DNA of 64,000 bases from Cafeteria roenbergensis (lineage: Eukaryota; Sar; Bigyra; Bicosoecida; Cafeteriaceae), in contig VLTN01000053.1 in NCBI GenBank assembly GCA_008330645.1, positions 124,001 through 188,000 of the forward strand. The letters run 5' to 3'. Shown here piece after piece: positions 1-64,000 of the stretch. The first letter of the stretch is position 1; each line of letters starts with the position of its first letter. The notes beneath the pieces were generated by a model, which made no database searches, was not told the DNA's origin, and worked only from the letters and a program-made list of their open reading frames with translations. The position numbers and the translations under genes are program-made.

Positions 1-103
1 ATGTGCGCCGCAAGATAAGGCCGCAACGTCGCTGCTGCTGCTGTGCTCCAATGCGCCGCCGAGCTCGGGCGCCGCACAGGGCCAGCGTTCCGGGGCCACC
101 GCC

Positions 104-3010
104 TCACTTCCTGCTCCGCACCTTGGAAAGAGTGAACGCAATAGCGGCAACGGCGAGCGCGCCCGCCCCCACGCCGGCCCAGAGCACAGCTGCGTCGCTG
201 ACGTCATCGGGTGCAAGACCCATTGCCTTCTTCACAGCGGCTGCAGCCTGGGAGGCCAGCCCAGACGGCGCACTGGTCCGGACCGACGTCGACGCCGACG
301 TCGACGCCGCCGCTGCTCTGGCTGCAGGCCTCCCGGCCACAACAGGGCTGTCTGCCGCCACGGGATCCTCGTCGACGGTCGGGTCCTCGGGTGCAGCGGC
401 GGCGTGCCTCTGAACGTGCTGGAGGGTCGCCTTCACTGGGGAGGCGATCTTGCCACGGGCAGGGGGAGCGGCCTCCTCCTCCGCCTTCTTCGCTGCGGCT
501 GCTGCGGCGGCCTCCTCCTCGGCCTTCTTGGCAGCGGCTGCTGCGGCGGCCTCCTCCTCAGCCTTCTTCGCTGCGGCTGCTGCGGCGGCCTCCTCCTCCG
601 CCTTCTTGGCAGCGGCGGCTGCGGCGGCCTCCTCCTCCGCCTTCTTGGCAGCGGCGGCTGCGGCGGCCTCCTCCTCCGCCTTCTTCGCTGCGGCTGCTGC
701 GGCGGCCTCCTCCTCCGCCTTCTTGGCAGCGGCCTCCTCCTCGGCCTTCTTGGCAGCGGCGGCTGCGGCGGCCTCCTCCTCCGCCTTCTTGGCAGCGGCC
801 TCCTCCTCCGCCTTCTTCGCTGCGGCTGCTGCGGCGGCCTCCTCCTCCGCCTTCTTCGCCGCGGCCTCCTCCTCGGCCTGCTTCGCTGCGGCTGCTGCGG
901 CAGCCTCCTCCTCCGCCTTCTTCGCTGCGGCGGCTGCGGCGGCCTCCTCCTCCGCCTTCTTGGCAGCGGCTGCTGCGGCGGCCTCCTCCTCCGCCTTCTT
1001 GGCAGCGGCCTCCTCCTCGGCCTGCTTCGCTGCGGCTGCTGCGGCGGCCTCCTCCTCCGCCTTCTTGGCAGCGGCTGCTGCGGCGGCCTCCTCCTCCGCC
1101 TTCTTGGCAGCGGCTGCTGCGGCGGCCTCCTCCTCGGCCTGCTTCGCTGCGGCGGCTGCGGCGGCCTCCTCCTCCGCCTTCTTGGCAGCGGCCTCCTCCT
1201 CGGCCTTCTTCGCTGCGGCTGCTGCGGCGGCCTCCTCCTCCGCCTTCTTGGCAGCGGCTGCTGCGGCGGCCTCCTCCTCGGCCTTCTTGGCAGCGGCCTC
1301 CTCCTCGGCCTGCTTCGCTGCGGCTGCTGCGGCGGCCTCCTCCTCAGCCTTCTTCGCTGCGGCTGCTGCGGCGGCCTCCTCCTCGGCCTTCTTCGCTGCG
1401 GCTGCTGCGGCGGCCTCCTCCTCCGCCTTCTTCGCCGCGGCTGCTGCGGCGGCCTCCTCCTCGGCCTTCTTCGCTGCGGCTGCTGCGGCGGCCTCCTCCT
1501 CCGCCTTCTTCGCCGCGGCTGCTGCGGCGGCCTCCTCCTCCGCCTTCTTCGCTGCGGCCTCCTCCTCCGCCTTCTTCGCCGCGGCTGCTGCGGCGGCCTC
1601 CTCCGCCGCCTTCTTGGCAGCGGCCTCCTCCTCCGCCTTCTTCGCCGCGGCTGCTGCGGCGGCCTCCTCCTCCGCCTTCTTCGCCGCGGCTGCTGCGGCG
1701 GCCTCCTCCTCCGCCTTCTTCGCTGCGGCCTCCTCCTCCGCCTTCTTCGCCGCGGCTGCTGCGGCGGCCTCCTCCGCCGCCTTCTTGGCAGCGGCCTCCT
1801 CCTCCGCCTTCTTCGCCGCGGCTGCTGCGGCGGCCTCCTCCTCCGCCTTCTTCGCTGCGGCTGCTGCAGCGGCCTCCTCCTCCGCCTTCTTGGTAGCGGC
1901 CTCCTCCTCCGCCTGCTTCGCTGCGGCTGCTGCGGCGGCCTCCTCCTCGGCCTTCTTCGCTGCGGCTGCTGCGGCGGCCTCCTCCTCCGCCTTCTTCGCT
2001 GCGGCTGCTGCGGCGGCCTCCTCCTCGGCCTTCTTGGCAGCGGCCTCCTCCTCGGCCTGCTTCGCTGCGGCTGCTGCGGCGGCCTCCTCCTCGGCCTTCT
2101 TCGCTGCGGCTGCTGCGGCGGCCTCCTCCTCCGCCTTCTTCGCTGCGGCTGCTGCGGCGGCCTCCTCCTCGGCCTTCTTGGCAGCGGCCTCCTCCTCGGC
2201 CTGCTTCGCTGCGGCTGCTGCGGCGGCCTCCTCCTCGGCCTTCTTCGCTGCAACGGCTGCGGCGGCCTCCTCCTCCGCCTTCTGTGCCTTGAGGAGCTGT
2301 GCCTTGCTTGGCTTCCTCTTGGTTGGCTTCTTCTTGACCACCTTGCGCTTGCCGCCCTTCTTTGCAGCGGCATTGGCAGCGGCGGAGGCAGAGGTGGCGG
2401 CTGAAGCATTGGCAGTGCTGGAGTCGGCAACGGGCCCAGTGGCCTGAGAGTCAGCGGAGCTGGCCGCAGCGGCTGCGGGCGCTGCTGCTGCGGCAGCCCC
2501 AGAAGCAACATCGGCCTTGGCGGCCTCGTCGCCCGCAGGGACGTCCACCTCGTCTGCAACAGGTTCGGCGCCAAGGTCCATGTCGCTGATTACGGATCCT
2601 GCGCGCGACGAGCGCCCGCTCCCTGCCGGCGAGTTGGGCCTGGACTTCATTCTGTTTTCCCACTGCTTGCTTGCTTTGCGTGCAAGCAGCTTTTGCTCGC
2701 TGAGCGGGCTCTTGCGGAGCTCCGCTTCGGAGAGCCCTCCAAGGGACGGGAACTTTTCGGAGCCTTTGCGGGACAGCGGGGGCAGGCCGCCCTTTGGTGG
2801 CGCTACTGCTCCTGCCCAGGGCGAGCCGGGCTTGGAAGGAGGTGAAGCGTGCGCGCCCCCGCTGCCAGCCGAGGTTCCAGACCGCCCCGAGCGCGCCGAG
2901 AGGGCAGGTGATGAAGGTCCGGCCGGCCCCGAGCTGGTTACGGACGGGCTGCGGCCCGAGCCGCGCCCCCGCGTTGACGCTTCGGCCATAGCTGCGGGCG
3001 AGTGGTGCAT
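104..3010 (-). CDS. Tail-anchored Ala/Glu/Lys-repeat protein, function unknown
   Basis: 968 residues with no recognised enzyme domain. Residues 1-240 are Ser/Pro/Gly-rich, with a short helical patch (SLGGLSEAELRKSPLSEQK) and basic stretches. Residues about 240-845 are a tandem array of two module lengths, K(K/Q)AEEEAAAAAAA (13 residues) and K(K/Q)AEEEAAA (9 residues), predicted to be strongly helical and resembling bacterial TolA in composition only. The last 27 residues form one hydrophobic segment (942-961) followed by SKVRSRK, the layout of a tail-anchored membrane protein with a basic luminal or intermembrane end. The start could be the ATG at 3010 or the one at 2989 (MAEAS). It is divergent from the methyltransferase gene about 125 bp away. 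It may be a long rigid helical spacer on an organelle surface; that is inference. Confidence 0.75.
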   Translation of the reverse strand: MHHSPAAMAEASTRGRGSGRSPSVTSSGPAGPSSPALSARSGRSGTSAGSGGAHASPPSKPGSPWAGAVAPPKGGLPPLSRKGSEKFPSLGGLSEAELRKSPLSEQKLLARKASKQWENRMKSRPNSPAGSGRSSRAGSVISDMDLGAEPVADEVDVPAGDEAAKADVASGAAAAAAPAAAAASSADSQATGPVADSSTANASAATSASAAANAAAKKGGKRKVVKKKPTKRKPSKAQLLKAQKAEEEAAAAVAAKKAEEEAAAAAAAKQAEEEAAAKKAEEEAAAAAAAKKAEEEAAAAAAAKKAEEEAAAAAAAKQAEEEAAAKKAEEEAAAAAAAKKAEEEAAAAAAAKKAEEEAAAAAAAKQAEEEAATKKAEEEAAAAAAAKKAEEEAAAAAAAKKAEEEAAAKKAAEEAAAAAAAKKAEEEAAAKKAEEEAAAAAAAKKAEEEAAAAAAAKKAEEEAAAKKAAEEAAAAAAAKKAEEEAAAKKAEEEAAAAAAAKKAEEEAAAAAAAKKAEEEAAAAAAAKKAEEEAAAAAAAKKAEEEAAAAAAAKKAEEEAAAAAAAKQAEEEAAAKKAEEEAAAAAAAKKAEEEAAAAAAAKKAEEEAAAKKAEEEAAAAAAAKQAEEEAAAAAAAKKAEEEAAAAAAAKKAEEEAAAAAAAKQAEEEAAAKKAEEEAAAAAAAKKAEEEAAAAAAAKKAEEEAAAAAAAKQAEEEAAAKKAEEEAAAAAAAKKAEEEAAAKKAEEEAAAAAAAKKAEEEAAAKKAEEEAAAAAAAKKAEEEAAAAAAAKKAEEEAAAAAAAKKAEEEAAAAAAAKKAEEEAAAAAAAKKAEEEAAAAAAAKKAEEEAAPPARGKIASPVKATLQHVQRHAAAAPEDPTVDEDPVAADSPVVAGRPAARAAAASTSASTSVRTSAPSGLASQAAAAVKKAMGLAPDDVSDAAVLWAGVGAGALAVAAIAFTLSKVRSRK
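470..2290 (-). repeat. 39-bp/27-bp coding minisatellite
   Basis: A tandem array inside the Ala/Glu/Lys protein gene. Units of 39 bp and 27 bp differ by loss of four Ala codons and are interspersed without simple order. Copies differ mostly at synonymous sites (GCC/GCT/GCG, GAG or GAA) and at one Lys/Gln position. All length changes are multiples of three, so the frame stays open. Confidence 0.95.
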
Positions 3011-3132
3011 TCGAGAGCAGAGCCGCTCGACGTCCGGGATATTTTGCTTTGGCCAAGTAAGGGCCCGTTCGCAGAAACGTCACCCTCGATCCCGAGCCCG
3101 GCACGGCTGTGACAAGCGCTGATCTGGGCGCC

Positions 3133-4709
3133 ATGGTGGTCAAGACCTTGCTGTCGTTTGTGCCGGGGTTCGTGTGGAACCTGCTGGAGGCGATGATGAT
3201 GAACATTGTGGCCCCTGTGTTCATGCCCGTGAGGCTCGGAGGCGACAGCTGCGAGCCGGCGCCCGCGGGCGCCGGCTCCCCCGAGCGCCTCTCCGAACTC
3301 CAAGGCTCCGCGAGGGATGACTCCGTTTGTTCTCCGCGGCTTGGGGCTGCTCTGCGCCGTCGTTTTGGCTTTCGCGGATGTGCGGACGCAGCGAATGCGC
3401 GCTGCGTCACACTGACTCGAACGCGTCAGGATTGAATGTGGTGCCTCCCGTCGTCCGCCCTGCCCCCGCAGCTGGTGGAGGCCAACCTTGTGCCCACCTT
3501 CCTGATTCGCTTCGCGGTCAAGTCCTTCCTTGGGCAGCGCCTGGTGCTGAGCGACCAGGGGTCCGAGGCCGCCAACATGGCGGACAAGATGCGCTACATC
3601 AAGGACTTGCGCTCGCGGCCCATCGCTGAGCAGCAAAAGGCCGCCAACCAGCAGCACTACGAGGTCCCCACCCCCTTCTACGACCTGTGCCTTGGCCCCT
3701 GGAAGAAGTACAGCTGCGGCCTGTGGGAGGCCGGCACCACTACGCTGGAGGAGAGCGAGGAGCGGGCGCTTGCCCTCGTCGCCACCCGCGCCCGCATGGA
3801 CGAGCTCGCCGCGGCCCGCACCGGGGAGCCCCGACCCCGCGTCCTCGACCTCGGCTGTGGCTGGGGGTCCGTCACCCTCTACCTAGCCACCCACTTCCCC
3901 CACGTCGACATCACTTGCGTGTCCAACTCGACGACCCAGCGAGCCTACATCACGGAGCAGGCGCGCCGCCGCGGCCTCACCAACGTGACAGCCATCACCG
4001 ACGACGCAGCCAAGTTCTCCCCCCCCGCCGGCCAGACGTACGACCGTGTGGTCAGCGTGGAGATGCTGGAGCACATGAAGAACTACGAGGCGCTCTTCGG
4101 CCGGATCAGCACCTGGCTCCGCCCCGGCGGCCTCTTCTTCGCCCACATCTTCACCCACCGCCGCTTCGCGTACCACTTTGAAGAGGGCTGGATGGCAGAG
4201 CGCTTCTTCACCGGCGGCCAGATGCCCTCAAACGACCTCTTCGCGTACTTCCAGCGCGACCTGCGCCTGCGCGACCAGTGGGTCCTCAACGGCATGCACT
4301 ACAAGAAGACCTGCGACGCCTGGCTTGACAAGCTCGACTCCAACAAGGTGAGCTCGTTCTCGTGCAGAGGAGGGCTCGAACTCCATGCGCCGCCGCCCAG
4401 CCCGCCGCCGACCTCCAGCCCCCGCCATTCGACGGCAGCGCCCCCCCTACCCCCCCCCCCCCGTTTCCTGCGCAGGACGCGGCCCTTCGCCTGTTCGCCG
4501 ACAGCCCCAACCCGACCAAGGAGTTCGTGGACTGGCGCCTCTTCTTCATCGTCTGCGGCGAGTCCTTCGCCTACGCCGACGGCGAGGAGTGGCAGGTCAG
4601 CCACTACCTCTTCGAGCGCCCCGAGGACGCGCGCGCTGCCTCGGCTGAAATGCCCGTGCCGGCCGGACGCTCCGCCGCAGCTGGGGGTGCCGCTACCTCC
4701 TCTCGCTAG
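3133..4709 (+). CDS. CFAS/coclaurine N-methyltransferase-like SAM methyltransferase
   Basis: Three exons, 3133-3228, 3472-4347 and 4476-4709, join in phase 0 to give 401 residues. Both introns are GTGAG...GCAG. The protein aligns with the plant coclaurine-N-methyltransferase-like branch of the cyclopropane-fatty-acyl-phospholipid synthase family. Visible marks are [15 protein letters not shown] (about 92-106), KYSCGLW, the SAM motif LDLGCGWGS (about 157-165), [10 protein letters not shown], and the C-terminal [15 protein letters not shown] and [10 protein letters not shown]. The family transfers a methyl or methylene group from S-adenosylmethionine to amines or unsaturated lipid acyl chains; the substrate here is not known. 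The first exon is hydrophobic ([17 protein letters not shown]) and could contact membrane. An in-frame ATG at 3109 is an alternative start. Confidence 0.88.
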
Positions 4710-5085
4710 AGCAGCGCCGCGACGACGAGCGCTGCGCTTGTCGGACCCGGATGGTTGAAGCGCCGGGGAGTGGGCGTGAGCATGGGCTGTGGCTGTGGCT
4801 GTGCGTGGCGTGTGTGCTGCTGTTGAGAGGACTGGCGCGAGCTGGCACCGGGCGGCAAGTGAGCACGGAATTCCATTTTCGGCAAGCGTAGCAGTGCGGC
4901 AGGCGGTCAAAGCGCCAGCTCACGTGCACAGTGCGCTGCCCGTGCAAAGACCCAAACATCCGGCCGGTCGAGGCAAACTTGCCAGGAGGCAGAGGGGTTC
5001 TTGAGCAGGCGCGCTGCGGCCGCGCTCCCAGGGGGTCGCCCCCCCCGGTGCGCTGGCCAGGCTGTCCGAGGCGAGGGCGTTCCGC
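4710..5085. other. Convergent intergenic spacer
   Basis: 376 bp between the stop of the methyltransferase gene and the stop of cystathionine beta-synthase. It holds a GT-rich stretch near 4780-4815. I see no gene or RNA here; it presumably carries both 3' ends. Confidence 0.6.
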
Positions 5086-6999
5086 TCACGCGCTCGAGTC
5101 GGCGGCAGCGGCGGCCGCGGCAGGGGGCACGGCGGCCGGCGCCGGCGCGGCGCCGAGGTGCGGGGACACGGGGTGGCCGGCAGCGGCAGCCGCGGCGGAG
5201 TCTGTGATGAACTTGAGGATGTCGATGCGGGTGACCACTCCGGCCACGTGGGCGCGCTCCACGGGGCGCTCCGAGGAGGACACGAACTGGCGCTGCTTCT
5301 GCACCACCAGGGCGAAGTGCTCCTTGTCAAAGTGGCGGGCGAGGTCGCCGAGCTTGGTGGTGAGCTCCACCGCGCGGAAGTGGCGGTAGAGGGCCTTGGT
5401 GACGGGGTCGGAGCGCTTGACGCGGCCGCTGGTGATGAGAGCGGTGAGGTTGCCCTCAGTGACCATGCCGAGCACGCCCCCGTCGGCGTCCACCACGGGG
5501 AGCTGGTCGAAGCCCTCACCATCGAGGTAGGTCACGGCGGCGCCGCACGTGACGTCGGGGCTGATGGTGAAGGGGGTCTTGAGGTCCAGGCGGGAGACGG
5601 TCTCCTTGGCCCACCACTCGCCGGTGATGGAAGCCTCGGTGACTCCGATGCCGCGGGCCTCGTCGGCGTAGCCGTGCTCCCACATCCAGTCGTTGTTGAG
5701 GAACTTGGTCATGTAGTTGCGGACCGAGTCCGGGAGGAGGACGACGCAGCGCTGACCCTTCTTGAGGGTGCGGGCGGCGCGGATGGCGCAGCTCATGGCG
5801 GCCCCGGAGGACCCGCCGCAGAGGAGGCCCTCGGTGGCGATGAGGCGGCGAGCCATGATGAAGGAGGCGCGGTCCTCGCACTTCTCCCAGCGGTCGATGA
5901 TGGAGCGGTCCAGCACGGTCGGGATGAAGTCGTAGCCGATGCCCTCCACCTTGTACGGCTGCAGGCGGCCCTCGTCGTTCAGGCTCTCCGGCTCGGCGAG
6001 GATGGAGCCCACGGGGTCCACGGCCACAACGACGCAGTCGGGGCAGCGCTCCTTGAGCTTGCGAGCGATGCCGGTGATGGTGCCGCCGGTGCCGGCGCCG
6101 CACACGACCATGTCGACCTTGCCGTCGCACGAGTCGAGGATCTCCTCGGCCGTGCCGTCGTAGTGGGCGAGCGGGTTGCCGGGGTTGGCGTACTGGTCGA
6201 GGATGTGGGAGTTGGGGATCTCGCGGTTGAGGCGCTTGGCCACGCCGATGTGGGACTCCGGGGAGTCCCACGCGGCCGCGTCGGGGGTGCGGATGATCTC
6301 GGCGCCAAGGGCCTTGAGCACGTCCACCTTCTCCTGGCTCATCTTCTCGGGCAGGGTGATGATCATGCGGTAGCCCTTGACGGCGGCGGCGAGCGCGAGA
6401 CCGATGCCGGTGTTGCCCGACGTGGGCTCGATGAGCGTGTCTCCGGGCTTGATCCGGCCGGACTTCTCGGCGTCCTCGACCATGCGGCGGCCGATGCGGT
6501 CCTTCACGGAGCCGCCCGCGTTGAAGAACTCGCACTTGGCGAGCAGCTCGCACTCGAGGCCCTCCTCCGCAGCGATCTTGGACACGCGGACCAGGGGCGT
6601 GCCGCCGATGTTCTGCAGGATGTTGTCCATGATCTTGGGCTTGGGGCTGCGGCGCGGCAGCGAGGGCGGGACACGCGGGAGGGGCGCAGGGGGAGCGGGA
6701 GAGAACAATCACCGGGCGAATCAGGAGCCAAGGCGCAGCGGAACTGTGGTTGAACACCTCGCTTCCTGGCGCGCTGCGGGCTCGGCGCCGGCGGCCCTGG
6801 CGCGGCGCGCCTGCCGCCCGCCAAGCCTGGCACCGCGCCCGGCCGCTAGGCGCACAGCGGCGTCCGCGCCGGCGTCTCACGAGGCGTAGTGCTCATGGGC
6901 AGAGGGCTCCTTGGTTCCGGCGTGCCAGGTGCACTTCAGGGGACCGTCGGTGCGGCCCTTGCGGAAGTCCGGCGACGCGGCGGATGCGGCGGCGGCCAT
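5086..6999 (-). CDS. CBS: Cystathionine beta-synthase with heme-type N-terminus
   Basis: Two exons (6999-6881 and 6646-5086; intron 234 nt, GTGAG...GCAG) give 559 residues. CBS condenses serine and homocysteine to cystathionine using pyridoxal phosphate. The core from residue 46 ([15 protein letters not shown]) is close to animal CBS: Schiff-base Lys88 in GGSVKDRI, the [12 protein letters not shown] loop, GTGGTITG, and [12 protein letters not shown]. Two tandem CBS (Bateman) domains follow, then an Ala/Pro-rich tail. Exon 1 is essential. It supplies [11 protein letters not shown] with Cys23 and His35/His37, matching the place of the human heme ligands Cys52 and His65. Splicing gives [14 protein letters not shown], which parallels the human linker. 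Starting at an ATG in intron sequence (6708) would lose the heme segment, so the spliced model is preferred. Confidence 0.93.
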
Positions 7000-7521
7000 G
7001 GTAGTAGCCCGAAGTCCGCAAAGGAGGGGGGTGGGAGCTCTTGGAACCGCCGAAGCTGGCGGCAGGGAGTGCCACGGGACGACGAGCGCGCGTGCAGGCT
7101 CGGCAGAGCCGGCCGCGCTGGGAAGCCTCGTCGCAGCGTCGCGTTTCTGCCGCCCGGGCCCGCCCGCCCAACGGCCGCGCCGCAGGCGCACCCCAGGCCC
7201 GCGGCCGGAGCCTTGCGTGCCTCGCCAAACCGTCCGCGCCCCCCGCTGCCCTCGCGTGCGCCCAATGCACCTGAAGGTGCGGCCAGCCGAGCAAGCCGCT
7301 GCCGCCGTGTCGCTGTGCGGCAGCTTCCTCGGCGCTGCTCGAGGTTTGGCGGGGGCGGCCACAGTCGCTGCCATCGCGCAGAGGCTGGGATGCGCACGTA
7401 GAGAGCGGGGCCGGGCGAGGGGCACGAGCACCAAACACTATTCGCAAGCTGCAGGTCGCTTTGACCCCGCACCACGCAAACAAGCCTCCCTCGCAAGAGC
7501 GCGCACGCCCCGGGCGAGCGG
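7000..7521. other. Intergenic spacer upstream of CBS
   Basis: 522 bp between the CBS start and the 3' end of family member A, both on the minus strand. No coding sequence is convincing. At 7433-7451 it contains AAACACTATTCGCAAGCTG, nearly repeated downstream of family member C at 25772-25790. Confidence 0.55.
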
Positions 7522-10500
7522 TCACATGCACACGCAAGCCGCGTCCGTTGAGCAGGCACGGATGCTGGGGTCGTTGCTGGCCGCAAACTTGAGCTTGGCC
7601 TCGTCCTCCTCGTCCACCCCCGCGCCCAGCGCGCTGGGAGGCACACTGTCCTGCGGGGGGATGCTTGCCAGCTCCTTCGCTCGCGCCTTCTTCTTGGCGG
7701 CCTCTTCTGCTTGCACTGCACGCTCCTTGGCGAGCTGCTGGGCTCGCGCGGCCCGCTCGGCCTTGAGGCGCGCCTGCTCCTCGGCGAGCTGCCGTCGCTC
7801 AGCCCCGAGCACGATGGCTGCCAGCATGGCGTCGCCGGTCAGCCTGCCCTTCGACTCGGAGGGTGCGTCTTGCGGGATCCCGAGCACGCGCGGCTGCCTC
7901 AGCCCAAACTCGTCCTCGTCCGCGCCCTCACCGGCCCCCGCCAAGCTGGCGCCGGAGTCGTCTGCGCCCGAACCCACAGCCACCGCCACCGCGGTCGCGC
8001 CTTCCTTGGACTCAGAGGCCCCAGAGCCCTCGCCGGCGCCGGCCTCCTCGCCCGCCGGTGAGGCCGCCGTTGGCTCCCAGTCAAAGTCCCCGTCCTCGTT
8101 CACCGCCCACACCTTCTCGTCGGCTGCCGCCCCGCCCCCGCCAGCAGCGGCGTCCTTCGACTGAGGCCCGCCCGGGGCTGCCGCGCTGGCCGCGCCGGCT
8201 GGCTGCTGCTCGGCCACGGCGCCTGCTTCGCCGCCAGCGCCAGCGCCGGCGCCTGCTGAACTGTCCTCGGCGTGTGCGGCACCGCCGACCTTGCTCTCTG
8301 AAGCGTGGTCGTCGCCATCCTCGTCGGCGGCAGCGCTGGTGGCTTCGGCGTCGGCGCTTGTGCCACGGGCACCGTCGGCACTGTCTCCGCCGGCGCCAGC
8401 GGCGCCATGGGAAGAAGGGCCAGCAGTGCTGTCGCTACTGTCGGGCGCCGCAGAGGCTGCTGCCGCCGCTGCCGCCGTCCCCCCCAGCTGGCGAGCAAGC
8501 GATGCCGCCAGCGACTCCCCCGGTAGCCTGCGCTTGTCGAGAAGCGACTGCTTGTCCTCATCCGCCTGACGCGCTGCCTCGGCGGCCGCCTCTGCCTCCC
8601 GCTGCCTGGCAAGCGCCTCCGCCGCCTCGGCAGCCGCCTCGGCCGCCTGCCGCCGCTCTTGCTCCCGCCGCACCACCGCCAGCGCCTCTTGCGTCGCCTC
8701 GTCCTCCGTGGCGCTGCCCCACCCCATCATGTCCACGGAGCAGAAGCGGCCCCACGCCTGATCCGACATGCTCTCTGAGAGGTCCTCGTCCCCCACCGCC
8801 GGCACCATCACCCCCGGGATCCAGGGGTCCGGCAGGGCCACCTCGGGCACCTCATCGGCCGCCGCCTTGGCGTCTCCCCGCCACAGCTTCGGAACGCCCA
8901 CGTGGCACTCAAATGTCAGCAGCGCGTCCGTGTCGCGACTCCGTCCCGAACCCGCCCTTGCCGCCCGGCCGCCGCGGCCGCCACGGCCGGGCCCCGCCCC
9001 GCCGCGCGATCTGCCGGCCACTGCCCCGGCCTGCTCCTCGTCGCTGTCCACGTCGTCCTCGCCCTCCACCTCTGGCAGCGGTCCCCGCGCCATCTCCTGC
9101 GCCGCCCTCGTCACGCTGTTCACTCGCCCTGCCACCCTGGCCAGGGCACCCAGCACCCGCAGGTTTCGCTGCGCCTTGTCTGCTCGCGCCAGCCGGTTCA
9201 CCCTCGCCCTGGCGCGCACGTGGGCGTTCCTGGCCGCCACGCGGAGGAGCTCCTCCTCCATGAAGTGTGCGCGCATCCGGTCCGCCGGACCCGCGCCCTT
9301 GAGCGAGGCCAGGCCTCCCAGCCCTGCAGCGGCGGCCGCCTCGTCTGCGGCGTCCCCGTCCGCCTCACCGCTGCCCCGCCCCACCCCCGCCCCCAGCGCC
9401 TCACCAGACGCGCCTCTGCGCCCGCCGCGGCCACGGGCCACCCCGTCCGTTCCAATCCCCCCCTCCTCCCCCTCCTCCCCCTCCTCACCGGGGGCACCAG
9501 CCAGGGCGCTTCGCAAGTCGCCTTTGGAGTCCTTCCGCTCGGGCTCGGCCATCTCGGCGTCTGCGAGCCGCCGAGCTCGAGCGTGGTCGTCCAAGTCGTC
9601 GTCCTCCGTAGCCATGTCCGCCTTCGCCTCCACGTCCGCGTTGCCCGACCCTGAGGCGATGTTCGCGAGCTCGCCCAGAAACCTCCGGAGCACAGCCTGC
9701 TGCACCTCGCGCACCACCGGCTCCACAGTGTCCCGCAAGGCGGTGTTCAGCCCGGGGCCCTCCTCCACCCAGCAGCGCTGCGCCACCATGGACACGCGCC
9801 GGGAGTCCGCTTCCTTCACGAAGACGATCATCTCGTGCAGCTGCGCCGGCGGCGGCAGCAGGCTCCCTTCCGATGTGACCATTGATACGCGGTACAGCAG
9901 CATCAGGGGAGGGCCGGCGGCTTTCCACGGGCTGCCCTCGTCCTGTCGCACCCACTGTCTCCCGTCGAGAGGCTTGAACTCGATCACCTCTGGAATGATA
10001 AAGTACTCGTTGCAGACCACGTCCTCCAAGCCGCCCTCGCGCACCGTGCCCTCCTCCAGAAGCTCTGCAGGGGCTTCCGGCGCGGCATGAGCGTCGTCAT
10101 CGCCGCCAGCACCGGCGGGCGCGGCCTCAGCGCCCGCGGTCGCTCCTGCTGGCGTTGCAGCGTCTGGGCCAGGCTCGGCAGCGGAGTCCGTCCCCCCAGA
10201 GGGGACAGCGGCCGAGGCAGCCGCAGCAGCCCCACCGGCCGGGGCAGGCGCGCCGGTGGTTCCGCCCCGGTCCGCGCGCGCGTCCCTGCGGTGGCTGGAG
10301 GTGGTGCCGCCGCGCCGATCGGCGCTCGTCTCCGCCAGCCGGGAGAAGCGCAGGCGCCGCGCGTACGCCTCCCATCCCAGTCTCGCCGCGTCCGCATTTA
10401 CGTCCGGGCTCGCAACCTTGGAAACCACGACGTTGACGGGCCCAACCCACGTATGAGCCAGCGGCTGGCGGGCGCTGTTGGCGTGCGGGGCGGCAAACTC

Positions 10501-10755
10501 TTCGATGACGATGTCGTGCGCCCCAGAGTGCCGCAACGCGCGGGTGTAGTCCGACCCCGGGAGCATCAGGAAGTTGCGGACGCGCTCCTGGTCGAACTTG
10601 AGCCGCCCACGCCTGGTGTCGACGAGCATCATGTCGTCTCTCCCGCTAAACCCGTCGCCTTCCGCGTCGCTGACGATCCGGAGCGTGTCCACCACGCGCA
10701 TCCCGACCGTCCGCCACGGGAAGAGCTCCATGAGCTTGTCATTCTGCTCGCTCAT
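7522..10755 (-). CDS. VASt/START-like CaaX protein A (family of three)
   Basis: Uninterrupted 1077-residue frame; the start is MSEQNDKLMELF at 10755, chosen over an in-frame ATG 20 codons upstream because the extension is Arg/Ala-rich and unlike B or C. Residues about 1-140 include VRNFLMLPGSDY, SGAHDIVIEEF and HTWVGPVN, the spacing expected of a VASt (StAR-related lipid-transfer) domain. After a disordered Ala/Gly/Pro insert this resumes near 250-375 (PLMLLYRVSMVTSEG, AQLHEMIVFVKE). Residues 650-680 hold the family motif DQAWGRFCSVDMMGWG. A charged coiled-coil follows, then AMLAAIVLG, and the protein ends in CVCM, a farnesyl-type CaaX box. No membrane helix is visible, so prenylation would be the membrane anchor. 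Function is unknown; lipid binding is inference. It is head-to-head with paralogue B. Confidence 0.8.
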   Translation of the reverse strand: MSEQNDKLMELFPWRTVGMRVVDTLRIVSDAEGDGFSGRDDMMLVDTRRGRLKFDQERVRNFLMLPGSDYTRALRHSGAHDIVIEEFAAPHANSARQPLAHTWVGPVNVVVSKVASPDVNADAARLGWEAYARRLRFSRLAETSADRRGGTTSSHRRDARADRGGTTGAPAPAGGAAAAASAAVPSGGTDSAAEPGPDAATPAGATAGAEAAPAGAGGDDDAHAAPEAPAELLEEGTVREGGLEDVVCNEYFIIPEVIEFKPLDGRQWVRQDEGSPWKAAGPPLMLLYRVSMVTSEGSLLPPPAQLHEMIVFVKEADSRRVSMVAQRCWVEEGPGLNTALRDTVEPVVREVQQAVLRRFLGELANIASGSGNADVEAKADMATEDDDLDDHARARRLADAEMAEPERKDSKGDLRSALAGAPGEEGEEGEEGGIGTDGVARGRGGRRGASGEALGAGVGRGSGEADGDAADEAAAAAGLGGLASLKGAGPADRMRAHFMEEELLRVAARNAHVRARARVNRLARADKAQRNLRVLGALARVAGRVNSVTRAAQEMARGPLPEVEGEDDVDSDEEQAGAVAGRSRGGAGPGRGGRGGRAARAGSGRSRDTDALLTFECHVGVPKLWRGDAKAAADEVPEVALPDPWIPGVMVPAVGDEDLSESMSDQAWGRFCSVDMMGWGSATEDEATQEALAVVRREQERRQAAEAAAEAAEALARQREAEAAAEAARQADEDKQSLLDKRRLPGESLAASLARQLGGTAAAAAAASAAPDSSDSTAGPSSHGAAGAGGDSADGARGTSADAEATSAAADEDGDDHASESKVGGAAHAEDSSAGAGAGAGGEAGAVAEQQPAGAASAAAPGGPQSKDAAAGGGGAAADEKVWAVNEDGDFDWEPTAASPAGEEAGAGEGSGASESKEGATAVAVAVGSGADDSGASLAGAGEGADEDEFGLRQPRVLGIPQDAPSESKGRLTGDAMLAAIVLGAERRQLAEEQARLKAERAARAQQLAKERAVQAEEAAKKKARAKELASIPPQDSVPPSALGAGVDEEDEAKLKFAASNDPSIRACSTDAACVCM

Positions 10756-11232
10756 CGCCCCCTTGCGGCCGGGGTCGGCCCCTGCTCGTGGCAGTGCCCG
10801 GGTTGCGGCTCTCAAGCGGCAGAGCTGCGCGCCGCGCGAACAAGCTCAACTGCCCGTGCGGCAATGCGCGTCCGTTCGCCCGGGCGCATCCGCTGCTCGC
10901 CAGCGGGCTCGCGAGGAGACCGTGTGCGCGCGAATGCGCATTCACGTGGGCTGCGCTGGCTTGGTGATTCGGCCGAGCGCGGCGGCGGCGGCGGCAGCGG
11001 TGCAGTTGCCGCTGGCTTGCCTGCGATCGACGACGGAACAACGAAGCCGCGCTGCGTCAAGCCCACCGAGCCCGCGGTTCGGCAGCTGAGTGCCGTTCCC
11101 TTAGCCTGGCCGAGGCATCCCCTGCGCAGCGCCCCCCGGCCCTGGCCTTGTCTGTGCTCCGCCTGCGAAGCCAGTCGAGCCAAGTGGCGTGCGCCCGCGA
11201 ACCCGCAGGGCTTGGCGTGCTCCTGGTGAGCC
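10756..11232. promoter_or_regulatory. Shared divergent promoter region of paralogues A and B
   Basis: 477 bp separate the divergent starts of A (10755, minus) and B (11233, plus). It contains a GGC-rich tract near 10980-11000. No TATA-like element or other gene is evident. The arrangement suggests the two paralogues could be co-regulated; this is inference from position only. Confidence 0.45.
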
Positions 11233-13118
11233 ATGGCCACGACGGAAGCTGCAAAGGGGTTTGGCTGGCGGCTCGTGGCGCTCCGCTCGATCTCGGTGAT
11301 CGAGTCCATAGATGCCTGGAGCCGCGGCGAGGACCGGGGAAGCAGGAGCGCGTGGCCAATCGAGGCTTTTGACATTGACGCCAGCCCATTTGACGTGTGG
11401 TGCGTCATCCGCGACGGGACTCAGTACTGGCCCATCGTCCGGAAGTGCGGGTACGGGCAAGCTGTGCCCGAGTCCGACGAGTCCGGGCGGCCTGTCGGCG
11501 GCGCTCGCGCGAGCGGGCCCGACGCTGCGGCCACTGTCGAAGGCCCTGCTCCGAGACAGTGGGAGCGCGGCTGGACTCGACACCAGGGTGCTGTTGCCCA
11601 GATTGAGCGCAGCGATGGGGGCAGCTTGAAGCTCGACGCGATGGCAAGAAAGTTGTACATGCGGTCGTCACTGGAAGGAAGTTGGAAGCCTGCTGCCATT
11701 CTCGGCGTGGGACTGAGGACGCCGTTCATGCGGCTCCGGGTTTCCGAATACGTTGTTCGCTCCCTGGACGGCCTGTCGAAGGAGGAGCAGGCGCTTGTGG
11801 ACAAGCAGCTGAGCATGGCGCCGCGAACAAAGCGCGCGCAAGCGATGCTCCGGGAGGTTGGGAAGCCTGAGGTCCTGGTTCTCTTGCGCGTGCAGCAGGT
11901 CACCGTGAGGCTTCGGCCCGCCGCTTTTTGCATCGGGGAAGGCGCGTGCCTCGCTTGGTCGCGCCGATGCGGTTTGGCGCATGTGAAGCCCGTGGGTCGC
12001 AATGTCTCTCGGTGGTTGCGCCGCTTTGGCTTGCGCAGAATGGACGCTTCGGAAACGTGCTGCAGCTGTTCGAGTCCTTCGCGTGTTTGCGGTCGACAAC
12101 GCCTGGCGAACCTGTGAGGACATTGCTTGTGTACTCGAACTGGGTGGAGGCCAGTCCGTCGAGCGCACCGGCCATTCTTGGGGCCGATGTCAGCTGTTTA
12201 GAGCTCGGTATTTCTGAAGCAATGCATGTAAATGCCAAGAAGCTTGTGGAGGCGATTCGTTGTGCGGCTAACGGCCTCTCTGGGAGAGTCGACACGTCCG
12301 ACTCATCGAGCACCATTTCTCCGGCGGACAGTCTGGACACTCCAGCCGTTGCCAAGGACATCCCTGTCGCACCCCCGCCTCGAGAGCAGATTGACGCGGC
12401 CATTGCCGCTGACGCTGTCCGGGCCGCTGAGCTGGCAGCTGCCGCCTCCGACGCAGCTTCGGCAAAGAGGCGAGAGTTTGAGCGGGCAGATGACATTCGA
12501 TTGGCGCTCGGCAGGATGCCGGCACTCCTCAAGGCGCGGCTTGCGCTCCTCGTCGGCCAGGATGGAGGGCTTGACGTACCAACGGACGAGGAGCTGGCGC
12601 TCCTAATGCCGCCTCCTGAGCCGAAGTCCGAAGCTGGATGGCTCGACTGGGGAGGCGATCTGTTTGCCTCCCCCGGCCTTGGCGGCACAGCCGGCGAAAC
12701 GGGCCCGATGCCCAGCTTGCTCACGGTTCCATCGGCAGACGTGGAAGACCTCGAGGTCGAATTCCAGACTGAGTCTTGGGCGCGGGCGTGCTCGGTTGAC
12801 ATGCTCGGCGATGCATATCCTGCAGTGGACGCAGAGGAGCTTGAACGCGCGACAGCGGCTGTCCAGGCCGCGGAGCGGGCACGAATCATGGACGAAGAGG
12901 AGTACGCGCGGCGCGCAACCTTGGCCCAGCAGCGGCAGCAGCCCCTCGACGGCAAGGAGCTGATGGCGGTCTTGCTGGGGCGGAAGGGGCCGACCGGAGA
13001 TGCGGACGGGATTTCTCCCGCTCCCAAGTCGGAGGCCACATCTGGCGAAGCGCGCCCGGCTCGCGAGCCCTCGAGCTCGCCTAGGGTGTGTGCCAGCGAA
13101 GTCTGCCCCGTAATGTAG
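11233..13118 (+). CDS. VASt/START-like CaaX protein B (family of three)
   Basis: Two exons, 11233-11904 and 12039-13118 (134-nt GTGAG...GCAG intron, phase 0), give 583 residues. The N-terminus has FGWRLVALR, parallel to FPWRTVGMR of A, then DIDASPFDVWCVIRDGTQYW, a segment like the first strand-helix of START/SRPBCC folds. The splice restores VLLRVQQVTNGRFGN and QLFESF, which align with YRVSMVTSEG and QLHEMI of A and FRISQTP and QLHEYL of C. The family motif is TESWARACSVDMLGD (about 467-481), followed by a short coiled-coil, KELMAVLLG, and the C-terminal CPVM CaaX box. It is the shortest member, with fewer low-complexity inserts. Codon third positions look less GC-rich than in neighbours. Function is unknown. 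Confidence 0.8.
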
Positions 13119-13593
13119 CTGCTCCGCTCCGCACGCACTCAGCTCGTGGCAGCGCATGCAGCAGCGTCGCCAAGGCGGCGAGCGTGGGGCGTCAGACTAC
13201 TTTGCGTAGGAACATAGCAGTAGCGGACAGACCGCTCCCACTCGAGGTCTCGCCACTCGTGAAACTGCACCGCGCTGCGCACGGATTCAATCGACGACGA
13301 TGAGCGGAAATGGCAGAGCGGCGGAGCCGAAGGCATGCTTATCGGGTCCACTCGAGCAGCGTGCCCTCTTCTTGTGGCCGCGGGCGAGGCAAGATGGTGC
13401 GCCACCGCTGCCGGGGTGCGCGCGACTGACGCTAGGCCTCGTCTGCGGTCGGGGCGCCAGCGCCTGTGGAGTCTGAGCGGGAATCGCTGCATTGTTGCCG
13501 CACATTCCCGCGGCTAGCGGCGCCAGCGCGCCGCACGCCCTGGCGCGCAGCCGCGTCGCCGCACCCACCCCGCGCGTTGCCGCGTGCATTGTC
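13119..13593. other. Intergenic spacer
   Basis: 475 bp between the stop of paralogue B and the start of the sterol reductase, same strand. The reductase frame stays open back to 13492, but that extension is Ala/Arg/Pro-rich and not family-like. Nothing else is recognised. Confidence 0.5.
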
Positions 13594-15063
13594 ATGGTGC
13601 TTCGTTCGCAGACTGAGCGCTCGTCTAGCTCCATGAGGCAGCGCCGGCCCGCGAGGACGGTGCCAGCCGCCGAGGACGATGACGTGTGGAAGCCGCGCAC
13701 TGTCGACCCCGAGTTCGGCGGGCCCGTGGGGACGTTCATCATCACCATTTTGATGAGCCTGACAATCCTGTCGGTCACGCACACGGGCTGGCTTGAGCTG
13801 CCGTGGCAAATCCCTGACCTGTTCACGGACCCCGCAGCGTACGTGGCCCGCGCGGCCACGTCCCTGGGATTCGCCATCCCGGCCGGGTGGTGGCTTCTGC
13901 ACCTCACCCTGCACGTGGTCCTCCCCGGGCGGGTCGTGCTCGGCGTGCCTCTGCCCACCGGCCAGCGCCTGCGCTACAAGCTGAACGGATTCGCCTGCGT
14001 CGCCCTCTCGGTGGTCCTTGCCCTGGCGTGGCACGTGGCTTGCGAGACGTCCAGCTTCGGTTTGCGCCCCTCCCAGTCCCTGCGCTGGCTCACCCTCTCG
14101 TCGAGCCTGGAGCAGCTCGCCTTTGGCACCGTCTGCATGTGCTTTGCCAAGTCCACCTGGCTCTACCTCGCGTCCTTCCAGGGCCGCAGGCTGCTCGCAG
14201 AGCCTGGAAACAGCGGCGTCATGGTTTACGACTGGTTCATGGGCCGCGAGCTGAACCCGCGCCTCTCGCTGTCAGGCGGATCGGAGCTGGACCTCAAGTT
14301 CTTCAACGAGCTCCGCCCCGGCATGAGCGCCTGGGTCGTCCTCGCCCTCGCCCCCGCTGTGGTGCACCTGCAGGACACCGGCGCCGGAGCGGCCGCCCTG
14401 GCATTCGTGGCGGGGCGCGACCCCGTGGCGCTCGTGGCCCCGCTCAAGGCAGAGCTGTTCGCTGTGGTGGGCCTTCAGGTCATGTACGTGCTGGACAGCG
14501 TGCTCTTCGAGGAGGCCATCCTGACGACCATGGACATCATCATGGACGGCTTCGGCTTCATGCTCTGCGCCGGCGACCTCGCCTGGGTCCCCTTCACCTT
14601 CAGCCTGCAGGGGAGGTACATCCTGCAGAAGGACGAGGGGCTCCCTCTCGAGCAGTGGCTCGTCGCGGCCGCGGTGGGCTTGCTCGGCTTCGCCGTGTTC
14701 CGCCTGTCCAACCTCCAGAAGAACACGTTCAAGGCGGACATGGACGGCCCTGCCGTCCGCGACCTCCCGACCATCCCAGCCCGCTCCCTGCCCCCGCGCG
14801 AGGGCGGCGGCCGTCTTCTGGCCGGCGGGTGGTGGGGCATGGCCCGGCACATCAACTACCTCGGTGACTGGCTGCTCGGGCTCTCGTGGTGCCTCCTCAC
14901 CGGGTTCGAGCACCCCGTGCCGTACCTCTACGCCTTCTACTTCGCCTTCCTGCTCCTGCACCGCGAGCGCCGCGACGACCACAAGTGCGCGCAAAAGTAC
15001 GGGCCCTACTGGAAGGAGTACCGCGCACTGGTGCCGTGGCGAATCATCCCCTTCCTCTACTGA
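13594..15063 (+). CDS. ERG24: Delta14-sterol reductase (ERG24/TM7SF2/LBR family)
   Basis: 489 residues without introns. The enzyme reduces the C14-C15 double bond of sterol intermediates with NADPH in the ER membrane, after C14 demethylation. Visible family marks are YDWFMGRELNPR, DLKFFNELRPGM, DIIMDGFGFMLCAGDLAWVP and FTFSLQGRYIL. The C-terminal signature is GWWGMARHINYLGDW and LTGFEHPVPYLYAFYF. It continues with LHRERRDDHKCAQKYG and ends VPWRIIPFLY. The GDLAWVPFTFSLQ version points to the C14 rather than the C7 (DHCR7) or C24 (ERG4) reductase. About eight to nine hydrophobic segments are present. The ATG at 13594 is preferred; the charged N-terminus (residues 1-45) is cytosolic by analogy. 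Its neighbour is a putative lipid-binding protein, which may be coincidence. Confidence 0.9.
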   Translation: MVLRSQTERSSSSMRQRRPARTVPAAEDDDVWKPRTVDPEFGGPVGTFIITILMSLTILSVTHTGWLELPWQIPDLFTDPAAYVARAATSLGFAIPAGWWLLHLTLHVVLPGRVVLGVPLPTGQRLRYKLNGFACVALSVVLALAWHVACETSSFGLRPSQSLRWLTLSSSLEQLAFGTVCMCFAKSTWLYLASFQGRRLLAEPGNSGVMVYDWFMGRELNPRLSLSGGSELDLKFFNELRPGMSAWVVLALAPAVVHLQDTGAGAAALAFVAGRDPVALVAPLKAELFAVVGLQVMYVLDSVLFEEAILTTMDIIMDGFGFMLCAGDLAWVPFTFSLQGRYILQKDEGLPLEQWLVAAAVGLLGFAVFRLSNLQKNTFKADMDGPAVRDLPTIPARSLPPREGGGRLLAGGWWGMARHINYLGDWLLGLSWCLLTGFEHPVPYLYAFYFAFLLLHRERRDDHKCAQKYGPYWKEYRALVPWRIIPFLY

Positions 15064-15200
15064 GCAGCCGCGCGCGTGCGGCGCGGCTGCGCGCCGGCGT
15101 TGACGGGCCTGCCGCGCCCTCCTTGCGCTCCTGGAGCGCACGGCCGCAGCGTGCCTCGCGTGGCAACCGTCAAGTGAGCATTGGCGCGCGTGTCCGTGAT

Positions 15201-15225
15201 GCCCCCCCCTGGGGGGGGGGGGGGG
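15201..15225. repeat. C-run/G-run inverted homopolymer
   Basis: A run of eight C, one T and fifteen G lies in the 292-bp convergent spacer between the sterol reductase and Rab2. The two runs are complementary and could fold back or form a G-quadruplex on one strand. It sits where two transcripts converge, so it may affect 3' ends; this is inference. It is also a likely place for sequencing error in run length. Confidence 0.7.
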
Positions 15226-15355
15226 TGGGGCTGCCAAGGCGACATGGATGGCGCGACCGTTCGCCTCCAGCGTGCGCTAGCCAATCACACACATGCAAGA
15301 ATTGGTACCGGGTTGGGAGCGAAGGTGGTGGGGGACGGGGAGGAGACCGCCCACT

Positions 15356-16403
<1,048 letters not shown>

Positions 16404-16727
16404 CGCGCCCCGCGCTGGCTGTTGCTGCGAGCCGACGCAGCGGGATTGTGCCAACGAGGCAGCAGTGACGATGCTCCCCCCGATGTCAATATTTGACGGC
16501 CTGCCCAACTCTCGAAGCCAAGGCGCCGGGCGTCACAGGTGGCTGCGTGGCCACTTGGCCGCAGCGACGGCTGGCGGAGGCTGCCAGTGTGTGCAATCGG
16601 CGGCACGGCACGGCGGGCACGCTCCCGTGCGACCGAACGCAGGGTCGCGATGCGCGCTTCGGCACTCCGCTGACCGTGCGCTCCACACCACTCAAGTTGC
16701 GAGTCACGCATTGCCGCCGGGACTGCA
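16404..16727. other. Intergenic spacer upstream of Rab2
   Basis: 324 bp between the Rab2 start and the stop of the next minus-strand gene. It is somewhat less GC-rich around 16470-16500. It presumably holds the Rab2 promoter; no gene seen. Confidence 0.5.
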
Positions 16728-19700
16728 TCACGCGCGCTTGGAGGAGGCTTGTGCCTTGGCCAGGCGGGCCGCGAACCGCGCGTTGGCCAGCCCCACAGCG
16801 CGCTGCGCAAGGTTCCCCAGCGCCTCCGCCAGCTCGTCGATCTCGCTCTGTAGTCGCTCGAAGCGGTCCTCGGCGAGCTGGCGCGCCTTGGCGCCTTCGA
16901 TGTCCAGCACCTCGTCACGCGCCTGCCGCAGCGCCCTGGCGTCCGACATTGGAGGAGGGCGCTCCGACTCCGGCGCCGAGGGGTTGAGCTCTCTCCAGTT
17001 GTCCAGCAGCCATTTCACCTTCTTCGCGCGGAGAGTCACCTCGTCGCGCAGCCCCACATCGCTCGATATCTTGGCGCCCACCTTGGCACGCGCGTCGGCC
17101 TCGGCCCTGTCGGCCTCGTCGTCGGCAGCGTCGCGCAGGAAGGACTCCAGCTCTGCTCGCGCGGCCCCGGCCTCCTTGTCCATCTTCCACACCTCCCGCC
17201 GGAGGGCGACCACGTCCTCCGAGGGCGGGCGCCGCGGGTCGGAGGATGCCAGTGACCGTGTGGCCTCGAACACGGCGGCTGCCTGGCGGTGGCGGAGGTG
17301 CGCGAGCACCCAGCGGGCGCTCACCCCCCGGCCCAGCGAGCCCCACTCCGCGGCACTATCGATCACGGGCTCCACCTCTGACACCTCCCCCCCATCCCCG
17401 CCTGCCCCTGCCCCTGCCCCTGCCCCTGCCCCTGCCGCCGCGCCATCGGGCTCTGTATCCGGCCAGGCCGTGGCCGGGCCGCCCGGCACTGTCCTGCCCC
17501 CTTCGGGCTTCTGCCCGCCCCCGCCCTTGGCAGCCAGCGCCGCCTCTGCTGCCGCCCGCTTCCTGGCCACAGCCGCGCGCGAGGGCACCACCCCGCCGTC
17601 CTCCAGCAGCCTCATCGCCGCCCTCGGCCTCGCCCACCTCACCGTGGCACGGAGGTCCACCAGCATGCTGCGCATCGTCGGCCACTTCGCCTCCCGCGCG
17701 GAGGCGCCCCCCCGCTGCGCCGCAAGCTCCTCCACGTCCGCCTTGACGAACCCGCTGGTGAGCATGACTCGGGCGTTGAGCACCACGTCCCGCTCAGTCT
17801 TCTGCGCCCGGCCCAGCGCCGCGACAGCCTCCTTCTCCTCCTGCTGCCGGAACCAGAACCGGTCGTCGAAGCGGATGGCAAACCGCTGGGCGTCAGACAG
17901 CTCCTCGGCCCCGGAGGCAGCCGTGGCGCCGTCGTCTTCGTCATCATCTTCGTCATCATCGTCGTCATCAGCATCGTCGTCGTCGTCGTCATCGTCGTCG
18001 TCGTCGTCGGCCTTGCCCTCCTCAGCAGCCCTCGCCTTTGCACCGCCCCGACCACTGCCAGCCGCATCCGCCGGCCCCTCGTCGTTGTCGTCGTCGACGG
18101 CCGCTGCAGCTGCCGCCCGGGCCTCAGCGCGCTTGCCCGGCCCGGCAGCGCCCTCCTCTGCCTCCTCTCCGCTGCTCTCACCGTCATACGAGTCATCGGC
18201 GCTGGCCACATCGCCCACCTCGCTCTCGTCGTCCGACGTCGTCGACCCTTCGTCGTCGCCGTCGCTGGCGTCGAGGTCGGAGGCCCCGGTGCCGTCGCCC
18301 AGACCAGTGCCTCGCAGCCCCAGGTCGTTCCCGTTGGCGTCCTTGGGCGTTCGAAGGTACCGCCCAGGCCAGTCCTTGAGCGCCTGCAACGACCCTGCCT
18401 TCATCGCGGCCGCGACAGGCGTGCGCTCCACGGCGCTCGTCTCCGTCAGCACCCGCTGCGCGAGCGACTCCGGGACGATGTACGGAAGCGCGTTGCTCGC
18501 CCACGCAGCCAGCAGCCGGAGCCGCGGGTGCACGCGGGGGTACACTGCCACGGCCTCGTCTCCGAGCGCAGCCGCCTGAGCGAGCGCAGCGGCGTCCAGC
18601 GGCACGCGCGGCATGGACGGGTCCACCGGCCACTGACTGGCGCGTGACGGACCCTGCCGCGCCGCCGCCGCTGCGCGCCGCTCCCGCCGCTCCCGCCGCC
18701 GGGCCCGCTTCGCCTCCGCCTCTGCCTGGGCCGCCGACTGCCCAGCGGACGACTGCCCCGCCCCAAACGGGGCCCTTGCCACAGCCGGATGACCCCGCGC
18801 CGTCCGGACAGTGGGGCCGCGAGAGAGCACCCGCGCCGCCTGCGCGATGTCCCCAGCGTCGCCCGGCACGGCCCCGTCCAGCTCAAAGCTGCGGCCGCCG
18901 AGGCGAATCCGGATGGCGGCTCTTGCGGCACGGCGGGCGGCCCTGGCGCGGCGACGCATGGCCCGGCGCGCCGCCATGTCGCTACCCGCACCCACGAGGC
19001 CCTCCTCCCCCTGCTCTGCATCCGCAGGAGGCCAGCCCGCGCCCCACCCTGCCGCGGCGGATGGGAGCGGCGCCGCCGAGCGCGCGGCCGCTGCGGCGGC
19101 CAGGGCGCGCTCCTCCAGCGCCGCCCGCGCCGCCCTGGCTGCCCCGGGCGGGCGCATGCTGTACCACACCTGCATCGCGCGCACCTCGAGGGGGGACGGG
19201 TGCGCCAGCGTGGCGGGTCCCCTCGTCGGCGGGCGGGGCAGGAACGGCACCGTGCGGTCTCGCGGAAAGGCCTGCGGAGGCGGGTCCAGCGAAGCCTTCC
19301 CCGAGGCGAGCGCCGCGGCGACGTTGGAGGGGTCGACCACTGGGAGGTGCATGAGCGACTGCCCGTCGCGCGCAGACGCGCTCTCCGACGCCAGGTCCGG
19401 GGCCGGCGTGGCGGCGGCCACGGCGCTCCAGCCGAGAAGATCAGCCACCGACTCGCAGCAGAGCCGTGCGAAGGTGACGCGAGTGGCTCTGTCGTGCTCC
19501 ATCAGGGTCCAAAGCTCTGCTGCCCGGAGCATTTTTCGGCCGGGGCCTGTGCCAAAGTACCCCGTGCCTGCCAGATGCGGAGTTTGGGCCTTGCTTTTCT
19601 CCGCACGGCGGGCCCTGGCCGCCTCAGCCTTGAGCTTCCGCGCCGCGGCCGCCCCTGAGAGCACGCTGCCGAGGCTGCTGTTCCGGCGGAAGAGGGCAAG

Positions 19701-21326
19701 CTCTGCCGCTTCGGTGCCCCCGGCCGCCCCAGCCGCCTTGGGCGGGCCGGCGGAGACGGACGCCCTCGCTTCCCGCCGCGCGCGCTGCCGCTGCCTGACA
19801 GCCGCCTTGACCGCCTGGTCCGACCTGGGCTCGCCCCCGCCGGCCTCGGCGCCGCCGGCCTCCGCGTCGCCCTCGCCCTCACTGTCAGGAGGGGTCTCGA
19901 CCCCCAGCCGCACCAGCTCCTGCTCGGCTGCCTTGAGAAAAATCTCCACAGGGTCTCCTCGAAGCTCCCCGCCAACGCTGCCGGGGGCCGGGTGCGTCTG
20001 CGGCGGCTGCAGCCTCGCCCACCGCTCCCACGGCCGCTCCGCCTCCGCAGCTGCTCGTCTCGCGTCGTACCGAGCCTTGGCCTCGCGGGTGAGGTGCGTG
20101 AGGTGGGCCTTCGCTTTGGACGCGACCGCCGCCGCGTCCGACCGCTGCCGCCGAGACTGCGCGGTATTGACAAGACCCACGCAGCGCTGGTACTCTGTGG
20201 CGGCGGCCCGCAGCGCCGCCCGCTCAGCGGCAGCCGTCGCGGCCTCCTCCGCCTCCTCCTTGGGGTGCGTGAAGGACGGCCGGCCGCCCAGCGCCCTAGC
20301 CGCCACGGCATCACGGCACCGGCTGCGAAGCCCAAGGATCCCGCCGGCGAGGACGGGTGAGCGGGCGGCGGCGGATACGAACTCGTCCACGGTCACCACG
20401 GCGTCGGGCACGCCCGACTGGCGCGCCAGCGCGGCCACCAACGAAGGGTCGCTCCCCCCGACAAGCGCAGCGCCCGGCCGGTCGGGGGCGTGAGCGACGG
20501 GGCCCGCCAGCGCTGCTGCAGCTCTGCCGTCAGCTCTGCCGTCAGCTCTGCCGTCAGCAGCTGAGGGCGCTGCCCCGGCGCCGGCAGCGCCGCGAGGGGA
20601 AGCGCCTCCCCTCCCACTGGCCCGCTCGTCTTGCTCTGGCGGTGTGGGGCCGCCGCCCTTCTCGAAGGCCTCCACGCTGAGAAGGAGGCGGAGGAACGCC
20701 TCCGCCAGGCCGGGCACCTCCTGCAGCGACTTGGCCCCGTAGGAGGCGCACAGCAGGTGGCGCAGGGCTGTGGCGGTGGCAACGCCGCGCCTGTGGCTGT
20801 CCACAAGGCCGAAGCAGAAGCGGACGAGCGCGCCCTCTTGCAGAGTGCAGAGGTTCCACACCACGGCGACGAATGCGGAGAGCGTCAGCGGCTCGGGCTC
20901 TGGAACCGGCCGCACTCCCAGCAGCCCAAGCAGCCGCGCAGCCAGAATCGGCGAGTAGTGGATGCCCAGTGCGCGCGCCGCGAACCGCCACGCCACGGTT
21001 CCCGTGGCGGCGGGCGACATGGCGGACGCAGACGCAAAGCAACGCCAAATGCCCGCGATGATGTTGATCGGCAGCCGCAACTCGAGGGCGAGGCGAATGG
21101 CAAGGATGACCTCGTCGGCCTTCACGCCTCGGAGTAGGGGCAGGAGGCGCGCCGCCTTGGGGCCGAGGTGCAGTTGCGTTCTGCGTCCCGTTGAGCTTCT
21201 CCACTCCCACGTGGCCACGCTCGGGCGCTCGAGCTCAATCGTCGCGGAGGGGGGCGCATCCTCGTCGCGCCCCGCAATGTCTGCGGCCCCCACCGCGTAC
21301 CGAGAGTCCCCGATGCCCATGCGCAA
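16728..21326 (-). CDS. Large protein with degenerate EF-hand region and acidic coiled coils
   Basis: 1532 residues in one open frame; the start is the ATG at 21326 or 21320. Residues 148-200 (SAFVAVVWNLCTLQEGALVRF, then CFGLVDSHRRG) resemble the calcineurin-B-like helix-loop-helix in which a Trp-Asn-Leu-Cys-Thr-Leu helix precedes an EF loop. Here the loop (Asp175, His177, Arg179, Gly180) lacks most calcium ligands. Residues 312-350 (VDEFVSAAARSPVL...RCRDAVAARALGG) resemble the second half of such modules. The rest is Ala/Glu/Arg-rich with an Asp tract, repeated ADGR units, AGAG dipeptides and a C-terminal coiled coil (EDRFERLQSEIDELAEALGN). I do not recognise the protein as a whole. A scaffold or cytoskeletal role would be a guess. 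Confidence 0.72.
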   Translation of the reverse strand: MRMGIGDSRYAVGAADIAGRDEDAPPSATIELERPSVATWEWRSSTGRRTQLHLGPKAARLLPLLRGVKADEVILAIRLALELRLPINIIAGIWRCFASASAMSPAATGTVAWRFAARALGIHYSPILAARLLGLLGVRPVPEPEPLTLSAFVAVVWNLCTLQEGALVRFCFGLVDSHRRGVATATALRHLLCASYGAKSLQEVPGLAEAFLRLLLSVEAFEKGGGPTPPEQDERASGRGGASPRGAAGAGAAPSAADGRADGRADGRAAAALAGPVAHAPDRPGAALVGGSDPSLVAALARQSGVPDAVVTVDEFVSAAARSPVLAGGILGLRSRCRDAVAARALGGRPSFTHPKEEAEEAATAAAERAALRAAATEYQRCVGLVNTAQSRRQRSDAAAVASKAKAHLTHLTREAKARYDARRAAAEAERPWERWARLQPPQTHPAPGSVGGELRGDPVEIFLKAAEQELVRLGVETPPDSEGEGDAEAGGAEAGGGEPRSDQAVKAAVRQRQRARREARASVSAGPPKAAGAAGGTEAAELALFRRNSSLGSVLSGAAAARKLKAEAARARRAEKSKAQTPHLAGTGYFGTGPGRKMLRAAELWTLMEHDRATRVTFARLCCESVADLLGWSAVAAATPAPDLASESASARDGQSLMHLPVVDPSNVAAALASGKASLDPPPQAFPRDRTVPFLPRPPTRGPATLAHPSPLEVRAMQVWYSMRPPGAARAARAALEERALAAAAAARSAAPLPSAAAGWGAGWPPADAEQGEEGLVGAGSDMAARRAMRRRARAARRAARAAIRIRLGGRSFELDGAVPGDAGDIAQAARVLSRGPTVRTARGHPAVARAPFGAGQSSAGQSAAQAEAEAKRARRRERRERRAAAAARQGPSRASQWPVDPSMPRVPLDAAALAQAAALGDEAVAVYPRVHPRLRLLAAWASNALPYIVPESLAQRVLTETSAVERTPVAAAMKAGSLQALKDWPGRYLRTPKDANGNDLGLRGTGLGDGTGASDLDASDGDDEGSTTSDDESEVGDVASADDSYDGESSGEEAEEGAAGPGKRAEARAAAAAAVDDDNDEGPADAAGSGRGGAKARAAEEGKADDDDDDDDDDDDADDDDDDEDDDEDDGATAASGAEELSDAQRFAIRFDDRFWFRQQEEKEAVAALGRAQKTERDVVLNARVMLTSGFVKADVEELAAQRGGASAREAKWPTMRSMLVDLRATVRWARPRAAMRLLEDGGVVPSRAAVARKRAAAEAALAAKGGGGQKPEGGRTVPGGPATAWPDTEPDGAAAGAGAGAGAGAGGDGGEVSEVEPVIDSAAEWGSLGRGVSARWVLAHLRHRQAAAVFEATRSLASSDPRRPPSEDVVALRREVWKMDKEAGAARAELESFLRDAADDEADRAEADARAKVGAKISSDVGLRDEVTLRAKKVKWLLDNWRELNPSAPESERPPPMSDARALRQARDEVLDIEGAKARQLAEDRFERLQSEIDELAEALGNLAQRAVGLANARFAARLAKAQASSKRA
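17935..18012 (-). repeat. Asp-encoding trinucleotide tract
   Basis: Runs of GTC and ATC on the plus strand read as Asp codons (GAC, GAT) on the minus strand, giving a tract of about 25 nearly pure Asp/Glu residues inside the EF-hand-like protein. Confidence 0.85.
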
Positions 21327-21693
21327 CGCTGGCTGAGCCGCGCTGTCGCTCGCCCGTTGTGCTGCGCGCGCTCCCCGGCCGACGCAGCCACGCCCCGGCC
21401 CGTTCCGGAGCCCCAGAGCGCTTCCTGGCGACGCGATGCAGCGCCCTCCCGGCGCGGGGCGGGTAGGAGTGCGAGCAACACCTGGTTGGGGCGAATCGAG
21501 AGGGCTGCTTGGCGCGTTAAAACTAGCCTTTCAATTGCAGAGCGACCCAAGGCCGGACTTGAGCGCGACTCAGATGCGCCGCGACTGCCGGGGGCGGAGC
21601 TGAGCGCACGCCACCGCGGCTGGCAGCGACCGGGGATTGCGGCACGGGGCCAACTGAAAATGTCTGTGGCCTTCTTTTCTCGAACCTTGACGG
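21327..21693. other. Intergenic spacer
   Basis: 367 bp between the start of the EF-hand-like gene and the stop of the class I methyltransferase gene, both minus strand. It includes an AT-richer patch near 21515-21545 (GTTAAAACTAGCCTTTCAAT) that may be promoter sequence. No gene seen. Confidence 0.5.
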
Positions 21694-22668
21694 TCAAGCA
21701 CGCTCGACCATGATCGCAAACAGGGGCCACTCAACGACCACAGGCCGGTCGCCAAACGCCGCATCCAGTGAGCGCCGTGCGGCGGCTATGGGGTCGGGCG
21801 CGTCGGGTTGCTCGCGCTTGAAGGTCTTGTACGCGGACCAGGTGGACAAGTAGCCCGCCAGCGCAGCCACGGACATTTCGCGGCGGATGCTCAAGTCCTC
21901 GTCTCGCCAGCAGCGCGTGAACAGGACCTCGCTGGAATCACCGCCGGTCGACCTTGCGCCGCCGTCGCTGGGCGTCGCAGAATCGTCCCACTCGGCCACC
22001 TGCGCGGCGCGAGGTTCCAGTCCCACGTAGTGGGAGTCGATGTGTCCGCGCCGCTCGTCCCAGTGGACGCCCAGGTCGTCCTTGTACAGCTTGCGCACGG
22101 CAGCGTTCGCAACCTCCTCGGCCCTGGCAGCCGAACTGGCACCATCGGCGCCAAAGGAGCCCTCGGCCGCGTGAAGCACGCAGTTGCCATAGCCCACGAG
22201 CGCGACCACACCGCCCGGCCGAAGCGCCCGCGCAGCAGACGCGTACACCCCAGGCCGCTCGGCGCTCTCGCCGTGCAGCTGAAACCAGTGCGCTGCCTGA
22301 AATGCGACGACAAGGTCCGCGGATCCTGCGGGAACGCCGCCGCCCGTCTCGATTGCCTCGGCTCCGACCTGTCGCAGGGTCACTCGCGATTTCGCGTCGG
22401 CCGGCAGGGCCGCTCTGGCTGCCTCCAGCTGGCCCGCCGACGGCTCGAGAGCCACAACGCGTTCAAAGTGCTCGAGCAGGCCGGGGAGCGCCTGCCCGGT
22501 CCCCGTGCCAAGGTCGACGGCGAGGCTGCGCGGGCCGGAACGCACCGCGTCCGCAAGCCGTGCAAACAGCTCCGTCGGGTACGTGGGCCTGTGGGCCGCG
22601 TACTCTGCTCCGTGTTGGAACAGCTTGTGCGCCGCCACGCGCTCGATGGCGGCGGCAGCTGCAGCCAT
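21694..22668 (-). CDS. Class I SAM-dependent methyltransferase (Methyltransf_11/CRG1-like)
   Basis: 324 residues from the ATG at 22668; an ATG 14 codons upstream opens an Arg/Pro-rich extension and is less likely. The SAM-binding fold is visible: LAVDLGTGTGQALPGL (about 49-64, motif I), VVALEPSAGQLEAAR (acidic loop end of strand 2), DLVVAFQAAHWF (motif post-II), and LRPGGVVALVGYGN (motif III). The N-terminal FQHGAEYAAHRPTYP is typical of the yeast CRG1/TMT1 and plant homologues that methylate small acids. The C-terminus (LSIRREMSVAALAGYLSTWSA) also matches that group. The substrate cannot be read from sequence. It is divergent from paralogue C with a 245-bp spacer. Confidence 0.87.
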   Translation of the reverse strand: MAAAAAAIERVAAHKLFQHGAEYAAHRPTYPTELFARLADAVRSGPRSLAVDLGTGTGQALPGLLEHFERVVALEPSAGQLEAARAALPADAKSRVTLRQVGAEAIETGGGVPAGSADLVVAFQAAHWFQLHGESAERPGVYASAARALRPGGVVALVGYGNCVLHAAEGSFGADGASSAARAEEVANAAVRKLYKDDLGVHWDERRGHIDSHYVGLEPRAAQVAEWDDSATPSDGGARSTGGDSSEVLFTRCWRDEDLSIRREMSVAALAGYLSTWSAYKTFKREQPDAPDPIAAARRSLDAAFGDRPVVVEWPLFAIMVERA

Positions 22669-22913
22669 GGCCCCCCCGGGCCGGTGCTCGCGCGGTTCCC
22701 GGAGCCGCACTCGAGCAGGCAGAGCCCGTGCGCAACCCTAACCTCGGCTGGCGTGGAAGGCCAAGACCGCACCCGCACCAAGAGCGAGGCGATCCGGCCT
22801 CGTCGCGCCCCTCCGTTGCCAGCAGCATTGGTCGCGTTGCTGTCGGTCTTGGGAGGCCCGACCGTGGCGACCCCGCATTCCGAGCCGCGAGCGGCCGAGC
22901 GTGCGCTGCTGCA

Positions 22914-25672
22914 ATGGCAGCCGCAGGGTCTGGGCTCGCCCACGCCGACCTGACGGAGTACCTGGCTTCGCTCAGCAGGCAGCTGCCGGATGAGGCCAGT
23001 GTTATGGACCGAGCGTTCGCGCTCGGGGTAGGAACGCGGGAGCTTTTCGACACCATCCGCGACACCGAAAAGACGCTTGAGCTGTACGCGTCCCTTGGAA
23101 GCTCCAACATCAAGGTGTCAGCATGGCAGCGGCACAAGCACGATGTCGTGCTGGATCCCAGCCGGATGCCGCTGAGCAAGGACAAGTCGGAGGCCGTGAA
23201 GCTGTCCCACAAGGGGTTCGCGGTGTTCCAGCGGCTCGTGCAGCGCTACCGGAGCGACGGCCAAGGGGTGCCGTACCTGGTGTCCTCTGTGGAGTATTTG
23301 TGTCTGCACGACGAGGAGGTGGCAGTCCCTCGGCTGTTCGTCCTCTTCCGCATCTCTCAGACACCCACGCAGCAGTACGGCGAGATCATGCAGCTGCATG
23401 AGTACCTCACCTTCTACAGAGGTGAGCCGCGCCGCCGCGAGGGCGATGCGCGGCGATCGGCCGAGCCTACCTGCCCACTCGTTCCCAGTAGCAGCTCGTA
23501 GGCGCCCCTCTCACCACCGTGGGCCTCGCGACCCCTCGCCCCCCCCTCCCCCCCCGTGCCCCCGCAGCTGGCCGCACCGTGCCCCCTGGCGTTACCGGGC
23601 CCGAGAAGAGCCCCTTCCTGCTGGCAGAGCACACGTCCCTCGGCCGCACGGTGGTCAACTACAAGCCAGCCATCGAGTACGCCGGCTCGAAGCCCATCTT
23701 GCACCAGCTCATCAAGCGGATCGCTATCCCAAGCATGGAGGCAGCCTTCGCGGACTGGATCAAGGCGCTCGGTCCGCTGGCGGCACGCTTTGCCCAGGAG
23801 CTCATGCGCAGAGCCCGCGCCAAGGCCAAGGCACAAGCGGCCAAGCTCGAGGAAGAGGCCAAGAGTTGGAGGGCCACCACCGATAGGCTCGGAACATCCC
23901 CGACGCCGGCTGACGACGCAAAGGCAGAGGCTGGCGCCAAGGCCGAGCCGGGCGGGGGCGCCGCGGCGGGCCAAAGGGGGCACGCTCGGTCCGGCAGCGG
24001 CGGCAGCGTTGGCAGCGGCGGCAGCGGCGGCAGCGGCGCGGCAGGGGCTGCCGCAGCGTCAGCAGCGGGTGCCGGTTCTGGTTCCGGCTCCGGGTCGGGG
24101 GCTCAGAGCCCAGCGGGAGCCGATGCAGCAGCGGCTGACGGGAGCGGCAGCCCGGGAGCAAGCAAGCCGCTGCAGGGGAAACAGCTGTTCATGGAGACGG
24201 TTGCGATGGCCTCCACGCTGGCCCACAAGGCGGTCAAGCACTCCAGGGAGACGTCGGCGATGGGCCAGGACATGCGGAGGCTGGAGGCGCGCGCCGCCGC
24301 GCTGCGGGAGGAGGCCGAGGTCGCGCAGCGAGACATCCGCCGCACCGTCCACAAGTACGTGAACGGGCAGGATATGACGCCTGCGGGCATGGCCCGCGCC
24401 GCGAAGCAGCGGAAGGAGCTGCAGGAGCAGGAGGCCGCTGCCCAGGAGGCGCGTGAGGCGGAGGGCGCGCGTGAGGCGGAGCGCAGGGCGGAGATGGAGG
24501 CTGCGCTCGGCGGTGCGGTGTTCACGGCGGACGAGGACACGGGCCGGTTCGGGCTCCTCGACGAGTACGCAATCGAGGGCTCTGCTGCCGAGGAGAGCCG
24601 CGGCACGTGCCAGTGGGGCGTCCCTCACGTTGACGACGAGGAGCTGACGGGGAGGTTTTGGTCAGAGTCGTGGGCGCGCGACTGCAGCATCTGGCCGGGC
24701 GCTGTGGAGGGCGACCCCCAGGCCACGCTGTTCGGCTTCCTGCTCAGCACGCTTGGCGGCAAGCCCGCTGCGAAGGCGAGCAAGGCAGCGGCCGGCGAGC
24801 CGGCGGATGCGGCGGAGGCCGTGTTGGACGCGACCCCAGACGGCCCGGCAGCCGGCGGCGGCGACGGGGCGGAGGGCGAGGCGGAAAGCTCCGCAGGAGA
24901 TCCAGCCGACGCGCCCGCGAGCACGCTAGACGCCATAGCGGGCTCCGTGGCCCAGCAGCGACCAGGCGAGGCCGAGGAGCCCCACGAGCCGCGGCCCGCC
25001 ATCGACGGCCGCAGCGCGGCGGAGCGGCAGAAGGCCCTCCTCGCCGCCATTGTGGGCCGCGTCTCGGCCGCGCTGCCCTTCGGCATGGCTCCCGGGACCA
25101 AGAAACAGGCACGGGCGGACGGACTTACGGTGGACACTGAGGCCGCGGATGACGCCGCGGACACCGTTCCTTCTGTGGGACGCGTTCACCCCCCGTCCTC
25201 CGGCCGCTCCCGTTCGACGCCAACGCCCCTCGCGGCGGCGCAGCATCAGACCGAGGCGCAGGCCCCGCCGCCCGCGGTCACCGTGGGTGTGGCCGGCCGC
25301 GCCACCACGGCCGCCGACCTGGCTCGCCTTCTCGACGCCGTGGACGTCCTGCCGCCCCCGAAGCGCCGGCCGCAGCCGGCAGGCGCCGCGCCCAGCGGCA
25401 GCGTGCTTCCCGACGCGACCCCCCCGCGCAAGGTCTCAGGCGCCTCGGGGTATGCTTCAGGGTACGCGTCCGGATACGGGACCGATGTGGAGCGCTCGCG
25501 GGAGTTCATGTCGCTGCCCCACGACACCGTGCAGCCGCCACGGTCCGCGTCCAAGGGGCCCTCGAAGGCGCGCCAACCCGTCGACCCTGCCGACATGGCC
25601 GTTGCGGACATGCCCGCGCTGAGGGCGAGAGGCGAGTGCACGCCGGCCGACGCCCCGTGCGCAGTCATGTGA
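22914..25672 (+). CDS. VASt/START-like CaaX protein C (family of three)
   Basis: Two exons, 22914-23421 and 23568-25672 (146-nt intron), give 870 residues. Residues about 45-240 carry the clearest lipid-transfer-like pattern: RELFDTIRDTEKTLELYASLG, then NIKVSAW and DPSRMPLSK, then LFVLFRISQTP, QLHEYLTFYRAG, LLAEHTSLGRTVVNY and a C-terminal amphipathic helix AFADWIKALGPLAARF. This order resembles VASt domains, which bind sterol in LAM/Aster proteins. A Lys/Ala helix, a Gly/Ser linker and a coiled coil follow. The family motif is SESWARDCSIWPGA (about 533-546), then ALLAAIVGR, a Ser/Pro tail with repeated ASGY units, and the CAVM CaaX terminus. There is no membrane helix, unlike LAM/Aster proteins, so farnesylation would replace it. 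Function is inferred, not shown. Confidence 0.82.
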
Positions 25673-25962
25673 CAGCGTCCCGGCGCGGGGAGCCGTCATT
25701 GGGTTCGTGTTTGCGAGTGCGTACGAGCTTCGTGCAATGCTTGTGGGTGCGCGTCGGCTTGCTGAACGCAAAAACACTATTTGCAAGCTGGCAGCGGGTT
25801 CCCCGGCCACGCAAGCGACGGGGGCGCGAGGTCGCCAGCTGTAACACAACAAGCGCCGGCCAATCAGAGCGCGTCCCGCAGAGGCCAGGCGCACGAGGCA
25901 GCGGCGGCTTGCGCGTGCGCATTTGACGTAGGAAGCGCGCATGGGCTGTGGGGCCAGCTCGC

Positions 25963-28900
25963 CTAGCCGAGGAAGCCGAGTCCGCTCGAGGCCACGGTGC
26001 CTCCCAGCGAGGGCAGCAGCGGGGCCGAGGAGGTGGACGCGCCCCGCGACCGGCTCCTGGCCGCAACGGCCCTCTCGCGGCGGGAGGCGGCTTCCGACCA
26101 GAGCCGCTGCTTGCGCAGCTGCGGCGCCACGTGCTCGGCGAACTCGCGGGCCGCTGGGCCCACTGCCGCGAAGCTTCCCGCCGAGGCGCTGCCTGCCGTC
26201 ATCGGGACCGCGCCGTGCCGCGCCCGCACGGGCGAAGCCGCCATGGCCGCCGGGTGGCGGCCCCGAGGCCCCTGCGGCCCGATGGCCCGGCCTGGGCCCG
26301 ATGCCGTGGGTGTGTGAAGCACGGGGTTGGGAGGGGCGGCGCGGTCCGGAGTGAGCCCCCAGCCGAGCGCGGGGCTGCCCGAGCGGCGGCCGTCTCCGGA
26401 TCCAGCGCCGCTCCCGGCGCGGAGGGAGGGAGAGGGCGGGACGTCGGCCGCCTGGTGGGGCAGCAGGATGCCCGTGCCGCTGAGGCTGCCGCGGCGGCGC
26501 ATCCTGCGGCGGGAAGCGCTCCTGGCTGTGGCAGCGCGGGTGGCGAGCACCGTCTGCGCGCCGCCCACGCTGGCTAGCGAGTCCTCCCGCATGCTCCGCT
26601 CCGCACGCCTGCGCTGCAGGGGAGACGTCGGCGGGCGCGACGACAAGTCTTCCACTCGCGGCACAGCCGGCTCACGAAACCGCCGGTCGGCAGTGAAGGA
26701 GGAGTACAGAGGCTTGAGCTCGTCGGGGTCGGTGCGCCACTGCTTGCCCGTCTCGTCCAGGCCGGGGTTGCTAAAGGCTCGCTCTTCAGCCTGGCGGTGC
26801 TCGATCACAGCGGTGGTCCAGCGCTGGACGGTGAAACGGGCGGACGCGTCGAGCGGGCCGGAGCCGGCCATGCCGCCGCTCTCGCGGAAGGCCTGCCAGT
26901 GGTCCACCTTGGAAGGGGGCGCGGGCAGGGCCGCGTCTCTGCCGCGGCGCACTTCGGGCCTGTCCTGGTGGCGGATCGTGCGCCGCTTGAAGGGGTCGTC
27001 GGCGACGATGGCGTGGTCGTCGTCCTCCCGACGAAGGCCGTCCGCCACGATGGGGCGGCGAGTGGAGGCGTCGAGTCGCCTTCCCGCCGCCCCGGCCACG
27101 GTGGACGAGGCAGTGGCGCGCATCGCACCGGCACCGCCCCTGCTGAGCTCACCGCCCTCCCAGGGCGTGGGCACGTTGGTCTTGTGCTCCTGGACCTCGA
27201 ACCAGCCGCGGCCCTCGCGGCCGACCGTCTGCTCAAACGACGGCAGGGGCTTGGGGTGGACTCCCAGCGCCTCGGGGGGCGCGAAGCGGCGGCCGTCCTC
27301 CGCCTGCCTGGCCTTCCGCCGGCGCTGCAGCTGGGAGCGGGTCGCTGACGCCTCCGCCACACCCCCGGTGCGCCGCGGGTGGCCTCCCGTCTCCCAAAAC
27401 TCCCCGTCCTCCGAGCGCGGCGACACCCGCTCGTCCAGGCCGAACTCCCGCTCCCCCACCCCCGAGGCCGCCAGGGCCGCCCTCGTCGTCTCCTTGCGCC
27501 GCTCGCGCAGCATCAGCCGCCGGCTGGCATAGTTGGCCCTGTCAGTGCGCGTCGGGTCTGCAAATGGCTTCGCGCGCTCCTCCACGCTGCCCAGCGACTC
27601 CTCGTCGGCGTCGCGGGCCCGAGAGCGCGAGCTCGGCAGCGCTGACTGGGAGCGAGATCCGCGCAGGGAGGCGGCGCCGCCTCCGCCCGGCGCCTGCCCG
27701 CGCCTGGCACGGAGGGTGCGCTCGCGAAGCGCAAGCAGGGCGTCGTCGCCCCCCGCCCCGCCCCCGCCCAGCGCGTTCGCTCTGTCGACAGCCTCCAGGT
27801 TGACAACAGTCTTGGGCACCGTCGCGACGGCAGCGGGGCGGCGAACGGCCTTAGCTGCCCGCCGCGCTGCCTCCAGCGCGTCGTCGGCCCCGCCTGGGCG
27901 CCCGCCCGCCGCCCCCTCCGACTCGTCCCCAGGCACGCCGTCCGCCGCCAAGCGCAGTGCTGTGGCTGCAAGCGCGTCGATACTGGCTCCGCCGCCGCGC
28001 CCCCCGTCGGCGGCAACGGCAGCACCTGCAGCACCAGCAGCAGGGTCCCCCACCCTCCCCACTCCACCGCCGTCCTCCCCGCCCGCCCCGGCCGCGCTTC
28101 TCATCCGCAGAGTGCGCTTTGCCGCGGCCAGGGCCGCCGCTTCGTTGGCCCGGTCTGCTCGCGCGGCAGCATCCGTCGCGGCTCGGAGTCTGGCCTCTGC
28201 AGCCCCCCTGATCTGCACTCCGCCCCCGAACGAGTCGTCGAGCGCCACCGTGTCCCGAAGGCGGCGCAGCTGCAGCAGGCGGCGCCGCGACGCGGACCCC
28301 ACCGCAGCGGCCAGGCCTCTGCTCGCAGCGTACTCGGGCTCGTCCTCCGCGGCCGCCAGGGCCCCGCCGGGGCCCGCGGTCGCGAAGGGGGGGCTGACCA
28401 CCGCCGGCCGCGTCGACGTCCGGGCGGGCGTGGGGCGGGCGTCGGAACCGGCGTCGCTGACGCGCGGGCGAGCTGAGGCCGCGGGGGCGCCGTCGGCACC
28501 CAGGCTGGGCATGTCAGCGCGGCGCCTCTGCTGCAGCAGCTCGGTGCGCGTGGCATGCTTGGGCTTGCGGCTCCACTGGGCGGGCATGAGCGGCCTGCCC
28601 TGCGAGTTGTAGTACCGAGGCACCTGGGGGTGCTCTCCGGGGTCCACGAGCCGGGGCCCGGCGCCCTCCGCTGGGCCAGCGGCCAGGGTGGCCGTGGTCT
28701 GACCGGAGGGCCGGATTGTGCCAGCGCCTGGCGCCGCAAACGTGCGCCACCCCGCCGAGGCGGACAGGGACTGCACCGTGTCCGCAAGCGGCGCCGTGCC
28801 TGCAAGCGCGCCGTGGTGCAGCTTGCCCGCGACACCGCTGCGCTTCTTCCGCCCCGTGCCCGCTCGGCCAGCCGGAAGCTGTCGCCCCTCAATGTCGAAC

Positions 28901-29103
28901 GCGGGGGGCTGATGGCCGCGCAGTTGCGCCGCAGCGGCCAGCACCTCTGCGCTGGCGGCCACTGCCCCACTCGCTCCGTCCGGCCGGGCGCTGTCGACAG
29001 AGTCAATGGGCCTGCTCTGCACAGCCCAGTCCTGCTCACCAAGCGGGTGGCGCGCGTCCGCATCGGCAAAGCCAGTCCGTGTCGCTGTCCGCGACGAGCT
29101 CAT
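25963..29103 (-). CDS. Large disordered Arg/Ala-rich protein, unknown
   Basis: 1046 residues if it begins at the ATG at 29103 (MSSSRTATRTGFADADARHP); the frame is open for another 117 codons upstream but that part looks non-coding. I do not recognise it. It is rich in Arg, Ala, Ser and Pro, with short ordered patches: VPRYYNSQGRPLMPAQWSRK followed by HATRTELLQQRRR; DPTRTDRANYASRRLMLRER; and KVDHWQAFRESGG with FTVQRWTTAVIEHRQAEERA. The last ends with LKPLYSSFTADRRF. Such repeated Arg-rich helices resemble protist ciliary or cortical proteins, but no family match is claimed. A splice acceptor just upstream of the ATG (ending GGCAG) leaves open an additional 5' exon. Its 3' end converges on paralogue C. 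Confidence 0.65.
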   Translation of the reverse strand: MSSSRTATRTGFADADARHPLGEQDWAVQSRPIDSVDSARPDGASGAVAASAEVLAAAAQLRGHQPPAFDIEGRQLPAGRAGTGRKKRSGVAGKLHHGALAGTAPLADTVQSLSASAGWRTFAAPGAGTIRPSGQTTATLAAGPAEGAGPRLVDPGEHPQVPRYYNSQGRPLMPAQWSRKPKHATRTELLQQRRRADMPSLGADGAPAASARPRVSDAGSDARPTPARTSTRPAVVSPPFATAGPGGALAAAEDEPEYAASRGLAAAVGSASRRRLLQLRRLRDTVALDDSFGGGVQIRGAAEARLRAATDAAARADRANEAAALAAAKRTLRMRSAAGAGGEDGGGVGRVGDPAAGAAGAAVAADGGRGGGASIDALAATALRLAADGVPGDESEGAAGGRPGGADDALEAARRAAKAVRRPAAVATVPKTVVNLEAVDRANALGGGGAGGDDALLALRERTLRARRGQAPGGGGAASLRGSRSQSALPSSRSRARDADEESLGSVEERAKPFADPTRTDRANYASRRLMLRERRKETTRAALAASGVGEREFGLDERVSPRSEDGEFWETGGHPRRTGGVAEASATRSQLQRRRKARQAEDGRRFAPPEALGVHPKPLPSFEQTVGREGRGWFEVQEHKTNVPTPWEGGELSRGGAGAMRATASSTVAGAAGRRLDASTRRPIVADGLRREDDDHAIVADDPFKRRTIRHQDRPEVRRGRDAALPAPPSKVDHWQAFRESGGMAGSGPLDASARFTVQRWTTAVIEHRQAEERAFSNPGLDETGKQWRTDPDELKPLYSSFTADRRFREPAVPRVEDLSSRPPTSPLQRRRAERSMREDSLASVGGAQTVLATRAATARSASRRRMRRRGSLSGTGILLPHQAADVPPSPSLRAGSGAGSGDGRRSGSPALGWGLTPDRAAPPNPVLHTPTASGPGRAIGPQGPRGRHPAAMAASPVRARHGAVPMTAGSASAGSFAAVGPAAREFAEHVAPQLRKQRLWSEAASRRERAVAARSRSRGASTSSAPLLPSLGGTVASSGLGFLG

Positions 29104-29951
29104 GACGGCACTGGCCTGCCTCGAGTCGGCCGACGCCTCCGCCTCCCTTGCGAGACCGGGGTCGCCCCCCTTTTGCTGCAGCCCGCCCGGGTGCTCCCTG
29201 GCGAGGCTGGGCCGGGTCCCCTGGACACAAGCGCAGGAGCGCGGACGTGCGGCGCGGGCCGCAACGCGATCAGTGTTGTCAACGGATTGGCTCTGCTGGC
29301 GTGGCGGCCGCCCTATTCGCCCCAAATTGCAGCGGGACTCGCTGGGACTCAGGGCCCGAACTACGGTGTGACTGGCGCTCACCCCGCCGCCCACAGCGCC
29401 GGGCTGCTGCGGAGCAGCCACTGCTGCACTAGCGGCCACGGCAACGAGCTGCACGCCCCCATTCGCAGCAATCGACGCCGGTTGCTGGGTGCCGCCTCGG
29501 CATCGACGAGGGCCACGTCTACACCGGCGGCTGAAGTTTCACCGGCGCTGGCGTTCGAGGTGTCGTCGTCGTCGTGTCCCTCCGGGCGTGATCAATGCAG
29601 CGTCGAGCGCACAGGAGCGGGGTCGCACGCGCCGGTCGTGGACAGCGAGGTGTCGCCAGGCCTGCTTGGCCCCTGCGAGCAGCCCTGCCTCCTCGTTGCA
29701 CAGCCCCCTGACGGGGCGCTCGCGTGTGAGTCCGATACCATCGCTTGCTTTGCTCGGCGGCGCGGGGTGGGGGACGTGTCCCACTCAACGCTTGACGCCA
29801 CCACCATGCGCCGCGGGCAGTGGTTTCGGGGCCATTCGCGGTGCGCAACCACTCATCCCCACGGAACAACGGAACAAGCTAGCCCCCTCCCCCGTCAGGC
29901 GCTGCGCGTGCGATTCGGTCTCTGCGCATCAGTACGGAGGGAATTTGCAGT
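29104..29951. other. Intergenic region with no recognised gene
   Basis: 848 bp between two minus-strand genes. Open frames exist on both strands but have arginine/proline-rich compositions typical of chance frames in GC-rich DNA. It may hold the promoter and an upstream exon of the unknown protein, and the 3' UTR of the NEK kinase. Confidence 0.5.
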
Positions 29952-31629
29952 TCACCGCCTCCTCACGCTGCGGGCAGCAACGCCGGGCTCATCCAGCGAA
30001 GCATCGCTCGCCCGCAGCCTGGGCCTTGCCGAGAGTGCCCCGGACAAGGAAGACGCTGCCGGCGCCCCGAGCTCCAAATCCTGGCCCGGCTCGATGCTGT
30101 GGCGGCGCGAGCGTTGAGCCTGCTGCCCTGACGGCCGCCGCTCCCTCGAGAGCGGTCTTGACACTGGCGCCGGCCCCCTCACGACGTGGACACGGTGCCT
30201 GCTGGCAGAGCCCGGCCGCAGGGCGCCGGCGGCACTGCCGGGGCGAGCCCCCGCGTCCGAGCGGCGCGGCGCCCTCGCCGACATGGGGCGCTCAGCAACC
30301 ATCACCTTGGGCCCCCGCCTGCTCGCGCCCGAGGGAAGGTGCGCGCCGCCCATCGACATGGCGCGGCCAGACAGGCCTGGTCGGGCCAGGGGAGCGCCAG
30401 GCAAGTCCAGCCCCGTGGAGCCGTCCAGCCCGTCGACGTCCTCGCCGACGGGGCTGTCACCAGGCGCATCGTCGTCCACGACGTCATCATCCTCGTCCTC
30501 GTCCTCGTTCTCGCCGTAGTATCCCCCGCCCTGGACAGGCCCTCCGATGGCGCGCTGGGCAGCCACGCTCGCCGCACCCGCGCTTCTGCCGCCGCTGCCA
30601 GCGCCAGCAGTGCGGCCGACAGCAGCGGTGCCGGCGCCCCCCCTGCCAGACCCACGCACGTCCTGAGCACCATGCCGGTGCGCCCCGCCCGCGGCCCCGT
30701 GGGCCATGCGCCCGCCCCCTCGTGCAAGGGGCTGCGGCCGCTCCCGCGCAGCCCCAGCCCGATCGCGAGCCGGCGTGCCGGGCGCCCGCCCCGTGCCCCG
30801 CCCGGCTGCGTGCGCCTCCTCGCCCTGCACCCCTCCGGCCGCCGCGGGCGGTGCCGCCGACTGCTCTTGGAACACCAGCTCCTCCACCGCCATGAGCAGC
30901 TCTGCTGAGCGGCCTCGCACGGCGGCCGGAAGGAGCGAGGTCATGCGCGCACGCTGCGCCGCCGAGGGCGCCAGGGCGCCGGCCGGCAAGCTGGCGAAGA
31001 TGTCACACAGTTCGGCCAGCACGTCCTCGCCAAGCTCGGACTCGAGCCGCACCCGTCGCGCGCCAGCTGACAGCGGGGCGGCCGGCGCCACGGAGGGGCG
31101 CTGAAGCCGCGACCGCGCCGGCTGCCCTGCCCCCGAGGCCCTCGCCGCGTCATGCTGCCCGGACACCGCCGAGCCTGGACGCCTGGCTGCGGCTGTTGTT
31201 GCTGCTGCAGCTGCTGCTGCGGTGGGGGCGGGGGCGGCTGCTTGCGCGCCCTGTTGGGCGTCGGAAGCGGCGCCGGAGGCGGACCGTTCCTGCTGAGCGA
31301 CGCGCACTTCGTTGTACACGAGGACCTCCATTTGGTCTTTGATGTGCCGGCGGCCGCGGTGGTCGTCCGCGACGCGGGCCGCAATCTCCAGAGCCTTCTT
31401 CATCTCCGCGGCGCGGGGCTGGCGTGCCTGCTGGGCTATGGGCAGCAAGAGGTCGTGGAGCTCCTTGAAGGATGCTGCGCCGAGGCGGGAGCGCAGGGCG
31501 CTGCTCGACGCGTCCACAGCGTGCCGAAGGTCTGTGTTGACAGGGACGGGGCGGTCACTGGGGGGCGTGGGAGGGCGGCCGCCGGGCGACCCGCCTGCTG
31601 CGGTCGCAGGCGCAGCTGCGGCTGATCCA

Positions 31630-31700
<71 letters not shown>

Positions 31701-33474
31701 AGGCACCTCGCGGGCGTCTGCTTTGAACCCCGAGTCCGGCGCCGACGAGTTCCCGGATGAGGCCGCGAGGGTCGTGGATCGAATGAGCTCCTCTGCCGCG
31801 AGGCTCCTCAGGTCCGCGCTGATGCGGTCGTCCCTCGCCCGCTCGCCGCGCGCTCTGTCCGCCCTCGCGCTGGGGCTCAGAAGCGCGGCGGCGCCCCCCC
31901 GCCCGCGCTCGCCGGCGCCCGGTGCCGCGTCTGGCTCCTCCTCGAAGTCGTCCTCATACTCGTCCGAAGAGTACCCATCTTCATCCTCGTCCTCGTCCCC
32001 GTCCCCGTCATCCCCATGCGCGTGCTCGTCGTCGCGGCTTCGGGGAGTGGCTCCGCCAGATCCCGCGCCGCTTCCAGCCGCTGGTCTGCCTCCGGCGGGC
32101 ACCAGCGACGCCCCGCCAACTCCCCAAGCGTCAGTTGCAGCCCCTCCTCCGCCCCGGGCAGTCGCAAACACGGCGCCAGGGCTGATATCCGCGTCCACCA
32201 CAGCGGTTTCGCAGACGAGGGACCCGCCGCCACTGCCGTCCATGGGGCCCTGCTCCGATGCGCCGCTGCCAGACGCGAAACCCACAGCAGAGCCGGCAGA
32301 TGCATCGGCGCCAGCACCCGGCGACGGCGCCTGCGGCGACGAGACGCCGTCCTCAGCAGCGTCGGCCCCTCGGCCCTCCCCCGCCTCCCCGTCCTCCTCC
32401 TCGTCCCCGCCTTCCGCGTCGGCGTCGGCGGCAGGCCCTGCCATCTCGCGCAGCACCCGCTGCATCACAGGCATCGCCAGGATGTCCGCCGCGGAGGGCC
32501 GCCGGTCAGCGTCCTTTTCCAGCATGGCGGCCACGAGGTCCCGCAGCTCCGGGGAATAGTGCGCTGGGATCTCGGGCACGGGCTCGTTCACGATCTTGTA
32601 GACCAGGGCGAGCAGCGACGAGCAGGTGAACACCCGGCGCAGGCTGCACACCTCGAACAGCACGCAGCCCAGCCCCCACACGTCGCTGGCCCGGCCGTAG
32701 GGCTTCGCGCTGACCGCCTCGGGACTGAGGAAGTAGGGCGTGCCGATCTGCGTGTTGGCCTGAGCGGCAGTGCGCTCCAAGACTTTGGCGATTCCAAAGT
32801 CCCCGACCTTGACAACCCCCGAGGCCAGCAGGAAGCAGTTGGCCGTCTTCAGGTCGCGATGCAACACGTGGTGCGCGTGGATGTTCTGCAGCGCCAGGCT
32901 GAGCTGCGCTGCCCATTGCAAAATTTGGTCCTCGGAAAAGTGGCGGCCGGCCTTGCGCTGCGCCCGGATGGCTTTTTGCAAGTCCCCGCGCTCCGCGTAC
33001 TCCATCACGATGTTGAGAACGTCGTCCTCGATGAAAGCCTCGTGGTAGGCGATGATGCCTGGGTGCTTGAGCACGTTCAGAAGCGCCGCCTCGGTCATCG
33101 CCTGCGCGTTGTCGGCAAGGCGACGGCGAGAGAGAGCCGGCCGTTTCCTGGGCCAGGGGCGCGCGCGAAGGCGGGGGGCGGGCGCCCTTTGAGGCTCAGC
33201 CACACACGCACACGCACATGCGCGGCGCGGGGGGCCGGGGTCGCGGGCGCGGGCGCCCGGCCGGCCATTGGCCGAGGGCATCGCGAGGCTGCACTTGCGG
33301 CAGTAACTGCTCGGCGACGGCCCAGAGACTCACCTGCTTCTTCTCGGCTTCGTCCATCTCCGTCATGTCCACGCGCTTGATGACAACGAGCTCCTTCGTG
33401 TCCTTCCGCATGGCAGCCACCGCGGAGCCATAGGAGCCCCGCCCCAGCTTCTTGACGATCTCAAAGCGCTCCAT
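29952..33474 (-). CDS. NEK-family protein kinase with long tail
   Basis: Exons 33474-33334 and 33101-29952 (232-nt intron) join in phase 0 to 1096 residues. Residues 1-300 are a NIMA-related Ser/Thr kinase: glycine loop LGRGSYGS (10-17), Lys33 in VVIKRV, HRDLKTAN, DFG in KVGDFGIAKVL, QIGTPYFLSPE, and SDVWGLGCVLFEV. NEKs regulate cilia and mitosis. The tail is acidic and disordered with an Ala-Gly dipeptide tract. It then has two similar helical modules of about 60 residues (about 585-645 and 733-793), each running from an ELhDhh motif (ELHDLL, ELCDIF) to LVYNEV or LVFQEQ; similar modules occur in tails of other protist and animal NEKs. The start could be six codons earlier (33492). All catalytic residues are present. 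Confidence 0.9.
31630..31697 (-). repeat. Hexanucleotide (GCGCCC)n tract
   Basis: About eleven tandem GCGCCC units encode an Ala-Gly dipeptide run in the NEK kinase tail. The frame is preserved because the unit is six bases. Confidence 0.9.
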
Positions 33475-34392
33475 CCTCCTGTCACGCCCCAAGCAAGCGC
33501 GCGCGCCACGGCGGCCGGTGCGAGGTCAGCGCGCTCCCCCCGGCGCAGCAGCTCACGCCCTCGAGTGCAAATCTGCGCAGCCTGCCGCCCACAGTGGCGC
33601 GTCCGCGGGGGCGCCAACGCCTTGGCCGCGCGTGAAATCGGCGCAGGCCAAAGCTCTGCTGCACGGGTCGTCGAGTCGCAGCGTTCTCGGTCTGAGGGCA
33701 CGACTCCAGGCTGGCCGACCAAGCCCGCGCTGTGAACCATCAATGCGGTGCGACAGCCAAGCTTGGTGCGCGGAAGCGGCGGTCATGCCATCCGAGGCCG
33801 ACAATGTTGCTGCATCGCACACAGACCCAATCCTCTGGCTGCAGGGCGATGCAGGTCGGCGGCCAGTGGTTTCTAGTTTCACACGGGTGCATCGGGCTGG
33901 CGAGGAGCGCGCCGCCTGATCTACAAAGACGTGTCCACAAAACGTGCGGAGTGAGGGGCTGAGCGCAGCGCTTGCTGGCAGGCCTCCCCGGCCTTCGCAC
34001 CCCAACCGTCCCGACGCTCGCACAAAGTGCCCGTTGTCGGTCAAGCTGAAAATTCATGGTTTGCTAGTTGTTGCAACCACGTGTCCGCTCGGGAGGGCGC
34101 AGCCTGAAAGATACCAACACAGCCGCGCCACATGTTGGCTGCGGTTCAAACATCATCACCCCCGCAAGCCCGGGCCGGCTGCGGCCCGCGTGTGCTCCAC
34201 ACCTGTCAGCGACCCGCGTGGCAGTCGCCTGCTCTGACTGCTCGCGGGTTCGCCCACGCTGCGGTGACAAGGTTGCGTGCAAGGGGGGGGGCGGGGCGCA
34301 GCAGGCACGTGTTGCACACAGCTTCCCGACCTTGCGCCCGTTCTCCGGCCACAGCGGTGTGGCGCCCATAGGCCCGCAGGCCCACCGCCACA
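33475..34392. other. Long divergent intergenic region
   Basis: 918 bp between the divergent starts of the NEK kinase and the ligand-gated channel-like gene, the longest spacer in the window. GC falls visibly in 33780-34130, with an AT-rich island at about 34046-34078. I looked for tRNA and spliceosomal snRNA signatures and saw none. It presumably carries both promoters. Confidence 0.55.
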
Positions 34393-36595
34393 ATGATGGT
34401 TGCAATGCAAGTCGAGGGGAATGGGCCGGCCGGCGCAGCTCAGCGCGCCCGCGAGGCGCAGAGGCTGCCAACAATCACGGGATGGACTCGACTGCTGCTC
34501 CTGGACGTGCGCGATGTGGACTTGGAGGCGCAGACGTTCGTCGCAGACGTGGACATCCAGGTGCGGTGCCCCGGGCTGCGGGCCCGCCTGTCAGCCTTGT
34601 ACGGCGCGGACGCGTGCAGCGAGGCCCTGGGCTCCTGGCCGATGCAGTGGCGCCTGGACCAGCGGCTGTGGATCCGCAACGCAGTGGAAGAGGTCAGCAC
34701 CGAGCGCTGGTTCGACGTGTCCAAGGAGGCATTCCGCCTCCGGTTTGTCGGCAAGCTGTCCGCGCGCTGCCGGCACGAGGACTTTCCGGTCGACGCCTTC
34801 AAGCTGCCGGTGGAGGTGTCGCTGACGGTCCCGGTTCACCAGGTGCAGCTGGAGCTGGAGGACAGCCGGGTGCTGCTGCGGCTCGACGCTCCGGTGCGCT
34901 CGCTGCTGGACGTCTCGCCGGTGATGGTCCACTCCGTGTGCCACTCTGACCCCGACGAGTCCGCCTCTCGCGTCGAGTATCCCGTGCTGACGGCTCTGCT
35001 GGCTGTGAGGCGCAAGAGCGCATTCTTCGTGTGGAACAGCATCGTGCCCGCGCTGTTCATGACGGCGCTGGCCGGCTGCGCTGCCTGCCTCGCCGTGGAG
35101 AGCATCGATCCGCGTCTGGACCTCGCGCTCGCCCTCCTCATGGCGCTGGTGGGCTTCAAGCAGGGGCAAAAGACCCAGCTCCCGGTGCTGCCCTACAACA
35201 CGCTGCTGGACGTGTCTGTGATCGTGCAGTACGTGGGGCTCGTGGCGGCTTGTCTCATCAGCATCCTGTCGCTGATGCGGGCTTGCAACCCCCTGTCAGC
35301 CGCAAGCCTGGTCGGGTGGCACGTTGCGCTGGCGGGCCCTTGCGCCGCTGCGGACGTGTTTTCCAGCCTGACGGGGTGGCACGGTTGCGAGGAGCGCGGG
35401 TGGGGCCTGCCGCACGACGGGTCCACCTCGTCGCCGTCTCACCCGTTTCCGCGTGACGCCGCGCTGACCGACCCAGGGTGCGACAACATTGCCCAGGCCT
35501 CGCGCACAGACGGCCTCTTGTGGGTGATGTGGGGCGCGGTCATGGTCGGGGCTCACTTGCACATCCTGCTCAGCGCAATCATGTCGCGAGCGGCCACGCT
35601 GCTCGCCCCGGAGTGGGCGCTCATGAAGCTGTGTCGCACCCACCAGGCAGACGTCGAGGCGTTGGTGGCAGCCTCGCGCCCCGACGAGGAGGCCGACCCG
35701 GCGACGCTGACGCCCGTCCCCAGCCAGGCGGTTGCGCGCCCGGACCGGTCCGGGTGCGCGACGCCCCTGCCGTGCTCGGTGCTGCGCTGCCGCGAGACAT
35801 CCGCCGTGGACAGCGAGCTGGCGGCCATGACTGCGGAGATGGGCTTGCGGGAGGCGCTGAACCGGCTGCGGCGCCAGTCCGATGGCAATGCGCTGGCGGC
35901 CGCGGAGCCCCGCGCGCACCAGGAGGGCGCGCGCATCGGCGGCACGCCGGCCCCGCCCCCCCCGCCGTGCCGGTCGTCAGTGTCTCGAGCGCAGCTGCAG
36001 CAGCAGCGGGGCATCAACCAGTGCCGGCTCTGCAACACCGTCTGCTGCTGGCTCGCTTGCCAGCGCTACGACGTCGACGACATGCTCGACGACCTGGCCA
36101 TGCTCGTGAACGTGGTCAGGGTGCCTCACGTGTCGCGCCACGGCGGCCAGCAGGGCCTAGACTCCGCAGCCACCGGTTGCATCTGCGGCGGACCACAGCG
36201 GAAGGCTGCTGCAGCGCCCGAAGCGCCTCTGCTCGCGCGCCTGCTCTGCATGTCCGACGCGCACATCACGCGGCTGCACGCGCGGTGGGCGTACAGCGTG
36301 CCCATCCGCACGCCCCTCTTCGGTGAGCAGTTCGGCAGGCCATGGGACGACGTCCTTCGCAGGATCTTTCCGGGACTCATCCCGCCGCGGCAGAGCCCCC
36401 CGCCGACGGGCCAAGCAGGGGTGGGTAGTCCCGTCGCAGCCGGGGCTCTCGGCGGGTGCCCAGGCGGATCCGGCGCCGTTCCCCGGCTGCCGGCCGCAAT
36501 CCCGGGGCCGCCGCGAGCGAGGCGTGATGGCGGCAGCCAAGCGCGAGCCGAGCCCAGCGCAAGCAGCGACTCCGACGATAGCGATGGTGATAGCG

Positions 36596-36632
<37 letters not shown>

Positions 36633-36762
36633 GGACCAGGACCGAACGCCCAGGCGGCGGCACGGGGACGGCGCAGGGGCGGCTGGCTCGTCACGAGTGC
36701 TGCGCTCTGCCGTGCGCCGTCGGGCGTCCAGCAGCGCGCGCCGCCCAGCTCGCCGCCGCTAG
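34393..36762 (+). CDS. Pentameric ligand-gated ion channel-like protein
   Basis: 789 residues, no introns. Residues 30-205 fit the extracellular beta-sandwich of this family: LLLLDVRDVDLEAQTFVADV (strands 1-2), WRLDQRLWIRNAV, and HEDFPVDAFKLPVEVSL at the Cys-loop position. Only one Cys (126) is present there, so the disulfide of animal receptors is absent, as in bacterial homologues. RRKSAFFVWNSIVPALF starts M1 (about 211-233). M2 is about 240-257 (PRLDLALALLMALVGFK), M3 about 273-295 after LPVLPYNTLLD, and M4 about 374-397 (LLWVMWGAVMVGAHLHILLS). Unusually, about 390 residues follow M4, with a Cys-rich patch (CRLCNTVCCWLAC) and Gly/Ser/Asp tracts. No signal peptide is visible at the N-terminus. 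Ligand and ion selectivity are unknown. Confidence 0.78.
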
Positions 36763-37003
36763 CGCGTGCACAGCGCTTGCCGGCTGCGTGGAGGAGCTGG
36801 CGTTGGCGATTGGGCGACCTGTGCGAGAGGCAGCATTGGTGGAGCGGCAGCGGCCCTGACGCACTGACACGCAGTTGCCCCCGGTCACAGGGGGCGCGCC
36901 CGCGAAATGGGGGGCGCGCTCAGACGCACGCAGACACGCACACGCTCACGCTCACGCATACACGCACACGCGCAGCGCGGCGTCGGTGGGGCGGGCGCGC
37001 CGG

Positions 37004-38317
37004 TCACTCGCCCGCTGCTCGCTGCCGCGCACGGTCCAGCCAGCGCGCGGCGATGGTGGCGGTGGGGCCAGGCATCTCGCGCTGCGGGAAGTGGCCGACG
37101 TGGTCGGGGAGGACGCGCACGTCCACGCGCGTGACGGTCTTGCTGATGGCCTCTGCGAGGTGGCGCCCGGAGACGGGGTCGGCCGGCCCGTTGACGAACA
37201 GGACGGGCGACGCCGCGTTGGCAAGTGCGCTGACGTATCGATCAGCGTTCCGTTGGCGGTCGGCCATGTAGCCGAGGTGCGCGTGGGTTCGGCCCAGTCC
37301 GTCGTTGTGGGCGCAGAGGGCGAAGTCCTCGTCCAGCTCGATGAGGGAGGGCTTGGTGTGCTCGCCAAACACGCGCGCGAGGGCCAGACCGAACACTGGG
37401 CGGATGACCAGTCGCTGCAGGAGCGGGCCGGCGATGGGGTGGGCGAGCAGCGTCTGGACGGGCTGGGGGTGGTGGTGCCCGGGAAGCACCCCGCCGTTAA
37501 GCAGGACGACCGCGGAGAGGGTGCAGGGCGCCTCCGCGCCGCTGCTGGAGGCGGTTGAGCAGCCGGGCTCCGACGCAAGCAGCTCCTGGACAACGGTGCA
37601 GCCGAGGTCGTGCGCGATCACCTCAACGCGGGCGGCGGGCCCCACCGTGCTGGCTAGGACCTGGCGCACCACGGACCTGCGGAGGCAAGCGCACGGGGAG
37701 GACGTCTGCAAGGCGCCGGCGGTGAAGCGAGGGCAGCAAGGACCACGGGCCACGCATGCCAGCTCGCGACTCCCACCCCGCCCCGCACGTGCCCGCTCGG
37801 CGCCAGCGGGCGGGCGGTCGGTGGGCCAGTCGGCCGGTTGACCGCCCGGGACAAAAAGGGCGCGCAAGGTCTCTCCCTCTCACGCGTGCATGGCCACGGA
37901 GTAGTTCGTGTCGGGCTTGGTCGACAAGCCGTACCCGAGCAAGTCCAGGGCAATGCACCGGCGGCCTGCCTTGTGGCAGAGAGCTGGCCACACGTCCTTC
38001 CAGTCGAAACTGGACGTGGGAAAGCCGTGGATGAAGAGCAGGGGCGGCAGCTCTTGCGCGGACGTGGCGTCGGGCTTGTCGTCGACCACAAACACCGCCT
38101 CGCCGCTCGGCAGGCCCTCCACCTCCACCGGCACCATGCTGCCCAGGGACTGCCAAGCCATGATCCTCGAGAACACGTCCACGCTCGCTGGCCGAGCGAT
38201 GTAGATGGCCACGATGGCCACGACTGTCGCAAGCAGCGCTGCCAGGCCGGCGCAGAGCGAAGGACCCTGGTCGCGCCGCCGCGCCGCCGCAGCCGGAGCT
38301 GCCTTGGGCGAGGCCAT
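37004..38317 (-). CDS. MEST/epoxide-hydrolase-like alpha/beta hydrolase, membrane-anchored
   Basis: Exons 38317-37884 and 37676-37004 (207-nt intron) give 368 residues. An N-terminal hydrophobic helix (about 21-40) anchors the protein. The fold is alpha/beta hydrolase, closest to animal MEST (PEG1): LLFIHGFPTSSFDWKDVW (oxyanion HGFP 97-100), RCIALDLLGYGLSTKPDTNY, and IAHDLGCTVVQELL, where Asp168 takes the nucleophile place used by epoxide hydrolases and dehalogenases. Later marks are VLLNGGVLPG, VFGEHTKPS, VLFVNGPADPVS and LPDHVGHFPQ, the last carrying the catalytic His. The splice restores NYSVAMHASVVRQVL, parallel to YSIFEQASIVEALL in MEST. The substrate is unknown even for animal MEST. Most likely an ER membrane hydrolase. 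Confidence 0.88.
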
Positions 38318-38641
38318 GTCGCTGCCTGGAACCGAGGGCGCGGCGCTCAGCCTCCCGAGGCTGCCGAGTGGGGCGGTGTTGCAATCGCCTGCAATTGATC
38401 TCGCCAGCGCTGGTTGAACTCTGCCGATGCCCGCGGCACAAAGTGGCGAGTGCGTTCTGGCGCTGCAGGGGGGGCTGCGGGTCGGGTGACTGCAGGGACT
38501 CGCCCGCCCCTTATCGCGCTGGTGGACTCAGAGGCGCCGCGCTTGCTTGCTTCTGGGGTGCTGCGGATGCGCGCCAGGCGTTGGGGCGGCGCGGGCGCGG
38601 CCAGTCTTGCGCTGCTTCACTCGCGACCGCTGCGGAGGCGC
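38318..38641. other. Intergenic spacer
   Basis: 324 bp between the hydrolase start and the PRP31 stop, both minus strand. No gene seen; presumably hydrolase promoter and PRP31 3' UTR. Confidence 0.5.
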
Positions 38642-40363
38642 TCACGCCGGCTTCTTCTTCGCTCCCGCGAAGCCCGCCGCGTCGTCAAAGTACCCTGCGG
38701 TAGCAGTCGCCTTGGCCTTGCGCCTGCGCACCGCCTCGGGGTCCACCAGCTCCATCCCCGAGGTGTGCGAGAATGCAATGGTGCTCGCCAGCCCGGACAG
38801 CGGGTCATCCGCGCCCCCACCCGCCCTGGCCTTTGCCTTGCGCATCGCCGCAGTGCGCAACAGGTTCTTCTGGGTCTTGGCCGCCACTCGCAGCCTGCCC
38901 GCTCCTCCCGCCGCCAGCATCCCGCCGTCGTTGCCCATGGCGCTTTCGCTGTACTCGGTGGCGCTCTGGTCCACCGCAAGCCTGTTCGCGGCCTTGCGCA
39001 CCTCCGTCATGCCGTACTTCTCCTTGATGCGACGGAAGCGCTTGCCGCCCCGCTTGCGGCACTTCTTCGGCTCCGGGATGGGCAGCGGCTTCACGGCCTT
39101 GACCTCCGGAGGCTCCGCCCACTTTGCAATTTTTTCGGCAATATCGGAGTGGAAGCCCCTGCCCACGGTCGCATCGGACCCGGGGGTGCCGTGCGCGTCG
39201 ACGCGCGCTGCCAAGGCCACCTTGGCAGCCAGCACCTTGGCTGCGCGCTGCCGCAGCTGTGGCGGGGCCGTCGCAACGAGCGGGGCCTCGTGAACGATGC
39301 CGTTGTGGGCCTTGACGCTCAGCCGAGAGAGGCCGTTGGCCGACTGCTTCGAGCGGCCCATCACCTGGATATTGCAGGCGGGGATCCGGGCCAGGGCTGC
39401 GACGCCACCCGCCAGGCCCACGAGCTCCGAGGCGAGTCGGGGCCCCACGAGCGCGCTGATGTTGGGCGCGAGGAAGCCCATTCGCGACTCGACAAAGCGC
39501 AGTAGCCGGTCCCGCGAGCTCGCGATGGCCTCCGCGGCGTCGCACGCCTCGTCGAGGCGCGCCAGCTGGTCGTCCGTCAGCCGACACGCGTCGAGCGCTG
39601 ACCCCGACACCGTGATCACCATCACCGTGCTGGCGGGCAGCAGCTTCTCAAGCTTGGGCGCAAGCGACGGGATGCGGTCCGCAGGCGTGTCACGCAGCTC
39701 CCGCACCACGCGAGAGTACATCAGCGGGTCCGACACCACCTCAGCCAGCTCCGCGAACCGCAGCCGGTAGAGCGCGGCGATGAACGCGCGCACGCTCTCC
39801 GCCTCGTCGCGAAGCTCTGCCAGCAGGTGGTTGGAGTCCACCGTCAAGATGTACTCCGGGTGGTCCTCGACAATGCCAGTCACGGCAGCCGGGGCGGGCA
39901 GGGCGAGCGCCTCGTCCACGAGCCGCATGTGCCGCTGGAAGGCCGGACGCCGCAGCAGCGAAGCCGTCTCGAACACGCTCCCAGTCGGCACGCCGCCCTC
40001 GGCGCTGGGGCCAGCGGGACGAGCGCGCTTGGCAGGCACCGCGAACCCGTCGTGCCCCGTCGCGTCGCCCACAGGAGCTTGGGCATCGTCTTGGGCGGCG
40101 TCGCTGCCGCTGCGGCCTCGCTTCGATGCCCGAGGGCCCTCGTCGTCGCCCGCGGCATCTCCCGCGCCCACGGCTCCTTCGTCAACCTCGTCAATGTCGT
40201 CGAGGTCGTCCAGCATGGCCTGGATGCCGCTGCCCTCAGCCTGCGCAGGGCCCTGCGAGGCGGAATCGGCAACCGCGACGCTTGGCATGGTCACGGGAGG
40301 CGCAGCCTGGACGTGGCGGGTGCCCGTGCGCGCTCGCTCAAGTCTCACAGACACGTCCGCCAT
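38642..40363 (-). CDS. PRPF31: U4/U6 snRNP protein PRP31
   Basis: 573 residues, no introns. PRP31 bridges U4 snRNA, the 15.5K protein and PRP6 in the U4/U6.U5 tri-snRNP. The N-terminal 150 residues are acidic and divergent. The coiled coil and Nop domain are clear: DHPEYILTVDSNHLLAELRD, VMVITVSGSALDACRL, VESRMGFLAPNISALVGPRL, and LAGGVAALARIPACNIQVMG. They continue with QLRQRAAKVLAAKVALAARV. The PRP31-specific C-terminus is present: EIAEKW-type IAEKIAKWAEPPEVKAVKPL, RKRGGKRFRRIKEKYGMTEV, and FSHTSGMELVDPEAV. MADVSVRL at 40363 is the first Met of the continuous family-like frame; MPSVAV 25 codons later is an alternative. It is divergent from the helicase gene (225-bp spacer). Confidence 0.93.
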   Translation of the reverse strand: MADVSVRLERARTGTRHVQAAPPVTMPSVAVADSASQGPAQAEGSGIQAMLDDLDDIDEVDEGAVGAGDAAGDDEGPRASKRGRSGSDAAQDDAQAPVGDATGHDGFAVPAKRARPAGPSAEGGVPTGSVFETASLLRRPAFQRHMRLVDEALALPAPAAVTGIVEDHPEYILTVDSNHLLAELRDEAESVRAFIAALYRLRFAELAEVVSDPLMYSRVVRELRDTPADRIPSLAPKLEKLLPASTVMVITVSGSALDACRLTDDQLARLDEACDAAEAIASSRDRLLRFVESRMGFLAPNISALVGPRLASELVGLAGGVAALARIPACNIQVMGRSKQSANGLSRLSVKAHNGIVHEAPLVATAPPQLRQRAAKVLAAKVALAARVDAHGTPGSDATVGRGFHSDIAEKIAKWAEPPEVKAVKPLPIPEPKKCRKRGGKRFRRIKEKYGMTEVRKAANRLAVDQSATEYSESAMGNDGGMLAAGGAGRLRVAAKTQKNLLRTAAMRKAKARAGGGADDPLSGLASTIAFSHTSGMELVDPEAVRRRKAKATATAGYFDDAAGFAGAKKKPA

Positions 40364-40588
40364 TTGTGACACTCCCGACGCAGCCTGGGGCCCTGGAGAG
40401 TGGGCTTGCAGCGCGTTCCGTGGCCGGCGGACTTGCCTTGGCAGAGCCGAGCGGCGGGCAGCTTCACGACGGCCCGGCCTCGCCATCCAGCGCGCGGCCG
40501 ATGACCACTTCCGCGCGAGGGGCGTGCGCAAAACGCAGGGGGGTTGCCACTGGAGAGCAGTGGCGGGCTTTAGGCAGCGCGGCGGACC

Positions 40589-42133
40589 ATGCCGAGAAAG
40601 CCAAATGCCGGGGGCGGCAAGAACAACACCCTCGACCTCTCGCGTGTCCGCAACCCCTTTAGCAAGTTTGGCATGGCCCAGATTCGCTCGGGTGGCAAGG
40701 GCTGGGCCGCAATGAAGTCCGGCGGGCGCGGGCGCGGGCGTGGGCGCGGACGCGGACGCGGCGGGGGCTCGGGAGGCAGCGACGGCGGACGCGGAGGCGG
40801 CAGAGGCGGGCGCGGCGGCGGGCGCGGCGGCCAGTCGCGCTTCGCCGTGCCGGAGCACTTGAAGCACGAGGTGGGGAGCTGCGCCGTCGCGCCCGGTGGC
40901 GTGTCTGGCGCCGACTTTGCTCCGACGCGCTTGTTCAAAGGGCATATGGACGACGTCGGCATGGCGGCCGGCAACCAGGCCATGGTGCTGTCCTTGCTCG
41001 AGCAGATTGGCGGCGGCGGCGACGACGAGGCTGATGGCATGGTCGACGTTGATGTCATGGCATTCGAGGCCGCCGTTGCTTCGGCCGAACGTATGACCGA
41101 AGCTGGCGAGGGGCTTTCGGGCGCGGGAGAGGGGGGGAGGGGCAAGGGCGCAGCCGCCGGCGATGGGCCCAGCGGGGGCGAGGAGGACGAGGACGAGGAC
41201 GGGGACGAGGACGAGGAGGAAGAGGAAGAGGAGGAGGACGACCCGACGGCAGCGGCGGCCGACGCCATCCAGCGCGCCGAGGCGGCGCTGAAGCCTGGGT
41301 GCAGCGCCGCGCTGCTGCTGCACCTGGCCGGGGGTGTGCTCCCCGACGGAACAGGCCGGTTCCGCTTCTCGCCGGCCGCCGCCGCAGCGGCCCTCAATGC
41401 CACGGGGGGCAGGGACGTTGGCGCCGCGCTCGACCACCTGTGCCTTCACCTTCCCGAGGACGAGGTCGCGGCCGCCATGCCGGAGCTTCCCGCGCAGCGG
41501 CGGCGTCGCCTCAGGGAGGAGGCACAAGCAAGGGCGGCGGCAGCGGCGGCCAGCAAGCCCGCAGCTGCCGCGTCAGCAGCCACGGGCACGGCTCCAGCAG
41601 CCGCCGAAACAAGCTCTGCCGCCGCTGCGACGGCGACGGCGGCATCTGCCCCCGGCTCCCGCGTTCGCGTGGTGAGCTCCGTGGACTGGGCGGCTGAGAG
41701 CCGCGTGGCGCGTCTCTGTGCCCTCGGCTTCCCCCGCCAGCTCACCATCAAGCTGCTGACTTGGGCGGGGCTGCGGGCAGGGGCGGCGCAGTGGGCTCCG
41801 GCTCACGGCTCTGCCGGCAGGGCCGCTCGGAGGCTGCGCCTTCCGGGGCAGCACTTCGACCCCAACGGGCTGGCCGCCGCCAGAGCGGCGGCGCGATGGC
41901 TTGGGCAGCCCGAGGAGGATGAGGAGGACGACGAGGAGGACGAGGAGGTGGCGGGGGGGGCGGCGGGCCGGCGCGATGGCAAGGCGCAGGAGTCTCCGCA
42001 GGCGGCGGCCGAGGCGGCGGGGTTGGCGGCGGAGCTGGCCGTGCAGCGGACGCTGCTCCGGGCGCTGGGCTTGCAGGTGGGCGCGTGCGGGGCGGGGCCT
42101 GAATCGCTGCGCTCTGAGAGGCGCGTGCGGCGT

Positions 42134-42164
<31 letters not shown>

Positions 42165-45100
42165 CCCAGGCGGCGGAGGGCGGGGGCCTGCTGGAGGTGC
42201 TGTTCGAGGCGGCGGCGGAGGCCGCGGAGGCGCGGCGGCAGGAGCTGGAGGTGCTTGCGCTCATGACTGACGGCCCAGCCGAGGAGGAGGCGTCCTCTGG
42301 GGCGGCGGGGGAGTCGAGCGGTGTCTCGGACGTGGTGCTCGCAGAGAGCGATGCGGGGTGGCGCCACGCGCTGCGTGGCTTTGAGCGGCGGCCGGGCGGC
42401 TCTGCCGACTCCTTCGTGCTGCTGCCTGACTGGCGTGTGCGCGTCGGGCGTGCGCAGGCCACATTTTGCACGGCTCTGCCAGTCAAAGTGGCAGGGCAGA
42501 GCCCGCTGGAGGACAGCGCCGGGAGGGGCGGCGGGGCGGACGCGAGGCGCCCCAGGAAGGGCCCGGCGGGCATGGGGGCGGAGGCGCGGCGCGCGGAGGC
42601 CAAGGCGGAGGCGGGGCGGCGGGCGCACGAGAGCGCAGCTGCGGAGCGGCGGCTCTTCGTTCACACGCTGACGCTGGAGGCGCTGGCCGGCCCCGTGGCG
42701 CAGGGGTGCCTGGAGGGGCTCTACCCCACTGCGGGCGACGGGGCGGAGGGCCTGCTGGCGGGGCTGGAGGGGCTGGAGGAGGGCGCTCGCGCCGCCGCTG
42801 ACGAGGGCAGCCCGATGCCGCTGCTGGCCGTGCGGTGCCCCACCCTGAGCGCGGGGCTCTGCGGCTGCCTCAACGTCGCGCTGCAGAGGGCCACGCCGCG
42901 GCTGGCCGAGGCGGGGGGCGGGTGCGGGGTGCTGCTCGCCGCTGTTGAGTGGCTGCGCGGCGGCGGCGCGGCGGCTGCCGTGGCGGCAGGGAAGGCGGCC
43001 ACCGGCGAGTGGCAGACCCGCGGGGCGGAGGACGCGGCCACGCTGCTTCGCGGTACGTCGGACGCGCTGTGGTCGGATGACCACGACGGCGTGAGCCTGG
43101 TCGACCTGTGCGGGCCGATGGAGGAGGAGTCCCTGTGGGAGGCGGTGGAGAACGTGGTCAAGGCAGTGGGCGCCGACAAACCCAACGCGATCCCTGCTGC
43201 AAAGACCCCAGCTGCGGCAGCAGCGCCTGCTGCGAGTGCATCGGCCGGAGCACGGGGCGCCGCGTCTGGGGCGGGGCCTAGCGGACGCGGCAGTGCTGGG
43301 GGCGGGCCGCGATCCACGGGCAAGCAAGCAGGCTCACACGCCGCAGCGGCGGCAGCGGCTGCCGCCACGCCGCCGGCCCGGGCCGCCAAGGCCGGAAAGA
43401 CCGCAGCAAGCGCAGCTGCCGCCCCCAGCGCCGCTGCAGCGCGGCCTGGCAAGGCCGCTGCATCCGGCGGAGAGGGCCGCGCAAAGTCCGCCGCACCGGC
43501 CGTCGTGCCCAGCCCCACCGGGTGGACGTGTCCGTCTTGTGGGCGAGAGGCGCGCTGGTCGGAGTTCGGCCCGGCGTCTGGCACCGCAGCGTCCTCTGGC
43601 GCCGGCCGAGGCGGCAAGCGGGCTCGCGGCAACCGAGCCGGCGGCGCCTCCGCCCCGGAGCCGCAACCTCTGCAGGTTCGAGGCAGCGTGGCCGACAACC
43701 AGCTCGAGGTTCGGTGCGGAGGGGGGCCTTCCCCCGGCGGGTGCGGAGTGTGGAGCCCCGTGACCACGCGCGAGGGCGGGCGCAAGGGCGCCGCGCTGCT
43801 GCCGGGGGTGGCGACCATGCTCCGTGCCGCTGGGCAGAGCCTCCCCGTGCCGGGCAGGCCGACGGCGGTGGGGGGGACCTACGCCAAGGAGGTTCTCTCG
43901 ACGGTGGAGGAGCAGGCGGCAGCGTGGCCGTGGCTCTTCCAGGGCGGCGAGGCGGCCACAGCGGCGGCGACCGCATCCCGAGGCGGCGCGGCGGGCGAGG
44001 ACGACGAGATGCAGCAGCTTCACGGGGCGGCAGGGGCTGCGGCAAAGGCTGCGGTGGCGCGGTCTCTCGGCACCGACGCCCGCGCTTTGGCCGAGCGTGA
44101 GGAGCGCATCGCTCACATGGAGGCGGCGGAGAACAGGAAGCTGCTCCGCGAGCTGCAGGCCCGTGAGGCCCGTCCCGAGTACAAGCGCATGCTCGAGCAG
44201 CGAAAGGGCCTTCCCGCCTACGGCATGCGCGAGGACATCGTGGACATGGTGAGGCGCAACCAGGTGGTGATCATCTCCGCCGAGACGGGCGCAGGAAAGA
44301 CCACCCAGGTCGGCCAGCTGATCATGGACGACGCGGCGCGGCGCGGCGAGGGGGCGAGGACCAACATCCTGTGCACGCAGCCGCGGCGCATCTCGGCGCT
44401 GGGCGTGGCGCGGCGCGTGGCAGACGAGCGCTGCGAGCGAGTGGGCGGGTCCGTCGGCTACACGATCAGGCTCGAGTCGAAGCGCTCCAAGGACACCCGT
44501 CTCCTCTTCTGCACCACCGGGGTCCTCCTCCGCCGGCTGCAATGCGATCCCCAGCTCGAGGGCGTCTCCCACGTGCTGCTGGACGAGGTGCACGAGCGCA
44601 CGCTGGACGGCGACTTCGCGCTCATCATCCTGCGCCGGCTCATCCGCAGCGAGCGGCCGGACCTCAAGCTGGTGCTGATGAGCGCAACCATCAACGCGGA
44701 CCTCTTCTCCGCATACTTCAAGGGTCCCGGGGGGCGGCCCGCACCCGCGGTGGACATCCCGGGCCGCACGTTCCCGGTGCGAGCGCTCTTCCTTGAGGAC
44801 GCTATGGACGCGGCGGTGCGCGCCACCGGCTACGAGTGCCTGCCCCGGACAGAATTCGCGCACGACCCGGCGGCAGCAGCGAGAGGCAAGGGCGGCAAGA
44901 GCGGGGGTGGCAGCCGGGGGTCTGCTCGCGGCGGCGGCGGCGGAGGCGGCGGAGGCGGCGGCGGTGGCGGGGGCAGAGCAAGTGGAGGCGGCGGCGGCGG
45001 AGGCGGCGGCGGAGGCGGCACCAAGGGCCGCGGCGACGTCCCTGAGAAGGAGTGGCTGGATCTGCGACGCAGGTACCCGGCCGGCAAGTTCAGCGACCAA

Positions 45101-47860
45101 GCTGTTCGCTCGCTGTACTGGATGGACCCGGAGGCGGTGGACAAGAACGTGGACCTCCTCGAGGCGGTGGTGGCCCACATCTGCCGGGAAGGGCCGGCTG
45201 GGGACGGAGCGATTCTGGTGTTCATGCCGGGGCTGGCAGAAATCACCGCCGCTTGCGCCAGGCTCTCGACCTCAGCGCTGGTGGCCGAGGCGGCGCGTGC
45301 GGGGGCGCGCAGAGGCGGTGCTGCAGGGGCCTCCACACGGGTGGGAGGCAGGGGCGGGCTTGAGGCAGGGGCTGCTGCCGGGGGCAGCGCCCTGCGCGTG
45401 TACCCGCTGCACAGCGCGCTCAGCACGGAGGAGCAGACCGCCGTGTTCGACCACCCGCCCCCCGGCATGCGCAAGGTTGTTGTGGCTACCAACATCGCCG
45501 AGACGTCCATCACCATCGACGACGTGGTGTACGTTGTGGACTGCTGTCGGCACAAGGAGAACCGCTACGACCCGACAACCCGCCTCGCAAGCCTGGAAAC
45601 TGACTTTTGTCCGCAGTCCTCGGGCAAGCAGCGCAGGGGCCGCGCGGGGCGCGTGAAGCCTGGGATGTGCTTCCACCTCGTCACGAAGGAGCGCTTCGCG
45701 TCCCTGCCCGACTTCCAGACGCCTGAAATGCTGCGAGTGCCGCTGGACGAGCTGATCCTGCAGGTGCGCGCCCTCAACTTGGGGGCCATTGCGCCGTTCC
45801 TCAAGGAGGCGCTGAACCCGCCAACGGACGAGGCCATTGACGCGTCGCTGCAATCCCTGCGCGGACTCCGGGCCCTCGACGCCGCGCACGACGACCGGCT
45901 CACGCCCCTCGGCTTCCACCTGGCGTCCCTGCCCGTGGAGCCTCGCATCGGCAAGCTCCTCATCCTTGGGGCGGTGTTCCGCTGCCTCGACCCCGTGCTC
46001 ACCGTGGCGGCCTCGCTCAGCTTCCGCTCCCCCTTCGTCGCCCCCATGGACAAGCGGGAGGAGGCCGACGAGGCAAAGCGTGACTTCGCCATCGACGCAT
46101 CTGACCACCTCACGGGGCTCACTGCGTTCAACCGCTGGCGCGCGGTGCGCTTCGGCAGGGGCTCCGCGTTCACGCAAGCGGCCTCCTCCCGCGGCGCGGC
46201 AGAGCGCACGTTCTTGCGGCAGTCGTTCCTGTCTCGCAACACCCTCGGCATGATCTGGGACCTTCGCAACCAGTTCTTCGAAGCCCTCGTGGGCATCGGG
46301 TTCGTACCTCCGGTGCCAGGCGCGAGGCGCCGTGGCGGCGGCCGCAGCCGCGACAGCCCCGACGCAGGCGGCGCCGACCCCTCCGCGGAGTACAACACGC
46401 ACGCGGTGAACATCGAGCTCGTCAAGGCCGTGCTGGCAGCGGGCCTGTTCCCAAACCTGGCGCAGGCCGAGCCAGCCTCGCTGCGCAAGCCGGGCAAGGG
46501 CAGCTCCGCCCCGAAGCTGGTGACCCGTGACGGCGACGTGGCAATCCACCCCTCCAGCGTGCTGTACGGCCGGCCGTCGCTGCCCCACGGCACCGGCTTC
46601 CTCGTGTTCCTCGAAAAGGTCAAGACGAGCCAGGTGTGGCTCCGCGACGCGACGGCCATCGGGCCCTACCCGCTGCTGCTCCTTTGCGGCTCTCTGGACG
46701 TCGTCCACGGGCGGGGCGCGGTCGTGGTTGACGGCTGGCTCCCGTTTCGCGCGCCCCCGCGCATGGCCGCCCTGCTGCGCCAGCTGAGGCTGCGCCTCGA
46801 GGAGCTGCTCCGTCTCAAGATCCTCGACCCGGACGCAGCTGCCGAGGGCGAGGAGCGCCTCGTGACGGCGGTTTCGCGCCTGTTGCTCAGCGAGGGCGGC
46901 GGCATCGCCCTGACCGCGGACGGCGAGGTGGGCGCCTTGGACCAGGACGGGGAGGTGGACCTGCCCTTCTCGCGCACAGAGCGACTCCCGGGACCCACTT
47001 CGGTCAAGGCGGCGGCCTCGGTCCCGGCCCACCGGCTGCCCGAGGCTGGCGCCTCAGCCTCGCGAGGCCCAGGCTCCGTAGGGGGGCGCTCGGCAGCGTC
47101 TGGGGCCAGCTCGGGAAGCAAGCTGCGCCGGGCAGGGGGTGAGGCCCGGACCAGCGCCCACGGGCGGGCGGCGGCGGCGTCGGGAGCAGGCTCCAGCCGC
47201 TTGTCGCAGTCTCGCTCTGCCGCGCCTCCCCACGCCGCACGTGCGGCTCCACCTGCGGCACCGGCGTCTGCTGCCCGTGGTGGCACGCCGGGCCCAGCGG
47301 TGCGCCATGGGCCCGCCACGCGGGACCCCAACGGGCCAGTGCCAGCCTCGGCGGCGCCGCGGTCTTCGCGATCGCGGGCTGCTGCCCACGCACCGGCCCC
47401 AGCACCAGCACAAGCGCCGGCCCCAGCACCGGCACAAGCTGCAGCGGCGTCACGGCGCGAGCCGCGCGGCGGGAGCCGTGGGGCGCCGGCTGGTGGAGGC
47501 GGAGCGGCGGCTTCTACCGCCCCGAGCGGCGCAGGGCGTGGCAGGGGGGAGAGGAGCGGCGGCGGCGGCGGCGGCAGTCACAACAAGGGCGGGGGTCGCG
47601 GCGGCGGCGGCAGTGGTGGCGGGGGTCGCGGCGGCGGCGGCAGTGGTGGCGGGGGTCGCGGCGGCGGCGGCAGTGGTGGCGGGGGTCGCGGCGGCGGCGG
47701 CAGTGGTGGCGGGGGTCGCGGCGGCGGCGGCAGTGGTGGTGGGGGTCCCGGGGGCGGGGCCAACCGGTCCGGCGGGAGCTCCGGCTCCGGCGGAGGCGAA
47801 GGAGGCAGCGGAGGCGGCACTCGCAGCGCCCGCCGCCGGCGCCGAGGGAACAAGGACTGA
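40589..47860 (+). CDS. DHX57/DHX29-like DExH-box RNA helicase
   Basis: A 2423-residue frame without introns. Order: RGG-rich N-terminus (about 45-85), acidic tract, UBA-like helices (ESRVARLCALGFPRQLTIKL, about 370-390), long Ala-rich region, a CPSC zinc-knuckle-like patch (WTCPSCGREARW), then the helicase core. Motif I is SAETGAGKTTQV (about 1230), motif II is DEVH in LLDEVHERTLDGDF (about 1332), motif III is SAT in LMSATINADLF, and motif VI is QRRGRAGRVKPG (about 1680). HA2/winged-helix and OB-fold regions follow. DEVH rather than DEAH, the UBA and the size favour the DHX57/DHX29/YTHDC2 branch over splicing helicases. A Gly-rich insert (about 1443-1483) separates the two RecA lobes. The C-terminus is a second Gly/Arg-rich RNA-binding tail. 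Confidence 0.9.
44915..45035 (+). repeat. GGC-repeat insert between helicase lobes
   Basis: GGC/GGA-rich simple sequence encodes about 40 mostly Gly residues between the first RecA lobe and the VEWLDLRRRYP-like segment. It has no GTGAG/GCAG pair, so it is read as coding, not as an intron. Confidence 0.8.
47591..47740 (+). repeat. Five exact 30-bp coding repeats (GGRGGGGSGG)
   Basis: Units start at 47591, 47621, 47651, 47681 and 47711 and are identical except for one final base. Each encodes GGRGGGGSGG. The near-perfect identity means recent expansion or gene conversion. It forms the RNA-binding tail of the helicase. Confidence 0.95.
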
Positions 47861-48252
47861 GCGTTTCGGTGCGATTGGCGCGGAACGCTAAAAGCTGCGT
47901 GGCTTGTCAACCAGGCTGAAGCACAATTCGATTTCGCGAGTGCTGCAATTCAGTGCTAGCTGCCTTTGACGCGCATGTGGCACACAGGCGCACGCTTCCT
48001 CGCCTCGCACAGTCAAGCGTCATCTGCAATGAAACTGGCGGCCCACTCACGTCGTGGGCACTCCCTGCCGCAGTCCCCAGCCCTCGAGGTGGCCATGCCG
48101 TGGTGCGGCCTGCTCCCCGAACACGACAATTCTGGGTGTCTGGTGCGGCTCTGTTTCACTTTTCTTTGTTTTCCCTTCTCGCTGCAGCAGCCATCGCCAC
48201 CACCACCCCCACCGCCGCTCGACCGGCCGCTCCGGGACACCGGTGGGAGACC
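47861..48252. other. Intergenic spacer with possible 5' UTR intron acceptor
   Basis: 392 bp between the helicase stop and the importin-5 ATG. At about 48155-48190 a T/C-rich tract ends in CTCGCTGCAG, a good splice acceptor 60 bp before the ATG. It suggests an intron in the 5' UTR of the importin gene; I could not fix the donor. Confidence 0.45.
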
Positions 48253-51200
48253 ATGGCATCGCTCGGACCCCTCATGCAGGCGCTGCAGTCTGGAGACAAC
48301 GCCACTCGCCGCGCAGCGGAGGCACAGTGGTTCGCCATGGTCGAGGCTGACGAGGTCGCGGTGAGGGTGCTCTGTCGGGCCCGCAACGCGCTGAGCGCCT
48401 TCCCGCGCCGGGCCTAGCCCGCCCAGCGACGCGATTAGCTCATGGGCAGTTGCCGTCGGTGCGGGGGTGGAGGCTGTGCGCGTCAGCGGAGACTGCTGCA
48501 CCAGCGGTCTTGCGCACGCTGTTGCCCTTCGCGCCTCGCTTCCCCGCAGACTTGCGCCGCGGTGGTGGGAGAGATCCTCTCCAACCCGAGCGCCGACGTT
48601 CGCAGCATGTGCGCCGTCCTGCTTCGGCAGGTCATTGGCCAGGCGTGGGACTCAGTGCCGGTGCCTGCCAGGGAGTCTCGTGAGCTGGATGAGCGCGGCA
48701 AGCACGCGCGCCTTCCGCGCGCCCCGTCGTCCGTGCGAGTGGGCTCCCCGCGCGGGAACGCTACTGGCTGCGCGTTCACCGTGTGCTGGCGCACCGCGAT
48801 TCCCGTGCCTGGGGTGCCGGCGTTGGACGCTTTCCCGCAGTCAAGAGCAGCTTGCTCACAGCTCTGGCCAAGGAGCCGAACAAGGGAGCGCAGCACAAGA
48901 TCGTGCACGTCATCGCCATGACGGCATCCAAGTGCGCGTTTGCCAAGTCCGAGGCGGCCGCCGGGCCCGCGAGGTTCGTGCTGGGCGAGGCCTGGCCCGC
49001 CCTCATGGATGCCTTCCAGACCCTGGTGCGCTCGCCCACAGCCGAGCAGCGCCTCCTCGGCCTCTTCCTCGCGCAGACGCTCCTGTCCATCCTGGGCGAC
49101 GGCCTGGCAGCCGCCTGGGCCGGCCCGCTCCTGCCCCTCCTTCGCTCCCTGCTGACCAGCCCGCCCGACGCCGACGCCGCCATCGCCGCGGCTCGCACGG
49201 CGGTCACCATCATCAGGGTGTTCCACTCCGACACGCACGGTGCCACCGCCGCAGCGGCCATGGCTGCCGCCGCCTCCGGCTCCCCTATGCGGGGCCCCGC
49301 CTCCCCGCACCCGGGCTCTCCCGCGGCAGCAGTGGCAGCCGCTCCGGGCTCGCCCGCCGCTGCCGCCGCCGGCAGCCCGCGCTCTCCCGCGTACGGCACC
49401 CCCGGCCGCGGCTCCCCGGCCGCGGCCGGCTCCCCGGGCGCAGGGCCCTCGCCCTCGAAGATGTCCCCCCAGGTGCAAGCGCTCCAGCAGCAGCTTCTCG
49501 TGCCTCTGCTCTCGGTGGTGCGGACTGCCCTCGGGTCCGGCACCACGGAGGGCGACGCCCGCCACGTGATCCAGGACTTCGTGGAGCTGGTGCGCTTCAA
49601 GAGCACCTTCGTCCGGCCTGTGCTCCCCGAGCTGATGGGCATGCTGACCACCGTGCTGCGGACCGACGCGCTCGAGGACGCCACGCGCGTGGCGGCGCTG
49701 GAGCTCGCCGTGACCCTCTGCGAGTTCGCCGGCGGCATGCTCCGCAAGCACAGCGCGGTGGTGGACGCCCTCGTTGCCGAGGTGTGCGAGCGCGTGACCG
49801 AGGTGGACGACGACGCCACCTGGGGCTCCCGGCCCACCCACAAGACGTCCTTCTCCCACGACGAGGACGACGACGAAAACCCAGTGGTGGGCTTCTCCGG
49901 CCAGGTCTTGGACCGCCTGTCCTCCGCCCTCGGAGGCGTGCAGATGGTGCCTCGCGTGCTTGGGGTGATCGGCTCCTGGTTCGAGCACGCCGAGTGGCGC
50001 CGCCGCCGGGCTGCCTGCCTCATCATCGGCCTCGTGGGCGAAGGCAGCAAGAAGGCGCTCTCTCCCCGCATCGACGACATCGCCCGCGGGGTCGCTCGTC
50101 GCTTCGCCGACCCCCACCCCCGCGTGCGCTTTGCGGCGCTGGTCGGGATGGCGCAGCTCATCACCGACTTTGAGGCGCCTGAGAAGGGCTTCAAGTCCTT
50201 CCAGACCGTCACGCACTCGTGGCTCGTGCCCGCCATCGTCGGCTGCTGCTCCGCCTCGACCGCCGCCAGCGGCGCCGAGGCTGAGGCCTGCGGCGGCGTG
50301 GCCGCCTGCCTGGACAAGGTGCGCCAGCTCGCCCTGCACACCCTCCAGCTCTTCTTCCACGCCGACCACTGCAAGCCCAGCTTCGTCCGCCCGCTGGAGC
50401 CCATCATGCGCGAGCTCTTCGCCGTGCTCGCCGAAGGCAGCGTGCCCGCGCGCACCGAGTGCTTCCTCGCGCTGGCCTCCCTCTCAACGGTCATCGGCGA
50501 CGACTTTGCGGCCTTTTACGACACGTTCATGCCCCGCGCCCGCGCCGTGGTCGCCGAGGCCTCTGCGAGCGCGGACGCCGCCACCGGCGACCTCCGCAAC
50601 ACCGCGCTCGAATGCATCGGCGTGATGTGCTCCGTGGTGCCGCAGGAGAAGTGCCGTGCGGATGCCATCGCCGTGATGGAGAGCATCAAGGGCTCCATCA
50701 ACCCAGAGGCCTTCGGGGACGACACCTCCGGCGCGTACAGGGCGGTGGGCCTCGCCTGCGCCCACCTGGCGCGCGCTCTCGGCAGCGACTTCGCGCCGTA
50801 CCTCGGCGCCGTTCTGCCCTCGCTCGTCAACACCATGGCGCAGAACGTGGACATCCGCGTGGACGCTCTGGATGCCGACGAGATCGACAAGTACCACGAC
50901 AGCCGCGGCGCGGGCGGGCCCCGCGTCGTCGACGCCGGCACAGGCCACTCGGCTGGCGTCGTGAACGTGCCGGGGCAGGGCCACCAGCGCGTCACGGTCA
51001 ACTCGGAGGCGCTCCAGCAAAAGACCACTGCTTGCAGCGTCGTGTACCACATCCTGCAGCACGTGGGCGAGGGGGCAACGCTGGGCATCGACCACGTCGC
51101 CGCGGCGGCGGGCAGCTGCGCCACGCAGAGCGGCTCGGAGACGTGCCGCATCATGGGCGTCACGCTCATTCCCCTCGTCGTGCACATCGCGTCCCTTGAC

Positions 51201-51508
51201 AAGGAGGACCCCCACCACGGCAGCAAGCTCCTTGCGGGTGGCCTGGGCATCCTGCTCGACGCCTGGAACCGAGAGTCGTCGGACCTGGTCATGAACACGG
51301 CGGCGGAGGCCATCAACGAGCTCTTCAAGCTCAGCGCGCGCTCTGAGGGCCGCGTCCTCGTCTCCCCGTCCCAGCTGGCCGAGGTGATGGAGTTGCTCGG
51401 CGGCCAGCTCTCCAACTGCGCGGGCCGCTGGGGCGACACCCGCGAGGCGTACCACGAGTGAGTCTGCGCACGCGCTGCTCCCGCTCCCGCTGTGCCTGCC
51501 TCTGATGA

Positions 51509-51580
<72 letters not shown>

Positions 51581-52674
51581 TCCTGCTCTCGGCGTGCGAG
51601 TTGGTCGCCCGGGACGTGTACGCGAGCCGCCCTGCACGTCCCCCGGCCGCTCACCCCGTGCCACGTCGGCCGCTCCGCCTCCCCCCCCCCTCCTGAACTT
51701 GACCCCGCAGTGACGAGGACTACGACGAGCGCAAGGAGGAGATGCTGCGCGAGGCACTGGAGACGGAGCAGGAGATGATGGGCAACATCATCGACGCCGT
51801 CGGCCACGCGCTTCGGGCACACGGCCCCTCCGCCCTCGCAATCATCGGAGAGACCATTCTTCCCGTGGCAGACACGCTCCTTGAGCACCGCGAGGACCCG
51901 CTCCTGCGCTCCGTTGGCGTCTGCGTCTACGACGAGCTGCTCGAGCACGCCCCCACAGAGTCCGCCATCATTGTGCCCAAGATCGTGCCCCACATCACTG
52001 AGGGCATGGCCTCGGACAACAGCGAGCTCCGCCAGAGCGCCGTGTTCGGCGCCGGCCTCCTGGCCAAGGCAGGCGGCGAGGCGGTCAGGCCCGTCCTCCC
52101 GACCCTCGTCGCCGGCCTCAGGGCCTGCCTTGCTGCGCCCGACGCCAACGAGCCAGAGATGAGCCGCGCGACGGACAACGCCGTTGCGTCGCTCCTCCGT
52201 GTGGCGCAGCACCGCTCTGCCGAGCTCGGTGCTGCGGGCGTTGCGGCCGCTCTTGACCCTCTGCTGCAGTCGCTTCCGCTGGAGAACGACGCCATTGAGG
52301 CTCGCTTCGTCCACGGCTGGTTTGTGCGCGCCGTGGGCGCATGCGACCCCGCCGTCGTCGGGGCAGCTGGCGAGCGCGCGGAAGCGTCCCTCAAGCTCCT
52401 GGCAAGCATCGCCGGCGCCCACCTTGCCTCCTCCAGCGCCGACGAGGAGGAGGCGCTGCTGGACGGCGAGTCGGCAGGCCTGGTTGCCCCGGCAGCTGCG
52501 GCTGTGGCTGCCAAGTTCCCCACCCAGGCCGCGGCGGCGACTGCATCCATGGGCGCCGACCTCGCCGGCCTGCTCTCGCCGGATGCCTCTGCCGCCCTGC
52601 GCGAGGCCTCAGCCTACGTCGACGCGTCCTCCACGTCCGCAGCGGCGGTGTGGGTATCCGGGCCGGGGGAGTAA
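48253..52674 (+). CDS. IPO5: Importin-5 (karyopherin beta-3/Kap121)
   Basis: Four exons, 48253-48360, 48550-48679, 48841-51457 and 51711-52674, give 1272 residues. It carries ribosomal proteins and other cargo into the nucleus with RanGTP. HEAT repeats run the full length. Family-like stretches are DNATRRAAEAQWFAMVEAD, SADVRSMCAVLLRQVIGQAW, LEDATRVAALELAVTLCEFA, and WRRRRAACLIIGLVGEGSKK, the last followed by PHPRVRFAALVGMAQLITDF. Others are LKLLAS near the end and YDERKEEMLREALETEQEMM opening exon 4. An insert at about 218-292, made of Gly-Ser-Pro and Ala repeats (GSPAAA units), interrupts the N-terminal HEAT array and is not expected in this family; the protein is about 170 residues longer than the human one. 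Splices are in agreeing phase, and all use GTGAG and GCAG. Confidence 0.93.
51511..51588 (+). repeat. CTG and CTCCTG microsatellite in importin-5 intron 3
   Basis: About eleven CTG units pass into about seven CTCCTG units within the 253-nt intron 51458-51710. In the reverse frame the tract reads as Gln/Glu repeats, which gave spurious open frames. Confidence 0.9.
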
Positions 52675-52931
52675 GTGCAGACGACTTCACACTGAGCCTT
52701 GCGTGTGCTTCGGTTTGAGTTGAGTCTTGGCGCGACGGGCCTGAGTTGGCGCAAGCAAGGATGCTGATGAAGGCCCGGCGAGTGCAGAGGAGGAGTGCGA
52801 TGCCTGAATGCGCTGCACTCGAAACATTGACACAGACACAGCCGCACGCTGCCAGCGAGCGATGGCGAAGGGCGGGGGGTGGCGTGCCACGGGCGCTGGA
52901 GAGCGGGCGCGGCACGCACGCGGCAAGGGCT

Positions 52932-54481
52932 TCAGCGTCCGCCGGAGCGCTTGGCGCCCTTGTTCCCGCCAGCTCGGCCCTTGGCGGCGCCGCGGGTGGG
53001 CTTGTCGCCCTTGGCCTTGTAAAGGACCTGGCCCGTGGGGGTGGTGAAGGTGTCAGCGTTGAGGGAGACGCCGGAGCGCTCCTTGTCGCCGGCCGGGGCT
53101 GGCGCGCTGGCGGGCGGGGGAGGCGCCTGCGGCTGCTTGAGCCCTGCGAACTTGATGGGGGAGGCTGCCTCGCCCTCGGCGGTGCGCGGGGGCGCGTCCG
53201 ACTGGCCAAGCATCTTGGTGAGGGGGTTGCTCTTCGCCTGGCTCTCCTCGTGCTCCAGAGCGAGGCGGGCGGCGGACTCGGCGTCCCAGCCGGGGGGCAC
53301 GACGTACTCGACGTCAGGCCAGCCCTTGGCGAAGCCGAAGGCGCGCTGCACGAACGGGAGCTGGACCATGCCCAGGTGCACAGCGGCGCTCAAGGCAGTC
53401 ACTGCAGCGCTGAGCGTCACGGCCTGCGGGGTCGGGCATGACCAGGGGGGGAGGGGGGGAGGGGGGCGGGGCGGCTAGGAGCGGTGGGACGAGGCGGGGT
53501 CGGAGGGCGGGCCGGACCACGTCCAGGAATCGCGGGCGTGACAGGCAGCGACGGCGTGGGGCACGCGCACGCACGGCTGCAGGCGCCGCCTTGTCCACCT
53601 GTGATCGAGGCGCGGCTGGCTCACCGCAGGGAGAGTGGTCATGATGGCCCCGCCAAACACAGCGAAGAAGCGGCTGAAGTTGCGCATGCCCTCGGGGGTG
53701 ATCATGGCGTTCTGGCCGGGGGGCTGCAGCTTGTAGGAGAGCTCTGCCGAGAGCAGGCCGGCGACCATGACGATGGCGGGGAGGGTGTACTCGGTGGTGC
53801 CGAGGTCGGGCACCCAGGGCAGGCCCTCGGTCACGAATCCCTCGATCTGGTCGGCCTCCAGCCCCATGCGGCGCAGGGTGGCGAACACCCAGATGCCCGC
53901 CACGAGCTGGAAGACCATGGGGGCGAAAATGGCGAGCGGTGAGGCGCCGTACTGCTTCTGCAGCTTGGTGATCTGCTCGGTTGCCGCCATCATGGCCTGC
54001 TGGTCCTGGCGCTTGGCGGCATCCATCTGCTGCTTGCGGTAGAGCGACATGAACGGGTTCACGCTGCGGAGGCGGGAGCCGGCGGCCATTCCCTTGATGG
54101 ACAGCGGAATGGCGATTGCGCGAACGAGGACGACCGAGCCGACGATCACAACCCACCAGGGCTGCCCCGTGGTCTCGTGCACGGACTCCAGGAGCTGCGC
54201 GAGTGTCGGCACAAAGCCGGAGCCTGCATGCTCAGGAGAAGGCAATGGGGGAGGCAACCACTGACGCCAAACGGATTGCGCAAAGCCTCTCGGACAAGCG
54301 ACACGCCGCGCCCCCAGCGGGGAACGGCAAACGCGCGCTCACGCGCCATGAACGCAGCTCCCTCACCCTCGAAGATGGGCGCTGTGGTGCGCTTGATCAC
54401 CTCAACATCCGGGGAGGCTGCCAGCACGGACGCAAACGAATCGCTCGCGCGCTCCGCCAGGTCCATGGCGCGGGAGAACAT
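52932..54481 (-). CDS. Oxa1/YidC/COX18-family membrane insertase
   Basis: Exons 54481-54367, 54223-53625 and 53423-52932 give at least 401 residues. The family inserts proteins into the mitochondrial inner membrane (or thylakoid). Marks: TGQPWWVVIVGSVVLVRAIA (first core helix with the conserved Arg), LSIKGMAAGSRLRSVNPFMS, KLQKQYGASPLAIFAPMVFQ, LPWVPDLGTTEYTLPAIVMV, and after the splice TTLPAAVTLSAAVTALSAAV. The C-terminal tail is Pro/Ala/Lys-rich. The 5' end is uncertain. MFSRAMDLAER at 54481 is the first ATG in frame, but a good acceptor (CCCGCAG) at 54564 suggests an upstream exon carrying a targeting peptide. The join IFE to GSGFVPTLAQLL uses a 143-nt GTGAG...GCAG intron in matching phase. 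Confidence 0.85.
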
Positions 54482-55229
54482 GCCGGCATCGGCGTCCACG
54501 AGGGGCGGAGCCGCGTTTTCGTCGCCCGAGACTACCGGCAGCGCGGCTGCCACGCCGGGCACGCTGCGGGGGGGCGTTGACGATCGCGTGATGGAGCGCG
54601 CTGCGATTGCACACCTGGCCTTGCCCGCCGCTCGAGCCGCACCCCAATGCCACTGTCAAGACGTCACACACTATGCTCCCACGTGGCAACGAGTGATGGA
54701 AGCTTACCTCGTGGCTGCCTCCGAGGAAGCGAAGCGAGCCCAGCTGAGGCGGGTGCGCGTGTCTGCGCCGCGAACCGCGCTGCGAGGGAAGAGGGGGGCG
54801 CCGCGTCGCGCGCACGCCACATTCACAGGTTCGGCACCTCGGTGGCTCGCAGCGTGCTGCCGCGACAGGCTGCCTCGGTGGGTGTGCAACGCCATTTTCA
54901 GCGCGGGCAGGACGGTCGAAGCGCCCGGCGGCCCGCGCTCGCGCTCACACGACAGCTCGGCTGGAGCGCTGCACAGCCCGCACAGCAGTCCGGGCAAGCA
55001 TCGGACACCAACTCGGCGACTTGTGCAGCTGCCCCATCGCCCTCTCGCCGAGCCTGGGCAAGCGGCGACCGGACCGCGAGACGGTCGGAGCACCGGGCTC
55101 TGCTTCAGCCCCGAGCGCCTCGCGAGGCACATTCGCGGCTGCCATCACAGGGCCAGTGCAATCCACCGAAATTGCAAGCGCGCCACGTCTACCTGGTCGC
55201 GCCCCTGGCAGTCCGCGGCCCCTGAGGCC
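54482..55229. other. Divergent intergenic region, may hold insertase exon 1
   Basis: 748 bp between the insertase and the nucleotide-sugar transporter. On the minus strand a C-rich tract ending GCAG at 54564 would place a further insertase exon upstream, but I cannot identify its ATG or donor with confidence. No other gene is seen. Confidence 0.45.
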
Positions 55230-56731
55230 ATGGGTGACAAGCGGGGCTGGATGCCGCCGCAAATGAGGGCCATCCTTGCATGTCTGGCCTACTCGGCTTC
55301 ATCGTGCACCATGGTGCTGCTGAACAAGGCAGTGCTTAGTCGCTTCGACTACAACTACAAGGCGTGCATCATGGCGCTCCAGGGCCTCGTGGCGCTGTCA
55401 CTGATGCTCGTCAGCAAGCGACTGGGAGTCTTGCAGTTCAAGGCACTGAGCAAGGCCAGCCTTCAGCTGTGGTTCCCGGTCAACATTTTCTTCACCCTGA
55501 TGCTTTACACGAGTTTCGAGAGGTGCGTTGCTTGCCCGCTTCCAGGCCGGTGCTGGGCGCTTGCTTGGCTCGCAAAGGGCGGGTTGCCAGCCTTGCCTCT
55601 GCCAGCCGCCCTTCCGCCGGATCGCAGTCTGAAGCGCCTCCACGTGCCTTCCGTTACCATCTTCAAGAACGTGACGAACATAATCATCGCGGCCGGGGCG
55701 TGGTGAGCCAAGCCGTTGCACTGTGTCCCCGCCCAGCCAAGCGCTTGGCCGCGGGGAGTGCCGCCCGCCCCGTCCCTGCCTGCAGCTGGGGCACGGGGGG
55801 GGGGGGGGGGCAAGGTGCTGCTGCGCAGCACGACGAGCATCCGCCTGCCTTTGCGCCCTTGCCGCGCAGGTGGTGGTTCGGCGAGAAGGTGAACCTGTAC
55901 GTTGGGCTGTCGCTGGGCATGGTGGTGCTCGGCGCTCTGCTCGCCGGCGCCACAGACCTCTCTTTCGACCTGGAGGGCTACACGTGGATGGCCATCAACT
56001 GCGTGTCCACGGCAGCCTACGTGCTGTACATGCGCGGCACCGTGAAGGCGCCGCTGTCGGCGTGGGACAAGGCCTTCCTGAACAACGCCATCTCGGTGCC
56101 CCTCAGCCTCCTCCTCGCCACGGGGATCGGCGAGGTGAGTGGGCAGCCGCGCTCCGCACCCCGCTCTGCCCGCCGCTCCCATGGCTGCTGCCCCGGCTGC
56201 CTTCCTCGAGCGCCTCTCACGCGGGAACCCTTGCCCGCTCGCGCGAGCAGTCTTGGCACGCGGCCCGGCCACGCCCACGCTCCGCTCGCTCCCCCCCCCC
56301 GCCCACACACACACTCTCACCTGCTCCTTCACGTGCGCCCTCGTCCGTGCGCCTCGCAGATCCCCGACGGCATCACGAGCCCCGAGCTCACCGCCCCTGC
56401 CTTCATCGCCGCGCTCGCTCTCAGCGGGTGCGTCGGCTTCGCGCTCAACCTTACCTCGCTGTGGTGCGTGAGCGAGACGTCGGCCACCACGTACAGCATG
56501 GTTGGGGCCCTGAACAAGATCCCCCTCGCCGTCCTGGGCACGCTCCTCTTCGGGGCGCCGATGGACGCGCGCAGCGGAACGATGGTGGCCTTCGGCCTGG
56601 CCGCCGGCATGGTCTACGCCTACGCCAAGACCATCGACCCCGACCGCCCCCCCACCACCCCCCTCAGCCTAATCCGCGTGTCGCCCATGCTGGAGGCTGC
56701 CAAGCCCAAGGACTCCCCGACGCCGATTTGA
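55230..56731 (+). CDS. GDP-mannose-type nucleotide-sugar transporter (VRG4/GONST/SLC35D)
   Basis: Exons 55230-55522, 55628-55702, 55870-56134 and 56360-56731 give 334 residues. The protein exchanges a GDP-sugar for GMP across the Golgi membrane. About ten hydrophobic helices are present. Family marks are SSCTMVLLNKAVLSRFDYNY, FPVNIFFTLMLYTSFESLKR, VPSVTIFKNVTNIIIAAGAW, FLNNAISVPL, and GALNKIPLAVLG, where GALNK (260-264) is the GDP-mannose recognition motif of VRG4. The loop motif FLNN parallels FYNN of VRG4. Intron 1 has the only non-GTGAG donor in the window (GTGCGT). Intron 2 holds a 16-base G run (55795-55810). The C-terminus is short and cytosolic. Confidence 0.93.
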
Positions 56732-57423
56732 TTCGGCCGCCCGCGTCCCGCCAGCCTCTCCCCGCCCCCTGTCCCGCTTGTCTGACACACACCGGGCCGA
56801 GCTTCCCGAAGGCACAGGGGCCGTATGGGCCTGCCTGCCGCCCTTGAAGCGCCCAGGCGGCCTCGCTGCCCTCGCTGAGAGCTTGGCCGCGTTACCGCGT
56901 GCGTGCGACATGTTTCATGATATCCTTGGCACTTTGGTATGTGAACTTCAACGACAAGCCGAGGTGACGCTGGCCAGCGCTGGTGGCGCTCGAGCAGGCA
57001 GCGGCAGTCGGAGCTGGCATTCTGTCATGCCTTCGGCAGGGCAACGATTCACTCGCGTCAGGAGGCAAGAGGCCTCAGTCGGGCCACGCAAGCGCGGCGG
57101 ATGGACACGCCTCTGCCACGCATCTGCCCCACTCAGCTCCTTCCGGGAGCCTTTCCATGAACACACTCACTCACCAAGAACAACAGCGCCACCACTTTCC
57201 CAACCGTGCAGGCCGCCTGCCCAGCACCCTCCCCCTCCCGCACTTCTCCCAATCAAAGGCGGGGAGAGGCGGCTGGGCCCAGCCAGACAAAAGGGCAGGG
57301 CAAGGCAAGGCAGGGGGAGGGGGTAATTCCGTGGCTGGAGGGGCACCCATTGCTGTGCCCCGGGCTCGCTCTCAGCCCAAGCGGAGACAGCAGGCCCTCC
57401 AGGGCTGCGAGCGGGCAAGGCCC
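56732..57423. other. Convergent intergenic region
   Basis: 692 bp between the transporter stop and the NEK kinase stop. It has an AT-richer patch at about 56908-56953 and no convincing open frame. Long for a convergent spacer here; a non-coding RNA is possible but I see no diagnostic motif. Confidence 0.5.
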
Positions 57424-59450
57424 TCAGTAGCGGCGGCCGTAGCCTCCGCCTCCGCCGTACAGCCCGGCGAGCCCGTAGCCATAGCCGGCCGCACCGACGT
57501 CGCGCCTGGAGGGGGCCTTGCTGGCGGCTCTCACGGATGGCACGCTCGGCCTCACGCCGTACGCTGCAGCGCCGTAGCTGGTCGGGGCGCGCGGGGTGGC
57601 ATTCGTGCGAGCCGACACCGGGCGCCCGGCCCGCCCTGCCCTGGTGGGGGCCCGCGGCGCGGCGCCGTACGCTGCGCCGTAGGAGGCCTGGTCGGGGCGG
57701 CGGATGCGCCCCTCGGAGGGCGCGCGACGCACCGCCGACACGGGCCGGCGGGGGTTGGCGAAGCCCTCACGGTGGTCGGCAACCACCGCCCCAGCATGGC
57801 GCGCTCTCGCTGCCGCCGCTCGCTTGGCAGGGGAGATGATGGGCGATGCGGCCCGAGCGCCTGACTTGGGCGCCGAGGGGGTCACAAGCGGTTTCCTTCC
57901 CGAGGGGGTGGCGGACCCAGCCTCGGAGGAACCCGCGCCGCCTGCCGCTGCTGCCGCTGCCGCTGCCGCCGCCGCTGCTGCGGCGGTCTCGGGGTAGGAG
58001 GGGTCGGGGAGCGCCAGCGCGTGCCTGTAATGGTAGATGTCGCGGGGAACCTTGATGGTGGCCAACAGGCCGCCGCCGTGGGTCGCGGCGGTGTGGGCCG
58101 GGATGTCTGGCACCAGATGCATGCGCTTCCGGATCGAGGGCATGGCCAGGACCTCAGAGACGCTGGGGCGGGCGCGGGGGCTCTTGTTCAGCAGGGAGGA
58201 CACGAGCGAGGCGAGCTCGTCGGAGTAGTGGCGGGACACGCGCGCGACGGGAGCGGTCTTGACCTTGCGGCTGAGGGCTTGCATGTCGTCAGCGAGGAAG
58301 GGCGGGTGGAGCGCGCAGAGCTCGAAGATGAGGCAGCCGAGGGCCCAGACGTCGCTCTTGCCGTCGTAGGGCCGCGCCGCCCAGATCTCGGGGGACATGT
58401 AGTAGGGCGTGCCGATCTGGGTGCGCGCCAGCCCGGTTTTGATGAGCTTCGCGCAGCCCAGGTCGCCCAGGCGCACGTGGTGCTTCGACGTGAGGAAGAT
58501 GTTCTTGGGCTTGATGTCGCGGTGGAGCACCCTGCGGGAGTGAAGGTGGTCCAGGCCCAGCGCGATTTGGATGGTGTAGGACCAGATGGTGTCCTCCTTG
58601 ATGTACTTGTTCGCGGTCTTGAACTTTTTGATTTGCCGGTAGATGTCGCCGTGCTCGGCAAACTCCATCACGATGTAGAGGTTGTCGCGCTCGACGAAGG
58701 CGTCGCAGTACCTGCGGGAAGACGCAGGGCACAGCGGGAGGCAGGTACGGGAGGGGGGCGGTAGGGGGGGAGGGCACGAGGGAGCAGTTGAAGGGGCAGC
58801 AACGGCGCTTGCGGCCGGCTGCGAGCCCGGGGCCGCCCAGGCTCACCGAACGACGTTCACGTGGTTGATCGAGGCCAGGATGCGAATCTCGTTCACAGCG
58901 TCCTCCCTGCGCAGCGGGGACGGCAAAAAGGCAGCCTCGGAAACAAGGTGGCGGAAGACCACCAACCCAAAAGCAGTGCCGGCGATGCGGCGGCCTGTGC
59001 CGTCGCTCCTCCGCCCGAGGACGCCCGCTGCTCTAGCCACGCGGCGCGCTATGGCACCCGCTGCCAATAGACTGGGTGCGGGGCGGCAGGCTCGCGGGCG
59101 AGATTCCGCGCCGCCCGCCGCAGGCAGTTGCGGCTTCGCCACCGTTGCGCATCGTCGTGCCGGCTCACCTCTCCCTTGGCGACAGCTTGCGGATGTTCAC
59201 CTCCTTGACCGCGTACCTGCGGGACCCGAAGCCGCGGCAAGCGAGACTCGCCAGCGTGGTCGGGAGGAGGGCGGGCGGGGCCAGGGCTCGGTGCGGCGCA
59301 TGCGCCAAAAAACCGCAGCCGCGGCGGTCGCTCTCCCGCCGCGCCTGCTCACATCATCCCGTCCGACTTGCGCTTGCACTTGAACACGGAGCCGTAGCTG
59401 CCCTTGCCTAGCAGCTGCTTGACGTCGAACTCCTTCATGCTGTTGGCCAT
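57424..59450 (-). CDS. NEK-family protein kinase, short form
   Basis: Exons 59450-59353, 59216-59169, 58906-58847 and 58711-57424 give 497 residues. The kinase domain fills residues 1-290. Marks: FDVKQLLGKGSYGSVFKCKR (Gly loop), MYAVKEVNIRKLSPRER with Lys36 across splice 1, EDAVNEIRILASINHVNVVR, YCDAFVERDNLYIVMEFAEH, VLHRDIKPKN, GDLGCAK (DLG instead of DFG, as in some NEKs), TQIGTPYYMSPEIW, and KSDVWALGCLIFELCA. The tail is Ala-rich, then Arg/Tyr/Gly-rich (YGYGLAGLYGGGGGYGRRY). Two exons are only 48 and 60 nt. It lacks the paired helical tail modules of the larger NEK at 29952-33474. The role is probably ciliary or mitotic, by family only. Confidence 0.92.
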
Positions 59451-59619
59451 GGCTGCGGGGCGACGGCAACGCCGGCAGCCTGTGAGCTGCAACAGCCGGC
59501 CTTGGCCACGCGCCGCGGGGCAGAGCCGCAACCCTAACCGCCGCTCGACGGCGAGCGTGGATTCGTCGAGGCGGGCGCGTCAGCGGGACACCGCCGCGCG
59601 TTCTCGCGAGCCTGCTGTC

Positions 59620-60465
59620 ATGGCTGCCTTCCGCCGCCTCGTAGTGGCCATCGCCCGCCCCGCCGCGGCCGTCGTGGCGCGCCCCGCCGCCGTTGCGGGC
59701 CCGTCCCAGCTCGCCATGCGTTCCTTCGCCGAGGCCGCCGTCCAGGTGAGGCCGCGCTTGCCTCGCTGCACCCCCGCCGCCGCCGCCCCCGGCCGGCCGT
59801 CCCTCCGCGCAGCCGGAGCCCGCTGTAGCCCTTGCCGCGCGTGGGCGCGAGCGGCGGGGGGCCGGGCCCTACTTGGCCGGCCGAGCCGGCGCGGGCCTCG
59901 CGCTCCGGCGCCGCGCCTCCTTTGCTCCTCGCCCGGCTCGCCCGCTTGCGGCGGCCGCCCGTGGCCCGGCGGGCCGCGCCCCTGCCCGCCGTCGCGCCAA
60001 GTTCGCCCGGCGCCAGGTGGCTACGGCACCCACTGCCGCCCTGCGGCCTCCGCGGCCTGGCGCTCGGCCTCGCGCTCGAGCGCCCGACGGAAAGTCTGCC
60101 GCCTCCCGCGAGCTGCGCCCGCCCCTTTCCCGACAGCGCTGGCCCCCGCCCACGGCCCTCCCCGACCCGCCCCCCCCGCGCCCGGTCGTCATGCGCTTGT
60201 CCCCTCGCAGAACTTCATCGCCCGCGACGAGGTGACTGAGCGCGTGATGGCCGTCGTGACCGCTTTCGAGAAGGTCGAGCAGGCCAAGGTCACCCCCACC
60301 GCCCATTTCGGAAACGACCTGGGCCTGGACTCCCTTGACACCGTGGAGCTGTGCATGGCTATCGAGGAGGAGTTCTGCATCCAGATCCCCGACGCCGAGG
60401 CCGAGAAGATCTTCAGCGTGGAGGACGCCGTCAACTTTGTGGCCACCCACCCCCAGGCCAAGTGA
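59620..60465 (+). CDS. Mitochondrial acyl carrier protein
   Basis: Two exons, 59620-59745 and 60211-60465, encode 126 residues. The first 42 are an Arg/Ala-rich, acid-free mitochondrial targeting sequence (MAAFRRLVVAIARPAAAVVA). The mature part is typical of NDUFAB1/type II ACP: DEVTERVMAVVTAFEKVEQA, FGNDLGLDSLDTVELCMAIE, EEFCIQIPDAEAEKIFSVED. The Ser in DSLD carries the 4'-phosphopantetheine arm. It serves mitochondrial fatty acid and lipoate synthesis and is a complex I subunit and iron-sulfur cluster assembly partner in other eukaryotes. The intron (465 nt) is the longest in the window and falls exactly between targeting peptide and mature domain. Confidence 0.95.
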   Translation: MAAFRRLVVAIARPAAAVVARPAAVAGPSQLAMRSFAEAAVQVRPRLPRCTPAAAAPGRPSLRAAGARCSPCRAWARAAGGRALLGRPSRRGPRAPAPRLLCSSPGSPACGGRPWPGGPRPCPPSRQVRPAPGGYGTHCRPAASAAWRSASRSSARRKVCRLPRAAPAPFPTALAPAHGPPRPAPPAPGRHALVPSQNFIARDEVTERVMAVVTAFEKVEQAKVTPTAHFGNDLGLDSLDTVELCMAIEEEFCIQIPDAEAEKIFSVEDAVNFVATHPQAK

Positions 60466-60751
60466 GCCGGCCAGGCTGGAATCCTTCTCGTAGACGCGCA
60501 CGCTCCCGGCTGGGGGTGATGGCGGCCAGTGTGCGTGTGCGAGCTGCTGCAGACTGGGAGTGTGTGCGCGGGCAACCCCTTTTTCGCTGCCCAACTCGAG
60601 CCCGCACGTCTTTGCACCAGCTGCTGCGCACCGGCATCGAAGGCGCGGGAGGGCGCCGCGCAAAACGCAGGCCTCCTCACACAGACTCACGCGTCATGCA
60701 GAAGCGCGCGCAGAGTCGCCGTGCCGGGCCGGAGGGCCCCGGGAAGCGGGC

Positions 60752-62764
60752 TCAGAGCTCGTCCTTGGAGTCGCCGAATGCATCGGCCACGGTGTCGAAG
60801 GCGGCGAGCACGTTGCGGCGCAGCATGATGTTGGTCTTGCGGGCGGCGGCAACAGCAGCGCTGGTGGCCATGCTGGAGAGGCGGGCCGACTCCTTGGTGA
60901 CCCAGCCGGCGCCGCGCTCCGTGTAGCGGCGCATGGCCTTGACGTAGTAGGCGCCAGTGTCCTTGGCAGACTCGCCGAGCTCCTTGACCTTGCTAGCCGT
61001 CTGCTCGATGATCGCCTCGCGCTCCTCCTCGGCAGCGGCCACGAAGGCGCGCACGAACTCGTCGAGGGCCTCGACGCGGCCGGCAGCGGCGGTCAGGGCG
61101 CCATCAGCGGTGCTGCGCAAGGTGTGGGCAGGATCACGGGGAACGGGGCGAAACACGGCGGATGGCCGGAGGGATGCACCGAATGAATGCAGCGGGACGG
61201 GGGACTGGCGGCCTGGCGGCAGGGGCTGGGGCAAGCAGATGTCCGCGGACGCCGAGCGCGGACGCCGAGCGCGGACAACCCGCAGTGGAGAACACCCACA
61301 CGGCGCACACCGGAGCAGGGGCACAGGAGGGGGGGCGGGAGGCGCTGGTCTCACCGGTGAGTGCCGGCCTTGGTGTTCAGGAACGTGACGAAGTCCTCCA
61401 CAGAGCGACCGCCCTCGTAGTCCTCGGCCTCCTTGGCGGCGGTGCCGCGCGGGAAGAACTTGATGGTGGGGTAGCCGCGCACCTCGAAGCGGCTGCTGAT
61501 GTCGCGGGCGGCGGTGGCGTCAACGGCGGCGACGACGACCTTGCGCTCGGCGCTGAAGGCGTTGGCAACCTTCTCGTACACGGGCTTGAGAGACTTGCAG
61601 TGGCCGCACCACTGCGGCAGGCGGGGCGGCGTGCGGGCGTGCGCGGGGCAACGGAGAAGGTGAAGGCCGCAGCCAGGGCAGCAGGGTGGGGGGGAGCAGG
61701 GGGGCAAGGGGCGCCTTCTGTCTGCCCGCGCGACAGGGGAGGGGGAGGGGGCAACGCAGCGGGAATGCTGCCGGGCGCATGGCAGCGGCGCAGCATGCGC
61801 TCTTGCGAGGCTGCCCAGTGAGTGAGAAGAGCGGGCGGGGCGGTGGCCAACGGGGCTGGCCGTCTCATCGGCGGCTCACCGGTGCGAAGAACTCGACGAG
61901 GACGTCGGCCTCGGGGTCCATGACGACGGCGTCGAAGTTGCTGTCGGTGAGCTCAACAACGGCGGTGGGCTCCTTCTTGACTCGGCGAGAGAGGCCCGTC
62001 TTGCCGTTGATGAAGTTGACGATGTCAGAGGCAGTGCGGCCGCCGCTGTAGTCCTCAGGGGACTTGGAGGAGGCAGGGAACCACTTGATGGTGGGGAAGC
62101 CGCTCACGCCGAACCGGCTGCCGAGGTCGCGGTGCGCATCAGCGTCCACCTTGGCCACAACAACGCCGTCGTTGGCCTGGAAGGTGGAGCCGACAACGTC
62201 GTACTCGGGGGCGAGCTGCTTGCAGTGGCCGCACCACTGCAACAAGACAGGGAGCAAGAGGGCGGCTCGGGAGCGAGGCGTTGCCGCGCGCTTTGGCTGG
62301 CGGCAGTGGCGGGGGGCGCCCGGAGCGGCGAGGTCGGCGATCGAGGTCACTGCTCTCGCTCGAGTTGTGCGCCGTTGCGTTCCCGGGCAAAGCCGGCACT
62401 CTGCAAGGCCGGCGACTCACGGGCGCGAAGAACTCCACAAGGGCGGGCTTGTCGCCGCCCACGACGCTGTCGAAGTTCTCCGGGGTAAGGTCGACAACCT
62501 GCAAAGGCGGGCGCGGCTCGTCAGCGAGGACAGGCACTGGTCGGGACAGGCCCTCCCGCAGCACGCGCGCCGAGCAACCGCCAGCCCGCCACAGCGCACT
62601 TGGCAGGATGCCGCGCGCTCGTAACAGCCCGAGAGGTGCCGCCTGCCCGACCACGGCCGCGCACGCGCCCAGGCCCGAATTTCCACGTGGCTGGCCGGTT
62701 CACTCACCTCAGCCGAGGCTGCGGCCGCGACCATGGCGGCCAGCACGAACTGGAACGAGCGCAT
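60752..62764 (-). CDS. ERp38/PDI-D-type protein disulfide isomerase
   Basis: Five exons, 62764-62708, 62498-62421, 62236-61880, 61611-61355 and 61112-60752, give 369 residues. It forms and rearranges disulfides in the ER lumen. A signal peptide (MRSFQFVLAAMVAAAASAE) is exon 1. Two thioredoxin domains follow, each with an active site WCGHCK (about 46-51 and 165-170) and the cis-Pro segments GFPTIKWFP and GYPTIKFFP. A helical ERp29-type D domain (RVEALDEFVRAFVAAAEEER...KELGESAKDTGAYYVKAMRR) comes next, then the retrieval signal KDEL. This a-a'-D layout is that of plant PDIL2/ERp38 and protist homologues, not of classical animal PDI. Introns 2 and 3 both lie immediately before the Trp of WCGHCK in phase 0. 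Confidence 0.95.
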
Positions 62765-63474
62765 TGCAACGGGTGCGCACCGGGTCCGCGCTCAGTTGTG
62801 CGGGGGCGAGCCGGGGCTGCGCCCGCACGCAGGAGCCGGGCCGGGCGAGAGCAGAGCATCGGCAGCGCAGATCTCGCGAGAGGCGGCAGCAAGGCTGTGC
62901 GCCCCTGCCGGCCCGCGCGGCGGCCAACGCCCCACACCGGGCACAAGCACGCCCGCCGCCACCGAAGAGACAGAGGGCGGCCACAGCTGCGCCTGCGCAG
63001 CAGTCGGCCGCCCCTCAAGCCACACACGCCTCGAGCTGCCGCGGCGCGTGCGGAGCCAGCACTGGGGCCGCGTTTTCTCGCACACCGAAGCGGCCATCGC
63101 AGGGGCGACCCGGCCCACGGCGTGCGGCGCAGTCGCTCACAGCCCGCCGCTTCCCCCAAAGCGCTGGCGAGGGCGCGGGCGCGCGCTGGCCCGGCCCCGC
63201 CCGCGCAGCCGAGTCCAGCCGCCGTGCACTCGGCCCACGGCGTCGCCACAGGTGCAGAGCGTCCACAGCAAGCCGAAACACACACAGCCCCGGGGCGCCG
63301 CGCGAGCCAGGCCCCTGCGAGGCGGCCCCTGGACCCCCCGCCGGGCGGCCAGCCGGCGCCCTCGGGTGTTCCGCCGGCAGAGCCGCCGCCCGGCCGCGGG
63401 GAGCGACGGACCTCGGGCGGATCGGCGCGCTCCGGAAACGAGCCGGCCTCGCGCTCGCACACGCGCGGAGCGCC
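62765..63474. promoter_or_regulatory. Divergent promoter region, ERp38 and clathrin heavy chain
   Basis: 710 bp separate the divergent starts. It is very GC-rich; several open frames cross it on both strands but none looks like protein. No TATA-like element is evident. Confidence 0.45.
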
Positions 63475-63730
63475 ATGGCAGCCGCGGCCGCGCCGCTCAA
63501 TGTGCGCCAGGTGTTCAACCTGCCCTCCCTGGGCATCGCTGCGTCGGCGATCAGCATTCGCTCGACCACGATGGTGTCCGAGAAGGGCATTTGCGTGCGA
63601 GAGCCCAAGCCCGACGGCAGCGGGTCCATCGCCATCGTGGACCCCGCCACCGGGCGCATCACGACGCGCAAGCCCCTGAACGCAGACGCCGCCGTCCTGA
63701 GCCCGGATGGCAAGTGCATCGCGGTTCGCG
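63475..63730 (+). CDS. CLTC: Clathrin heavy chain, first exon (gene runs off the window)
   Basis: The first exon encodes 85 residues and ends in phase 1 at a GTGAGA donor (63731); the intron fills the rest of the window, so only the start is present. The sequence is the N-terminal beta-propeller of clathrin heavy chain: LNVRQVFNLPSLGIAASAIS, TTMVSEKGICVRE, SIAIVDPATGRITTRKPLNA, DAAVLSPDGKCIAVR. These track [20 protein letters not shown], ICIRE, and the [20 protein letters not shown] part of animal clathrin. This terminal domain binds adaptor clathrin-box peptides at coated pits and the trans-Golgi. The reading frame stays open through the intron to the window edge. Confidence 0.9.
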
Positions 63731-64000
63731 GTGAGAGCAGGCTGCCCAACTTGACGTCCCCGCGCCCGCCCCCCCTCGCCAGCCAGCGGCGCGGTCGGCG
63801 CTGCGCCCTCGCCCCAGGCGCGGGGCCGCCGCGCCGGGCAGGTTCCGTGCGGGCCGGGGCCCGGAAGCGCGCCGTCGCGGCGCTGGGCCCGCCGAGGATA
63901 CCCCGCTTGCGTTCGCGCAAGAGGCCGATCCCCAGAAGGGCGAGTGGCCCACGAGCCATCCACGGCGAACGGACGGCTCGACTCGCGCGCGCCCCGCCCC

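Follow-up and report, generated by a model that had tools for sequence, protein, structure and literature searches.

The LAM/Ysp2/Aster (GRAMD1) proteins are long, multi-part proteins with a membrane anchor at the C-terminal end, lamins with a Met-ending CaaX box are large proteins with a farnesyl-type tail, and Ras-type proteins such as N-Ras and its relatives have dually lipidated tails. In some Ras and Rap proteins, S-palmitoylation affects one or two Cys residues that precede the prenylation motif, as described in work on these GTPases (PMC5869587). Three genes of Cafeteria roenbergensis, a stramenopile in which a giant virus and a virophage are grown in the laboratory, resemble each of these systems in part. 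Their products, here called A, B and C, share with LAM/Ysp2/Aster a long multi-part layout, a putative C-terminal membrane anchor and possibly an N-terminal region of mixed strands and helices, with the Ras-type tails a Met-ending CaaX box with an extra Cys 6, 5 and 7 residues upstream (A, B and C, respectively), and with the lamins a large size and a farnesyl-type tail. They differ from LAM/Ysp2/Aster in having no detectable VASt domain, GRAM domain or transmembrane-like segment, all three of which are present in the GRAM-VASt protein of the same genome (L001), from Ras-type proteins in having no GTPase domain by Pfam and in their long, low-complexity linkers, and from lamins in having no lamin or filament Pfam match and, by reading of the sequence, no long coiled-coil rod. 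Lamins have been noted in oomycetes in one report (PMC5630835). Our best reading is that A, B and C form a family of scaffold proteins anchored by farnesyl and perhaps also by palmitoyl, with prenylation being what we infer from the tails and the gene content of the genome.

The three genes were analysed in a window of 64,000 nucleotides (contig C53, positions 124001-188000; GC content of about 71%) from a genome of 36.30 Mb in 167 contigs. Strain BVI of C. roenbergensis is now named C. burkhardae. Table 3 of the assembly paper gives 170 contigs, 36,327,047 bp and 70.1% GC for strain BVI, and 1.67-1.89 introns per gene are reported there (PMC6972860). Gene A (7522-10755, minus strand) is a single open frame of 1077 amino acids with a CVCM end. 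Gene B (583 amino acids) consists of exon 1 (11233-11904, plus strand; residues 1-224), with the donor GTGAGG at 11905, and exon 2 (12039-13118, plus strand; residues 225-583), with the acceptor CAG/AAT and a CPVM end. Gene C (870 amino acids) consists of exon 1 (22914-23421, plus strand), with the donor GTGAGC at 23422, and exon 2 (23568-25672, plus strand), which has a CAVM end and whose frame is also kept with exon starts at 23502 and 23628. The single predicted introns of B (134 bases, 11905-12038) and C (146 bases) are placed differently, before QLxE in B and after LTFYR in C. A and B are arranged head to head with 477 bases between them, and C lies 9.8 kb beyond. The coordinates and lengths given in the first-pass annotation were correct and all three models held on re-translation.

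Long chance open reading frames are common at 70% GC, and it could be argued that the motifs lie in spurious frames. The frames of gene B have a third-position GC of 0.75 and 0.67, below most of the 30 window frames listed, a list itself drawn up on the difference between third- and second-position GC; codon selection may perhaps be weaker in gene B, or its change faster. Nevertheless, third-position GC in gene B still exceeds second-position GC, the frames of A and C are coding-like (0.83 and 0.84), the introns begin with GT and end with AG, and the blocks described below are common to three separate genes on both strands, making a gene-model artefact hardly credible.

The interval between B and C contains an ERG4/ERG24-family sterol reductase gene immediately 3' of gene B (13594-15063, plus strand; Pfam E 8.6e-103), a Ras-family GTPase gene (15356-16399, minus strand) with a CC end, that is, a geranylgeranyl-type tail, a methyltransferase, and a 1600-residue open frame that matches no Pfam family at E 0.01. 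The GTPase family is matched in two separate parts of its frame, suggesting an intron inside it.

Comparison of the three sequences shows them to be distant paralogs of one family, and two blocks, found in identical order in A, B and C, carry most of the signal. Block 1, with the common pattern P-x-[LV]-x-x-L-x-R-[VI] followed by QLxE, covers residues 282-314 of A (PPLMLLYRVSMVTS...QLHEMIVFVK; 9814-9912, minus strand), 212-243 of B (PEVLVLLRVQQVT...QLFESFACLRS; 11866-12095, plus strand, split by the intron) and 139-169 of C (PRLFVLFRISQT...QLHEYLTFYR; 23328-23420, plus strand). In the three-way ungapped search, the best block of the N-terminal regions, PPLMLLYRVSMV / PEVLVLLRVQQV / PRLFVLFRISQT, scored 84, a value that no shuffle out of 100 attained (mean 57, maximum 72). 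Block 2, the WCS block, has the common pattern VPxxDxExL-x8-WxRxCS[VI] and was recovered both by the block search and by a genome search; it covers residues 651-676 of A (VPAVGDEDL...AWGRFCSVDM; 8728-8805, minus strand), 454-479 of B (VPSADVEDL...SWARACSVDM; 12726-12803, plus strand) and 521-546 of C (VPHVDDEEL...SWARDCSIWP; 24620-24697, plus strand). Its score of 176 (VPAVGDEDLSESMSDQAWGRFCSVD / VPSADVEDLEVEFQTESWARACSVD / VPHVDDEELTGRFWSESWARDCSIW) was likewise beyond every one of 100 shuffles (mean 51, maximum 93).

Pairwise shuffle tests were significant for the WCS region in A-B, A-C and B-C and for the N-terminal region in B-C and A-C; the N-terminal A-B pair alone was not significant (92/1000 and 178/1000 shuffles), and the first halves of the N-terminal regions showed no similarity in any of the three pairs. 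The linkers between the blocks, composed to 75-87% of A/G/S/P/D/E/T/Q/K/R, were at chance in the three-way ungapped search (18/60 shuffles for 12-mers and 13/60 for 25-mers), and the part C-terminal of the WCS block did not clearly exceed it (4/60 and 3/60). Comparison of the single full-length proteins by hhalign gave probabilities of 65.9% for A-B, 43.1% for B-C and 3.5% for A-C, and of the N-terminal regions alone 0.3%, 22.5% and 1.0%, respectively. In genome searches with the N-terminal region of A, whole B and the N-terminal region of C (E up to 10), the three did not match one another, and self-matches were accompanied only by a weak match for A on contig C36 (E 0.068), within its low-complexity part, which we read as chance. 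These searches speak against a family, and the kinship is therefore old and rests mainly on the two blocks, with conservation measured among three paralogs of one genome. Among the parts that the first-pass annotation had listed as shared in one order, the core block including QLxE was recovered and the Trp-Cys-Ser motif was borne out in A, B and C, whereas LxAhhLG was not above chance in the block search. Its observation as a whole is partly confirmed.

The C-terminal tails are CSTDAACVCM in A (7525-7554, minus strand), CASEVCPVM in B (13089-13115, plus strand) and CTPADAPCAVM in C (25637-25669, plus strand), each with Cys fourth from the end and Met last before the stop, and with the second Cys at -10, -9 and -11, respectively. 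As the earlier annotation had observed, all three end in a Met-type CaaX box, and they are exactly the 3 of 370 six-frame window ORFs (at least 100 amino acids) with a CxxM end. Cys is scarce in these proteins (7, 8 and 5 residues in whole A, B and C), and the chance by composition that two or more fall within the final 11 residues amounts to 0.0023, 0.0080 and 0.0010, respectively. Met in the last place of a CaaX box favours farnesyl over geranylgeranyl. Three genes of the prenyltransferase beta type were found in the genome, one for farnesyltransferase beta on contig C47 (best PDB match E 2.1e-58), one for RabGGTase beta on C1 and a third, beta-like one on C7, for which RabGGTase beta is likewise the best PDB match. 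A gene of the ICMT family lies on C41. Since this family is also matched in 5 of the 14 prokaryote genomes taken as controls, the gene on C41 is a candidate only and no proof of a CaaX methyltransferase; together with farnesyltransferase beta, it represents the prenylation machinery in this genome.

The tails would also be found in a true paralog family of soluble proteins in which CxxM is not prenylated and the tail Cys residues serve for a disulfide, for metal or for nothing. CVCM, with Cys at a2, and CPVM, with Pro at a1, are not ideal and count as weak CaaX boxes, and beyond the Cys pattern the tails are hardly conserved, being not or barely alignable above chance (A-B 138/300, A-C 8/300 and B-C 73/300 shuffles). 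Against this stand the concentration of Cys, otherwise scarce, in the final residues of all three proteins, each of which has Met last, and the presence of prenyltransferase genes in the genome, and we consider the lack of prenylation to be rather unlikely. Prenylation of A, B and C is a prediction from their tails.

The first-pass annotation had interpreted the N-terminal region as a VASt/START-like sterol carrier, with farnesyl replacing the transmembrane anchor of the LAM/Aster proteins. The strand order and the C-terminal helix are plausible by eye, and the sterol-reductase gene adjoining B would suit such a role; we treat that adjacency as a coincidence until shown otherwise. Pfam searches with whole A, whole B, residues 1-244 of C and exon 2 of C, at E up to 10, gave no VASt (PF16016) or START match and chance matches only, namely CutC (E 0.22, N-terminal region of C) and OmpH (E 1.2, exon 2 of C). 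A VASt search of the genome itself returned only L001 (L001:709-3435, minus strand, contig C3), a GRAM-VASt protein whose C-terminal part includes a hydrophobic segment and which served as a control; the GRAM domain, matched by Pfam in this positive control, had no match in A, B and C. No transmembrane-like segment was found, the best 19-residue means being 1.01, 1.29 and 1.69, below those of L001 (2.64) and the adjacent sterol reductase (2.09). When PDB sequences were searched with a profile of the N-terminal region, there was one match, GAPDH (E 0.56), attributable to chance.

Profile-profile comparison with VASt gave no support either. By hhalign the probabilities were 0.1-0.9%, at low power (controls: L001-Aster 22%, At5g50170 fragment 7%), and the best match of C fell at the VASt C-terminus (P 0.06), a point in favour of the earlier interpretation. 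Semi-global profile Z values, from 60 shuffles per comparison, were -0.7 to 2.0, as for other parts of the same proteins, whereas true VASt pairs reached 6.8 and 5.6. As hhalign is weak with thin profiles, giving only 22% even for the true VASt gene against Aster, the semi-global test outweighs it. AlphaFold2 single-sequence models were of low confidence, with a mean pLDDT of 37 for residues 1-367 of A and 45 for exon 1 of C, modelled alone and thus without the end of the N-terminal region. The A model, at this pLDDT of 37, places strands at 246-254, 284-294, 304-314 and 321-332, followed by a helix at 338-366, an order that would be compatible with the final part of a helix-grip fold; it agrees with a small strand-rich module, yet it fits many folds. 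Foldseek searches with both low-confidence models gave nothing at E <= 0.001 and no VASt or START protein among the best 50 of 522 and the best 50 of 132 matches. VASt/START membership was rejected on the Pfam, hhalign, genome-search and semi-global results with their controls, and a sterol carrier of this kind is very improbable. The earlier interpretation as a whole is partly supported: a sound observation of a CaaX-tailed family was over-interpreted as a VASt sterol carrier.

We also considered a BAH-like N-terminal region, in proteins whose farnesylated, lamin-style tail would link chromatin to the nuclear envelope. B and C resemble the pattern WFYR...(V/L)F.SN...I.G..V by eye, Met-ending CaaX boxes are found in lamins, and 1 of 12 comparisons was mildly raised, one of the four with A (3/100 shuffles). 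However, profile Z values were -0.8 to 2.2 in comparison to 7.1 to 12.5 in four true BAH pairs (100 shuffles each), there was no Pfam BAH (PF01426) match, and in a genome-wide BAH search (E up to 10) only three candidates scored, ORC1 (C30) and those on C41 and C74. BAH membership of A, B and C was rejected on the profile test with controls and the genome-wide search, and chromatin tethering is extremely improbable.

The reading we prefer, and hold to be probable, is that local duplication probably gave rise to A, B and C as divergent paralogs of an undescribed lipid-anchored peripheral membrane family with long low-complexity linkers. Farnesyltransferase would attach farnesyl to the CaaX Cys, the last three residues would be removed and ICMT would then methylate the new end, and the upstream Cys is perhaps palmitoylated. 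The N-terminal region with block 1 would form a small strand-rich module at the far end of the chain, and the WxRxCS block may serve, on a flexible tether, as a linear site for docking or for phosphorylation (R-x-x-S followed by a hydrophobic residue), which would let the membrane-anchored protein recruit a partner. The R-x-x-S part, with V or I next, agrees with the sites of basophilic kinases. A and B, which have Trp at -5 and Met or Leu at +4, would also match the AMPK-type consensus, and C, with no hydrophobic +4 residue after the motif Ser, would not. A more elaborate proposal, in which A, B and C are lineage-specific START-like lipid carriers too diverged for sequence methods, the farnesyl-plus-palmitoyl tail replaces the transmembrane helix and WxRxCS is a phosphorylation switch for partner docking, is very improbable in our judgement.

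In order to count members, the 36.3-Mb genome was searched (E up to 10) with a WCS query, the sequence of B with two residues altered, and only three candidates scored, B (E 2.6e-17), A (2.6e-4) and C (1.8e-3). The DNA pattern for W[AG]RxCS[VI] occurred at 17 places genome-wide, with 4 for the reversed pattern as control; diverged members that break the pattern could escape this search. Three of the 17 places are A, B and C, and the remaining 14 are without the surrounding block by eye; 13 of these end without CxxM, and the frame of the other (L014) extends beyond the sequence examined. By tblastn, viral contigs gave no relatives for the N-region alignment (157 pattern stretches) or for the WCS alignment (52), and prokaryote genomes gave none for the WCS alignment (148). 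Because these viral and prokaryote collections are expected to hold little protist DNA, the family is not shown to be confined to Cafeteria. Titles and abstract openings of the papers found on lipid carriers with CaaX tails, VASt proteins and stramenopile CaaX proteins describe no such proteins, and no paper was found that joins Cafeteria burkhardae and farnesyl.

If the tails are used, A, B and C would constitute a CaaX protein family outside small GTPases and lamins, and the conserved WxRxCS block provides a sequence handle for finding relatives. We regard it as a moderately interesting orphan family for which no surprising mechanism is supported; it also serves as a warning that motif patterns that look like VASt or BAH by eye can fail a profile test with controls. 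Elsewhere in the window, the first 2 kb have a strong AT skew, and a 39-base tandem array of fifty copies (GCGGCCTCCTCC...) at 468-2283 presumably encodes a repeat protein. A methyltransferase gene of the cyclopropane-fatty-acid-synthase-like type lies at 3436-4758 (plus strand; CMAS, E 5.6e-31), and the protein encoded at 59398-60465 (plus strand) has a phosphopantetheine attachment site at its C-terminus (E 1.1e-7).
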